Part shown: piece by piece, positions 1 through 64,000 of the stretch
Layout: every line of letters begins with the position of its first letter
Position numbering within the stretch: position 1 is the stretch's first letter
DNA from: Clavaria fumosa
Taxonomy: Eukaryota; Basidiomycota; Agaricomycetes; Agaricales; Clavariaceae
Direction: 5' to 3'
DNA length: 64,000 nt
NCBI GenBank assembly: GCA_951802425.1
Contig: OX637794.1
Span: 4,650,001-4,714,000 of the forward strand
Translations under genes and position numbers: made by a program
The notes under the pieces: generated by a model
The model's database searches: none
What the model was told of the DNA's origin: nothing
The model's input: the letters and a program-made list of their open reading frames with translations, nothing else

Positions 1-246
1 GTTTCACACTGTCTGCAAACCGATCTATGTCCCATTCTGTTTGAACTGAATGGTCAAAGTGTTCAGCTGATTGTTGCAAGTCATTTAAGCTAACGCACTT
101 GGGTTGAAGAGGGCATATGCCACAGTTAGAACTACACATTGTAGTTCTTCTTGAGTCACAGGTTGGTCGTCAGCATTACTCTTGTTGCTGGAATCCATGG
201 CAACTCTCAATTCCTCAAGTTTGCCCCAAATTTTCAACCTTCCTTC
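1..246 (-). CDS. possible 3' part of an unknown gene, cut by window edge
   Basis: Read on the minus strand, this stretch keeps an open frame of ordinary-looking composition (acidic, with the start-like segment MDSSNKSNADDQPVTQEEL). A GTGCGT donor near position 106 and a CAG acceptor about 50 bases further on would join it to a second open segment reading towards the window edge. I do not recognise the product. There is no clear initiation context and the gene would continue beyond position 1. It could equally be a repeat relic like its neighbours. Confidence 0.25.
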
Positions 247-587
247 AGTTTTAGATGGCTTAACAGGATTAAAAATTGATGACTTGCCTTGTCTTGAGTG
301 GCTTTTGCATTTTATGAGTTATGTGCTTGCGTATCATAGTGCGTAAGAGGCTCCACATGGTGCCTTTCAAAGTACATGGCCTTGGGTGGGCATTAGACAT
401 CAACTCAGCTCAGTTAGACGATACATACGCATCACAAGGAGCATAATTGGTCCTCCTGTTTGAGCCAGATAAGTCAGTCTTTTGATGCTTCCTTTTGGCC
501 ATTGGATGAGCTGAATTCACAAATCTATGTTAGGGGGTTTGACAGTCAACAAGGTCACATGACTCCTTTTTTTTCTATTCTTCTTTT

Positions 588-738
588 GAATCAGCATTTA
601 TATACTGCAACATTGGCAAAGACAAAGACGCGGTTGTACATATGGTACATATTTATGAGATAAAGGATGAATTGGGGATGGAGGTATGTGGCATGGGTTT
701 GTAGGTTATATTGCCATCATTTAGTGTGGGTCAGGCGG
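588..738 (+). repeat. 150-bp dispersed direct repeat, copy 1
   Basis: About 150 bases are repeated at 1394-1544 with only scattered substitutions. Both copies start at GAATCAGCATTTATATACTG and end at GTGTGGGTCAGGCGG. Neither copy is coding. They probably mark a short non-autonomous element or a local duplication. Confidence 0.8.
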
Positions 739-1393
739 GTTTGTTGGGTATGATGCAGTATCGAAGAGGTTAAGGCCGGGTAGTTCTGGTGGGATAGGGG
801 GTTTGAGCGGCTCTCCGGTTGAGGTGAATACTCCGGAGATTCGTAAGAATTTCGCAATGGCGAGTAGTCCTTTGGTACTGCTGAGCGGGATCGGCAGAGA
901 GTGGTTGCAATGCACTTCCGATAGTATGTGTCAGTGTTCGTCGTATGCTCAGCAATTATGGAATATATGGTCTATGTATCTCGTCACTGGAGTTGTTGGG
1001 ATCGTGTCTCCGCAGAGGCATTTGGGCTCATGAGGTATTTTCATATATTGTGATGCTATCTTATGACAGGCACACAGTACAGCATTGATGGCAGAGGATA
1101 GTCATTTAGAGAAGTTCAATCAGAGTAGCTGGTAACAAGGCAATGTGAGAGCCAGTGTCATCTAGGCCTTTATGTTGGCCCTGATATATGCCTCATTAAT
1201 TGATGAATGGGCCATTGAGCAATGTATTAGCCACAGTTATGTAGGCCTATATGTTCATTACTACAAATTTACAATTCGGCCAACATGCAGTCTTCGCAGG
1301 TAATACATTTTTCAGGCTGGGCCTACACATTTGCCCAATGATGTCTCTTGATCGGCCCTCACGTATGCCTCATTAATTGATGATTGGGCCATT
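739..1393. other. non-coding interval between direct repeats
   Basis: No convincing gene. A shorter motif (GCCTCATTAATTGATGA followed by GGGCCATTGA) occurs at about 1190 and again at about 1366. The small ORFs here lack splice structure and family motifs. Confidence 0.5.
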
Positions 1394-1544
1394 GAATCAG
1401 CATTTATATACTGCAACATTGGCAAAGACAAAGACATGGTTGTATGTATGGTACATATTTATGAGATAAAGGATGAATTGGGAACAGAGGTATGTGGCAT
1501 GGGTTTGTAGGTTATATTGCCATCATTTAGTGTGGGTCAGGCGG
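1394..1544 (+). repeat. 150-bp dispersed direct repeat, copy 2
   Basis: Second copy of the 588-738 repeat in the same orientation. It ends about 50 bases before the stop codon of the minus-strand gene at 1596-3172. Confidence 0.8.
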
Positions 1545-1595
1545 TTAGGTCAGATATCCATGTTCCTTCATACGTGAAGGAACAGATGCTTTACA

Positions 1596-3172
1596 CTACT
1601 GTTGATTTATAATTAGCCAGCGCCCTCCAAAAATTTTGCCTCCCAGCCATACTTTCTCCTCAGGTGTATTGAAGATAAGTTTGTTGGTGCACCGCAGATT
1701 TTGACAAGCAAATATTCTTGCCCCAGCATTACCAGTAGATGAGACCCAGGAGCAGATGCAGCCACACGCCTTGCACTGCACTGGGAGCTGATTTCCCCAA
1801 GGGCGAAGCTCAGGGTGAACCCACATATAACAAGCACCACGTATTTGTCCCTCTCTTGCCTGGAGATGGATGATGTCGGTGTGGCGACAAATTGCTGATG
1901 TCGCAGGTAGGAGCCTCTGGAGACAGTCCTCCAGAGGGAATCCCTCCACCAGAACTTGCTGGGCGTAGCCAACTACAAACCCTGCCATAAGGCAAGGTTG
2001 CAGCTCAGCGGCTGTGAATGTGATGACATCTGAAATCAAAAGGCTGGAAATTTGATTAATTAGCAAATTGAGAGTGCTAGTTATTGTCTTACCGCTTGGT
2101 TGCCTCTGCTAGCTCTGAATAACTATGGAAGTTCTTGACTAATGTTCCACAGGACATCATCCACAATGTGACCTCTGCCCCTTTGAGGAATGTCAAGTGG
2201 GCAGGTGGGAGGAGGATGTCGAGAAACTAAGGCTTCAAATTAGCTGGAGGCAGATGCATTGTAAACAAACTCATGGGTTTGACCTGGGTGCATAACCCAG
2301 GTGAAAGAAAGAGGTTGCCAGTGTCATCATGAGAATGATTTGTAATAAAAATTACAACACGGGGATGTTTATTTCTGTGAAAATGGTTAGTACAATATGA
2401 TATGAAACAGAAAGCTCATACTGAATCTTATGCACCAAGCTCTTCATGTACTCTGCATGCAAATTGATAAGGATGTCATTGGCAAGATCGAACACAACCT
2501 CTTCATACTGCAACGCCTCATCTCCAAGATACGACCACATATAGTTGGTGAGAAGTCTTGCCGGCATTCCAGCAGGATCCATTCCTTTGAGGAGAAAGTG
2601 CAAGACAAGTAGTCCCTTGTTGCTGACATGAGAATTTGCAGTCATTTGAAAATTGCCTACTACCTTGAGAGGTTGTGCAAACGCTGGTCGCAATCTTGCC
2701 GTGTCGGGCTTCCCGTCGATGATGTCGAGGCCCTTTGTCAAATAGAACCCCTACAATGCAAAGATAAGAGAATGAAACAGAATAAGTAAATCAATGCTCA
2801 CATAATATGGGCTGAGGGTGGGTCCTTTGAAAGACCGAGCATGGCAGGTGAGACACATGAACTTGAGGTGTTCGGTGTTGATCAAACTCGGGATGGTGAG
2901 GCATTTTGTGCATAGCGCCTGAGCACAGTAATCACAGACAAAAAGAAAACCACCATTAAGGCACATGTAGCAGAACTGTGGAAAAAGTTTATTGTTTTGT
3001 ACCAGTGCTCAGAGCAAAGGCGAATACTCACATTTTCACCCTCACTAGCAAATTGTGGTCTAACCAGCGCTGTAGAAGTAGCTATCGTTCTTGTGGATAC
3101 AGCTGACCCTGGGACAATGCGGAGAGCGTGACCGCCGGTACTTCTCTGTGCTGTTTGTTTGTTTCGAGCCAT
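1596..3172 (-). CDS. histone H3-tail mimic with PHD-like finger and possible His/Cys catalytic domain
   Basis: Exons join as 3172-3032, 2975-2802, 2750-2422, 2374-2284, 2226-2093 and 2043-1596 on the minus strand. All phases agree and give 438 residues. Introns are 47-57 nt with CAG or TAG acceptors; intron 3 has a TACTAAC branch site. Residues 2-16 match the histone H3 tail at 11 of 15 positions: K4, Q5, T6, S10, T11, G12 and G13 are kept, K9 is R and K14 is H. Residues 49-91 hold eight cysteines spaced C-x2-C-x8-C-x2-C-x4-C-x2-C-x15-C-x2-C, a PHD-like layout with Cys in the usual His position. A later strand-His motif (about residues 221-230) and strand-Ser-Cys-Gly (about 263-272) resemble a caspase/CHAT His-Cys pair, which is tentative. 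A CxxC...C-x4-C zinc ribbon lies near the C-terminus. A TAG at 2227-2229 interrupts the frame unless the 57-nt intron 2283-2227, with an unusual GTCAAA donor, is spliced. Function unknown. Confidence 0.72.
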
Positions 3173-3500
3173 TGCGAGGGGGATAAGCACTAAGAGAGAG
3201 TGAGGGTCATGCATATATAATGTTTTCCAGATCACCTTGACTACAACAATACAAGACTACATCTCTTGAATAGGGGAGGTTCAGTCGACAGTGGTACCAC
3301 ACAACGATTAGACAGAGGGGAGAACAAGGTGTGAAGCAATAAGTTCAGACAAGAAGGAAGTTTCCATAACTACCAGGGTAGGCAAGTACAATGATTGGAC
3401 AAAGGAGGAACAAGACATGTTCAGACCAGGAAGGACTACTGTATGTGTAGTTACAAAGGCACAAAAAGAATATATCCAAGGCTGGGACAAAGCATCTAAG
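3173..3500. other. upstream region of the H3-mimic gene
   Basis: No gene recognised. This would contain the promoter of the minus-strand gene starting at 3172. A TATATAA-like stretch (minus-strand reading) lies at about 3213-3220, roughly 45 bases upstream of the start codon. Confidence 0.4.
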
Positions 3501-3845
3501 ATAGCGTGATGAGTGTTGAGAAGGGCTAATGCTCAAACGTTCTCTCGTTTACTTGTGTCTATAATAGTTCTCATTCACTTGTTTATAGTTGTCCCTTTGT
3601 GTCTACCTGCTCTCCTCTCCTTGTATTTACCTACTGGTGCCGTCATGCCCTCTTGGCATTCGTGCTATGGCCCTGTAGTGGATACTTGCAGAGACAAGAC
3701 CTTGTGCATGCCTGCCACCTGCCGCCTGCTCTTCTGCCACTACTTGCCGCCTGCTCCCTGCCATGCTGTCCCGCCCTGCCCTGCTGCCACTGCTGCTCCC
3801 TTTCCCCACCCTGACGCTCTGCTTCTGCCCTGTCCCTGCTGCCAC

Positions 3846-3920
3846 CAATGGCCCCAGTCCCCGCCATTGGTCTGTGACCACTGTTGGGGGCTTGGGCCAT
3901 TGCTGCCGCATGCTGCAGCC
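3846..3920 (-). repeat. GC-rich palindromic module, copy 1 (inverted)
   Basis: Core runs from GGCCCCAGTCCC through GACCACTGTTGGGGGC to a GGGCCAT end. It is the reverse complement of the modules at about 5020 and 5390. The outer ends AATGGCCC and GGGGCCATT pair, so each copy can fold imperfectly. Confidence 0.75.
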
Positions 3921-4040
3921 GCAGCCGCCACCACTGTCATTGCCGCCACATACAAATGGCATAAACTGATGAAAAACACTCCCTTCACAGGATGTGTGAT
4001 GACAGCAGAGGGTGCATGGCTTCGAAGCCACTAGCCCTGC

Positions 4041-4058
4041 TTAGGGTTAGGGTTAGGG
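4041..4058 (+). repeat. short interstitial telomere-type repeat
   Basis: Three perfect TTAGGG units in a row. TTAGGG is the usual telomere unit of many fungi. Three units are too few for a telomere, so this is an interstitial remnant or chance. Confidence 0.7.
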
Positions 4059-4380
4059 CTGCAAAACTGCATAAGTTACAGTATGATTTCTTTATATCAT
4101 CTTCATTTCAAAAAAAGCATCAAGTACAAATAATTTACAAGTCTAGTGTAAAACGTATCAAAAAGAAAACCATGTCAGGCATTTACATCAGAGGATGGGT
4201 GGCCAAATCCACCTCTGACTAGCCATTCACATCGCAATATATGCTTCATTGCAAAGAGGGCACTGCAATCTAAGCAGTGCCCCACTTCGCTGAAGCAAGA
4301 GTTCCCCCCAGTCTCGAGTAGATAAAAAAAATGGACTTACTGATTGTTGTCCATAAGAGAGGGAATCTGTAAGAAACTGG

Positions 4381-4605
4381 GGTGGGAGGACACTAACCAC
4401 ATGGCAGCTAGCAGTCCATCCCGGAGCCCATATGGCAACCCCAAGGTATGAGTGGGGTGAGAGGACGCTAACCACATGGCAGCTAGCAGTCCATCCTGGA
4501 GCCCATATGGCAACCCCAAGGTATGAGTGGGGTGAGAGGACGCTAACCACATGGCGGCTAGCAGTCCATCTCGGAGCCCATACGGCAACCCCAGGGTATG
4601 AGCGC
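4381..4605. repeat. 75-bp tandem repeat, three copies
   Basis: Units start at about 4381, 4456 and 4531, each with GAGGACxCTAACCACATGG and GGAGCCCATATGGCAACC. The spacing is exactly 75 bases, a multiple of three, which is why ORFs run through it in both directions. Copies differ at a few positions. Confidence 0.85.
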
Positions 4606-5007
4606 AAGCAAAGCCTGCACCCTGCCCACACCGCTTAGCACACCCTGCACTCCATCCACAACACCTGGCGCACCCCGCGATCCATCCACACTGCCTGGGC
4701 CCTGCATATGCCATCTGGTGCACCCTGTACTCTGCCTACACCAACCCCGCCTTACTGCCCACTCCCCACCTCATGTCAGCAATGGTGCGTTGTTATCCCA
4801 TCCCCCTTCTCCCCTTGCTACTCTTTCAGCCTCACGGCAACCACGGCGGCAGCATCAACGACAACGACAACGATGGTTGCATGGCCAGCAACGACGGCGG
4901 TGATGACAGTGGTGGCAGCGGCGGCTGCATGGCCAGTGACAACGACGACGGCGGCAGCAGCAGCGGCCAGCGATGACGACAGCGGTGGCGGCAGCGGCAC
5001 AGCAGCA

Positions 5008-5080
5008 TGCGGCAGAAATGGCCCAAGCCCCCAACAGTGGTCATAGACCAATGTCAGGGACTGGGGCCATTGCGGCAGCG
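5008..5080 (+). repeat. GC-rich palindromic module, copy 2
   Basis: Contains GGCCCAAGCCCCCAACAG, then TGGTCATAGACCA and GGGACTGGGGCCATT. It is inverted relative to copy 1 and is flanked by GCAGC/GGC triplet runs. Confidence 0.75.
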
Positions 5081-5378
5081 GCAGCAGCAGCAACAATGAT
5101 GGCTACGTGGCCAGCGACGACAACGACGATGACAGCAGCGGCCATCAATAGTGACGATCGTGACGGCTGCATGGCCAGCAATGACACGACGGTGGCAGCG
5201 GCGCAGCAGCAGCAGTGGTGGTGGCGGCGGCAGCTGCAGCGGCCATCAATAACGACAATGAAGACGGCTGCACGGCCAGCAAAGACGACGACGATGGCGG
5301 TGGTGGCGGCAGCAGCAGCAGCATTGGCACGGCCAGCAAGGACGACGAGGACGGTGGCGGCAGCGGTGGTGCGGCAGC

Positions 5379-5445
5379 ATGCAGTGATAATGGCCCAAGC
5401 CCCCAACAGTGGTCATAGACCAATGGCAGGGACTGGGGCCATTGG
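5379..5445 (+). repeat. GC-rich palindromic module, copy 3
   Basis: Near-identical to copy 2 in the same orientation, about 370 bases downstream, and again preceded by GCGGCAGCATGC. Confidence 0.75.
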
Positions 5446-5551
5446 GCAAGGAGCGGCTGGGCGGAGAGTGGCAGTAGGAGCAGCAGGGCAGGGAATGGCA
5501 GCAGGGTGTGGAATGTGGAACCGGGGTGGCAGCAGGGCGGGGAATGGGTGG

Positions 5552-5675
5552 GCGACAAGCAGGTCACAGAATTGGTTGGCGACAAGCAGGTCACAGAATT
5601 GGTTGGCGACAAGCAGGTCACAGAATTGGTTGGCAACAAGCAGGTCACAGAATTGGTTGGCGACAAGCAGGTCAG
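5552..5675. repeat. 27-bp minisatellite, about 4.6 copies
   Basis: Unit GCGACAAGCAGGTCACAG plus AATTGGTTG, at 5552, 5579, 5606, 5633 and a partial copy at 5660. One copy has GCAACAAG instead of GCGACAAG (a CpG transition). Confidence 0.9.
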
Positions 5676-6000
5676 GATGGGAAGCGGGTCAGGGATCAGG
5701 GACGGTAGCAAGGCATGGAGGAACAGAGGTGGCAGCAGGGAGGAGGGAGCAGGGGCAGCAGCACGGCAGTGATGCATGACAGATCGAGGGTGGCAGCAGG
5801 GCGGGGAGCGCGACCGGGCAGGGAGTGTGGCAGATGAGGAGCATGGCAGGGCAGGGAGCAGGCCGTTCCCTGCCCCATCAGACACATGATGAAGCAGACC
5901 AATCAGGGGTGGCAGCAGGGCAGGGAGTGATGAGAAGGGGGTGATGTAATGCAACAGGGGATGGCAGTGGTCAGGAGGTGGAGGAAGTCGCCAAGGACAG

Positions 6001-6314
6001 GAAGGTGTCATCCAGTGGGGACGCCTAGTGCTGATATCACTGAAAATTGTACTACAAATGACATTATTTTTCTTGTGTTACCTTTCCTTTCATTTCGGAG
6101 CCTTCTGTGCTCATACACTTCCATGTCATTAGAGGGAGACCACCCAGATTGTGCTACATTCAGATTTCAAGCAGAAGCACAAGAGCAGAGGCCCGTGACA
6201 GTGTAACAGGTGTGACATGTAACAGTGGGGATCCCGGGCACTGCCACCATCAATTTCATCCTTCTTAGTACTTGAATCCTTGTTACTTGAACTCACTCCC
6301 AAACCACACTTTCA
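6001..6314. other. region upstream of the JmjC relic
   Basis: No gene recognised. At about 6195-6245 it holds a GTGTGACATGTAAC / GGATCCCGGGCAC segment similar to the repeat at 10.8 and 13.6 kb. Confidence 0.4.
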
Positions 6315-9300
6315 ATGTCTACTTCGATGAACAAATCCTCTTCCTTGACAAGCAAAATGTCGACTTCAGCATTGCTCACCATCTTCGATCCCCAAACAGT
6401 CTGCACAAGTGCTGTTTTCCAAAACTATCCTTGGTTGACCAACATCATCATGAAGCCTGGACTTCTGGAAAGCAACATTGCTACTTGGCTGGGACAGCAC
6501 CACAACTTAGGAGAGGAGCAAGTTTCCCTCTGCAAGGTTCAATTCAAACTTATAAACTTAGGATTATTTGCTTATCAAAGCTAATTGTCTAGTCGATCGC
6601 TCAGTCTTTGGATCATTTTGGACCTGGAAGCACGGCACTGAAGAAGGAAAGAGCAGTCAATGAATACTTCCAGGCATCATACAGTGACTTGGTTAGCAGA
6701 GAGAAATGGGAGAAACACAACACATCGGCTCTCATGAGCACTGCTCATTTCGTTTTTCGTCATGCCCTTTTGGACCACTTGGCATTTTCGATTGTTGAGG
6801 CTCCTCCATCCCAGCTAACGCCTCGATCTGAATTGCCTAAGATGCCCAAGAAGTTTAGCGATGTGCATTAAATTTCTTTCCCTTATTCCAAGTTTCTTAT
6901 CTTTCATAGTATATTGGTACCATTAAGGATTGGCTCAAGCCCATTGAAAAGGCACAGGGGTCTCAAAGCTTTCAAGCCATGGATCCATTGACAAATTCTG
7001 CAGCATATTTTGGCACCTCCCTTCCTGCACACCCTTCGCCAAAGCAGGAACAACTGATCAAAGCTGTAAAGTTCCTTGGTGGGGGCCTGGAACGAATGCG
7101 AGACATCCAGGTCAAGTCCGTACTTCTAAACTTTGAGATGATGGCATTTGCCATCACTTGGTTTGGCTTGGTTTGTGTCCAGCAATTTTTTTGTTGGGAA
7201 TTATAACTAACATTCTCTCAGAATAATGCCACAGGTTTTGCTGAGTCGACCCAGGACTGGGTCAATATTTTAAATGAGTGAGAGCAACATAGTTTGCCTT
7301 ATCCAAATTTCCAACTAAGTTTTTTCACACAGACAATTAGAAAGCGAGGGTCTTCCTCTGTCTTCCAGCCTTGTCTCAAGGCTCACAGATCCACGTCTTG
7401 GCCCGATGCTCTTTGAGCATGTGCGCAGACTCTTCCACTACTGCCTGTCTGTCAGTCCCCTTTTTGCCCTGACAACAAGGGCATTTGACCAGTCGCAACT
7501 GCGACGAAGTTTCTTGGTATCAGTGAGTGCCTCATTTTTATGTCAGATTGTGTTTACGAAACAGGCAATATAGACTGCAATGTACTTGGGTAATGAAAAG
7601 CCTGCATTTTTGAGATTGATGGAGAAAGCACTGTGGAGAGCCCTGATGCAAACAAGCATCACCGGCGACTCATCAGCGGCCCTGAATGGCTTCCTTATGG
7701 AGTTTCAAGACCTTCAGGTGCAGTTCAAGGGGCCAGAAATTCAGATGGATTGGTATTCTCCATCCCGTATGTTATTTTGATATTTTCATCCCTGAATGAA
7801 ACTGACTGCAAAGAAAGGGCAAGTCCAACGTGTCATCACAGCTCCCGAACCATGTTCCATCGAAGAAGAAGCAGAGCCCATCATTGCTCCTGAAGCTGGT
7901 CCCCCGGAGCATGTTGAAGACATCATTCCTGCTCTGGAAGCAGATCCCCAGGGCATCACTTCTGCTCATGAAGCAGGTCTGATTGAGCAAACACCAATTT
8001 TCCCCATGCTCGAATATGGCCAGCAGGAGCTCTCAGACACTCAAGATGCTGAAGAAGCTGAAGGTGCATTGGAGAAGCCACTGAAACATGAGGTTCATCG
8101 TCCAGCACGAAGGGCAGCAAAGAGACTCTGGCATGAATCAGACCAGGAGAATAAGGATGACGAGTTGATCCCTGATGAGGAAGCTGTGACGAGGAAAGGG
8201 AAAGGAAAGGCGACACAGGATACACATGTGGGCCAAGGCAAGACAAAGCCACCTGGACCCATCCACCAGGGTAGAAAGGCTGCCTTGAAGCCAATTCGGA
8301 GTATCATTGACCTGACGGTCAAGGTATGACTTATATTGACACCCCAACAAATGCTGATTGAATTGTTTTATTTAGCATGTAGAGAAAGTGGAGGAGCTCT
8401 CCTCTTTACCCCTCCCCAAGGTAAGCAAAATCTCAACTACTGCGTATTATTTTAATTCACACAATGCAGATGGAGAATCACTCCATCAAAGTCAAAATGT
8501 ATGATGCAAATCCTGATACCGAGCCAACCGTCTATGAGCATTTCACAACTTCAGATTCAGTATGTTTAACACTTTTTTTCATGGATATCTCTCAAAATAA
8601 AGCAGGCATTCCACGAGTATCCTGTCCTAATGGACATAATAGAAATGGTTGAAGAGGAATATGTCAATCAGGTCCCTAAGCATTGTCTTCCAACTGCCAG
8701 GTCGCGAACATTCCATCCAGATGCGTCTGCAATATTCATCACAACCTGGACTGAGTTCATGAAGATGACTAGTCTGGAAATTCAAGAGGTGTTCCGTTGT
8801 CGACATATTCTTATTACGAATACGCCAATTTCAACCCTTGACTTTGATGAGGAGGGATTATCGATGTTGGCTCCTCTACATCAGGAATGTGTGTTCCAAG
8901 GTGAGTCTAAAATATTTCTCAAGTTGATTCATCTAAGTCAGCTTCTATAGTTGCAGAGATGTGAAAGCACTCTGATGCAAATCTGCTCCGCACTGGGACA
9001 CTCCACGATTTGCTGGAGTCAACATGTGATGTTACAAAACAACAGATTTTAAATGGCCTTGACTTCCTGATGGGAAGCCTCAGCCTCCCTCCACCACCTT
9101 GATTCAGGCATGTCCCATTTGTTGCTCTGACACATGACAACTGAAACAATAACTAAATCAGTGCTTTTGCAACTCATGAGTGGGCACGCCACCAAACCCA
9201 AAAGATGGATGGCTTCGCAAACCAACCTGACAAAGATGACCTGATCTGGGGCATTGCAGCCACTGGTGGGACCATCAGCATGCCCCATATTGATGATGTT

Positions 9301-10572
9301 GGCCTTGCATTGGTTCGACTGTCATGTCAGGGTCAAAGTGGTGGGTGGTGATGCGCCGCCGTACAGACGCAGAAGACTACGACTATTGTGGCAATATCTT
9401 TTCGATGCATGCCTTCCCCCTCAGTTGGGGTGATTGTAGCACCGGAAAAGAATTTTTATGTGCAGAGGCTATACACCTGAAGACAGGAGATATTTTGTGA
9501 GTTGCAATAATTATCACGTGCAATATTTACTGACAATCCTACAGTTTCATGTGTCCTGGCACACTCCATTTTGTGCTTGGCCCAGAGCCAACAATTGTTT
9601 ATGGCCAGCACTTTTATTCCACATCCATGATAGCTCGCAGCTGTGCTTCAGCCCTGCATATGTTTGTGCTCAACCCGATAATCACCAATCAAGAGCACCA
9701 ATCGACAACCACATACTTGTGCAAGATGATGGCAGTCTGGGTTGAGCACTACGTCATGTGGAAATCCAAATATGGTAGAATCTCTCCATCATTATGTATG
9801 TCATCTGATAATTGTTTTAGCATTTGGTGAGGCACTTGCCCACATCCCTGATGTCACAACAAGACATGGACTCCTGGATTTTATCATGGTGGGGAACATG
9901 CTTGAATTTGCGATAGCCCTTGGCCTCAAGTCACATGGGAGGAAACCACCACCTGAAATACTTGAAGAGCAAAACATTGCGATGTGGCGATACCACATCT
10001 TCCAGAGCTGGTTCATCGAATGATACATTCTTGAGATTGGTAGTCAAGGGGTGAACCCATCATATCTCTTCTACAAATTGCTCATCCAGTTTGGCACGGC
10101 ACTTTGTTCTTACATGAAAAGGTGGGAGAAAAAGGCACCACTCACAATCACTGCACAGCAGGTGATTGCAGCAGTGCTTGAGCACCTTCGGAAAGACTGG
10201 CAAGACCTTCTGGATGCCATCCAGAAGTTGCTCCATGACGATACCAGTGCTGGTAATTGGTTCTCCTGGGATGGCCCTGTCTTCCACATATTTCCCTGCG
10301 ACAATACTCAGGTTTGGATGGAGCTGGAAGATTTGCTGGACGATCCAATTTATGAACAGGTCTCTGAAGAAGAGCAAGAGGACAGTGATGCAGGAGATGA
10401 CCATTCTGAGTTGGGGACAATACATTCTAAGAGGCCCCTCTCCCCGCATGATGGTATGTGTTTCATTATATACTTTCATCTAGATGCAGCAGATTTTCTA
10501 ATCAATACAACAGATAATTCAGACATGGAATCGATGGTCTGTGTGAGACAGAGGTGCAGTTTCAATGCCTGA
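6315..10572 (+). pseudogene. decayed JmjC-type Fe(II)/2-oxoglutarate dioxygenase gene
   Basis: Fourteen exons join with 46-56-nt introns: 6315-6536, 6593-6862, 6910-7170, 7222-7277, 7334-7523, 7574-7766, 7818-8323, 8376-8420, 8470-8559, 8606-8900, 8951-9107, 9162-9496, 9545-9774 and 9821-10572. Phases agree except at the damaged points. Exon 12 gives a WG-AATGG block with the iron-binding His-x-Asp (9286-9294), then KWWVV. Exon 13 gives FMCPGTLHFV with the distal His at 9567, then GQHFYSTS, the arrangement seen in fungal JmjC proteins. Damage: in-frame TGA at 8962, 9100 and 10021, a one-base shift between His-x-Asp and KWWVV (about 9300-9325), and a GC donor at 9108. The middle is an acidic, Lys-rich linker. 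The fold supports histone or other 2OG oxygenase ancestry; the substrate is unknown. This copy is almost certainly dead. Confidence 0.7.
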
Positions 10573-10798
10573 CCCTAGCCATTGATTTTGATTAGACATA
10601 GAATAGAGCACATGTACTAGGAAGCACCGACTCAGTCATCGGAACCCTTGCTTGATGTATATATGCATTTACTTTTTTTGAAAGAAACTAACAGTTCGTA
10701 ATGGCTGTGAGATGTGACTGCTGTGGAATTTTGTACATTAAAAAAATACACAAGGCTCACATATTCAAAGGACATTTTGCATATTGTTATGGAGAGTT

Positions 10799-10843
10799 AC
10801 GGTCACAGTGTGACTGTCACACCCGAGTCCCGGGCACAGCCTC
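10799..10843 (+). repeat. dispersed short repeat, copy A
   Basis: GGTCACAGTGTGACTGTCAC followed by ACCC and CCGGGCACAGCC. It contains a GTGAC/GTCAC fold. The rest of 10573-10902 shows no gene. A near copy lies at 13612-13653, so the two flank the relic gene between them. Confidence 0.75.
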
Positions 10844-10902
10844 AGCAAGTCACAGTCACAACGCGTGACAAGTGACTCACATGAGCCAAGTTATTTTCTC
10901 AC

Positions 10903-13054
10903 GTGACACACCACTTCTTGCTTCCCAACAATGCCACTGCTTTATCAGTTAGGCTAGCAAAGAAAATGACACAGTGGATGACCCCAGAGTATACCAAAAT
11001 ACTCACAGAAAGTCTTGTAGCCTACAGACAGGCAAACTCAAAAGACTGCCTTGAAATTGTCAAGCAAATCAAAGCAAAAATCAAGGATTCAGCTGAGCAG
11101 GACAACAAATGTGTCCCAGAGGATCTTAGCACTGTAACCTATGCATTTTATGTGTCTCCTGAGTTGATTTGATGTTTGTCTGTTTGTAGAAAATTCGCAA
11201 TTGGCTCCACAATAACTGCAGGGCTGTCAGTGGAGGGGAGGAGTCTTCTGGTTCAGAAGATGATGGCAACCAAGGCCTTCAGTTCAGCAAACGACAGAGG
11301 TGGACCCTCCAGCGTGTTGTGGAGCAGTGCAAGAAGGGGATCATCAATGCCAGGGCCCAGGAGTTGTCAAATGCTGAGAGGGGATCAGTCCAGTTTCTCA
11401 GCTCATATCGTCATGCTAGGACTGAGATTTGTCAAGAGCTAACACAAGAGGAGCATCAGAAATACATGGGGTTGGTGGAGAAATGGAATAGGGAGCCTGT
11501 CCCAGTTCCTGTGCAGAGAGAGTGAGTATTTTAATTTACCTTTCTCAACCAGTAGAATGGCTGAAATGTTGCTTGGAGATTGGCTTCTTGCAAATTTATG
11601 CATGAGGCCCTGAAGTTTGCCCGTTTTGCAAAGGAGCAGATGGGTGTTGAATTATTTATGTTTACTGGCTGGCAAGATGAGAAAGGGAATATAAAGAAGG
11701 CAAAGTGAGTCTCAATTGCATGCCCACTGGTCCATCAGATTAATTCTCTGTATACATGCTCCAGGATTCAGACCCCTGGACCTGTGACTAGTGGGTTCAA
11801 GGTACAATTTCACAAAGTTGGTTGTGAGGTGTGGGAGGAGTGGGATAAATATTTGGCTGAGACATGGAATGGTGAGAAAATGATGTGAAGCCAAGGTTGG
11901 GGAAGTACTGACAGGATTTCAGATGAGTTACAAAGGAAGCCTTTTGTTGATGAAGAGGAGATGCTATCAAGGAAAGGAAGAGATATTAGTGTGCCATGGG
12001 ATTTGCTAACAGATCATGAGGGATGGCCCATTCTTCCTTTGGAACTCAACCTACCACTTGCACAACTCAAAGAAATTTTGTGGTCATTTTTTACTATCAC
12101 TTATCATGAGTCTGTCTTGCTCAATAGTCCAAGTCTGACAAGTTACTTCCAACATGTAGGCAATACAACAAAAAACAAGAAGGTTGCTGTCCCTTGGCAA
12201 CTGATAGCTGATGCTCCACACAAGTTTATTCCTCATGAATACCTTCTGAGGGAATGCAAATTTGTGAGCCTTCAAAAATGCAATATGTTGATGTCAGAAG
12301 GCTCTGTGATTTCCTGCATCACCGACAGACTTTGGGCCAGAAAATATTACAGTTTCAATATGTTCTCCCACAGCACCAGAGAGGGAAGCCATCAAGGCAT
12401 CTAGTCAACTATCACCAGCAACCTGAACAAGAGCCATCATTGTCATCTGACAAAGAGGTGAAGAGGCTCTCCCTCAAGAAGGGGAAAGAACGAGAGGTCC
12501 AGCCTGTCCATATCAGTACTGAGTGAGTGTTCTCATATCATCATTATCATCATCATCATCATCATCAATGCACATTTGAAATGCACATAGTGAGGACATT
12601 GGCTCAGATGAGTCAGACAGTGATTCGGGGTGCATCTATGATGGGGATAATGATGATAGGGTTGAGGCTTCTGTTCCCCCTGATAGTGATGCAGAAGAAT
12701 CCTGTCTGAGCAAGCAGGTGGATATGTGAAGGGGTGATGGTATTGAGGGGAATGGGTTAGAAGGTGACCATGACAGGCAACATCCAGGTGAGAATTTTCC
12801 AGTCCAGCATAAATACAATACAGATAATGGAATTTTGGACAGGAGAACAAGGGATGTGGGATGATGTGGGTGTGCATAGAGATGTTCATGGCCTTGTTGC
12901 TCATATGGCAGTTCAGATCCACAAGGAGGCAGGGCCCAGCCTGCCCAAGAGGAAAAGGGTATACCATGATGAAGAGGAGGAGGAGAGGTCTAAGCAATAT
13001 AGGACCAGGGCTAGAGAGAGGGCTTCCATGGATGCCAAGAAGCGGGTACTGTGA
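10903..13054 (+). pseudogene. decayed conserved gene of unknown function with acidic C-terminus and NLS
   Basis: Exons about 10903-11131, 11190-11521, 11579-11704, 11765-11871 and 11923 onward join in phase with 51-58-nt introns. The start codon is not clear; an in-frame ATG lies at 10966. The product would have a KIRNWLHNN segment near the start, a long helical middle, a highly acidic segment (12608-12715) and a basic PKRKR patch near the end. Damage: a frameshift at about 12255-12265 between the YLLRE and EPSKMQYVDV segments, a TGA at 12727 and a further frame change before 12840. A CAT microsatellite sits in the intron after 12522. I believe such proteins are repeated in mushroom genomes but cannot name a domain. 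Confidence 0.55.
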
Positions 13055-14306
13055 CCAAGGGTGAAGCACTGAAAATCATCCTTGACACTGGTGACAGTCA
13101 TTTGTAGTGCATATCAATCTGCATGATGTCTCACTAGGTCCTAATAATTCTTTGCAATCTGTCCTTTTGTGGTGCCTATAGTTTGGCCCTTTCTAAGGAA
13201 TTTCAGATAATGATCCACTTCCTGAATCAGTCAGCTTTGCATTAGATCATTGAAGAACCTGTGCCTATCAGAAAGCATATTTGAGTCTTGTTATTAGATG
13301 CATCATGTTGTTCAGAAGATTCATACCTTTATAAGCAATATCTGATAATAATATCCTCCTTCATTATTCCCACTGGATTGTTGAAGGTGGAGTGTGCCCC
13401 ATTGAACCACATATGTGGGTCCGTTTATAATGGTTTGTCTCTTTATAAGGAATATCAGATTATATACTGCCTTGCATCACTTCCTCAATTTAATTCTAGA
13501 CCACAATGGATCATTTTTATGTACAAAGGCTCATCCTGAACAATTCTAATACATTCTCCTCTTCTTTAGAACACATATTCAAAGTGGATTTGAATACTCT
13601 TATGCAGAGTTGGTCACAGTGTGACTGTCACACCCGGGATCCTGGGCACAGCCACAGAATGATATAATCACAAGGTGTGATAACAGACTCACATGCACAA
13701 CTTCTACATTGCAAGAATATTTGAACAATAACAATACATTCTCCTTTAGAACATGTATTCAAAGTGGATTTGAATACTCTTCAGAAAGGATATTAAGGCC
13801 CATCCTTTTCCAAAGAATATCCTGACTCAGTTGACAACCACATTTCACTCTAGTTTATAATGGCTCCATTGCATATTTGATTGGTACATTTGCTTCTACC
13901 CTTTGAAGACCTATTGGAAGGCATATTTGTTTTCATCTCACCCAACTATGTTAAGTTGTCATGGAGGAGTCTCAGATGATAAGGAGTCTCAAATGATGCA
14001 GATGACCTTGTAATTTACATGTCTATCAAATAGCACATCTGATCTTTGCTTCCTAATCTTGTGCATATGCTTTATCCCCAGCTTTTTGATCTAATTTGTC
14101 ATGTAAGTGAGAGAAATGTTTGAATAGGGTGCTTCAGACCCTCTACACTGGTTCCTAAAATGGGTGTCGGCCAGCCCTTTTGAAAGGGTATCATCATTAC
14201 CATGGGATCCCTGTATGCCTGGCAGGATTTTGGTATATCAAGTTGATTGGCCAAGCCTATAAAGCTATATCTCGGCTGACGATCAGCTTGGCCCATAAAA
14301 AGGGCA
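13055..14306. other. AT-rich interval without a recognisable gene
   Basis: Contains short repeated segments. ATTCAAAGTGGATTTGAATA with flanking bases occurs at about 13578 and 13758, and the GGTCACAGTGTGAC repeat recurs at 13612. The region around 14160-14290 has palindromic GGCCAAGCC / CTTGGCC segments. Small ORFs are not supported. Confidence 0.5.
13612..13653 (+). repeat. dispersed short repeat, copy B
   Basis: Same opening GGTCACAGTGTGACTGTCAC as at 10799, then CCGGGATCCTGGGCACAGCC. Orientation is the same as copy A. Confidence 0.75.
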
Positions 14307-16140
14307 TCAGTCAAAATTGGCTAGGCCTTTTGGATAGGGGGTGGGTGTGCTGAAGGGGGTGCATTCATCCGTATCTTCTTTCTTCCCACTCGTCGTCGCA
14401 GTGCTCGCTCCACTTTGTTTGCTCTTAGCCCAGGGAGGGCGTTGGCCCTCCTTGGGTCCTCCTTTCGCAAAGCAGTCCTCGATGTTGTGATTGGTGCGTT
14501 TGCAGTTCTCGCAGAGCTTCGATTGGCCTGACGACTTGTTCCCCTTGCCTCTTCGACGATTTCTGTTGGTCTGGAAGGCTGCCTGACCAGATTTCGATAG
14601 TCCGTGAGTTATTTCTCATTGGTGATTTTCCTCAAGCACAATTCTGATCAGGTAATTTGGGTCTACAGGTTTTTCGTTCATGTCTGCGGCATGGAGGACG
14701 GATTGCAAGAGCAGGTGATAGCTTAGCGGTAGGCTGACATGTATCATCGTCGCGAAGTCTTCGTTGTTGACTAGCGCTCCGATTCCTGCTAGTTCGTCTC
14801 GCAGGTTTGTCATCATGTTAAGGTGCGCGCTGTAAGGATAACATACGGCTCCAGCACAGAAACATGACAGATACCTACCATCCGATGAACTCAGCACACA
14901 CCCGCCTTGTATCCGACGCGAACCGATGACCATCCAACACCATCCGATGCCCTCCAATGACCGTCCATGAAGCCCGATACTGATCCGATAACTATCCGAA
15001 ATCGGACCCTCGTTAAATCAAATTCCTCGCTGCTGCCACATTACACAGGTGATCCATAGCGCCCATATACTCCAATTTCATTACTTTACTGTGCTTAGTG
15101 CTCCTTGTGACTGATGTTTCATGTACTCTCCCTTGTTTCATCCTTAATGCTGTACATTTCATATCATGTGTTCGTCTGAATTTGTAAATGTTTCTACACT
15201 TAAAAGTGTTTCATCTACACTGATCCATGTATGTACTATACTCGATTATGCTTTCTCTTCTTTCCTACCAGTGATCCCGATGACCAATTAATTCAGACTC
15301 TTCATTTCTACGTACTATGCCGTTTGCTCTATGACCTATGACCTCCATATGATTTTACCTATGACCCTCCCTCATTCCCCATGACCTCCAGATCATCCGG
15401 TACAATCCGGAGCATTTGTAATTACAAAAATGTACTTAAGAACATATTGGACTCTACAATAAGCAGCTGGTTCTGATCGCCCACATCCCCTTCATATCTT
15501 CGACTAGTCTCTCGCTCAACATCGGATCCGATATCGGACTCACATCGGAGTCTATCGGACACCTTGGATATCATATACTCTCATCCTCCCAATTCATATA
15601 ACTCATCCTCCACATCCTCCGAGGTTGCACTCACTGTTCTAGGCGTCGAGTCAGACCCCCCCCTGAAGAACTTGACTGTAATCAAGCAGTTGCAGCCAAC
15701 ACACGTACTACCTACTACAGTGCATACGTCACCACCTTCTGGGCAGCGAAGCTCCTGCAATCGACCTTGTGGACCTTACTCTTCTTCGTAGCATCCATGA
15801 CTATCGCCTGCCACATGTCTGCAGCAGACGTATTCGGCCTGAGCATTGTAGAGAGTCGGGGGGACACCGTGGTAAGCATTATGTGATGTGCGGCATATTC
15901 CTTTTGCTCATACTCGTCCATTGCTCGCTCTAGGTCTTGGATTTCAGCGCGAGTGGCGAGTTTTCTGGGTTCTGAGACAGGTCAACCGTTCTCGATATTG
16001 AAAGGTAATGGTCTCCTCACAGTCCCTTCAACATGTCTGATCAAGCCTTTTGCTCCCATAGCAGTTTTTGCCTTCAACTTGTAGTTGGCCAATTCGAACC
16101 ATCATCACGAAGTTTTATTATCGCGAATGGGGAGCTTTGC
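14307..16140 (-). pseudogene. Copia-type gag (UBN2-like) relic, split by an LTR insertion
   Basis: Minus-strand reading begins with a DDGSNW-like block, continues through ATRAEIQDLERAMDEYEQ and AHHIMLTTVSPRLSTML (up to 15720), then resumes at 14826 with AHLNMMTNLRDELAG. It ends with a CCHC zinc knuckle (C-x2-C-x4-H-x4-C, about 14480-14520). This is the order of Ty1/Copia Gag proteins. Damage: in-frame TGA at 15984-15982 and 14618-14616, a frameshift at the N-terminal end, and the 889-bp LTR insertion. No pol follows, so only a gag fragment survives. Confidence 0.7.
14831..15719. mobile_element. solo-LTR-like insertion (889 bp) inside the Copia gag
   Basis: Begins TGTAAGG and ends CTACTACA, giving TG...CA ends. 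Flanks are GCGC on the left and GTGC on the right, a 4-base duplication with one transition. Removing the insert plus one flank rejoins the gag frame. Repeated ATCCGAT/ATCGGA motifs cluster near both ends (14880-15010 and 15520-15565). No internal ORF is credible. Confidence 0.6.
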
Positions 16141-16334
16141 GGGGTGACAGAGTCTTCGTTTTGAGGTGCGGGTCTCATAATCTAAAGAATGAGATACCTG
16201 TAACGTAGTTTATTGCTCAGTTGGTAAACCGTACTCAAAAAATGTGACAGTGGGCTAGGTACCTGTAACATAGTTTATCTATGAGAGCCCATGTCAATAA
16301 CAAAAGAAATAATAATGTTGTAAGAATTTGACTT

Positions 16335-16365
16335 ACTGCTCAGTCGGTAAACCGTACTGAGCAGT
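16335..16365. repeat. 31-nt palindrome (hairpin)
   Basis: Arms ACTGCTCAGT and ACTGAGCAGT match perfectly, and the inner CGGT/ACCG also pairs, leaving an AA loop and one bulge. The sequence lies within a locally duplicated stretch: GGTAAACCGTACT and TACCTGTAAC blocks each occur twice between 16195 and 16360. Confidence 0.8.
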
Positions 16366-16430
16366 ATCACGCAATGCACGTGGCTGTGAAAAGTAAAATA
16401 AAGTTTTCGTGCTCCGCTTAATTTCCAACA

Positions 16431-16843
16431 CTCAGGACCACCACCACCAATGTCCTCGAAGCACATGCCAACATCCCCCCTTTCCACCTAATCTTGGAAA
16501 AGGTACGTTACAGAGCACTACTAAGGATGACAACACTACCAGATAGCAACCCGATCCACCAACACATCTGCAAGGTGTGATGAGCACAGGTAAAATACCA
16601 CCACACCCCTCTTCACACCCTTACAGCTGCACATCCGAGACTTAACCCAGACAAGATGGAGACTATTGAAACCACCTGACATGGACCAAAGTACATCCCA
16701 AGATACACAGTACAGATTGACCAGAGCAAGGAAGATGTGACACAATGCATAAGAGAACACAATGCGGACATCAAGATCTTTACAGATGGCTCGGGCCACA
16801 ACGGGGGAATAGGGGCGGCAGCCACGTCAGTAAGAGAAGGATG
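16431..16843 (+). mobile_element. LINE (non-LTR retrotransposon) ORF2 fragment with RNase H start
   Basis: A plus-strand reading gives HANIPPFHLILEKVRYRA-LLRMTTLP and, after a degenerate gap, DIKIFTDGSGHNGGIGAAA. DGSG-x3-GIGAA is the first RNase H motif as placed in Tad-like fungal LINEs. The piece is short, gapped and broken by stops, so it is a dead fragment. Confidence 0.6.
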
Positions 16844-16849
16844 ACCAGA

Positions 16850-17340
16850 CTGAACTCTCCCTCAACTGCTTCAGTGGCATTTTTTCATACCAGGGCTCAA
16901 ATCCTTTAATCTGGTGGAAGATCAGCTCTTCCTTTTCTATCTCAAATGAAACTGATCATCTCCCTAGGCCCACAAAATCAAATTCCCAATTCTTGGATGC
17001 ATTGCACATGATATTCTCTGCATTCCTGGGGTTAGTATTTCAGTGGAGTGCCTATTTTCCAGTTGCAGGCAAACAATATCAGATGCTTGCTCATCCATGA
17101 CAGAATCCACTGCTGCATTGACAGTCTGCACAAAAGAGTGGTTGAAGGAAGGGCAGGGAGATGGCATTGAGTTTCTTAGGGATGTGCATACTTGATTAAG
17201 GTTATAATACAGTTACACATAGGTTATGTTGGAGTTAAACTATGACTATGGTTATTATACACTTACTATAACCTCCCATAGAGTGTGGTTATATTAAATG
17301 TCCTGTGCTGAAATAATGTAACTGTATATGGCCAGCCCTA
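16850..17340. other. AT-rich interval, no gene seen
   Basis: Contains many TTATAATA/TATAACC steps (17205-17300) and a 67-codon minus ORF with no family motif or splice structure. Nothing else recognised. Confidence 0.5.
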
Positions 17341-17512
17341 TTCTGGAGGCAATGATCAGCTGGAGGGCATGGTAAAAGAGTTGAAAATATCTTATTAACT
17401 CCTACATTATTTTTGGCCATGTACAAATTCAGTTTTCTGATAACAAAGTGAATATTGATGAAATATTTTCAACTCTTTTACCATGCCCTCCAGCTGATCA
17501 TTGCCTGCAGAA
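17341..17512. repeat. 172-bp fold-back (MITE-like) with 50-bp inverted arms
   Basis: Left arm 17341-17390 and right arm 17463-17512 are reverse complements except for one base near the outer end; the shared core starts AGGCAATGATCAGCTGGAGG. The loop is 72 bases. No clear target-site duplication was found. Confidence 0.9.
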
Positions 17513-17821
17513 TGAGTATAATATTATGGAAATCCATGGAGAATTGGATGAGAAATTGCTGTTTGAAGTTTTCAATCAACTTTCTCAAAATTCAACCAAA
17601 TCACTCTATTCTTTTTGCAGGGCTCTAGAGCTCTTTTTTTCATGAAGAATGGGTATTTTTACTCATTGATATCTTGAGAATTGGTAGAGTAATGACTAAA
17701 ATACTTTTAGGTGAAAAAAGGTGCATAGTGCCACAGTCTCCAAATATTTGCAAACAGCTGTATAATAGTAGTGCTGCGGCTTTGCCACAATTGCAACTCT
17801 GACCTTGATCTCGATTCTCAT

Positions 17822-20814
17822 ATGAACCAGCCTTCTAGCAGTCTCAAGAGATCCAGTTCTCAGGCCGACCCTCCAATGGATGGGCCCTCCCCCAAGCGTC
17901 TGGAGACGACTCTGGAAGAAGTGCCTAATGACCTCGATGATGCCGCCCACACCCGCCAAGACAAGTCAGTGCTTGATTTTTTCGAACGCGTGGGTTGGAA
18001 CCCTCGAGAAAAGCCCTTCAGTCTTCTCCAAATCATTGTATCATTCTCCGAAGGGAAACTCGACCGGAAGTTTATGAAAAGTGTAGAAGCGATGGCGCTG
18101 CTCCAGGAGCATCCGGGATTGACGGAGAAGCTGAAAGAGGCGTGGGCCGCTAGAACATTTAAGGAGATCCGGAATTTGAGTGCGATATCCGCAGTTCAAA
18201 GAAGACTAGATAATATCTGACGCATACACAGAGATTCTACGACTATCAACGGGCAACACCATTTCCAGAGAAGCCATTGACGTTCCAGTAGAACGTAGTA
18301 AGTCGTCATGTCTTCGGTGGTCTATTCCCGCGTTCATATACCATTCCCCCTGCGCTAGAGGACGGTAAGTTTGTCGATGGTCTGTTAGGCACTCATTCAC
18401 CGATGCTGTGTTATTCAGCTGTTATCAGCGCCTGGAGATCAAGTTACATCGGCCAAGCTCACAAAGCCTTACTCAGAGCGGTGGACGATGTCTATACTTT
18501 GGATGAAAAATCCAACTATGCTAAGATTCTCACGATCACCCAATCTTCGGGCATGGGGAAATCCAGAACGGTGGATGCAATTGCAAAGGAGCGGATACTT
18601 CTCCCATTGTGCATCCGTGAAAGTCTTGGTGCTGACTCCTTTGGTACGAGACATTGACTACACACGGATCAGTTCGCTGACATCCGAGAATTTAGCATAT
18701 CCTCCGCCAGATACTGTGGTTCGCAACTTTCTCCTTGGAGCCCCAAGCACAGTTATGGGGGAAGAGTGCAAAGGCTACTTGAGATCATTCCTGCGTTCTC
18801 TTTTCGACGAAGTACGATGCTTGGTCGAAACATTCAAAAGGACCGAAGGGACAAATGCAACATATTCAACAGTGGCGAATAAATTCTACCAATTTTTTGG
18901 GCACCAGGAGGAGCGAAATTTATTCTATGCAGGGGTTATCAAGAAGGCGAAGACGTATGGCAAAGTTACTACTCCGGCGCAGACTCGGGATGCGTTCGGG
19001 CTCACTCTGAACGCCCTAAAGACGTATTGCACTGATTGGCCACCCGAGACATCTTGCCCTCTCATAATTTCGATGGACGAGGTGCATACCCTTTTCACTG
19101 CACGCACCGAGGACGGTCAGAGTCCCTATACACTATATTCATGGTTGAAGTCTATATTGAGCGAGTTGGTCAAATATCCCTTTTGTGTGGTCTTTCTTTC
19201 CACCATGGGCAGTGTCAGTAAACTTGCTCCATCAAAGGCGGTTGCAGATTCTCTGTGGGAAAAATACGAAGATTGTGTTCTTCCAGCCCCGTTCACAGAG
19301 CTTCCCTTCGACGTCCATATCATTGAAGATCCCCTTATTCCTGGGATGGAAACTCTAGCTTCTGTTGGTTCGTTTAGATTTGCTGCAAGGTTTGGGCGTC
19401 CCCTGTACGTCCATTCTAACTTTGGAGAGTCATGACATCCTCACCTTGATATTCTAGGTTTCATGCAACATTTACATCTCGCCTGAGAGTGGGAAGGGAA
19501 TCTTCGGAGCAAATTGGTCTTGAACTGATGCGCGTCGCGCGAATGAAGCTCTCTGGACGGGATCAACTCGTGGCACCTTCTATCCTGGATGCGTCATCCA
19601 TCGCTATTCTGTCAGCCCGACTTCTTCTTGACCTTTCTCCCACCGCTTCAATGGCGAGAAAATACGAAGAAGATCAAGTTCGCTCTCATATGCGAATTCT
19701 ATACTCTGTTAGTCAAGATCGGGAGACAATTGTGTCTGGATCATCCCCTGAGCCAGTCATTGCTGAGGCATCTGCTCAACTGATGCATTCTTCCGTTTAC
19801 GTCCGTGGTAGCAGGGTGCCGTACATGAATGTATGGGATCTCCTTGTGAAGTTCGTCGACAGGGGGTTGCTACCTCAGGGTACCATCGGAGGGCTGCTGG
19901 GTCGTGCTTTGAGCATTTTCGCAATGGATCGTGCTATCGAAAGCACGCCAGATAAACGGGAACTCAAGTATCAGACGCCCGTGAAAGTCGTGGATTACTA
20001 CAAAGCGCTCCTCACCGATGAAGCCTGGAAAGTTGTGAAGAAATCTGTACCTGCCAACTGCTCAAACCTCACGGAGGAATACGCATCAAGGCCGTTCGAA
20101 GAAGCGTTTGCGGATGCCTACTTCCATTTTTCTCATTATGGCAAAGCAAATGACGAGACGTCAATACAAGATTGCTACGCTTGGGCCGCTTGGCTCCGAG
20201 GGACAGCAATTGTCTGCCAATTAAAGCAGATGCGAACCGACCGTGCAATTCCCATCATCTTTTCCAAACCGGATCACGGAATCTCCGCACAATTGACATC
20301 AATGGCATTGGAGCAGGATAAGACAAGCCCATTGGAAGACCCTGGAACCGTTGCGATCCAATCTGCTGAGATCCTTGGTGTATTCACACAAGGCCAGAAT
20401 TTGCCATATATTGCCGCGGTCCATTGCTATGGTGTAACCAAAAATGAAGGTGTACGCGCGCTTGGCCCAACCCGTGGACTCCGAGGAAAACAACATTGCG
20501 AAGCCGCCCCATGCTACCAGATTGATTTTCGGGGGCTGGCTGCATACAGAGATCTCAATGAACAAATGAAGGCTGATATTCATAGGATGATTGAAGGCAC
20601 AAAAAATGCGTTGTTCACCCACCACCCTCGGCAAGAGTGTCTTGATTTAGTTCATCAGATGTTACCCTTTCTGAGTGGACATGCGTCGGCAACAGCGTGG
20701 TTTGGTGGGTTGGGAGCATCAGTGTCAGGAAATGGACAAGGACAACCATTGCAAGGTAGGGGCAAGGAAGAGCAGAGGCGGGAACGGAAGGGGAAGGGAA
20801 AAGCGAAGAATTAA
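17822..20814 (+). CDS. large P-loop NTPase of a repeated fungal family (intact, 906 aa)
   Basis: Exons 17822-18179, 18232-18297, 18359-18364, 18419-18643, 18696-19404 and 19458-20814 sum to 2721 nt and keep phase throughout. Exon 3 is only 6 nt. The N-terminus is Ser/Pro-rich. A Walker A (SSGMGKSR) follows ILTIT near residue 200, a Walker B (PLIISMDEVH) comes about 170 residues later, and VVFLSTMGS follows as a sensor-like strand. The last 450 residues are helical with no named domain, and the C-terminus is Lys/Arg/Gly-rich (GKGKAKN), possibly a nuclear signal. The NTPase followed by a long helical region is reminiscent of the NTPase modules in Crinkler-type effectors, but I see no Crinkler header and would not assign it. 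A damaged paralogue lies immediately downstream. Confidence 0.75.
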
Positions 20815-20869
20815 ATGTGCACTCCCATAAATTTTTATTATAGCTGTTGAATGTGACAGAAATGTAATT

Positions 20870-22027
20870 TCGTCTGACTGGATGGCAACACCAATGCTTT
20901 CGAAATGGTGTGCACAAATTGGGCAATTGCCAAGCGTTGGCACAACTACCTAGCTTCGGGTGCCACCGAATGGAGAGTAAGCAAATTCTATCAGGAGGTC
21001 ATAAATGTTGCAGAGAAGGTGTGTGTCAGTTGCCAGAATGTTGCATTTGTCTAATACATCAATAGCTTTGCACAGCTTCAGAGATTGTCAGTGTGCATAT
21101 TTTGTTTCATGTACTGAATGCTCAATGCAGACTCAGTGCTGGCAGATGCTGCTGAATTGTTCATGATGTCCTTGCACAAAATAGGGGTTCACTGCACAGC
21201 CTCCACAGCTCAACTTTGTTGTTGAAGCAACCAAGTGAAATGTCCTGCAATTGTTACATGCTTTTCTTAACCTAACCTTGATCACTTAGCGTACCCTCCT
21301 GCCGATGATTGCATCTGGGACTTCTACCACAAACCTGAATATCGAGAGCCAAATGATGATGGCCTGATTGAGAGAAGATATAAGGCCTTTTTTGCAGCAC
21401 TCTTCCAATGTGCTGCCAGTGAGCTTCAGGTCATGCATGCTCAACCAAATGCAACACTCGGAAGACTCAATTGCCAAGCGTTGGCACAACTACCTAGCTT
21501 TGGGCGCCACTGAATGGAGAGTGAAGCAAATTCTATCAGAAGGTCATAAATGTTGCAGAGAAGGTGTGGGCCAGTTGCCAGAATGTTGCATTTATCTAAT
21601 ACATCAGCCACAGCTTCAGAGGTTGTTGGTGTGCATGTTTTGTTTCATGCATTTTGCTGTATACTGTACAGTCGATGCAGACTTGGCGCTGGCAGATAAT
21701 GCTGAATCGTTTGTGATGTCCTTGCGCAATGCTTTGGCATCATCCAAGCATTCCTTCAATTCTGAACATTTGAAGGAACCTGTTTTGTTTTTCATGTACT
21801 TTGATGAAGTACACATGTTGACAACACCAGAAGCAAAACCAGGTCAACCTCCACCGCAGAGTAGGTACCATTTGCTTGGACATGTCTTGGCAAAGATGAA
21901 CAATTTGCCATTCTTTACTGTCTTCCTTTCAACAAACTCCTGGCTTGGCACATTCACTCCTTCCAAATCCAACCATCCAACCCTCTGGGATTGGGATACA
22001 AAGCTCAAACAATATAGTACTATGTAG
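20870..22027 (+). pseudogene. wrecked paralogue of the upstream NTPase gene
   Basis: Segments in different frames match the upstream protein in order: AYPPADDCIWDFYH (21288) against AYPPPDTVVRNF; a TEWRVKQ...FYQ-VINVAEKV block against NLFYAGVIKKAK; FFMYFDEVHMLTTP (21790) against LIISMDEVHTLF; FFTVFLSTNSWLG against CVVFLSTMGSVS. Walker A is missing. The part at 20920-21060 is repeated at 21467-21610 at high identity, a tandem partial duplication. Several frameshifts and stops make this a dead copy. Confidence 0.65.
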
Positions 22028-22690
22028 TCATGGTAGCAGCAGTAGCTCAGTAGCTAGTAAAAAGTTATATGGACCCAGTAGATCCCATATATTGCTCTGT
22101 AGTAACAGTAGTTCCCATATATTGCTCTGTAGCACTGAGTAGATCCCATACAATGCACCAGAGTATGCAAAGAACATATGATGTGATTCAATAGTACATG
22201 GTAGTTTACTTGTCTCAAATGGTAGCCCAGGTTGATACTACAGTAGACTATGGTAGTGCTATGTGCCGCTTCCTGCTGCCACCACTGCTCCTTCCTTCCT
22301 CTGCACACCAGCCAGTGCAAAATCAATGGCCCAGGTCCCTGCTGTCAGTCTGTGACTGCAGTAGGGGGCCTGGGCTATTGCTGCTGCTGCTGTCACTGCC
22401 ACTGCCACCACCATCACCATTGCTGTCGCAGTCAATGATGTGAATTCCTTGCAATAGAGTATTGTAATTACAATAAATAGCTATTGCAAGAGTGACTGTA
22501 AGTGTATTGCAAGACATGACAATACAGCCTCTGTGACAACTGTGATGTGCTTGTCCCAAAGTGGACAATAGCCATGCAATACATGTCCCTTTCAGGCCTG
22601 CCCTGCACACTCAGCCAGTAAGCCAGAATAAGAATGCTGGTCAAACAATGGCAAACAAAATTAGAAACAAAAACTCGAAATTGAGCAGCC
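22028..22690. other. non-coding interval with a GC-rich module copy
   Basis: Short repeats of GATCCCATATATTGCTCTGTAG type occur at 22081-22140. At 22329-22432 there is a diverged copy of the GC-rich palindromic module (GGCCCAGGTCCCTGCTGTC, GGGGGCCTGGGC) followed by CTG/GCC triplets. No gene. Confidence 0.55.
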
Positions 22691-23732
22691 CTGTGCCTGG
22701 TCCCTCAGGTACAGGTTACCAATCAGGCATAGCTGCTTTTGGTAAGCTGCTATGACTGTGGGAAAAAAATTGCACAGCTTGCAAAATATGACTTTTTATA
22801 CACCAAAAAATCAGCAAAAATCAAGAGATTCCAAATCTGGACACCCTACATTTGTATCTGCCTTGGTTCAGTGTCAATTTGCAAAATACACAGAAAATAT
22901 TCATTTTCCACAATTCTGCAGTACTCTGGCTTGAAAATGGATAGTGGAGGATACACCTAATACAATCATACAAAAGCCCATAATATTTGGTGCAGAACTA
23001 CAGATTCCCCATGTCTATTTTCCCAAAAATCTCAAAATCTCTCCCCAGACAGTCCCCTTTGTCAAATCACATATTCCTGTGGTCTGATAGCTGACAAGGT
23101 ATGCATGAATACATGTTCAAAGTTTGGTGAAGTTAGGCCAAGTTCTCAGGAAGATAGCCCAGAATGTGTCTTTTGGAGGACAGTCTAAAGTGTAGGCAAC
23201 AACACAGGCAAGGATAAGCAACACCTTGACTGTCATCAAAAACACACATTCTGAGCTATCTTCCTGAGAACTTGGCCTAACTTCACCAAACTTTGAACAT
23301 GTATTCATGCATACCTTGTCAGCTATCAGACCACAGGAATATGTGATTTGACAAAGGGGACTGTCTGGGGAGAGATTTTGAGATTTTTGGGAAAATAGAC
23401 ATGGGGAATCTGTAGTTCTGCACCAAATATTATGGGCTTTTGTATGATTGTATTAGATGTCATAAGGTGTATCCTCCACTATCCATTTTCAAGCCAGAGT
23501 ACTGCAGAATTGTGGAAAATGAATATTTTCTGTGTATTTTGCAAATTGACACTGAACCAAGGCAGATACAAATGTGGGGTGTCCAGATTTGGAATCTCTT
23601 GATTTTTGCTGATTTTTTGGTGTATAAAAAGTCATATTTTGCAAGCCGTGCAAAATTTCTCCCAGGGTCATAGTGGCCTACCAAAAGCAGCTATGCCTGA
23701 TTGGTAACCTGTACCTGAGGGACCAGGCACAG
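22691..23732. mobile_element. 1.04-kb fold-back element with about 500-bp inverted arms
   Basis: Arms 22691-23185 and 23228-23732 are near-perfect reverse complements, with ends CTGTGCCTGGTCCCTCAGGT and its complement. Only about 42 bases separate them. The arms differ by scattered substitutions and small indels. No transposase ORF exists. ORFs on the two strands are mirror images of each other, an artefact of the inversion. The right end lies 8 bases from the Gypsy LTR at 23741. Confidence 0.9.
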
Positions 23733-23740
23733 TATCAGAC

Positions 23741-24039
23741 TGGGTCTCATGCTCACACAACTTAACATAAGGTCAATGATGATGATACTAACATAAGGGG
23801 AAAAGGGTACAAGAAAGAAAAGGACATAGTATATATAGTGGATGGTTTGGGCATTGCCAGCATTCCCATGCTTGGACCCCATGTGTCATGTGATGCGCCA
23901 GGGCCCGGGTCATGTGACTTACCCATTATGTAATTGTCAGCAGTCTGGGTCACGTGATCTTCCTGCAATCTTCCTGCAACTCTTTCACAATTCTCTTTTG
24001 GCTTTTCCAGTGACACTTATGTAAGCAGTCCTGACATCA
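23741..24039 (-). mobile_element. 3' LTR of minus-strand Gypsy element 1
   Basis: On the minus strand the LTR starts TGATGTCAGGAC directly after a purine tract (AAGAGGGGGG) and ends GAGACCCA, a TG...CA element of about 299 bases. It follows the chromodomain end of the pol relic. Confidence 0.65.
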
Positions 24040-24062
24040 CCCCCCTCTTAAGGCTGGGTGTC

Positions 24063-26510
24063 TCAACCTGCCAATTTTGCTTTGTTGGGGTGTTGCTGGA
24101 AGAAGTCCTGAAGCAGCAGAGTTACATTCATGAGGTTCCAGCAAGGTTCCCAGGTGTTCTCCTCCACAGGGTATCCCAACCATTTCACCAAATGCTTCAC
24201 CCCATGTCCAACCTTTTTGACATCAAGAATGGCCTCAACATCATACTCCAAGTGGTCATCATCAATCATGGGAGGGGGGGTGGAGGTAGGTTCTGAGAAG
24301 GGAAAGAGGGAGCAACATATGGGGTGAGCAGCACCTCATTGAAGACCTGGTGTATTCACCACACTCAGGGGAGCTTGAGCCGGTAGGCTGCTGGTCCAAC
24401 CTTCTCTTCAATGATGAAGGGTCCTGCTTGCTTGTTGCTGAGCTTCTTGGAGGGTCAGTCCATCTTTAAGTTTTGGGTGTTCAGCCAGACTAAGTCCCCC
24501 TTCGAATATTCATGACTTGGCCACTTTCCCTTATCATAGCTGGCCTTCATCGCATCTGCTGCCTTCACCATCGCTTCCCTGGCTGCTCTTCGGGATTCCG
24601 TGAGCTTGGCCATCCACTCATCTGCCACAGGGTTCACCTCCAATGGTGGCTGGATTCCACCATTCCATGGGTGCTGGCCATACTCTAGGTAGAAGGGCAT
24701 GAATCCAGTAGCAGAGTGCTCATGGTTATTGAGTGCAAACTCTGCAGTAGACAGCCATTCTGCCCAGTTGTCCTGTAGATGGTCAACATAGGCCTGGAGA
24801 TACACTTCAACCTCCTGGTTGACCCATTCTGTTTGCCCATCCATCTGGGGGTGGAAAGCAGTACTTGGGTTTGCCTTAACCCCAATCATCCCATAGAACT
24901 CCCTCATAAACCTAGACACAAACTGGGTCCCTTGGTCACTCACAACTTTCTGCAGGACCCCATGGTCATGGAAGACCTGGTCTCAGAGGATATGAGTGGC
25001 ACCAAGTCTGGTGAGGTCAAGACCAATCGCCTCAATGAGGGTCTGTTTTGTGAATTTGTCCACAATGACAAGGATTGCATTGTGCCTGCATGAGAGGGGG
25101 AAAGGCCTGACAATGTCCCAAGAGATTACTGCCCAGGGCCCCTCAGGGACAGGGTGTGGGTGGAGCAGGGCAGCACACCTGGTCTGGTCAGGTTTCACCC
25201 ATTGGCACATCTCACACCCACCCACATACCAGTTGGAATCCTTCACCATCCCCACCCACCAGTAGGACCTCAACAGTGCTGCTCTCAGCTTTCATGGTCC
25301 AGGGTGCCTGGCAATGGGGAGGTCATGCTCAAAAGTGAGCACTGCCTCATGTGCCTCTGGGGGTACCCAGGTGACTTGGGCCTTCCAACAGAGTCCCATT
25401 TGATCCCTTGTCCACTTGTCATCAAGCTCCTCCAGCTTCTGTACATGCACTGTGCTGTTTTTCTGGAGCAGCATCTCCATTTCTGATGTGAATGACATGT
25501 GGGTCTCCACTTCTGGGAAGACTTGCACCATCACATCCTCCTCCACCATCTCTCCATAGTCTGGCCTCTGCAAGAGTGCATCTGCCTTCATGTTCGACTT
25601 TCCAGTGCAATACTTTGATGGTCTCCTCCACACCAATTAGGTAGGCCCACCACTCCCATAGTGCCTGGATTACTGCCAGGAACTCCTTGTTGTACACATC
25701 ATAATTCTTCTCAGCTGCAGTGAGGGCCTTGGAGATGTAATCTACAACTCTCCAGGTCCCATCTGCCTGCTGCTGTGAGAGCACTCCACCAGTTGCCAAG
25801 TTACTCACATCTGTCTCTACCTTCCATCACCCTTTGTCTTGTGGTAGGGCCAAGACTGGGGCCAATACAAGTGCCAGACAAAGATCCTGGAAGGCCAATT
25901 CCTCCTCCTCCTCCCATTTCCATGGAACCTTGCCAGTCAGCTGGAATAATGGTTTAGCTCAGGCTGAGAGGTTCAGGATGTGCCAGTGGAGGTAGTTTGG
26001 CATTCCATTAAACTTCTGCACCTCCTTGACATTCTGAGGCTGTGGCCAGTTCCGCACTGCCTCACCTTTCACTGGGTCATGTTCCAAATGGTTGTGGGAG
26101 ATCTTCATTCCCAGGAAGATGATTTCACTCTTCTCAAACTCGCATTTACTGAGCCTGAGGCACAACCCATTCTCTCCAAACTTCTGCAAGACCTGATCCA
26201 TCCAGTACCAGTGAGTGCTCAAGTCCTCTGCAAACACAATCACATCATCCACATAAGCCCGGACATGTCCTCCTGCAATCTCTTCCCTCAGCACATGGTT
26301 CATGAAGCACTGGAAGGTGGCTGGTGCATTCTCTAGTCCAAACCACATAACCACTGGTTCAAAGAGTCCACAAGGAGTGAGGAATGCACAACGGTGCTGG
26401 TGCTCAGGCCAGACCTTCATGGACAGGAAGCCCCATTTTGCATCGATTTTAGAGTAGATTTTTGCCCACTTGAGCACATCCACAGTGTCACAGATACGGG
26501 GAAGGGGGGG
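24063..26510 (-). pseudogene. Gypsy (chromovirus) pol relic, element 1
   Basis: Minus-strand order from high to low coordinates: reverse transcriptase with intact YVDD (25959-26510), RNase H (GGVLSQQQADGTW, 25422-25808), integrase zinc finger (C-x2-C near 25200) and core (DQGTQFVSRF, then HPQMDGQTEWVNQE, 24455-24943), and a C-terminal chromodomain (YDVEAILDVKK, HLVKWLGYPVEENTWEP, 24063-24269). The frame changes several times, so the polyprotein is broken. The gag, protease and RT N-terminus are missing: the element stops abruptly near 26510 against element 2. The chromodomain is a known targeting module of chromoviruses that reads methylated H3. Confidence 0.8.
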
Positions 26511-26511
26511 C

Positions 26512-28556
26512 CCACAGTTGGAACACCAATGCATTATGCTAGTGGGGTCGCGCTTAAGCAGAATAGCTGCTACTTGGTATACCCAAGAAGTAATGGGTCT
26601 ATCCCATGCTCCTCGAAGGTGGACCTTCAAGGAATTGATAACTGCTATGTTTAAGTGGTTCCTGACTGAGGTAATGGCCCAGAAGGCAGTGGATGCCTTC
26701 TATCAGGTGAAGTTTACAAAGGTGAAGGGCGCCTTGGGATTCTGGAATGAACTGGTCCAGGTGGCAGAGAGAATGCTCACCCTGCCTGACACCGGTACGA
26801 TGAAAAGGCAGTTCCTTAATGGACTGCCTAACGAGATGGTGGAGGCCATCTTCAAAACTCATGTGATTAGCATCGAGTTATCCTCAGTTGAGGATATTAT
26901 TGATGCTAGTCGCCAAGTGGAAGTGACCCTCCACTACCTCCAGCAGCGGAGGGCAGTGCCTTCATCAGGGAACCAAGCAGGTCCCAAAGGAAACCCACCC
27001 ACAGGTAGAGTACCTGTGGGGCAGAGGTTTGTGAGACTGTGGCCATATCGGCTGCACACAGACCACAGGCCAGGGGAACCTGTTCCCCTGCAGATTGACT
27101 GCACGCGAGACGAGCACACCCCAGCCAGAGGGAGTAAACCTCGGCTAGAATCACCTAAGGTGGTGCCCAAGATTGGGGTACGAGGCAGAGAGGAGCAGAA
27201 AGCTCCTCTAACATGCTATGTCTGTGGGAAAGCAGGGCACTATGCGAATGTGTGCCCTCAGTCACAGCAAAAGCCAGAGGCTTTTAAGGGAAATGTAAGG
27301 AACTACACCTTACAAGAGGATCTGGGCAAGACGGAGCCCAAGGAACTGCAGGAGACACCTGCGGTTGAAAGTGAGGAGCCGGAGGGTGAAATCCCACCAG
27401 AGGAAGTCATGGAAGACAACTATGCTGGTTGTAGGGACCTGTATGATTCAGACGAGCTCTTCATCCTTGAAGAGCTCGAGGAAGAGATGGAAAGTGACCA
27501 GGTTGCTGGAATCCGGGAAGTGGAAGAGGATGATGTCCTCTACGTGACGGAAGTACACATTGGCCATGTCAATGATAGGCCGTACCGGGTGCACATCCGG
27601 AAAGAACGGATGGGGTCACGTCTGGTAGCGTCAAAAGAGGCAAGACAATGCCTCGCGGCTTACATCACTGTGAATGGTGTAAAAGCATACATGCTTTTCG
27701 ATTTGGGAAGCACCCCAGACTTAATGAGCCTGGACTTTTGCCCAGGTAACAAAGGTGCCAACCTTCCAACTGGATAATCCAGTTCCAATCCAACTCGGAT
27801 GCATTGGCAGCCAATTGACAATCACATGCAGATGCTGCATAGCATTGGACTTGGGAGGAATACTGGTGGAAGACCAGTATTTTGATATAGCGAACATAGA
27901 TCTCTTAGTGAATTGCGTGGGTATTGGTACCTGCATGGGTTTTCTTCACGGGTACAGGTAGGTGCGGGTACGGGTAATGGATTCTGGACCCTTCCAAAAC
28001 CCATACCCTTCATAGGGGTACATGGGTAGCCAGTCAGTGTGGATCCTATTGTCACATGTCCAGATTTGGCTATCAGCTCAGTCAACTTGGGCATTGATTT
28101 GCATTGGTATGTGGAGTAAGTTAGGTCTAGTGAAGGACAATGATGTTATGGGTGTCACAGTACTGGCTGAAGTTGAAGGAGATGAGGAGGAGATGGCAGA
28201 TGGGTGGGACACCATTGTATTTGTGCATAGCATAGTTAGAAGTACAGACCCGTACCTGTACCCGGCAGTTTAGTGGACCTGTACCCATGGGTAAGGGTAC
28301 TGTCAGGTGCAGGCACAGGTACAGTCAAATTTACCCATGGGTTACCCGTGCCATTCACTATCGCTATGATATCATAGTAGGAACAGTGTTCATGTATGAC
28401 TGCCATGTGATACTGGATGTGCACCAACGTGCAATCTGGATTGGCAAAGGAAAGGGGAAAACCCTTCAGGCGATGTTGCCCAGTGAGGAGACGGAAGCAT
28501 TATGCCTCCGTATATCAGCTAAGAACACACCGAGGAAGGAAGCTCAAAAGAGCTGA
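26512..28556 (+). pseudogene. Gypsy element 2 gag-protease, 5' truncated and interrupted
   Basis: The Gag-like helical domain starts abruptly at about 26512. A CCHC knuckle (CYVCGKAGHYANVC, about 27219) and an acidic region follow. The retropepsin site reads F-D-L-G-S (27697-27711) where D-S/T-G is expected. A 455-bp insertion (27906-28360) splits the following segment; coding sense resumes as RYDIIVGTVFMYDCHV. An in-frame TGA at 28554-28556 separates it from the RT, which is in the same frame. Confidence 0.7.
27906..28360. mobile_element. 455-bp non-autonomous insertion with GGGTAC-rich inverted ends
   Basis: Ends are inverted: TAGTGAATTGCGTGGGTA on the left and the complement of TAGTGAATGGCACGGGTA on the right. 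Subterminal zones are full of GGGTAC/GTACCC motifs. Flanks TCTCT and TCGCT resemble a short, imperfect target duplication. It interrupts the Gypsy reading between ANID and RYDII. Ends and GGGTA repeats suggest a MITE of cut-and-paste origin, perhaps hAT-like. Confidence 0.65.
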
Positions 28557-31500
28557 CTACACTTGGGCCCCCGGGATAAGGGTGAGCCCTGGAAGGGGGG
28601 AGAGGCTAACACCTCTGTAAAGATAGACGACGCCTACCTCGAAGGCAGGCGTGAGTACTGGTTTAACCAGTACGCTGAGCTCTTTGGGGGAGTTCCCCCC
28701 AGACTGCTGCCGTTTCGGGTGGTAAACCACTGCATACCCTTAATAGACAAAAAGAAGGTCTATAATTATTACCTGCCTCAGTGTGCCGAGGCATTCAAGG
28801 AACAATTCCTTGAGAAAGTGAACTGTTATATTACTAACGGTTGGTGGGAAGCAGGAGCAGCATCACAAGCAGCTCCTATGCTATGCATACCAAAAAGCAG
28901 CTGGAACCCACTGCTATGGACAGTGGTAGACTGTTGGAAACAGAATGCGAATACCATATGGGATATTACCCTGTTGCCTGATCAGGATCAGATCAGGCAG
29001 GATGTGGCTAGAGCCACATATAGGTCAAAAATTGACCTATTGGATGCATATGAACAAGTACATGTAGAGCCTGAGGATGTGTGGAAGACAGTGCCCATGA
29101 CTGTCTTGGGCACCATGTTCTCACAGGTGATGCAGATAGGGGATTGTAATGCCCCTGCTACCTTCCAGCACCTGATGATGCACATATTTCATCATCAGTT
29201 GGGAAAGTATGTGCATGTGTACTTAGACAATGTATTCATCTTCTCCAAGACCTTGGAGGACCATGAGCATCACTTAAAAACGGTCTTTGAGACCCTCAAA
29301 GGCACGAGCCTTTTCTTGAGCAAGAAGAAGTGCTCGCTATATGCGAAGAGCGTAGATTGCTTAGGGCATATTATAGATGCCCAAGGAATCCATGTTACAG
29401 TGGATAAAATGGATAAAATCCATAACTGGAAAATGCCGACAAGTGTTAACGAGGTACAGAGGTTCCTCGGATTAGTACAGTACATCAGACAGTTCATGCC
29501 CAATCTGTCCACTTATACTGGCCCCTTAGCTAGTCTGTGTAGTGAAATGCAAACATTTCACTGGAGACCACTCCATGACAAGTGCATGGAGATGATTAAG
29601 GCATTGGCGTGTAAAACACCAATATTACGCCCAGTAGACATGGCGGTACAAGAGCCAATATGGCTCATGTGCGACGCCTCAGTGTCAGGCATAGGGGCCA
29701 TGCATGGCCAAGGAAAGACATGGGAAACCTGCTGTCCAGTGGGGTTTATGTCTAAGAGGTTCAGCCCAGCCCAGTTTAGTTATAAAACTTGGGACTGGGA
29801 GGCCTTAGCGATTGTCGAATTGCTACAGAAATGGGAGGATAAACTCCTCAGTAAACAAATCAATGTGGTCACAGACCACAAAGCGCTGGGGTTCTTTAAG
29901 AACCCAATGTGCTTGTCTGGCTGGCAGGCCAGGTGGATGGAATATATGGAGAGGTTTGACTACTCCATCACTTACATTAAGGGTGAGTGCAACAAAGTTG
30001 TGGATGGCCTTTCGCATTACCATATGAGTGACGTGATGGATGAAATTCATCTGGATCATGAGTATGTGAAGGTGGACATTCACCTTGACCCCAAAGGGGA
30101 CGAGTTGCCCTGCGGACACCTGGAGGAGGTGCATGCACTATGAGTACGCGCACCTGCCATGGACCAGGAGACCGAGCAGGAGCAACCGCCACCTGTGCCC
30201 CAAGCGGACAGGGATGTGAGAGACGAGATGCTCATGCCCTTAAGGCCCTGTGTGGAAGGGGGGGATAGCAGGATGCTGCAAAGCATCCATGATGGTTATG
30301 AACAGGATCGCCTGTTCAAAATAATACTGGAAAAACCAGGAAATTACACCAGTTTTAAGATCAGGGATGACCTGATCTTTGCTGAGAATAAAAAGGGAGA
30401 CGAGGTGCTCTGCGTGCCTCGTACCCTTCATGAAGGGAAAAGTATCCCTGGAATAATAATCCAGGAAGCCCATGCGGTCCTAGGACACATGGGGTCATGG
30501 ATAATGACAGATTATGTCCACTGTTACTACTGGTGGCCATTGGTGTCTAAGGACATCGATAAGTTTTGCTTGTCATGGGGTGTGTGCCAGACGAGCAAGA
30601 CTTCCCCGCAGAAGCCGCAAGGGCTTCTACACACCCTTCTGATCCCCAGGCGGCCCTGGGAATCAATAGGAATGGACTTTGTAGGTCCATTCCCTATGTC
30701 AAAAGAGGCAGACTACCTCTGGGTGGTGATTTGCCACCTCACTTCACTGGTACATTTAGTACCAGTTACTGTGTTGGTAATGGCAGCAGAGCTAGCCTGG
30801 CTCTTTCTAACCCATGTAGTGAGACTACATGGGCTGCCAGGATCGATTGTGTCTGACCACGATCCTAGATTCACCTCTGCCTTCTGGCAGGAGGTGCACC
30901 GACTACTTGGTGTCAAGCTGCGGATGTCCACAGCTTTCCATCCGCAGACGGATGGAGCGACAGAACGGTCGATCCGATCTGTGGTCCAACTGGACCAGAC
31001 AGATTGGGCAGAGCGAATCCCAATGGTCAAATTTACCATTGATGCATCAATAAGCGCATCGACAGGGTTCGCCCTGTTTGAGCTCACCTATGGGTACATG
31101 CCCCAGATGATGGCAGAGTTGCCAGACGACCTCTGGGCAGTGCCCAGAGGAGTAAGGATGTTCACAGAGAAAGCCATGCTCAACCTTGCAATGGCGCACG
31201 ATGAAGTCACGTCCACCAGATGTTTTATGCTAACCAGCATAGACAGGCAAAGCACCTGTTTAGAGAGGGAGAACTAGTCTACCTCTCAACAGAGAACTTG
31301 AATCTCCCTAAAAAATGAGCTAGAAAGCTCATGCTGAAGTTCATTGGGCCTTACCCAATATGGTTGTGTAGACTGGCATCGTCTACGTACAAGCTGGAGT
31401 TCCCCAACTTGCTAAAGTTGAGGAGAATCCACCCGATGATCCATGTCCACTGGTTGTGGCAGCATGAGCCGAACGATGATGCATTGTTCCCACGTCGGGA

Positions 31501-31606
31501 AGTGAAAGTCTTTTATGACTTTGGTATGGACCCGAAGGAGGAATGGCTAGTAGACACCATTATTGGCCATAGGTGGGAAGGTCACCACCTAGAATGCAAG
31601 GTTTGA
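28557..31606 (+). pseudogene. Gypsy element 2 pol: RT, RNase H, integrase
   Basis: The RT runs from 28600 with its active site mutated to Y-L-D-N (29220-29231) in place of YxDD. RNase H follows (MCDASVSG at about 29667, then TWDWEALA). After TGA 30141-30143 the same frame continues into the integrase: an HHCC finger (H-x3-H...C-x2/3-C), MDFVGPFP, SDHDPRFTSAFW and PQTDGATERS with the D, D and E positions present. A frameshift near 31270 leads to the C-terminal segment, where a TGA at 31604-31606 interrupts a WxxGDTTWEPY chromodomain-like end. The element is dead. Confidence 0.8.
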
Positions 31607-31894
31607 TGGAACCTTGGAGATACAACTTGGGAGCCGTATAGGGGAGTTAAAGAGCTAGCAGCTCTAGACCACTACCTTGAACTACAAGGTGTAGACTCAT
31701 GGAGGGTGCTACCTAGGCACCCTCAAGCAGAGCATGGACAGAGCGCCCATGCAGAGTAGTAAATGCGATCAAGCCAGACCGCGGGGTCATTAGCCACAGT
31801 GATTGAGTCACGTGGTGGCTCCACTGTAAGGTACAAAACCTTAAGAGGGCCTGCCCTCTTTTTCTCTTTTTTCTTCATCAGCCATTTTTGTACA

Positions 31895-34066
31895 ATGGAT
31901 GATCCAATGGGGGAAACCCCATCTCCTTGCGCTACCTGTGCCGCTGCTGCCACTGCCACTGCTGCTATTGCTACTGCCACCATCCCTGGCCTCATGCCAG
32001 GGAACTTGTTATGGACAAGTATCGTCGGAACAGCTGGGTTGTCCCAGCCGTTGTTGTCACAAGGGGAGGAGACACTCCCCTGGGTCCAAGATCGCATGAT
32101 CCATGCGATCACTCATGGATCCCAGTGCACTCAGTGCATCAGGTTCCATCGTCACATCTTCGAGTTGCTGTTGCACTCAGATGAAGCATTTCAACAAATG
32201 CTTAAGGAAGTGCAGGAAAGCGCTAAGTGTGAACTCGGGCCAGAGCTCAGGATGATGCAGTGCAAGCTGGACAACTTGCGCAAGGAGTATGAGAAGGGCA
32301 ATGCCCTTTGCGCCAGGCACCAGCAAAAGCTTGAAAAAGCTTATGATAGTCTGGATAAGGTCGAGGAGGACCTTAGAAGTGCATAGGAGAAGATTCTCTC
32401 CTTGACAGAGAAGTTGGCAAGCGCCAACGAGGAACTTGCCACATTGCGAACCGCGGTGAAAGGGAAGGGACCTGAAAGGGATCCCTTGGAGTGGGACCCT
32501 AAAAGGGCCCGCACTGGCGTCTCATACACGGACATAGTGCCGCCTATGGGGGACGTGGACATCCCCATGAGCGTTGAGGAGGGGTATCCCCCTCTTCCAC
32601 TTGCTGGTATTAACCAGCAGAACCCTGATGCCTCATTGAGGCACAAACGAACATTTGCAGAGACAGTGCTTGCGCCTCCGACAAGGGGTTATCCCTTTAA
32701 TGCTCCCTGCCTGGACAGGGCTCTGGATGGCTATCCCTGGCCATCGGGGATGTCCGTCAAACCTGGCGCATGGGTTGTTGAGTTGAAGACATGGGTTGTT
32801 GAGTTGAAGACAGTTGAGGAGGTGATAGCCCTCAACCAGCAGGCACATCATGGAGTGCCTGATGGCAGTTACAATATGACTGCTGTGATGAAGATGCGAT
32901 GGGCCATTAAGGAGGCCCAGAAGAACACAGCAGCAGGAAAGCTGCATATGCCAGTTGAGGACTGGCTGTTGAGGAACTGGAGAGTTCCTGCCGGCATCAA
33001 GAAATTGGCAGACCAAGTAGCACGCCATCTGCAGGGGCAGATGTTGCAAGAGAGTGGAGGGATGGGCGACCCATCCCTGAGGGCAGGACCCTCGGAAGTC
33101 GCAGGAGGGGGAGCACCCTCCTATCCATCATACCAGACATTGCCGCTGACAATGGCAAGAGTGGTTGCACCTCCCATTAGGGAGTTTATAGAGACTGGGG
33201 AGCCATTGCTCCCCCAAGAGCTGTGGCTCTCCTTTGTAGGGGAGAAGGGGGAAATTCCCCCTATGAATCTGAAAGGCAACAGAGGCACAGTGTCAGACCT
33301 GTGCTGCTGGGCCACTGACATAAGGATGGGCAAAGTGGCTGTCCTTGGCATTGATAAAGATGGGGACTCACCCCTGTCTTTTGCATGCAAGGTGGCCATC
33401 TGGCACACCATAATGTTGTGCGCACTGTCTCGGGCCCGAATGCAGCGCCCATTCCTAGCTATGGCCATAGCCCTCGTTGTGTCAAAGGGGGCATACACAC
33501 AGGCCATCAAAGGGAGAGTCCTCCCTGTACGACGTTCCAGGCTCTGGAACACAAAAATAACGCCAACTGTCGTGCAGACGATCGAGGCGTTTGTAGACTC
33601 CAGAGTCTCCATTGAGGAAACAGAGCTCTGGGACAGCTTTGTACTTGCATGGGCATGCAAGTACGTGCGAAAGGGGAATGCCCCCTTGTACAACAATATC
33701 CAGCTAGTGCTGGGTGAACGGGAGAAGCCTCCTGTACCTCCCCAAACATATGCACTGCTAGAGTGCATAGGGTGTGGGGCACATCCGTGCCATCTTCGGT
33801 TGAGCGAGAAGACAGGAGACAAATGGAGGGGCAATGCACCCCTGGAAGATGGTGGAAGCACATCCACCATTAGAAACCCCCTAGGGCTACCTATTGGGGG
33901 TTTAACAATATCCCAGACAGAGGGTGCAGGGCCCTCTCAGAAACAAAAAAAGAAAGCGGCTAAGTCATCAGCCACTAAGGCTGTGAAGAGGCCTGTTGTG
34001 TTGTCGCCTGACTGGAGTGATGACGCGGGTGAGCTGCTGTGTGACTACGAGCAGGGCTCAGACTAA
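31895..34066 (+). pseudogene. extra ORF (ORF3) of Gypsy element 2, coiled-coil protein
   Basis: Starts at ATG 31895, about 290 bases after the integrase end, and runs 723 codons with a single TAG at 32384-32386. The N-terminus is Ala/Thr-rich. Residues about 95-190 form a heptad-like coiled coil that spans the TAG. The middle holds an ALNQQAHHG / MRWAIKEAQKN region and the C-terminal third has a C-x2-C...C cluster (CIGCGAHPC). A 24-base duplication at about 32769 repeats WVVELKT. The tail is Lys-rich. No enzyme motif is visible. Its place between integrase and the 3' LTR shows it belongs to the element; it could be a nucleic-acid-binding or envelope-replacement factor, but this is not known. 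Confidence 0.65.
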
Positions 34067-34364
34067 GCATCCGAGCCCTTTAAAAAATATGCCTACCCTG
34101 CAGGACGAGACAGCGGCACTTGGGGCACCCCCCACCAGGGCATGCCACTCATGACATGCTGTCCAACTGGGGGCAGGTCATGCAGACTACCAGGTAGGAC
34201 CTGTCAGCACTAGGCGAAGGCCCCAGGAGGGGATTGCGCCTGGTGACATGGTGGTAACCCTGCCCAAGGGGATGTGTCCCTTTTAAATTATTACATGATC
34301 CTGCTTGTCATCCTGCGCTGCCTGCATGTCGTCTCTGGTTGGGGGCCTCTCTGGTGGGGGAGGG
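34067..34364. other. Gypsy element 2 untranslated 3' region with polypurine tract
   Basis: Non-coding. It ends in GGTGGGGGAGGG at 34353-34364, immediately before the LTR start, as expected for a plus-strand priming tract. Confidence 0.6.
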
Positions 34365-34577
34365 TGTAAGGCTATAGGCCTTTTCTGTTCTTATATTACA
34401 TAAGCTATATACCATATTAGTCCGCTTGGGCTATGCTTACATCAGCAGCCTCTGGAGGGCTGCTTGCCTATATATACCATGTTGCGACTGTACACAGAGG
34501 GTAGATCCCTCTATATAGAACTACTACACTCAATATACTGTTGAGTCCAGTTCTTTTGAGGGATAGAAGTCATTACA
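34365..34577 (+). mobile_element. 3' LTR of Gypsy element 2
   Basis: TGTAAGG start, CATTACA end, 213 bases, just after the purine tract. Internal TATATATACC at about 34470 is a promoter-like TATA. No matching 5' LTR exists in the window because the element is truncated at 26512. Confidence 0.7.
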
Positions 34578-35650
34578 GACTTATATGACTCTAGAGCATC
34601 ACATGGCCAGCCTTTTTGCAAAGTTGAACAGCTGTAATTCAAATTGTTGAAACATTGCAACATTTTTGTTGCTCACTGTATAAGGTTGGGCTGCAGGAAT
34701 GGCTGCAGCTGAGGGAAAGGATATGGGACTCAAATCCTATCTTGGTTGAAATACATGGAGCTCGCAGAAGACTCTTGAGGAGGATAGTTGTGCTGGATCA
34801 ATGACCAGGAGGCTGCCTGAGAACAACACCCTGCACCCCACAGGCACTGCCATCCACCTGCCATGATGATCTGAGAACAGTACATTTTGGACACCAAAGA
34901 TGTGCCACTGCTACTGGCCCTAGAACCTGATGCACCATTGGCTGAGGAGAGACTCCGAGAGAGGGTGGTACAGGTGTTACATGGGATGGAGATGGATAGG
35001 AGGGCATCGAGAAGGCCCACCAGGACTGTGGGCCTAGAGAGGGGGACTATGTTACAAGGTAGACTGCTCAAACCCTACTCTACCCTATCACCCTCCCTCC
35101 TCAGCACCCTCTACCCCTACCAAGGATTTTCCTCATGCACTCAGGGGACACCCTTCTGCCCACCAGGGCCTGGATGCTTCTCTCCCTTGCAACCTTGTCC
35201 TTTTGGTGACCTTGTATTCATCTCCAGTATCATATTTAGCCTAGTTACCTTGTATTTTTGTAACCACCAACACAGACCAAGGAGTATATAAACAATGTAT
35301 GGTACTAGATGATACCTTACCTTGGAATTCTAGTGAATTCCACCCACTCCTTGGTCTTGCCTGAGCAAACTCACCCACCATACACATCCAAAGGTAAAGA
35401 CAGCCCAGCATGCCTTTACAAATTAGTCTTAGATGAAGACTATCCAATTTATGTTTTAGTTGTCTTATTTAAAGAGAAGTTTAAGGCAGATTCAGTAATT
35501 TCCCCTCTTTCTTATAAATTGTACAAGTAAGTCTACAGATAACCATGGCAAAACTTTACAGGTGACTGTACATGACATGCAACCGACTGATTTTACAGCT
35601 GTTTGTGCACCATATAGACACAGAACACAGCAAGGGTGTTGTGGTCGAGC
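34578..35650. other. non-coding interval, possible further LTR
   Basis: A purine tract (GAGAGGGGGACTA, ending 35048) is followed by TGTTACAAGG, and a TATATAA box lies at 35283. This suggests an LTR from about 35049 to about 35390, but the far end is not defined. No protein-coding sense is recognised. Confidence 0.35.
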
Positions 35651-36029
35651 CTAAATCGGATACGGGTAATTACGACGGTAGGGACAAGGCTTCGAGACAG
35701 CCCTGGAGAGGCAGAGGCCGGCATCTTGGTCGCGCAACAGGGTACCGTTGTACTATTGCAACTGAGTGTTACCGCGCGCATGCATGAGTGAAGGTCATTC
35801 GCACCTTGCCGTAATCACACTCGGCCGGCTTCCCACCCCACGGGTAACCACAGCGAATGACATTGGCATCCTGGACACCCGTAATGTAAGCTTGATTCAA
35901 TGGCGTTTGGGCTGTGTCGGTATTCGGACATCTGTATTCGCATGACGGTGGACCGTCAGGTATTCTGGCTCCCCTTCCAACGGCGACAGCGGTCACGACG
36001 ATGAACAAGATAAAGAGTGCGCGCAACAT
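35651..36029 (-). CDS. small secreted cysteine-containing protein (108 aa)
   Basis: Exons 36029-35805 and 35752-35651, with a 52-nt intron (GTGCGA donor, AATAG acceptor), keep phase and end at TAG. The first about 20 residues (MLRALFILFIVVTAVAVGRG) are a signal peptide. The mature part of about 85 residues has six cysteines, in CEYRC, RCGYP, ECDYG, GLCLS and PCPYR contexts. It probably acts outside the cell, as a cell-wall protein or effector-like small secreted protein. Without the splice the ORF ends in an unrelated tail, so the spliced form is preferred. No family name can be given. Confidence 0.65.
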
Positions 36030-36113
36030 CTTGATTGGCGAAGAGCGGTCGCAGAGAGGGAAAGATTTGGGGAGGGACCGGCGACACTGTTTTGGCCATC
36101 TCCAGCATCCGTC

Positions 36114-36122
36114 TTTATAAAA
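36114..36122 (-). promoter_or_regulatory. TATA box of the secreted-protein gene
   Basis: Minus-strand TTTATAAAG, 85-93 bases upstream of the ATG at 36029. Spacing and sequence fit a fungal TATA element with a short 5' leader. Confidence 0.5.
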
Positions 36123-36129
36123 TTTCCTC

Positions 36130-36775
36130 GTTCCGATTCCACGTGCAAATCGCAATGTGACGGCGCCCTTGAACTAGCCACGTGATGCGTTTCGTTGCGT
36201 ATACGGCTAGCCACTAGTCCCGAGTTAGACTGAGTCCGCCTTTACAGATGCCTATCTCTGTGTGGGATGACACTACGCCAAATAAGTCCCCTCTCGACGT
36301 GGATCTGCGACACGAGCATTCTAGAAGTCGACCAGGCAAAATAAGGACATCTGCGGGGGAAACGTCGGCTCACAGCAAGGGGCTTGTTGGATATTACGAC
36401 CGTCCGTGACCAGAGCTAGCGTGAGAGACCCCGATGAGCCAGGACCATTGCATTTTTCATCGTCGGTCTAAGTCTTCGACGTCAGCTGCTATGTCCATGT
36501 GGAATTGGAAAGAAAGATTGACCTGAGGTGCGCCAGAAACACTGGACCTTATACAGTAGGTCTTGAAATTGAAATAACAATTGTTGTGGTATCTCGACGA
36601 AACATCAGAGCTTTAGTGCATTTGCGATAGGTATAAACACAGTTATCGTCAGTCGTTGCTCTGGGTTCAATCAATCATATAATATATCCGCAAGCAGTTC
36701 CAATCTACAATATGCAACGCGCATTACAGTTGAGCATTCTCTAGGTGTGGTAGTTATTTGGGAATAGCTCTAAGA
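36130..36775. other. intergenic, no gene seen
   Basis: Upstream of the secreted-protein gene and downstream of the next minus-strand gene. No supported ORF. Confidence 0.5.
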
Positions 36776-37399
36776 TCAGCACTCGAGCCCCTGTTTTTGA
36801 TCCAGTGCCTCGGGTGTGGTCGTCGGTCCCTCTCTGGGATCCTTCCTCCAAATAGCACGGCTAGACCGGAATAGCCTACCGAGGTGCGAGAATGAATCTC
36901 CAAGTAAGTCTACGCCCGCGCAGGGACGCCGGCAGCGGTGCTTGTAGTGTTCACGCGCGTCGCCCTCGTCACAAGGAATGGTGCTCGAGCCGTGCTCAGC
37001 TTTTGGTGCCTGCCTCCCTTTTGCCCTTATTTTTTTCTTGCCGCGCTGCGCATCCTCTAAGTCCTCTAGGCCCTGTTTGTCATCATCGTCGACGTCACCG
37101 CCGTCGCCATCGTCCGATGCCGTGTACTGGCGGTCGATGCTAGCGCGCCGCCGGCGCATATGTATCGAGCGCCCCGCGACTCCCATGGGCCGCCCGGACC
37201 TGCGGCGCGTCGGCGGGACGCTCGGGAGCGGCGCAAACTTGACAGTCAATGGGGCTGACGGGGTGTGCGCGTCTGACTCGCGGTTGTCAGTCGAAGTGCG
37301 GGAAGGGCTGGGACACAGGGTTGAAGAAGGAGCTTCAGATGAAGCGTCGGTCGTCGAAGGGGACTCAGATTCTGGCGCGGGGTCGGGCGGTGCGGGCAT
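36776..37399 (-). CDS. basic, largely disordered conserved fungal protein (207 aa)
   Basis: Single exon, ATG at 37399. The N-terminus is Pro/Ser/Thr-rich. A central VKFAPLPSVPPTRRRSGRP-MGVAGRS block and a following MRRRRAS stretch are the recognisable core, then an Asp-rich run and a KKKIRAKGRQ patch. Near the C-terminus GDSFSHLGRLFRSSRAIWRK looks amphipathic. The core resembles a widespread uncharacterised Agaricomycete family (from memory). Possible nuclear protein. The antisense frames of this GC-rich stretch are also open but carry no motif. Confidence 0.55.
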   Translation of the reverse strand: MPAPPDPAPESESPSTTDASSEAPSSTLCPSPSRTSTDNRESDAHTPSAPLTVKFAPLPSVPPTRRRSGRPMGVAGRSIHMRRRRASIDRQYTASDDGDGGDVDDDDKQGLEDLEDAQRGKKKIRAKGRQAPKAEHGSSTIPCDEGDAREHYKHRCRRPCAGVDLLGDSFSHLGRLFRSSRAIWRKDPREGPTTTPEALDQKQGLEC

Positions 37400-38620
37400 G
37401 ATTTTTGGTCTAAAAACGAGTGTGTTTCGCCGCCGTAGTGGTGGTAGTGGTGGGGGTGGTGGTTGTTAGCGTTGAGTATAGAGAAGTTCAACAAGGTAAT
37501 TGGAAGAAGATGATGAGTAGTGCTTGTAGGCGTAAGAAATGCTAGTGTAACTGTGATGGCGACGACGACGACTTAAATGATCAGGGTTTGATCTGAGCCT
37601 TCTCACAAACGTCAATGTGTACATATTAAGTAGAACATCATGGAAGTGCCCTCTCCGTAACGACGGTCATCTCTGGGCTAAAGGAATACCCCGTCATCGT
37701 GGTTTATGAACGTGTGAGCACCACCGTTGAACGTCGAACGCCAGGCGCAGTGTTGGAGTTGACCAGGATGTCCGTGTGACCAAAAGTTCACTACCGTAGA
37801 CATACAAGTCGATGAGGAGACGGTGTAGACTGGTTACATTTTACAGATGGGCTACATTACAGCAGCGTCAGTCAGCATTGGACAGGTCTGCATGGTTCTG
37901 TGCGCTTCGGTTGACAGCTGCCTGATCTCAAAATCACGCCAAGATTTTCAACGACAGGATCCCCGTGATCATCGAGGAACCTTGGGATGGAAGTCTGCCA
38001 TGCAAGGATTATGTCCAATATCCTTGCACCGTATGAGATGATGCTGAGGAATGTCATTGCACAATAGTGCCAGAATCATCGGCTCTACGCTTGATTATGG
38101 CGGCGAACTGAATTGCCTTTCTATTGTGGATAGGCTGCCGAATCTGACAATGGAACAGAATCACTTAATCACCAGACGGCAGCACAGTCGTCGTTTTGTA
38201 CACTCTGAGATAACAAGACTGAGGAAGGCCGTCGTTGCGCGTTGCTGCATTCTATCCGGGTAGTAAATCAATGTAATCGGCTTTGTTCCGTAAATGGCTT
38301 TCCGCTCAACCACGCTCTCACTAGAACAAAAGCACAATTCACCGCGAATGGCAACCCGCCCGATGCCGCATGCTCTTGCCAGGTATAAAGAATTGTTCCA
38401 AGAGAAAATGGAGTCATCGTTTTTCTGTGGACGACCAACCCTTGCCACTCTCTGTCGAGCCACTCAGAGCCACTCGCGTCTCGTGTCTCTTCTCTTTCTC
38501 TCATCTCTTCTCGTTCTCTCAAGGTGCTGGAACACCGATACTACACGCTAGACGTCCTCGATCTTTTCTCCTAACATCTATACGTTTCTTATCTTTGACG
38601 ACTCGAGCCTACGGTTGACC
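37400..38620. other. intergenic, divergent promoter region
   Basis: No supported gene. A TATAAAG at about 38386 lies some 235 bases before the ATG of the next plus-strand gene, and CT-rich stretches at 38477-38520 look like a fungal promoter or 5' leader. Confidence 0.45.
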
Positions 38621-40016
38621 ATGGTCTCGACGCGCACTTGTAAGTGTTTCCTTTCTCCAATACTGGCAAACTCAAACTAATCCACGATGCAACAGGCATA
38701 TTTGTTGGCCTCAACGCCGTCCGTGTTTTGAGCATCGTCGCTCTTATCCTCGTCTTCGCGAGCAGTATTTACACCATCGCCATCGATGTCGACGCTGTCA
38801 ATAACTCTCTGGCCGCTAAACAGACCCTTACTAACAACACCCATGAGCTTGAGCCAGATTGCGAATATTTCCTGTGCGTTTTCATCCTGCCAGTCGGTAT
38901 CTTCCATATAAAACCCTCTGATTGTACGTGCGAATAGAGGAAGCACAGTGCCCAACCAGTCTGGTGGCCTCTTTTGGGCTGTCGTCAGTCGACTGCTTAC
39001 CATGTTCCAAGTTATCGTTCTCTTCTTTTCCGAGCTCGACCTGTTCCCGACTTTCTTCGATCGTTTCTTCCCCGTGCTCGGGCCTTCCTTTGGCCTCGGC
39101 GCCCTTGGTATCTTCCAATGCCTGTAAGTCGCCTAGTCGCCCCCCACCCACATAAAAACAGGGCTAAACTTATTTGTATCTCAGAATCAGCGCGACCATC
39201 CTCTCGCAGAACGTCGACACATTCACGCGCGTCGCCGCCTTTTTCCTTTTCGCGCTCGGATGCATTAACGTGCTGCTCGGACTTATCTTCTGCGATTCCG
39301 CCAAACGCAAGCGCGCCCCTGCCACATGGCGCGAGGACGCGCACGGTATCGTCCCCGCTGCGCGCGACCTCCGGCCGACCTTCGTGCGCCCCGCCTCGGC
39401 GGCGTTCGTGCGCGAGGCGCTCTCATTCCCAGATCGACGGCCCCAGCATCAACACTTGGGATCCGAATCCCACGAGAGCCACGACCCAGAGAAACAACTC
39501 GGCGCCGTGAGCACCGGCGGTGGCGGTGCCAAGGGTGTCCTCGACGAGAAGTTCGGCTATGGCGTGGGCGTCGGGTTCGGCTTTGGCAGGCTGGGTGAGA
39601 AGACCGCCGCGAGTCGAGGCTACGTCATCTCGAAGCCGCTCGAATCTCTCCCGCGCCATTCCCCGTCCCGCCAACAGCAGGCTGCCATCCTCCGTCCACC
39701 GACGCCAGAGCCTGCGTTAGCTACGCCGCCGCCTGCTCCGGAGCCGCGCCAGTCAGAGTCAGATTTTGGACATGGCCACGAAGACAGTTACGAAGAAGAG
39801 GGAGATGACGAACGACTGTCATTCCCACAGTCCCTATCGCACTACCCAGATACGCCGCCCAGGCTGCCTTCACTACAACCGCCGTCGCGCTCTCGCTTCT
39901 CGGAACCGTCCCGCTACTCCCAGCCGTCGGAGCCGCGCTTCTCGAGCAACTTGCCAGAGTTTCCGCCCCCTGGTATTGTCTTGCCTCTCTTTAAGTCCAG
40001 TGGGACGGCCCTTTGA
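38621..40016 (+). CDS. four-TM membrane protein, DUF7598-like (404 aa)
   Basis: Exons 38621-38639, 38696-38873, 38938-39123 and 39185-40016 keep phase and give 404 residues. Exon 1 encodes only MVSTRT plus one base. Four hydrophobic segments follow: residues about 8-35 (VLSIVALILVFASSIYTIAI), about 80-105 (VIVLFFSELDLF), about 115-130 (GPSFGLGALGIFQCL) and about 145-165 (VAAFFLFALGCINVLLGLIF). The long C-terminal half is cytoplasmic-type, Pro/Ser/Glu-rich and disordered. The layout matches the fungal DUF7598 membrane family (family name from memory). Role unknown. Confidence 0.75.
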
Positions 40017-40871
40017 GGGGCATGATTTTTTTCCCCTTTGGATGCCAATCATGATACATCATGACCGTTTAGTATGAATCCTCTTGGACACCGAACTTTT
40101 CCCCCTTCCCTTCACACTCTTTGTCTGTAGCACATAATTTCCTCGTGTATCCTCCTACTCTCCAACTCGGATACGGAATGTTGCTGATGTAATCATATAT
40201 TTGTGGCAGTTTTTTCCGGCTTCTACTTTTCCTTCCCAACAATCACAGCAGGCTCAAAGCTGCGAGGCTCGTTCCGCACAGGACTTCCCAGTCCTCTCTC
40301 ACGAGCGGGCTAAGGTCTGAGCTTTCTACCCATACAATGCCTCTAGCTGGGGCCGGTTCTAATCGACCGAGCGACATATCAGAAACACACCCGTTTTCTC
40401 ACTAATGCCCGAAGACCTTGACGGGGAGGGCGTGAGTCATCTGGGTTGGAACTTGTCGCATGGGTTGGGCATGGTCGGCTTTTCAGAGACGCTCTTTACT
40501 CGTATTCGGCGTCTGCCCCAGTCCTTGAGTTCACTTCGCGGCATGTGCATACCGTACTCCTCTTGTCCTTCTTGGATGAACAGAGAGACGGCACACAACT
40601 CGATTCAGACTACTCTTTGTCTGCTGTGCTTTTCCAATTTTTTCCTTTGCCTCTATGGGCTTTTTTGGATCGATGGATAGTTATGGATGGATTAGCGGGC
40701 ATCACTAATTGGCACAATAGTTGGCCTTAGCTATGATGGAAGATTTCTCAAGCGATTGTGTTATTCTAATTCAATTCAACTTTCGTTGTGGCACAAGGTT
40801 ATTCCAGCGGTGATTGACCGCAAAGTGATTGACCGCAGGGTTCATCACCCTTCTCTTGTCTTCATGCCTCC
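40017..40871. other. intergenic
   Basis: 3' region of the membrane-protein gene and promoter of the next gene. ORFs at 40405-40730 in two frames lack motifs and were not accepted. Confidence 0.5.
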
Positions 40872-43800
40872 ATGACCTCCATCGACCCTCCTTGGAGAGT
40901 AAAATGTAGGTCTTGTCGTCGTGCAATGTCGTCGTACTGCCCTCACATGATTTCCAAGCCCGACCATGTCCTTTTCATGCAACCGGCTCGTGTCTCTTCG
41001 GGACAGCCTGTAATTTCATCCACGATGCCCAGAGCAACCCGCAAGACGATCCTTACATTCGTCGTGCTACTCATGCGACTGTGACTGCTGTGCCCGCCCT
41101 CCCCAGCAGTGGCTTAAAAAGATCAAATTCCGTTAGATCTCCCCCTAGGTCTCCGAGGCTAGCGAATCTCCTCTTCGCATTAAAAGAGATCATCGGTGAG
41201 GACCAGGATGGTGGCGACGACGCCGAGGCAGAAAGAGCCTCTGTCATCACTGAAAAGGCCGAATTTACAGCACCACGTCCTTCCGTGACTCCTCCTCCCC
41301 ACACCATCCCTCATTCTTCTGACCATCCTACAGCCGACGACGGCCTCCCAGACGTTCAGGATGGCTTGCTGTCTCAAATAGGCCTTTTAGAAACTCATCC
41401 ACCATCGCTGAACGAGTCTCTCGAGTCCACCCCAGAGAGCCGCTTGTCCGATCTTCTTTCACCGTCCGACGCCTCATTATTTCCCAATGTCCCTTTCCTT
41501 CAGGACCCCGAGATTCTGCCGTTTGATTCAGGTTTCACAGAGACATGGATTTCCCCCTCTCGGCTTCGCACCTCTCCACCACCCCATAGCCCTCCAACCC
41601 CGTCTACGATCAATCTGTTCCCTTCGCCTCCGGCATCGCCGATGCTCAAAGCGCTTTCGTCTCCGCCGCGCGGATTGATTGCGCGAGTATCCACGGATGC
41701 ATGCGTCGGACTTCGCTCTGGTTTCATCGCGTCTCCGTACAACTGCGAATCCTCATCTTCATACAGCCCATCAACATTCTCTAGCGCATACGACCCGGAC
41801 GAGGAACATGCCGGGGAACGGACAACTAAACCACCCAAAAAAACACCGCTGTTGGCGGAAGATCATATTCCTGTTGCTGCAGCCTCTTCGCCGGTTCATA
41901 CTCAGATCGACGGTCCCACCGACGACACTTGGGCGGCCATGGGGCTCTTCGATTCTGAGTCAACGTCTGCGAGCTACGTCCATTCTGAGATATCTGACAA
42001 TGAATCTCGGCCCTACCTTCAAGACAAGGAGCAAGATGAGCTCTCTCCACTGTCGACCTACGACCCCCATGCGAACAACTCTCCTACAGCTCTGCCATGC
42101 CCGTCACGGCCGTTTATCTCAACGCCTTCGTCCTTCGATTCGTCAAGACAAGATTCCCTCAACGACTTGTACGATTCATATTCCACCTTTTCCTCTCCTC
42201 CAAGCCGTGATGCTCCCTCGCCGAGACCGTTAACATCCACTTCTTCAAGTGCATTGCACTCTAACGCAAGTCCCCGCATCACACTGCACATAAAATCCTC
42301 ATCAGCTGCGCCCTCGCCTTCTGGATCGGTGTCTTTATCTATTTACAATACAGAGGCATCTCCTCCCTCTCCGCCAGCACCTTCGGCTCACGATGATATT
42401 GATCCAACGGCTAGCGATGCCTCCCAGTTACCCGTGAACACTTCGGCAACTGTGGATGGACTCAGTCATGACTTGGAATCATCCACTTCTTCAAGTGCAT
42501 CGCACTCTAACGCAAGTCCCCGCATTGCTCTGCTCTTAAAATCCTCGTCAGTTGCGCCCTCGCCTTCTGGATCGGTGTCTTCCAATACAAAGGCATCTCC
42601 TCCCTCTCCGCCAGCACCTTCGGCTCACGACGATATTGATCTCACGGCTAGCGATGTATCTCAGTCACCCGTGAACACTTCGGCAGCTGTAGATGGACTT
42701 AATCATGACCCGGAATCTTGGCGCAAGCCCATTTTCGGGTTTCGGAAGTGCGCATCGGTAAGTGCGAGTTGTGATGTTCGCAGCCTTATGACACTTCGCT
42801 AAAGTCCACGGCAGGATCGCGCCATCAATTATTCCACGAGCCTTGATCGCCCCTCGAGGAGTCCACCATGTAGTCCATCAAGATTGTCGAGATCCATCCT
42901 CGAAGAGGCTGAGACCCCTGCGCGGTCTTTTTCAGCGTCACCCGAACAAAAACACCGTCCGACCAGCCACCTCAGGCCTCTCCGTCTTGTCAGTGGCGGC
43001 GATGGCGACCCACGATCGAACCTCTTGCGGCAGTCTCTTTTTCCCAGTTCTAGATCTGCAATATCTATATCGTCAATATCAAGTCCCCAACGGCCTAGAA
43101 TAAGTCAAGCGAGTACGTCCTCTTGCGTCAGATAATCTTACTCCATTTCATATTATCTTTTCCTGATCCAGGCCCAAGTATTACTCCCGTATCATCTGCA
43201 AGTGTATCATCATCAGAATCTAATAGTTACTCAGTGTGTGCTCTTGATGACATTCGCTGTGTCCTTCCTCTACTCACTGAGACTCCCAGCTTTCGTCTAT
43301 GCATACCTCGCCGATACCCCATCATCATCACAATATCTCAAACAAGTCTCTGCACCATACCTTGCCCCGTTCGAGGACGGGTAGTTTCTGCGACGCATAT
43401 CAACCAGCATCTGCACCGCTACCGTCTCTGCGACGGTGGCGCTCCAAAGGAAGCCAAATGTACGGCCGTTCAGGCCGTTATCCCAACCTTGCTACACTCC
43501 TATCGGATGCCGTTGTCTGCGAGGGATCCCCCCGGTTATCGGAAACGACACCTACCGGCGCTCCGGGAAGGGCTCTCGCACCCTCGCTATCACCGCAACA
43601 GCCCCGCTCGGCGCCCCTGACGCGGCCGCACACGACTGCGGCGCACGCGATTGCGACGCCGAAGCCGACACTGCTATTCGCGATCGCGAGCGACGACGTG
43701 CGGGAGGTGCGGCGGGTGCTGGAGGCGGGCGATGCGCAGCCCAACGACCAAGTGGGCCCGCAGTCGGCGCTCGAGTTCACATTGACCAACGACAAGCTGG

Positions 43801-45302
43801 TGAACAAGCTTGAGATTGTCAAGGCCCTTTTGGCGTTTGGGGCGGATACGTCAGTTCTGCGTCGTACCGCGCCGCCACCGCCCCCGTCATCGTCGCGAAT
43901 GGATGGTACTCGTCCTCTCTCACAGTCTCCATCGTCCGATGTGTCCGCTTCTTCTCTGCAGGAGGCACTCCCTACCGCCATTGCTCAAGACATGGACCCA
44001 GCGACTAGGTGTTTCCCGCTACTCTTGTTCTGAGATGTCCTGCTGACCCCGTACGTTTGCGAAGGTACTACATTGGCCGAGCAGAGGAAGCCCAAACGCG
44101 TCAGGCCGCTTCCCTCATTCACCGCTCCACTTTCCGGCCTTTGGGCCGGATCTGCTATGACCTCATCGGTCAGGATCGTGCACTAGAGCAGCTGTTCCGT
44201 GTCCTGAGCGTGCAGTCGCAACGTTTTTCCGTCGCTCCGATTGTCGTTGTGCTTTGTGGTACGGATTCCTTTAAGACATGTCATTCTGTATAAATGCCTG
44301 AATTCTTGTGTTTAGGACCCAATGGTCACGGGAAGAGCTTGTTGGCACATAGATGTACGTCCTGAGCAACCCAACGTTTTTGAAGCCGAGTTGATCGCTC
44401 CCTTTATTCTGCAGTTGGTTCCCTCCTTGATGTACCAACGCACACTGTGAATATGACGACTTTGCGGTCGACATGTGATCTATGGAGGTCATTTTCCATG
44501 AGCCCTTGTCAGGTAAAGCCTTCTCTTCACGTAACAATGGCGGAGTCTGATTATTACTTTTCTCTCTGACAGGCTATATCTGATCGAACACTGGCGCAAT
44601 TCTTGACTGAGAATAACTCCAAGCGCTGTGTGGTAGTACTTGACGTACGTTCTACTCCCATAATGAGTCTGAAACTTGCGCTCATTGCTCATCGTAGGAG
44701 ATCGATAAAACCGAGGACATCAAAACGCTTTCAGCTTTGTTGATGCCTTGGGAGTTCGGTAAGAATGAGTCCCGATCCTCGTGCTGAATTTGCTGTCCGC
44801 TGACAGATGATACTTGCAGGTCGATGTTCAGTCGAGGCGGGGAGTCCATATGTCGACACATCCAATGTGATATGGCTGTGCACGTCGAACGTTGGACAAG
44901 ACATGGTGTTTAGCCATCATTCCTCCCGGGAGACTCCTGACTCGCCCATGTCTCGGGAAGAATATGTTGAGCTCATGGCCATGTTGCGGCCTGTAGCATC
45001 CGAGGTTCTTGGCGTGAGTCGCGCCGACCTTTTTCCTCTCCCCACGGCGCGATCACTCATGTTGCGTATAGACACCGCTCATGTCACGCGTGACTACTGT
45101 GCTCCCTTTTGTCCCGTTTACGTGGGAGGAGAAGATGGCAATCGCGACAGAGGCGTTGTATTCCTTAGCTGGTGATATGGCACACAGCATGTCTCGAGAG
45201 GAGGTGGAGGATAAGATACGGACAGCATTGAAGTCGTACCAGCTGGGAGAGGGTGCACGGTCTTTGTACAGAGCTATCTCGTCACAATTGATCAACGGTT
45301 GA
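40872..45302 (+). CDS. CCCH zinc finger - ankyrin - AAA+ ATPase protein (1266 aa)
   Basis: Twelve exons: 40872-40905, 40959-42757, 42815-43112, 43172-43233, 43290-44008, 44065-44258, 44316-44354, 44415-44512, 44573-44644, 44698-44758, 44820-45013 and 45072-45302. All introns are 53-61 nt and all phases agree. Residues about 13-35 form a perfect C-x7-C-x5-C-x3-H finger, an RNA-binding type. About 700 Ser/Pro-rich residues follow with an internal repeat. Next comes an ankyrin-like block (LLFAIASDDVREVRRVLEAG ... KLEIVKALLAFGADTS), then a ClpB-like AAA+ module: Walker A GPNGHGKS, Walker B VVVLDEID, WLCTSN sensor, and a C-terminal TTVLPFVPFT / SMSREEVEDKIRTAL lid. The ankyrin-AAA part alone is a familiar fungal type, so two adjacent genes cannot be excluded, with the split within 43113-43460. 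The continuous splice chain favours one transcript. Confidence 0.7.
42234..42715 (+). repeat. internal coding duplication in the CCCH-ANK-AAA gene
   Basis: Two consecutive units of about 240 bases encode the same Ser/Pro-rich segment (SNASPRI-L, APSPSGSVS, SPPSPPAPSAHDDID, LPVNTSA/SPVNTSA). They are in frame and slightly diverged, so this is a recent tandem duplication in a disordered region. Confidence 0.85.
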
Positions 45303-45740
45303 TCATCTCCTCCTATTTGCTACTTTTCTTGGGGTGGTTTCTCGACCAGTGCACGACCAGCGGTTGTCGTGGCAACGGTCCGTTTTGCGCTTTATCGGAC
45401 AAGATCTCTAAAGGCACCACACCCGGCTTCTTCAACACCGCCGCTAAACGATCGCACAGTTAACTCGGATGTCGAGACTGACCCGTTACCGAAGCTTTGC
45501 TCTGAACTCTCTGGCTGCATTACGGCCGCATTACGGGTAGCCAACTATCGGTCGGACTAGCGACGCCCCCTGATACATCCATAACCATCTATCTGATTTC
45601 CAATCATGATCTGATGGTCAACCCTCTGCGAAGTACTTTTGACAACAAGTAATGTAGGGCCCGACTCTGAGCACCCACTCTCCCCCACCCTTGCTTCTTT
45701 TGTTCTTTTAACCTTGGGTAGCGGCGAGGCTGAGTCCATC
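45303..45740. other. intergenic or 5' leader
   Basis: No independent gene. An in-frame opening upstream of 45741 and a TTAACCTTGGGTAG acceptor-like site at about 45721 leave open a further 5' exon of the next gene. Confidence 0.4.
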
Positions 45741-46997
45741 ATGGTGGTAGTTTTCCGCGGAACCGCTCGAGCGCTTGTGCTTGGGCCTCGCTCGGTTCAA
45801 AGTGTTAGTGCGGACACTAGTACTCTCACCGCGAATTCCACAACGACCGCTTCGATGACGCCTCCTTCTACTCCGAGTACCTCTTTGCCACAGACAACCT
45901 CGTCCCCGTCCTTGGCGTCGTCCTCGTCCCTGGCGTCGTCCCCGTCCCTGGCGTCGTCCCCGTCCCTGGCGTCGTCCCCGTCCCTGGCGTCGTCCCCGTC
46001 CCTGTCTCTCGCGTCGTCCTCGACACCAACAGCCCCGAAAACGTCGTCTTCGACTGAGGAACTCGTCTCGACCGGCCAAGGTACCGTCATCACCTTGGCG
46101 GTGCTCGCTTCGGTCTTTGGCTTTGTCGTCCTAAGTGAGGACTCCCTGTTCTGTCTGTCTGAAATAAAATGCTCCCGTGCTGACAGAGAGGGGCCGTGTG
46201 TGCTTTCACCAGCCGTCGTTATCCACAAACTTTGGAAGTGGAACAGGGGCAGGGGCAGGATCGTATCCGCCGAGGCGGGCGGGATCGTACCGTTCATACA
46301 GGAGCGGCCTGCAAGCTATAGACCGGTCCTGGTGCTGCCGCGCCCTGCAGAGGGGACAACGTGGGTGCCGCAGATCCATCCGCCGCCTATAGCCCTCGGG
46401 GGATCAGTACACACAACATCCCCAGCGATATCGCTCTCAAGCGAGAAAGCGCCGCTGAACACGCACTCTGGGGAGGGACCCTCACCACCCCCATCGTACT
46501 ATATTGCGAATGGACCCGTACCAGCTTCGCCGGCGACGCCGTTGCCTCCTCCGCCGGCACCCGCCGTCACCGCCGGTACTGCTTTTAGGGCAAATACTGG
46601 GGCTAAACTTATGCCTCATAAGACTAAACCGGGTGCTCCGGCTGTCCCTTTGAAACCGATATTGAAGCCGAAATCCGTCGCACAACCCTATGCCATCGTT
46701 GCGACGTCAACGACGAAGAGGTCGTCGCCCAAGTCACCACAGCGGACGTCGTCTTTCATGCCGCGCGCGAGCACCTCGGCGACGCACAATGGCCTTGACG
46801 GGAAGCCGTTGCCGCGCCTGGTGCAAGTGCAGGACACATTTATGCCGTCACTTGACGACGAGTTGACGATCCAGATCGATGAGACGCTCCGGTTGCTTGA
46901 AGAGTACCAGGACGGCTGGTGCCTCGTTGAGCGGTCCCTCGGTGGGGAGAAAGGCGTGATACCCCGGTTCTGTGTCAAGGACGCAATACCTTCGTAG
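45741..46997 (+). CDS. single-pass membrane protein with C-terminal SH3 domain
   Basis: The extracellular-type N-terminus is Ser/Thr/Pro-rich with SLASSP repeats. One TM segment (VITLAVLASVFGFVVL, about residues 115-132) follows, then a Pro-rich linker. The C-terminal 65 residues form an SH3 domain: RLVQVQDTFMPSLDDELTI, then ALYDY-like and acidic RT-loop features, a GWCLVERS tryptophan strand and KGVIPRFCV end. The layout resembles fungal membrane SH3 sensors (Sho1/Fus1-like in outline only). A GTGAGG donor at 46135 and CAG/AG acceptors at 46186-46188 suggest a 52-54-nt intron just after the TM; the unspliced frame is also open, so the junction is undecided. The start is uncertain. Confidence 0.6.
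   Translation: MVVVFRGTARALVLGPRSVQSVSADTSTLTANSTTTASMTPPSTPSTSLPQTTSSPSLASSSSLASSPSLASSPSLASSPSLASSPSLSLASSSTPTAPKTSSSTEELVSTGQGTVITLAVLASVFGFVVLSEDSLFCLSEIKCSRADREGPCVLSPAVVIHKLWKWNRGRGRIVSAEAGGIVPFIQERPASYRPVLVLPRPAEGTTWVPQIHPPPIALGGSVHTTSPAISLSSEKAPLNTHSGEGPSPPPSYYIANGPVPASPATPLPPPPAPAVTAGTAFRANTGAKLMPHKTKPGAPAVPLKPILKPKSVAQPYAIVATSTTKRSSPKSPQRTSSFMPRASTSATHNGLDGKPLPRLVQVQDTFMPSLDDELTIQIDETLRLLEEYQDGWCLVERSLGGEKGVIPRFCVKDAIPS
45907..46012 (+). repeat. 18-bp coding minisatellite
   Basis: About six copies of GTCCCTGGCGTCGTCCCC, encoding SLASSP, in the stalk of the SH3 membrane protein. The last copies are slightly diverged. Length variation here would alter stalk length without breaking the frame. 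Confidence 0.9.
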
Positions 46998-47644
46998 CAT
47001 GACATGGGAGTTTCGCTTTTTCCCCCCTCTTCTTTACGAGCGAGCAGCTGGCCGTGGTTGCTTGACTTCCTTTGCATGTTTCCCTCAAACCAATACATGA
47101 ATCGCACACATTGCAATGTTTGTAGTGAGTCCTCTACCCGTATCATATTCTCGTCGTCGGACACGAGACTTTCTCACACTAAGTTATATCATAGTCATGT
47201 CCTATACCTTCTTTCTTAAAGTAGCGATGTACCGTTACTAGCCGGAGATTTGGTGTCTTATTTCATTGGCCACCTACAATGTGGTGCCACGTGGTGACGT
47301 CAAACAAGAGGGTTTGCAGCTCACAGGTTCACTGCTCCAGTGCTCGGGACACATTGTCGTAGAGTCTCAACAAGCTATATGACATCTAAAGGCTCGAGCC
47401 TGAACATCCTTCTTCTATCATCGTCTGCATCAGCAAAACCTGAAATTGCTTTATAGCACTCTGGGGCACTGGAAAGAGGGGGACCTTGCTAGGACTGCTA
47501 TGGGTTACTATGGGTTACTCTATAGTGCTAGTTATCCATAGCACTGATCCTGATCCTATTGCTTCGGTCATGTGACGTGATCGCGTGTGGTCACGTGTAT
47601 CTACCACTTTTGTCGTCACAAGGCGGGGTGGCATCAGCACTTGA
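46998..47644. other. intergenic
   Basis: No gene recognised. TATGGGTTACTATGGGTTAC at about 47499 is a small tandem duplication upstream of the next gene. Confidence 0.5.
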
Positions 47645-49369
47645 ATGGAGACTCCATCAGAGCCAGAAGCGCAGACCAACGGCGACGACGAAGGCCATAA
47701 CGACAATGACCTCACCCACGGCCTACCAACCATCAGCCTCAAGCACGCTAATAGGCTCAGACGGGTCGTCCATCACTCGTCTGTCCATCATGATGTCACC
47801 GCGACCATCCACAGACGCATCGTCGCGCTTGAGAGGGTGCGCTGGTTTTGGAAGCTCACGCCGGGCCTCGAGAGAGGCGCTGCTAGGTTCCATTGGGGCA
47901 ACTTTGTTGCTGTCAGGGGCACCGACGAGAGGGTGTTTGAGTCTATGCCCATCTACGTTAGGTGAATTGTCGATGGCCTCCTCCCCTTCCATGGCGGATG
48001 AGGCAAAGGATGCGCTGACGATCTGGCGCGTTGCAAAGAATTGGCATGCGTCTCCTGTTCGCGGGGAAGAAGGAACGCTCGCTGCTCCACTTCAAGCGTA
48101 TTCAGCGGTTGCTGCAAGAGGAGTCGGTCAAAGTGCGAGCAGTGCTACGTTGTATTTAAGGCGCGCCTAACTGTTTTCTCTGCAGCAAGGCAGGATATAT
48201 GACAGTCCAAATTCTGTCCATTCGATAACTTCATTCGTGAAGACGTACTCCATTCACACAGAGGAGCTTTTGAACCCGGACCTCGGGAGCTACAAGTGTT
48301 TCAATGAATTTTTTCACAGGTTGGTCATATGGCTTTGACTAATTCAAAGGAACCTATTTATAGTTTATGCCAGGAAACTCAAGGCAGGGGTTCGTCCAGT
48401 GGAGAAAATCGACGACCCCACGTATTTCTGCTGTTGTGCGGATTCAAGACTAGTCGTCCACAAGACGGTCGAACTGGCGAAGGAGTTTTGGTACTCTTTT
48501 ACTTTGCGTGTTGTTCCCACTTAACTCACGATTAGAACCGCGGGGCAGGGTGAAGGGAGCCAAATTCAATATTCCCAATCTTCTTAACGTGCCACCGGAT
48601 TCTGCCAGGGCAGCGATGTTTGACGGTGGCAGCCTTGCCATCTTCAGACTTGCACCGCAGGACTACCATCGTTTCCACTGTCCCCTCGACGGCGTGGTTG
48701 GGGACATTGAGCATATCCCAGGCAATTACTATACAGGTGACCCATCTTATTTTGTTCTGTTCCGGTTCGCTCAATAGTGGTGCCAAGTCAACCCGATGGC
48801 TGTGAACGAGCCAGGATTTGACGTCTTCACGGAGAATACCCGGTCTATACTATACTTGCAGCACAAAGTCACGCGTCGATTCGTTGCGTATGTCGCTATC
48901 GGCGCACTCCTCGTTGGAAGCGTGGGGTGGACTGCGGGTGGCAAGAAGGGCCGGGAGGTGCTGAGGGGCGACGAGCTGGGGTACGTTGAAATGTTGTTCC
49001 CCTTTCTGTGTCTTTTGCGCACATCCAATGGTGATAAAAACAGGTATTTCGCATATGGCGGGAGCACTGTCGTTGTGATTTTCCCGAAAGACACGATCGA
49101 GTAAGGATGAACTCTCCTATTGTGTGATGCGAGGGGACGAGTCTTTTCTACGAGCTTTTCTTACAATTTCGTCCATAAGATTCGATGAGGATCTTGTCAA
49201 GAATTCGCAGGAACCGATTGAGACGCTGGTCAAGGTATATCATGCTGCGTTTGTGGTTCTCGTCCTCATGACTCTGAGACAGGTTGGGTACTCTCTTGGA
49301 CACCTCGTTGAGTCTGCCATTCCGGTTACAATGGGGAAGAAGGACACCATGGATTGTCGGATAGCATGA
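47645..49369 (+). CDS. phosphatidylserine decarboxylase (413 aa)
   Basis: Nine exons: 47645-47961, 48039-48132, 48186-48319, 48374-48490, 48549-48736, 48788-48980, 49044-49100, 49180-49234 and 49283-49369, all in phase, 413 residues. The enzyme converts phosphatidylserine to phosphatidylethanolamine. The signature parts are present in order: YDSPNSV-FVKTY...LLNPDLGSYKCFNEFFHRKL, CADSRL, KEFWVKG, DYHRFHCPLDG with the conserved histidines, the NPMAVN segment and the autocatalytic G-G-S-T site at 49057-49068. Cleavage before the Ser makes the pyruvoyl cofactor. ESMPIYVRIGMRLLFAG precedes the catalytic core, as in PSD2-type enzymes. The protein is short, has no C2 domain and no obvious mitochondrial presequence, so the compartment is unclear. 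Confidence 0.9.
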
Positions 49370-50556
49370 GTTGCTTGAACGTTGCAATGACCATTTATGA
49401 CGACTTTGAAGACTTCGCATTTGTATTTGCTCATGACCTCGTGTCTGTTACCCCTGACTCTATAGAGTCAAATTGCTTAGGAACATCAATCGAATTGAAT
49501 TGAATATGTGTACAGTATGTGTATCACTGAGCGGAGCCCTTCTATCACCTACCCCGTGCGTTCCCCTTGAAGCTTGCGACCACTCCGTGACTCCCATCTG
49601 TGCCTATCTCTGATGTGGAGCCAAGCGCTCGCGTCAGGTTTGGGATAGCATCAAGTGTGCGGCCAAACCCGATGTGGAGATCACAGGAATGCGAGGGAAG
49701 CAGTTTGCATGAAACGTGATTCTACAGCAGTCAATGGAACGAGGGAAACGGTGTTGGTTGACGGCCTGCGCCGCCGGGTGACCCATTGCACCGCCTTCAT
49801 CACGGGACTGTGCGACGGAGATTTTTTGAGCCCTTTTTATGATGCACGAACTCCATTGAATTCCACGGGCGCATCTTCGCACACATATTGCCTCCTTCTT
49901 CTACCTCGTCCTATAACTTCATACCCATACCACTGCCCTTGAGCCATATATCGTCTTTTACCACTAGACACAAGGGACAACACCTCTACACAAGAGAAAC
50001 ATCGCAGCGTCTCAGACAAGGCAAGTCGCAATGCAGTTTGCGCCACGTTCGCAGTCCTGACATTGTGTGGGAGATATAGCACGCTAAAAGGAAGCCCAAT
50101 AAGATGTACGACGTATACCAACACACTGACATCGATGACTGTGAAACCATGGAGGACTGCGATACTTGTGCTTGTTCTTTCTTTCACGGCGCTTTCGTGT
50201 CTGATTAGGGCTTTCACCAGTCGACGACTCTTGTGACGATGATGTAGACGGCATTGGGTAAACATCTCGCGATATATTACTTATCTTTGACCCTAAACCA
50301 CCCCTGTTTTTTTTTTTTTTGGCCCAGCCATTTCGCTCACGCGTCTATATTGGGCTCAGACGGCATTGCGCCCGCTAATGATGCCATCAGGGCCCAAGTG
50401 AGCAAAATTCTTATCACGCCTTCTCTTCAGTGACGACCAATCGTGACACATTTTCTTCAGCAACCAGCACGCAACCTCATAAAGTTCCTCCAGCATTATC
50501 GAAGAGAGCCCCAACAGGCCTCCTCCACGCCACTATCCGTTGCTACAAAACCTACA
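49370..50556. other. intergenic
   Basis: No convincing gene. A T13 run lies at about 50310. Small ORFs on both strands lack motifs. Confidence 0.5.
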
Positions 50557-51267
50557 ATGTCTTCGTCAAGCTCGTCACCAGCAGCCAGCACGGATGCCAG
50601 CTCATCGGGTATCACGCCCCCCTCACGCCCTCCCTCCATCTCGTCTGGCATCGTTGCGGCCGCCGTCGTGGGCGGTATCGTCGTGCTCGCTATCATTGCC
50701 GCAATAACCGCACTTGTGCTGCGTCAACGACGCCGGAGACGCTCGGACAACGCCGTCCAACCGGTTCTGTACGCTTCCTACGGCAGGCGGCGCTCCACAG
50801 AAAGCGAAGGAGGCCCGTGGTTGGACGACAGTGACAATGAGAGCAACGATGATCACGAGCGCCAGCGCGGACGCCCGCGCGGCGTCGCGGTCCCCCCGCC
50901 CTCTGTGACCCTCCCGAGTGCACCTGCGCAGGCGCATGTGCACGGGATGGCCGTTCCACCTCAGCGATCCAACGATACCCTCGTCACGCCCCAGGCGGAC
51001 GCGGCGGGCCAGCCTCCTCCCCCGGAAACTGCCATGTATCAACCTCATGCAGTGTCGATGTCGCCGCTGCCATCGCTGCCGGCAGATTCCAGCGGTCTAA
51101 CTGATCCTTACGGAACGGCATACAACGAGCCGCCATACCACTCTTATGAAACGGGCATGCCCGAGGGACATGATGACGAACCTTCCCTCCCACCTTCCCC
51201 CGAGATGGCGATGCATGCCAATCATGCATCGCCTCCCGGCGTGGCGCCGCCGACCTCCTCTCGCTAA
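50557..51267 (+). CDS. Ser-rich single-pass membrane protein (236 aa)
   Basis: Start chosen at ATG 50557 (MSSSSSSPAASTDASSSG); an upstream in-frame extension would put an odd basic segment before it. A short Ser/Pro-rich ectodomain is followed by one TM helix (GIVAAAVVGGIVVLAIIAAI, about residues 30-54), a stop-transfer RQRRRRR and a Pro/Ser/His-rich disordered cytoplasmic tail. No signal peptide, so a type III topology is likely. Many fungal wall-stress-like proteins share this outline; no domain is recognised. Confidence 0.65.
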   Translation: MSSSSSSPAASTDASSSGITPPSRPPSISSGIVAAAVVGGIVVLAIIAAITALVLRQRRRRRSDNAVQPVLYASYGRRRSTESEGGPWLDDSDNESNDDHERQRGRPRGVAVPPPSVTLPSAPAQAHVHGMAVPPQRSNDTLVTPQADAAGQPPPPETAMYQPHAVSMSPLPSLPADSSGLTDPYGTAYNEPPYHSYETGMPEGHDDEPSLPPSPEMAMHANHASPPGVAPPTSSR

Positions 51268-52122
51268 CGAAATACCAACCATCCTGTCGGAGATATGAAG
51301 CACAAAAGCCGAGGGTTGAGATGCTTCCCCCGCTCAGCCAAAAGGAAGCAAGACTCTCCCTCATTTGGACGACCTCTCCCCTGGACGAAGATATCCATTT
51401 TTGTTATTGTTCTATTCGGTCCATTCATGCTTTGTGTTCGGGCACAGGATGGATTGGATAGGACGGACAGACATTGTAAAAGACTGGCTTGGCTTTAGCT
51501 TTGACCGTTCTCATATTCCCTTTCGATTGTACGACTTCACTTGGAAAGAACACAGTTACAAATTTGATTCCATTCGCCATGTGCGTCTTCTGGCTATTAT
51601 GACACGGGCATACTTTTATTTCCGTGCATGTTTTGCGGATCGTGAGTGCCATGAATGGACGAGTGATCCTTCGCCGCCTCGGGCTCGGGCCAATTTGAAA
51701 TCGACCTCTTTCGTCCTGGAAAGCATGATGGGGTAACAATGGTTATCGAAGCAGAGTCACTTGATGATGATGGTGTGGTAAAAGAAAGAACCATGGCTAC
51801 AGTAAGTCATTTCTGCTCCAACGTCGAAGTGGCGCTGCGTCATTTTTGTTATCCTTTGCAACCGACTTATGCTGCGCACTGCGGACGCGCCAGATGACGA
51901 GATCAGATGATTGTGGAGTGGATTTGGGCGAGTGATTGCCGAGGCTTCACAATAACACTCGCCTAGTTGCGCGCACGCTTTGTCGCGCCCCTTTTCGTGA
52001 GTTTCTGATGGAGCATGAACTTTGGTGTTGGCTTCTTGCAGTTGCAGTTGGCGACTCATCAATCGACGTGGTAAAAATTTCAGGATTCGAATATGATATT
52101 CATGACTTCTTGATTTCCCGAA
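51268..52122. other. intergenic upstream of tRNA-Ser
   Basis: No supported gene. Small ORFs on both strands at 51295-51740 have no motifs. Confidence 0.5.
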
Positions 52123-52215
52123 GACATCATAGCCAAGTGGTTACGGCGACAGATTCGAATGAATAGTACTATCTGTTCCTCTTTGAGGGCGCAGGTTCGA
52201 ATCCTGCTGGTGTCG
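52123..52215 (+). tRNA. tRNA-Ser (anticodon CGA) with an 11-nt intron
   Basis: The acceptor arms GACATCA and TGGTGTC pair over 7 bp (one G-U). The D-arm sequence AGCCAAGTGGTTACGGC is serine-like. The anticodon stem ACAGA/TCTGT encloses TT-CGA-A plus an intron at the usual position one base 3' of the anticodon. A long variable arm (CCTC-TTT-GAGG) marks class II. The T arm is GCAGG-TTCGAAT-CCTGC. The discriminator base is G, and a T-run follows as a Pol III terminator. Confidence 0.9.
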
Positions 52216-52272
52216 TTTTTTTCTACCGCTCATCAACGCGTCCGCCTCGCATCGCAAAGTTCGCGTCGCAGT

Positions 52273-53508
52273 ATGGCTTCCTACTCCTTCGATGACTTTT
52301 TGTCTGCCAGTCCCATCAAAAGTCTAGACCAACTTCAGCGTCTTTTCAGTCACTTACTCAACACCTCAAGTTCAATGAAGGCGATGTTGCTATCGCTTTC
52401 CTTTACTCTCCTTTGCGTTGCCGTTTTCCTGTTAGACGTCCAGGACCATACCGACAACTCACGTCGAAATTTGGACGGTTTCCATGCTCTTGTCTCCATC
52501 TTTTGCCCAAGCCAGTCAAATTGGGGTACGGCGTACATCGCTCTCGTTAGGCACGCTCAGCGCAACGTGATTGCATTACCGATCGCAATCGTCATTCGTG
52601 ATATCTTGGCGGGCACTATGGAGCTCAGGAACCCCCAGATGGACTTGGTAGATCTCTTGCGCGACGGAACTCGTGTACATGGATGGCGCATACAGTTATG
52701 TGTAGACTCACGAACGTACCTCAGAGTCGTATCCTGGATCACCCTATCGCAATTCAACTCCTTTAGAAACAAGGTGTGTCTACGAATAGGGTACATTGTT
52801 ATATGCATTGAAAATCAATCACCACGCAGCTTACCACTCCCTCTGGTGAGTTAAATGTACTTCTGCAAAACTCTAACCCGTATATTCTTGCTCCGCGCAG
52901 AAACGTCATTCGCATCGCTAGCTCAGCGGTGCGAACAAGAGAATAATACCATTTTCGGACACTCTCAAGGGTTGCCATTTTGTTCGGGTATAATGCCTTT
53001 CTCGATGGCAAATGCAGACCACGGTCTCTCGATCTGTCTCGATTTCTTGCCGCACACCCATCTTGAGCCGTACATCCGCCACCTGCAGTCGACTCTTCAG
53101 CCCGGCGTGTCCGTGTCACTCGAGTTTCTAACGCTAGGCACGACAGTCCAGCTCTTCACTAGGCAGTTTATGCTCGCCGCAATGACCTTCCTGCCCTACA
53201 AAAACTCTGCATCCCGGATGCAGCGCACCCCGCTCTCTCTGCTGACGCCGCTGCATCGCGTGATCGAGTTCCTGTCATCGAGCCCGGCTCCTCTCACCGT
53301 CAAGTCGGTGCAGAACGTGTCTGAAGGGTACGCGTTGGCCTTAGACGGGGCTGCGGCAGACCTACTCGAGAAAAGAGAACTCAGGGAGAACGTGGTTGCT
53401 TCTGTAGGTAAGGCGGGCTGGAGGGAAAGCAGGTTTCGGATGGAATGGGAGGCTGCGTGCGTCAAGGTGGGGCTCCTTGAGCGGTGGATTGTTGTGGCGC
53501 AGAAATAG
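52273..53508 (+). CDS. unknown conserved-looking protein (374 aa)
   Basis: Exons 52273-52773, 52830-52845 (16 nt) and 52901-53508 keep phase and give 374 residues. The ATG 52273 lies 58 bases after the tRNA gene. The N-terminus (MASYSFDDFLSASP) is polar. A hydrophobic stretch (MLLSLSFTLLCVAVFLL, about residues 37-53) could be a TM or a buried helix. The middle and C-terminus are helical and mixed, ending LLERWIVVAQK. I recognise no domain and assign no function. Confidence 0.55.
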
Positions 53509-54534
53509 ATCAAACATCGGCGAGCGCTCCTTCTTGAGACTTTTCTTGTCCATCATTTCCGTACTTACTCTCACGTCCAAAGACTTTTCTTTTTGGAGAC
53601 AATCGAGTAAGCCGTGGGACAACGAACATATGGACAAGAACGTTCTCTACATGGAAATGCACAGTAAATCACATACAGATCGTGAACCTATGCGTCAAAG
53701 CAGAGCGCATGAGACTCAAAGCGTGAGGACACTCCCAGCAATAGAGCAAGATGAAGGATACTTCCGCAACCAAAGTTATCAAACTCAGGCTTTGCCCTGA
53801 GTCTCATGAAATATAATGCAATTGCTCAATGTCGCTTCCAGCTGGGAAGTGACGTGATTGCGCGAGTCGCAGTAACTTTCTCGAGCATCTTCAGAATTGA
53901 AGGAGGTAGATTTTAGTAAGCCATGCTTTGATCGTGTTGCGCACCCAGAAACCCAATTGACAGTGAAACGGATAGGCTTTCAAACTTCAAGTACGGTTGG
54001 GTTTTGTAATGCTGTCGTTGCTCCTCGGTGCTTTCTCAAGAGTTATCTTGACATTGCAATTGAGAAGCCCTTTGGGCGGCAATGTTTGGAAGCGGCGCCC
54101 ATAGCAAAATTGCCGGACCTCCGACACGCGCGTGACGCGCGCTGCCAAGACCAAGACCAAGATTGAGCTGTGCATCAAACCCTTTGCCGCATTGCATGCT
54201 GCATGCACTGCCATACAATCGGCTCAGCGCTCAGGGTCTATTACCTCCTATCCTATTTCTGCGTAAACGTTTTGCGTACGCATTTTGGCGGGTGCTCCGA
54301 GTCGATGTGTGCACATCCAAATATTTTTTTGTTCGTATCACTAGTATCGAAGGTTTGGGGCGCGGGAACCGACCTCTTCGCGGAAATGAACAGTACAGCA
54401 ATTTACAAAACAGATGCAAATCGTAGAACTATGAACCAAGGCAGAGCTCAGGAGAGTCGACGAACAACAAAACAAGCAGGACAGCAATGTAATAGAGAAA
54501 TACCACCATGCGGTGCTGTGGACCAAACTCAAGG
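53509..54534. other. intergenic between convergent genes
   Basis: No supported gene. Two loosely similar segments (GAACxTATGxxxCAAxGCAGAGC) occur at about 53690 and 54430. Otherwise nothing recognised. Confidence 0.5.
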
Positions 54535-57500
54535 TTAACCTCCGAGTGTACCTAATTTTGCTAGACAATAGAGTATCATGCGGAGAGCGATCAACCCAAA
54601 GCTGTTGGCGCCAAATTCGTCCCTTCGCTCGCATGCGTACTTCCATGCGAGCCACATTTTCGTCAGCCCACGCTGTAATTCCTCTTGCGGGACGACGTCA
54701 GAACTCGGGATAAAGTTGTTCTGAACGTTCGTGATGACAACGGAAGCGTGAATTCTCATAGATTGTATGCGTTGCGACCTCCACCTGCGTTGGCCGCAAT
54801 TTGTCAGTATAGTGCCGACCACCACCTCCTCTTCGGTAAGGCGGCCCTGTGGAGTGACCGTATGCGTGTTGCAGATGTACTGTAGCTCATCCGCGTAATC
54901 TTGAAATAAGTCTGCAATTTCTGAATATTCGCCATCGAGACCGGCATGATTTTCGACATGACGCATGATGATCGGTCTGAGGCGTTCGGAGACCGGATCC
55001 GACATCGGAGGCTGAGCGGATGCATCGCACGAGTCAACCTGCGTGTTGTCAATTGTAATCGCACGGTATAGATGCCCGAGGGCCCTCGTGGATACATAGT
55101 AATCGGGTTGATTGGGACCCGAATCTTCTGCGGCGTGCCAGTCAGGCTTGTACTTGATCAAGGGTTTGGGACAGCCGTCCATATTGACAGGGATGCCATT
55201 TTTCGGGTAGTCAACGGCACAGCTGCATAACTTGGCCAGATAGATGCACTTGCTATCCTCCGTGCCGTCCTAGAAAAGGTGAGTACTCGACCGAGATGTA
55301 AGCTTGAGCTCCAATACCTTCGATTGGTCTAAAGCAATGTAAATCAGGAACCACAAATGTGAAAATTGGTGCACATCTTACCCGCAATTACAAGGTGGCG
55401 GTCAGATAAAAGGCCCTGAAGAGTAATGTGAGGATGAGAACCAGTGAACCAGCGAGGCATTCCATACCAAAACATCCGAATGGATGTATTCCACTATGAA
55501 ATCACATATATCATCCACAGTACTGGGTCTATCGAGTTCCCTGACGCCCTCAGAATCATATTTTGCGGGTTCAACATGTTTTGCGGGTAGAAGGTCTGGG
55601 TATTTGATGATGCAGTATATATCGCTTTGGCATGGGAGATGAAACATGGAAACCCTAGATAACCAAATGATACTTACCCATCGAGATCGCCACCACCAGA
55701 ACAAGATGCTAAGGATCTTTCGCCTGGCACGAATTGGGAAGTAGATCTCGGCGTACAAGAGTGTGCGACTCACCGATTGACGGGAAGACGACTGCATTCC
55801 TGAGGTGTCCAAATAGGCAAAGCTGATCAGCTGGCGGTTTCCCGATAGCATAGACGACAAGGACTGCGATAGTGAAATAAGTTAGCACACACTAAAATAT
55901 AAAAGCGCAAATACCGTCTCCGGGGTGAACTGCGGGACTGCGGTATAAGATGCAACGTCCTTTGATCCACGTAGGGTCCTCGTCAGGAGATTGTACACAG
56001 GCTGAGTGATGATAGATGAAGCAGGTTTCGCCTTGAGATAGCGTATAGCATACCAAATATTTGACCTTTCTTCAAGCATAGAACGTCTTCGAAGCCCGGC
56101 TTCTGTTTATATGCTGGTCCCTCATCGGCGACTCCGACAAGGAGCCAACTCTGCGGGATTGGTATGCGAGCCGCGTGTTTCACATCTCGCAACGCATGAT
56201 TCATGGCGACTTGGCGGATCCGCGATAGGAATGGGTCGTTGAGTGCCTCTCGGCCATGATGCTTCTTTAGATCTAGCCCTAAGACCTCCAGGCTACTCAG
56301 GGTGTCTGCGAGGTTATAACAAACACCTAGACCGTGCTTCCGAAGGATGGTGCGGAAGTGTTGATAAGAATCATCAATAGTGCGTGCCTCGGCGACTGCG
56401 GCTTCTTGTAATGTTTCAAATACCTCAAGCGGGACATGACGGTCTTCGAGAATCATAATGAATGGACTTAAGAGATCATTAGCCAAGGATCAAAACGTTT
56501 CACTTCTATCAGCTCACCGATTCAGATAGCAAACACCTGGCTTGTTGAAAGGCTGGGCGATTTCAATTTCTGAGAGTTCTGGGATTCTCACTTCGAATTT
56601 TCGCATCGAGGGCCTGAGACGCATTTTGACACCCTCAAGATTCACGTCTACGGACACAACACCTTTGTAGCCAAGGAACCGTATTTGATACTATACTGAT
56701 GATTTCAACAAGAGGATGTATCATGGTGCCAGATCTAAACTCACCACATCGGGCTTAAGTGCATTACGGGAATGATCAGGGCAGATTTTTTGCCATATCT
56801 GATCCCTTAGCTCTGACGATATAGTTCCACAACCATCCGTAAACATAGAACCGTCTTCAGCCTTGAGGTCGCCCACCTCCTCCCATTGATCCCTCGTGAT
56901 CTTCACTGAGGAGTGCGTGGCGCTGAATGCTTGTGCAAGGCGGGCTGCGTATTTTGACGGCTGCTTGATGAGAACAGTGTGCTGAAATTTTCCAAGCGTG
57001 CTCCGAATCCAGTGGGAGTCGATTGGATGGCCGTTGCGTTCAATGTGCTCGAATGGGGTCAGAAACCAAACGGAATGACCGCGCAGCGCCGACGACGAGT
57101 AGGCCAAGAATTCGAACCGGCGACCAGCAAGTTCGAACCCTTCTTTCAAGATGCGTCCAACTCGATCCCTCAGAAAGGATCTACCATCCGCGCCTCGGAT
57201 CCACCGAAGATAGAGTCGATCCTCGTCTCGGAAATCCACTCGTAGGAAGTTCTGTTCGTATCCCTCGTACCGGCGAATCACTCGATTAGACTGGTTAACG
57301 TATGGGCCCTCTAGGTGGAATCGTGTGGGAGTAACAGTAACATGGTAACAAGAAAACATGCCGTTTGGCATGCTTGAGGGAGGAGGTATCCGGCATTTAG
57401 AGACACGTTGGAAGCACTGCAGAACTGATTCTGTCCTGGGTCGCGGCATCTGCAGAGCCTGTGCAAAGCGCCGTAGGATGAGGCCAACATCCAGTGCCAT

Positions 57501-58716
57501 ATCTCCACGGCAAAGATCGTCAATAGGCTGTTTGAGATCTGTCAAGAGCTCTTTCGTCGTCAGATGTCCGTTGTGCAACAGAAGCTCGATCTGAAAGGCG
57601 ACGTCCCAATCTAGATTGAAAACCCATCGACGAATCTTGGACAGTTCGCGGCGCGTGAACGACACCTCCGTGCGATTGGCCCGTAGTTTTGTTATGAGTG
57701 GAATACGCAATCCCCCATGGCATGCGATCTTGCATAGGTCTATGAAGGATTCGAGTGGATCTGTGCCATATGTCTCATGAAACAGAAGAAGGCGTATATG
57801 ATGAGCATATGGGGCGACCAAGGCGTGGCGCTCATTCAGAGCTGCAACGCGCCGCCGACTTTTTGTCGCATCGTCCCAATCTCCGGTCTGATTGAAATTG
57901 AATTCTTCAATGATGGGGGGAGTCTGCAGATCGAAGCAAACAACTACGGTTGCTCATAAGTCTACTGCAACATCAACAAGTTGACGATGTAAATTACGAC
58001 ATACATGGTTTACCGTAGTCTCTACCTATCTCAATCTTGCGGACGCTCGAGAAATAGATGGAAATGTGTTGCCCAACTTGCTCCATCATATTATTTCCCA
58101 GCTGGTAATGACATTGAGCAACTTATAAACAGGTTGAAACATAGCTCACAGTCAAACGAATAAGCCTATGCCTCCACTCAAACTTCAAAGTAGCGGAACG
58201 CTGCTCGTAATTCTCGCTGAACTCAATAGTGAATAGCCTTGGCCCTGGCTCCGGACCCTGCCATGGATGAAGCGTGCCAATTTGGATGTCATCGACGTGT
58301 AGAGATTTGTCCAGTTCGGCCTCGTAATGTTGCAGTTGCTCTTCCGTCTCAGGCTCAATGTAAGGTGCTTTCTCAAGCGTCATCTTGGTATAACGATCGG
58401 GGATCTCCTTTGACGAGAAAATCCTGATATTTTTACCGAGGACACGAATATGATTGCTCGGTTCTGCGAACAGCCAGTCCAAAAGTTTACGTCCGAGCTG
58501 CTTTGAAGGTAGCATTAGTTTTCCGGTGCTATTGTTTCGAACGCCACCGTGTCCTTCTCCGAGTATGACTTGAAAATTCCATTTGCGAGGTCGTTCGGGA
58601 ATGCCTCCAGATCCAAACCAATCGGGACCAGGATCTTCGTGAAGGACGAATGCAATGGCCTTTGTGACATCCCATTTACTGGCTTCTGTGGGGACATGTT
58701 TGAGATTGAATTCCAT
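54535..58716 (-). CDS. RNA-dependent RNA polymerase of the RNAi/quelling pathway
   Basis: Starts at ATG 58716. Exon 1 (58716-58150) and exon 2 (58101-58014) carry the N-terminal RRM-like part. The long exon 57953-56745 holds the HVTVTPTRFHLEGP-like segment, NFLRVDFRDED and FTDGCGTIS, typical of eukaryotic RdRPs. Later exons give PFIMILEDRHVPLE, WLLVGVADEGPAY, WIKGRCILYRSPAVHPGD and the catalytic D-L-D-G-D at about 55690, whose last Asp is encoded after a 53-nt intron. The C-terminal exon is 55269-54535. The enzyme makes dsRNA from single-stranded templates for small-RNA silencing. An extra C near 57900 puts FDLQTPPIIEE and the downstream APYAHH region in different frames, so the gene has either one frameshift mutation or a sequence error. 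Confidence 0.82.
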
Positions 58717-58996
58717 TACGGGAAGCAGGAGAGAACGCGGGAGACTGAAGGGGCTGAGAGCACAGATTTGCAATATCAATATCAATATCTGAGGCTAACT
58801 TTGCATTGGACGCGCCCGTGACACGTGCAAAGATCGAGTGCTGTGCGGCATGTAGTATTATTGTACGCCGGGATGTGCCTTGATTGTACTCACATGCACT
58901 GCCATAAAAACCAGGCAGCTCACCGCTCAGGGCCTTAATACCTCCCGCTCCTTACATTCGAACCATCTCTTAACTGTGTGAGACTCTGACAACTTC

Positions 58997-60399
58997 ATGA
59001 GCACTTGTACAGGCATCAAAGTAGATCAAGACATTGCTGGCATCGGTGAGTGCTCATCTCGTAGTGACACGTTGCGCTGTTCACATCATATTGCTCAGGT
59101 GTGCGGACGGCGTTTTATGTTCAGAGTTTCTGTGCTGGTGCGCGACCTTCATGAACCGATTTTCTTCTTTTCTGTCTGACCTGGTACTCTTTCCTCGTAG
59201 TTTACGCCGCCTCCCTTCCTGGATCTGATATCAGAGGTGCGGCGTCTCTGCTTTTTTTTATTATGTGGCTGTTTTCTCTCAAGCTGAACAATAATACCAG
59301 GTTCTTTTTGGACCCTGACAGCCACCTCACTGGCCGTGTTACTCTATACAGTGATACAATCCGGGATGCACACGCTCACGTTACACAATGCAATACTAGT
59401 GTCCTACTTCTGCGTGCTAAACTCCTTCGCCTCGCTGTGTGCATACACACTTCTGCCCGCACCGTTCCGCGGCTCGTTGTTTGGATTCTGGCGCCCCAAC
59501 GAAACTCGTTATACTCTTGATTCCATCGTCCCTTCGAGCAGCAGCAGCAGCAGCAGCAGCAGCATCAAGTCCGGTGGGAAGTACAGCCGCCTCGAGGACG
59601 AGCTTGACGAACCCGAGTATGTTCCGGAAACTGAGGTTCCCCTTGGCCTTCGGACCGCAATGCTCATCCGCTACAAGCCATGTTCGATCCCGCTTGCCCT
59701 TCAATTCATCGCCGTGTATATATACGCCTTTTACATCTGGTCCAATGCCTCGACGTTCGGGAATCAATTCGCGTGCAACGCGGCCACGCGATTCATATTC
59801 TTTGGCATCTCATACAAAGTCACTGGAGGAGGTCGCATAATTGCGCTGGGTGAGTTGCTTCGGCTGTGATCGTCCTTCCCCTATTCTTTTTCTTAGTCGC
59901 CTCGCATCTTGCAGCATCGCTCTCCGTGCTCTTCGGCACTGTAGCGTTGCCCGCAATGTTCGCGCTATGGAGTGTTCTCGCGCAAGCCATGCGAATGGGC
60001 ACATTTATGTTGTGGAAGCGAGCCGCGAACGACCCACCTTCTTTGCGCCTCGGTAGAGACTCACTCCCTATCATCATCGCGTTCCTCTACTTCTGGCTGT
60101 ACACCATCGCTATAGTCGAGGCGACTGTAAACTCAGCGGCTGTGATCAACGGCCGCGTACAATGGACTTTCCGCCAGGCAAGTCTCATGCCTGCTAAACC
60201 TATCCTTGTATACTGGAATCTTGACAACGACCCGGGATCACAGATATTCCCTCTTGTCAGCGTTATGGTACCCGTGTCAACGGCGTACTATTGCACCAAA
60301 AAGTTTTGGCAAGCGCGCAAAGCAGAAAAAATAGCGCGGAGAAAGCTTATGTCCCTGTCCCCAACGAGCTCGGGCACCCTCACTCCGACACATGCGTAA
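58997..60399 (+). CDS. multi-TM membrane protein of a duplicated fungal family
   Basis: Starts MSTCTGIKVDQDIAGIG. Exon 1 (58997-59045) and exon 2 (VRTAFYVQSFCA) join in phase through a 51-nt intron. Later segments give hydrophobic helices at 59350-59420, 59680-59760 (PLALQFIAVYIYAFYIWSN), 59920-59990 and 60060-60130, with the conserved-looking CNAATRFIFFG. Intron 59851-59909 is canonical. An AG|GCAAGT donor at 60180 implies a 66-nt GC-AG intron before IFPLVSVMV. The exon joint near 59250-59360 is unresolved and may contain a frame disruption. A Ser run (AGC repeats, 59537-59563) sits in a cytosolic loop. A partial second copy starts at 63341. Function unknown. Confidence 0.6.
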
Positions 60400-60799
60400 A
60401 TGGAAGCCAGATTCATCATCCGAATTTTTCTTACGGACAACCATGTTTTTCCACTTTGATAGGCTTCTATGTACAATCATCCCAGACTAGAGTCGGCGTA
60501 CCATCGCATGAATGACCTGATCCCCATCAGCTTTTTGACAAGGAATGGAGAACTATATACATATCTCGCTGCTTCTGGTTGTATGATTTATTGGGTGGCT
60601 AAGTCTGCCCATAAACGACAATACCAAGCGCAACCGAAGAAATCCATTATCTAACCTAGCCTGGATCAAAAATAATGTGCATCCTGGAGATGTATGACTT
60701 TGTATAATTTGAAATATAGAACTAGATATATTCTCTGATATCATTTGTATGGAATTCCTTTGGGGGTTCATGAATAAAATTTTACTGCACGTCAACGAA

Positions 60800-62275
60800 T
60801 CGATCGTACCATTTTGTAGCTAGAAGAGTCGCGTCCAATTTCAGGCCTTCGGACGGGGGAAAGAAAAGGACTCCAACGTACCCTCTGGAACTCGTCGTAT
60901 GCTGTACTCCTCACATTTTCGTGCGCGTTGCGTATTACACCCATCATCCATTCGGCGGCCTGACGTTCGTTCAAACCAAGAGCGAATCGATCCTGTAACC
61001 TCTTGATTGTAGACTCCCCTTTGAAGGACGGAAGCCCAGTATCAAGCATGAGTCGAACTGTACTGATTAGTTGTGAGTAGCGTCCTCCCATAAGGACAAC
61101 CATTTCGTGGTTTAGCTTGAACGAATGGGGCTCAAATTTTACACCCTTGACATACAGCAGATCAGAGTGTGAAAACTAGATTGCACGACGAACTTACTCC
61201 AGGGCGTGAAGACAATGTCAAGTTAAGTAAGCCGGGAAGTCGAAATTAGATAGAAATTAGACTCATCAATATCAAATAAGAAGCCGAAATCTATGAGACA
61301 GAGACAGATACAGTAGTCAGACCAAATACGATATCGTGGCTTAAATGACTTGCCAATGTGCACAATGTGGCCCTCGCCATCAATCATTATGTTGCCATTG
61401 TGTCTATCTTTGATTTGCAGCAGATAGCAGGCAACCGAATATGCAGCCATCGATTGGATGAAGTTGAGGCGTGCTTTCTGAAACGGGACAGTATCTTGAC
61501 CTCCATACTTGGCGATGAAGAAGTCGAGGAGGTCGTTAACTTTTGCTCTACCCATTTCATCGCGTGACGTTGAATTTGGAACAACGTCAATCACCCCGCA
61601 CTGACAACTATGTTGGCGAGCCGAAAAATTATTTGAAAAAGGGAGTTTCGCTTACGCCAGGCCCCGTCGCTGTTACACGATACGGGAACAAATACAATGA
61701 TAGGCCAGCACTGGTGAATATGTTTTTGAACATGGCGATGAGTTGAAGAGCAAAACGAAGGGATCATTATTATAACGTCTCTCGAAGAAGGTGATGGCAA
61801 TGACAGGTGGGACTGGTGCCCAAACAAAGAGATGCTGGAAAAGGCGTCAATGATGCTAAACATTCTATCGAAAGACCGTACTTTGAGATCTCGTCGAATG
61901 TTGGCGTCTAGTGCACTCCCCAGTAAGAAACGTAGGGCTTCTGGTATTTGCACCACATCGTGAAGACTCGAGCGAACGAGCTTTGCAACCTCATTGCGGG
62001 CCCCCGGATGCTTAAACCGTTCCGTGAGATGTATGGCTATTGCAGGATCAATCTGCCAAGTCGTGCGTATGGTACTCGGCCAGGTATTCTGAGGAGCGAG
62101 CGCTTAGTGTCATAAATAATAAGCGAAAAGGATACGCACTTCCTGCATTGTTCGTTCGGTTGTCTCAACATGATCTGTGCCCCTTTTGTGATCGTTTGTA
62201 GGATTCAGCCAGACAGTCAACCTGAAGATTTCATTCTCAACCAAGAGTCGCAATGGGGTAGTGATCAACTCAAGG
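60800..62275 (-). pseudogene. STT4-type phosphatidylinositol 4-kinase fragment, truncated and internally deleted
   Basis: Minus-strand exons read in order: ELITTPLRLLVENEIFRLTV (62274), [55 protein letters not shown], then abruptly [40 protein letters not shown], the catalytic loop DRHNGN, DFGFLFDI (after a GCAAGT-donor intron), LNHEMVVLMGG and LPSFKGESTIKRLQDRFALG. These are the helical and kinase domains of PI4KA/Stt4. Between NNDPFVL and the next segment a large part, including the kinase N-lobe with its nucleotide loop, is missing. The 5' end stops at about 62275 where GC-rich repeat DNA begins. About 1.5 kb survives of a gene that is normally several kb. Confidence 0.8.
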
Positions 62276-62289
62276 TATATCGCATAACG

Positions 62290-62530
62290 TGGATGATCGG
62301 TCGGGTAACAAGCGGTAGGGAAGCAGCAATGACGTCGGCGGCGGCGGCACCACCAGCAGCGGCAGCGGCGGCAACAGCAGCAGTGACATCGGCACCAGCA
62401 GCAGTGGCGGCAGTGGTACCAGCAGCGATGGCGGCGGCAGCGGCAGCAGTGGCCCCAGCCCTATATTGGGCCGCAAGAGCGAGGGCGGCACTGTGGCCGA
62501 AATGGGATCTAACCGTCCCATTAGCAGTGG
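62290..62530. repeat. GC-rich GCN-triplet repeat, related to the 3.9-5.5 kb region
   Basis: A run of GGCGGC/GCAGCA/CACCAGCAG triplets with TGGCCCCAGCCC and TATTGGGCCG, similar to the triplet-rich DNA at 3.9-5.5 kb and 22.3 kb. It borders the truncated STT4 relic. Its long ORF is a composition artefact. Confidence 0.65.
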
Positions 62531-63120
62531 CCCTATGGCATAGGATTAAAAGCAATGTCCCACCTAAACGTGGCTGTACAGCTTCACCCGGGGGAACAGT
62601 AGAAGCACTCTGAGGTAAGGCAGCAGAGGCGATCGGAGGGGGCAAAACTACGGCACCTGGTAGACGTGGCGTATGCGCGATTGGAGGGGGCGTAACTAGG
62701 GCAGCCGGTAAACGGGGTGTATGCGCAGGGGTAGGCCGCGTAACACGTGTAGAGACGGGTCCCCGAAGTGGCGGCGTTTACTGGGCCACGCATGGCGGCA
62801 GGCATACAGCTTCCAGGCAAGCCAGGACCTGCAAGCTGGATCCCCGGGCCAGCGACGGGGTCCAGCAGTGTCTCGCTTGGCGGGATGATTTTTGCAAGGG
62901 GTAATAAGTTCGCCGAGGTTCTCCCAATGAGCTGCAGTCCCTTGCAGGAGCCCAGAAAGACAGCGAGACTTCAAAAGCTGAGAGCGTTCAGTGCATTGCG
63001 TAACACTAGGAAGCTAACTACTGGTGTTATGGAGGAGGTAGTGGTAGGGGAGAGAGGAGTACGGAGTAGATTTATCCGAGATGTCGGACTCTCGCAGTCT
63101 CGCTCGACCCTTTTTGAGTC
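62531..63120. other. non-coding interval
   Basis: Contains a 48-bp tandem repeat (listed) and no supported gene. Confidence 0.5.
62631..62726. repeat. 48-bp tandem duplication
   Basis: Two units, 62631-62678 and 62679-62726, each GAT(C/T)GGAGGGGGC ... GTATGCGC, differing mainly by transitions. Confidence 0.75.
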
Positions 63121-63163
63121 CATGCACTGCCATAAAAAGCAGGCAGCTTACTGCTCGCCTCTA

Positions 63164-63277
63164 CATCAGCAAAACAGCTCGGCTAAATGTAAGTATAGAA
63201 AGGTATGGACTGACTTGTAACACCCCAAGTTACATACTGGTCCATACCGACAATTTATCCAATCTATTTTGCTGATG
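63164..63277. mobile_element. 114-bp MITE-like insertion in the duplicated promoter
   Basis: Terminal inverted repeats CATCAGCAAAA and TTTTGCTGATG. The interior folds further (GGTATGGAC/GTCCATACC and TGTAAC/GTTACA around ACCCCAA). The homologous place upstream of the 58997 gene lacks it, so it inserted after, or was lost since, the duplication. It is flanked by CTA and ACTA. Confidence 0.75.
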
Positions 63278-63340
63278 ACTAGTACCTCCCACTCCTTACA
63301 TTCGAACCATCTCTTAACTGTGAGACTCTGACAACATCAT

Positions 63341-64000
63341 GAGCACTTGTCCAGGCATCAAAGTAGATCAAGACATTGCTGGCATCGGTGAGTGCTCACC
63401 CCGTAGTGACATGTTGTGCTGTTAACATCATATTGCTCAGGTGTGCGGACGGCGTTTTATGTTCAGAGTTTCTGTGCCGGTGCGCGACCTTCATGAACCA
63501 ATTTTCTTCTTTTCTGTCTGACCCGGTACTCTTTCCTCGTAGTTTACGCCGCCTTCCTTCCTGGATCTGATATCAGAGGTGCGGCGTCTCTGCTTTAACA
63601 AGCATGTGGCTGTTTTCTCTCAAGCTGAACAATAATACCAGGCTCTTTTTGGACCCTGACAGCCACCTCGCTAGCCATGTTACTCTATACGGTGATACAA
63701 TCCGGGATGCACACGCTCACGTTACACAATGCAATACTAGTATCCTACTTCTGCGTGCTAAACTCTTTCGCCTCGCTGTGTGCATACACACTTCTGCCCG
63801 CACCGTTTCGCGGCTCGTTGTTTGGATTCTGGCGCCCCAACGACACTCGTTATACCCTTGATTCTATCGCCCCTTCGAGCAGCAGCAGCAGCAGCCTCAA
63901 GTCCGGTGGGAAGTACAGCCGCTCCGAGGACGAGCTTAACGAACACGAGTATGTTCCGGAAACTGAGGTTCCCCTTGGCCTTCAGACCGCAATGCTCATC
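63341..64000 (+). CDS. second copy of the multi-TM membrane-protein gene, cut by window end
   Basis: Near-identical to 58997-59660 in exons and introns, starting MSTCPGIKVDQDIAGIG and continuing past a shorter AGC (Ser) run (five units instead of nine) to the window edge. At 63590-63603 the sequence differs (CTTTAACAAGC instead of a T-run), which changes the local frame. The rest of the gene is outside the window, so it is not known whether it is complete. Confidence 0.65.

What the first reader, a model, noticed from the sequence alone, without database searches (positions are those of the whole stretch)
1596..3172. Histone H3-tail mimic fused to a PHD-like finger
The conceptual protein opens with a 15-residue stretch identical to the H3 tail at 11 positions, followed within 50 residues by an eight-Cys PHD-like finger. 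PHD fingers are known readers of H3 N-termini, so the protein could bind its own tail, recruit H3-tail readers or writers, or decoy them. K4, S10 and T11 are kept while K9 and K14 are changed, which would retain K4-type marks but lose K9/K14 signalling. The downstream strand-His and strand-Ser-Cys-Gly segments suggest a caspase/CHAT-like hydrolase core. I believe related proteins exist in other mushrooms but cannot verify it. The combination is the best candidate here for an undescribed system.
Basis: partly seen in the sequence, partly recalled or inferred. Interest (0 to 1): 0.9.

Follow-up and report, generated by a model that had tools for sequence, protein, structure and literature searches.

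The report
Jumping gene carrying histone H3-tail mimic
A 26-kilobase DNA transposon, repeated many times in what is likely a mushroom genome, encodes a protein that begins with a conserved near-copy of the histone H3 tail followed by a PHD-type zinc finger closest in sequence to fingers that read that very tail; the built-in tail is predicted to dock on the protein's own finger and would control a predicted protease that likely helps the transposon escape chromatin silencing.

Summary
In detail: the gene at 3172-1596 (minus strand, 6 exons, 441 aa) starts with ARNKQTAQRSTGGHALR, 11 of the first 15 residues identical to H3, followed at Cys49 by a PHD-type finger. It is cargo of a DNA transposon (26,058 bp in a sister copy: 3.66-kb inverted repeats, CA..TG ends, 7-bp target duplication) that also carries a KDZ transposase and a TET/JBP dioxygenase, a Kyakuja-type element. 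83 loci match H3-like tail exons, not counting two true H3 genes. In 15 such loci read, R2, Q5, G12 and R17 never change, while the linker is unalignable and synonymous sites are saturated: the tail is selected, not accidental. R8 and K14 are never kept, K9 in 3, and K4 is replaced in 5 of 15, so 'K4 marking retained' is not general. The finger is nearest to H3K4me0-reading PHD/ADD domains. Two sister paralogue lineages without the tail also lost the finger's acidic edge and the catalytic Cys; 13 of 18 such copies lie near a tail-bearing partner. Best reading: the tail is a built-in ligand or pseudosubstrate of its own reader-protease. Anatomy and selection are firm; protease fold and mechanism are untested.

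The parts
3119..3172 (-). H3-tail-like start: Met plus 17 residues (ARNKQTAQRSTGGHALR)
3032..3172 (-). exon 1: tail plus about 30-residue variable linker
   Evidence: linker unalignable between lineages
2802..2975 (-). exon 2: eight-Cys PHD-type finger (CYMC..GG..CDYC..LC..C..CLTCH)
2422..2750 (-). exon 3: conserved region, no known family
2275..2374 (-). exon 4: strand-like stretch ending in the conserved His (FITNHSHDDTG), predicted catalytic
2093..2226 (-). exon 5: strand-like stretch ending in the conserved Cys-Gly (LWMMSCG), predicted catalytic
1596..2043 (-). exon 6: C-terminal domain with a Cys-rich end, stop at 1596
1..14361 (.). part of the transposon inside the window (it continues outside to C1:4638393)
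10702..14361 (.). terminal inverted repeat of the transposon, outer end ...GGGGGTG at 14361
88..198 (-). predicted 5' exon of the TET/JBP gene; its PF12851 match lies outside the window at C1:4649101-4649490
   Evidence: ORF; domain; exon assignment inferred
8570..9827 (+). JmjC-like open frames (PHIDD, CPGTLHFVLGP); tentative, below cut-off
   Evidence: the scored model was made from the sister copy L043

Best explanation
This is an accessory gene of a TET-carrying KDZ (Kyakuja-type) DNA transposon whose protein begins with a conserved near-copy of histone H3 residues 1-17, which is predicted to dock on the protein's own PHD-type finger as a built-in ligand or pseudosubstrate and so would restrain a predicted Cys-His protease until the finger meets a real H3 tail on chromatin. 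Shown: the transposon setting, the tail, its conservation, the PHD sequence match, the conserved His and Cys-Gly, and the loss of the Cys together with the tail in two sister paralogue lineages. Inferred: removal of Met so that Ala1 is free; tail-finger binding within or between molecules; protease activity; H3 or a silencing factor as substrate; benefit to the transposon alongside its TET/JBP enzyme. The constant R17 at the end of the H3 likeness, followed by I, V or A in all 15 loci read, would fit a contact with, or cleavage by, the catalytic centre. Loss of R8-K9 register and of K14 would deny the K9 and K14 marks.
For: Transposon: 26,058-bp sister copy with 3,662-bp inverted repeats, CA..TG ends, 7-bp duplication; KDZ PF18758 E=2.1e-30 and CxC2 5.2e-27; Tet_JBP PF12851 E=1.2e-18. 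Of the 37 tail loci, 27 have a TET match within 10 kb against 2.8% of 20,000 random points on ten contigs, and 24 a KDZ match against 5.9%, with 150 of 185 KDZ matches listed. Tail under selection: 71 of 97 fourfold sites differ at identical residues, mean tail identity 0.61 against linker 0.09 over seven lineages; N against A tail dN 0.117, linker 0.917; R2, Q5, G12, R17 in 15 of 15. Finger: profile hits CHD4 7e-9, ATRX ADD 5.7e-7, PHF21A 1.2e-6, AIRE 9e-5; CHD4, BHC80 (PHF21A) and AIRE are named as H3K4me0 readers in PMC3471955 (passages), ATRX ADD as an H3 reader is recalled. Coupling: His and Cys-Gly kept in 7 of 7 tail-bearing lineages aligned, Cys lost in 2 of 2 tail-less ones, which also lost the acidic edge and GG of the finger. 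In a hand-assigned set, 32 of 32 clade-2 finger exons have a tail exon within 700 bp; 0 of 18 clade-1 B/D copies do within 1 kb, but 13 of 18 have a tail-bearing partner within 15 kb. The one TET element read in full shows no clade-2 gene (weak hits only).
Against: No binding, expression or activity data. The catalytic region matches no PDB chain below E=0.9 and no Pfam family below E=0.15. Fold prediction of single pieces failed (mean pLDDT 56.9 and 42.3). The tail-less B and D are sisters (0.985), so the joint loss is one event, not two, and only three such loci were read at the N-terminus (L042, L076, L077). K4, central to K4me0 reading, is R, H or T in 5 of 15 loci, and residue 1 is Pro in 4 and Val in 1. 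The window finger has Asn where the second acidic residue is expected, and its fifth ligand is Cys, not His. Some tail-bearing copies have damaged fingers: G lacks one Cys, L096 has Tyr at the fifth ligand, E lacks a Cys and is broken. D keeps the His. A trans decoy would also conserve the tail.
Confidence: 0.4

Rival explanations
1. Trans decoy: the tail would be exposed and compete for host readers or writers of H3 N-termini (as DPPA3 competes with H3 for the UHRF1 PHD finger), lowering DNA-methylation or H3-based silencing of the transposon; the protein's own finger and catalytic part would do something else.
For: H3-like VRT residues of PAF15 and DPPA3 bind the UHRF1 PHD finger, and mouse DPPA3 competes with H3 (PMC11187062 passages). 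Loss of R8-K9 register and of K14 suits a decoy that avoids K9 marking. CpG observed/expected is 0.43 in the element and 1.03 in window 36-64 kb, so methylation-type decay is a real threat.
Against: The tail is lost together with the finger's groove residues and the Cys, which a free-standing decoy does not require, though this is one event. K4 varies, so readers that need K4 would be missed in 5 of 15 loci.
Confidence: 0.3
2. Releasable peptide: the protein would cut itself after the constant R17 and set free an H3(1-17)-like peptide.
For: H3 likeness ends at R17, R17 is in 15 of 15, and residue 18 is I, V or A in 15 of 15, unlike H3 K18. The tail goes with the Cys-Gly in the lineages aligned.
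Against: No protease fold shown; a 17-residue peptide may be short-lived.
Confidence: 0.1
3. The tail is a fossil of a captured H3 exon or a chance likeness, without function.
For: The host H3 gene L002 has its first intron right after STGG, so a short H3 exon exists to be captured.
Against: Likeness runs past that intron to R17; synonymous sites are saturated while residues stay; tail dN between N and A is lower than in any other part of the gene compared; chance is negligible.
Confidence: 0.03
4. The protein is a non-enzymatic chromatin adaptor; the conserved His and Cys-Gly are structural or metal ligands, and the tail works through the finger alone, for example by chaining molecules together.
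For: No fold evidence for a hydrolase.
Against: His and Cys-Gly follow hydrophobic strand-like stretches in the order known from caspase-like enzymes (recalled), are kept in 7 of 7 tail-bearing lineages aligned, and in the metagenome homologues that cover those parts: His in P0005, P0007, P0008, P0009, Cys-Gly in P0004, P0009.
Confidence: 0.17

Closest known systems
TET+ Kyakuja (KDZ) DNA transposons of Agaricomycotina (Kojima 2025, PMC12730594; abstract, sections 3.2 and 4.2 and term finds read)
   Same: KDZ transposase with CxC2, TET/JBP gene, CA..TG ends, 7-bp target duplication
   Different: Here 3.66-kb inverted repeats (the paper says no TIRs for the two Laccaria families) and an H3-tail-PHD gene; 'PHD', 'protease', 'caspase', 'accessory' do not occur in that paper's main text
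H3K4me0-reading PHD/ADD fingers (CHD4, PHF21A/BHC80, AIRE, ATRX ADD, TIF1 group)
   Same: Finger sequence; GGxL strand, CD motif, acidic residue(s) before the first Cys
   Different: Fifth ligand Cys instead of the PHD His; carries its own H3-like ligand about 30 residues upstream
PAF15 and DPPA3, H3-like ligands of the UHRF1 PHD finger (PMC11187062, passages read)
   Same: Non-histone H3-like residues offered to a PHD finger
   Different: The shared motif there is three residues (VRT/ART) on host proteins; here 1-17, on a transposon protein with its own finger
PDB 2l43, an engineered H3.3-linker-BRD1 (BRPF2) PHD fusion (listing; passage)
   Same: H3 tail, linker, PHD finger in one chain
   Different: Made for structure work (inferred from its title); here the same layout occurs naturally and repeatedly
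SNAG domains of SNAIL/GFI1 that bind LSD1 (recalled; only a search listing seen; not compared by a call)
   Same: N-terminal H3-tail mimic; the MPR- start of L078 recalls it
   Different: From recall: no PHD finger or hydrolase in the same protein
Anti-silencing protein of plant Vandal transposons (one passage in PMC12730594; the name VANC is recalled)
   Same: Transposon-encoded protein against its own epigenetic silencing (function here inferred)
   Different: Sequence-specific regulation, not H3 mimicry; no sequence comparison made
Caspase/CHAT/separase-type Cys proteases (recalled)
   Same: Order strand-His ... strand-Cys-Gly
   Different: No family, profile or structure match found

Membership tests
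Kyakuja (KDZ) TET+ transposon | KDZ transposase domain and Cys cluster | tested here: met
   PF18758 2.1e-30, PF18803 5.2e-27 in the sister copy; KDZ match at C1:4647019-4647393 in the window copy, with 1 stop inside
Kyakuja (KDZ) TET+ transposon | TET/JBP dioxygenase gene | tested here: met
   PF12851 1.2e-18; window copy at C1:4649101-4649490
Kyakuja (KDZ) TET+ transposon | CA..TG ends and 7-bp target duplication | tested here: met
   Sister copy at C1:3619802: TGGTTGC on both sides. Window copy: ends met, no direct duplication, flanks inverted over 64 bp
Kyakuja (KDZ) TET+ transposon | no terminal inverted repeats (as in the two Laccaria families) | tested here: not met
   3,662-bp inverted repeats, 99.86% identical; so called Kyakuja-type, not a member of those families. 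No transposase tree was made
PHD finger | profile similarity to solved PHD fingers | tested here: met
   CHD4 7e-9, PHF21A 1.2e-6, AIRE 9e-5
PHD finger | Cys4-His-Cys3 ligands | tested here: not met
   Fifth ligand position is Cys in the ten rows, as in the ATRX ADD match, and Tyr in L096; Pfam PHD matches 6 of 10 rows, best E 0.0012, the window type below the cut-off. So 'PHD-type', not canonical PHD
H3K4me0 reader | acidic residues before the first Cys, GG strand, CD motif | tested here: inconclusive
   Window type GEN-F with GG and CD: one acidic residue, Asn at the second. Others: GEQ-Y, NDE-W, HDN-W; NDK in two; SG in G; CN in L079 and L096; absent in B, and in D except CD
H3K4me0 reader | binds unmodified H3 N-terminus | not testable with these tools
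   needs protein
Histone H3 mimic | H3-like sequence at the N-terminus kept by selection | tested here: met
   Met removal before Ala or Pro is expected from general knowledge, not tested
Histone H3 mimic | engages an H3-binding protein | not testable with these tools
   needs binding assay
Caspase/CHAT-like protease | His and Cys at strand ends, in that order | tested here: met
   columns conserved in 7 of 7 tail-bearing lineages aligned; the strands are judged from sequence only
Caspase/CHAT-like protease | caspase-hemoglobinase fold or family profile match | tested here: inconclusive
   no match in PDB or Pfam; low-confidence models

The most novel reading that the evidence does not exclude
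Mushroom DNA transposons have evolved a self-reading histone mimic: an H3(1-17) tail copy, an H3-reading finger and a Cys protease in one protein, which together with the transposon's TET/JBP enzyme strips both histone-based and DNA-based silencing from the element, using the H3 copy as a built-in latch that the real H3 tail releases. In the three element types looked at (N; B with C; D with B'), one tail-bearing, catalytically complete copy was seen per element.
Probability: 0.32. Interest if true: 0.93.

Novelty: new variant of a known kind. Interest (0 to 1): 0.85.

Why it matters
Histone mimicry is known from viruses, bacterial effectors and host regulators (recalled); I found no report of a transposable element that encodes an H3-tail copy in the listings of the searches (only the top papers of each are listed; the founding KDZ paper, Iyer et al. 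2014, is not held). It would add a histone arm to elements already known to carry a DNA-demethylation-type enzyme, and gives a directly testable anti-silencing system. The natural layout tail-linker-PHD is one that structural biologists built by hand (2l43). The diverged tails are a natural mutational scan of which H3 residues matter for one reader.

Tried and rejected
Chance likeness and fossil exon were rejected. A plain single-copy host gene was rejected: 18 other copies cut as loci match at 93-98% DNA identity. 'K4 marking retained' was rejected as a general rule after reading eight more loci. 'R8-K9 swapped in most lineages', my first wording, was rejected on recount: the exact K8-R9 pair is in 6 of 15. 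A single-sequence protein search found no homologue; an alignment search found nine fragments, and a tail-exon search three proteins, one of them weak at E=0.048. Fold prediction of window pieces was uninformative, so no fold search was run. A genome search with 12 kb of window DNA returned no scored matches because there were too many letters. The spliced JmjC-like model stays below Pfam's cut-off and reaches only E=0.04 against KDM2A, so it is kept as tentative. My automatic splicing failed for G, L078, L079, L008 and D; for those only exons were compared. Automatic splicing of C skipped a short exon that one search suggests is conserved (..NDE before WC). One of the eight extra loci (L090) showed no tail when read; the 83 matched loci come from searches at E up to 10 and include weak and broken ones. 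Of the 12 exact H3-start matches, L005 is a chance match and C10:2242540 was not read.

Full report
Observation. The minus-strand gene at 3172-1596 is as described: an ATG followed by ARNKQTAQRSTGGHALR, 11 of the first 15 identical to H3, then an eight-Cys finger. Splicing at sites shared with sister copies gives six exons and 441 aa. In the window copy the intron-4 donor is not canonical, whereas many sister copies have a canonical one there; the copy's KDZ match also has a stop inside. The window copy is therefore probably decayed, while the sister copy of this gene in L039 is open.

It is part of a transposon. A search of the host genome with the protein gave 167 exon matches. Of the loci cut from it, 18 other copies match the window DNA at 93-98%, and the match runs past the gene on both sides. 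Two 10-kb stretches around other copies match each other over all they share. Adjacent stretches of one copy (C1:3618000-3645999) show an element of 26,058 bp bounded by 3,662-bp inverted repeats (99.86% identical), with ends CACCCC..GGGGTG and the 7-bp duplication TGGTTGC. It encodes, besides this gene, a TET/JBP dioxygenase (PF12851, 1.2e-18) and a convergent KDZ transposase with CxC2 cluster (PF18758 2.1e-30, PF18803 5.2e-27). The window holds 14,361 bp of its own copy; the other end is at C1:4638393, with the TET and KDZ matches outside the window at C1:4649101 and C1:4647019. Kojima 2025 describes TET+ Kyakuja elements with CA..TG ends and 7-bp duplications in Agaricomycotina, but no inverted repeats in the two Laccaria families (PMC12730594, section 3.2). 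Hence 'Kyakuja-type'.

The tail is a recurring module. A 22-residue tail peptide found 39 places, two of which are the true H3 genes read as L002 and L007 (more H3 genes may exist, and C10:2242540 was not read). Two further tail peptides bring the union to 83 loci outside those two, at E up to 10. Tails read: N (window), A (L026), E (L067, broken), B' (L006, L008), C (L042), G (L075), L078, L079, L085-L089, L091, L092; L090 showed none. Over these 15 (some are close kin, such as L078/L079 and L087/L088), R2, Q5, G12 and R17 are constant; A1 10 of 15 (Pro 4, Val 1); K4 10 of 15 (R 3, H 1, T 1); R8 0, K9 3, K14 0, P16 0 of 15. K is commonest at 8 (10 of 15) and R at 9 (11 of 15); both together, a swap of the H3 order, occur in 6 of 15. 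After R17 the likeness falls off: residue 18 is I, V or A in all 15, and 0 to 4 of residues 18-30 match H3 in any row. Among seven lineages mean tail identity is 0.61 against 0.09 in the next 22 residues (0.17 at the best shift); 150 of 217 codon pairs with the same residue use different codons, and 71 of 97 fourfold sites differ, which is saturation. Between N and A, dN is 0.117 in the tail, 0.25 in the finger, 0.917 in the linker. The tail is the most constrained part compared.

The finger. As a profile of ten sequences it finds CHD4 (7e-9), ATRX ADD (5.7e-7), PHF21A/BHC80 (1.2e-6) and AIRE (9e-5) first in the PDB. BHC80, AIRE-PHD1, CHD4, TRIM24 and BRPF2 are the H3K4me0-reading group named in PMC3471955 (passages). 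A single clade-2 finger finds ATRX ADD at 2.3e-5. Five clade-2 stretches read share a short open frame ending in NDE (NDK in two) before the finger's WC; that it is an exon is inferred from this conservation. The fifth zinc-ligand position is Cys in the ten rows, as in the ADD match, so it is not a canonical C4HC3 PHD. Some tail-bearing copies have damaged fingers (G and E lack a Cys; L096 has Tyr at the fifth ligand). With the whole N protein as query, later PDB matches are histone H3 and Cse4 over residues 1-40 (E 0.5-2.6).

Two clades and a coupled loss. Clade 1 (N, A, E, B, D) and clade 2 (C, B', G, L078, L079) share the layout (support 1.0 for clade 2; E was not in the tree). All seven tail-bearing lineages in the alignment keep the His and Cys-Gly. 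The two tail-less ones, B and D, lost the Cys (B also the His), the acidic edge, the aromatic residue before Cys1 and the GG strand of the finger. B and D are sisters (0.985), so this is one event. For most of the 18, absence of a tail rests on the peptide searches; N-termini were read for L042, L076 and L077. The one N element read in full shows no clade-2 gene, only weak hits. So in the three element types looked at (N; B with C; D with B') one tail-bearing, complete copy was seen; the latter two were not read from end to end.

Association. 27 of the 37 tail loci lie within 10 kb of a TET match (2.8% of 20,000 random points on ten contigs) and 24 of 37 within 10 kb of a KDZ match (5.9%; 150 of 185 KDZ matches were listed). 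Copies of one element are not independent. The L078 group (12 loci) has KDZ within 10 kb in 9 but TET within 15 kb in none.

Beyond this genome. An alignment search of about 5.8 billion proteins gave nine homologous fragments at E up to 0.01, with only the 7,995 best candidates scored; a single-sequence search had given none at 0.001. P0009 keeps His and Cys-Gly, P0004 keeps Cys-Gly, P0005, P0007 and P0008 keep the His; P0001, P0002, P0003 and P0006 do not cover those parts. A tail-exon search gave three proteins out of 85 candidates: P0010 and P0011 are kin of C and N; P0012 (E 0.048) starts MARTKQTAKRSTGAPAPR and continues into unrelated sequence. The organisms are unnamed, so independence from the host species is not shown.

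Mechanism. The constant or common residues at the start (R2, Q5, most A1 and K4) are what a K4me0-type finger would grip (general knowledge of PHD-H3 complexes); the finger has that type of sequence; tail, finger edge and Cys are lost together. I therefore prefer a built-in ligand or pseudosubstrate over a free decoy, at about 0.4 against 0.3. The decoy has good precedent in DPPA3 and UHRF1 (PMC11187062 passages). The hydrolase call rests on two short motifs and may be wrong. CpG observed/expected is 0.43 in the sister element and 0.37 in the window part, against 1.03 in window 36-64 kb: the element suffers the decay that methylation would cause, which makes an anti-silencing role plausible but does not show it.

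On recount the K8-R9 swap is in 6 of 15 (not most), the K4me0-reader motif test was downgraded to inconclusive for the window finger, damaged fingers in G, E and L096 were added, and confidence was lowered slightly for that reason (0.42 to 0.40; novel case 0.33 to 0.32; adaptor rival 0.15 to 0.17).

Limits.

Noticed in passing
window 14362-14425 and C1:4638329-4638392 (L080): The window copy is flanked by a 64-bp inverted repeat (98.4%) instead of a direct 7-bp duplication.
   Followed up: partly
window 8570-9827 (+); L043 5597-7587 (-): The same transposon seems to carry a JmjC-like dioxygenase gene (Pfam JmjC E=0.015, below cut-off; KDM2A E=0.04), possibly a histone-demethylase-type partner of TET/JBP.
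   Followed up: partly
window 1-14361: Strong CpG depletion (0.37) against 1.03 in window 36-64 kb; some copies have stops inside the tail that look like CpG decay.
   Followed up: partly
window 4041-4058: An interstitial telomere-like run, three TTAGGG units, upstream of the gene inside the transposon.
   Followed up: no
window 4378-4602 and 4614: Three 75-bp tandem units inside the transposon; beside them the sister copy has about 780 bp that the window copy lacks.
   Followed up: no
window 24458-34063: Open frames that look like Ty3/gypsy retrotransposon integrase and polyprotein, by eye only.
   Followed up: no
L042 (C10:2462500-2472499): Two genes of the family about 6.7 kb apart: a tail-less, Cys-less copy and a tail-bearing complete copy, with simple repeats between.
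   Followed up: yes
P0012 (metagenome protein, 100 aa): Starts MARTKQTAKRSTGAPAPR, 13 of 17 as in H3, then unrelated sequence without a Pfam family.
   Followed up: partly
L074 (C2:4086600-4088700): A decayed type-A tail gene lies directly beside KDZ transposase-like frames, by eye only.
   Followed up: no
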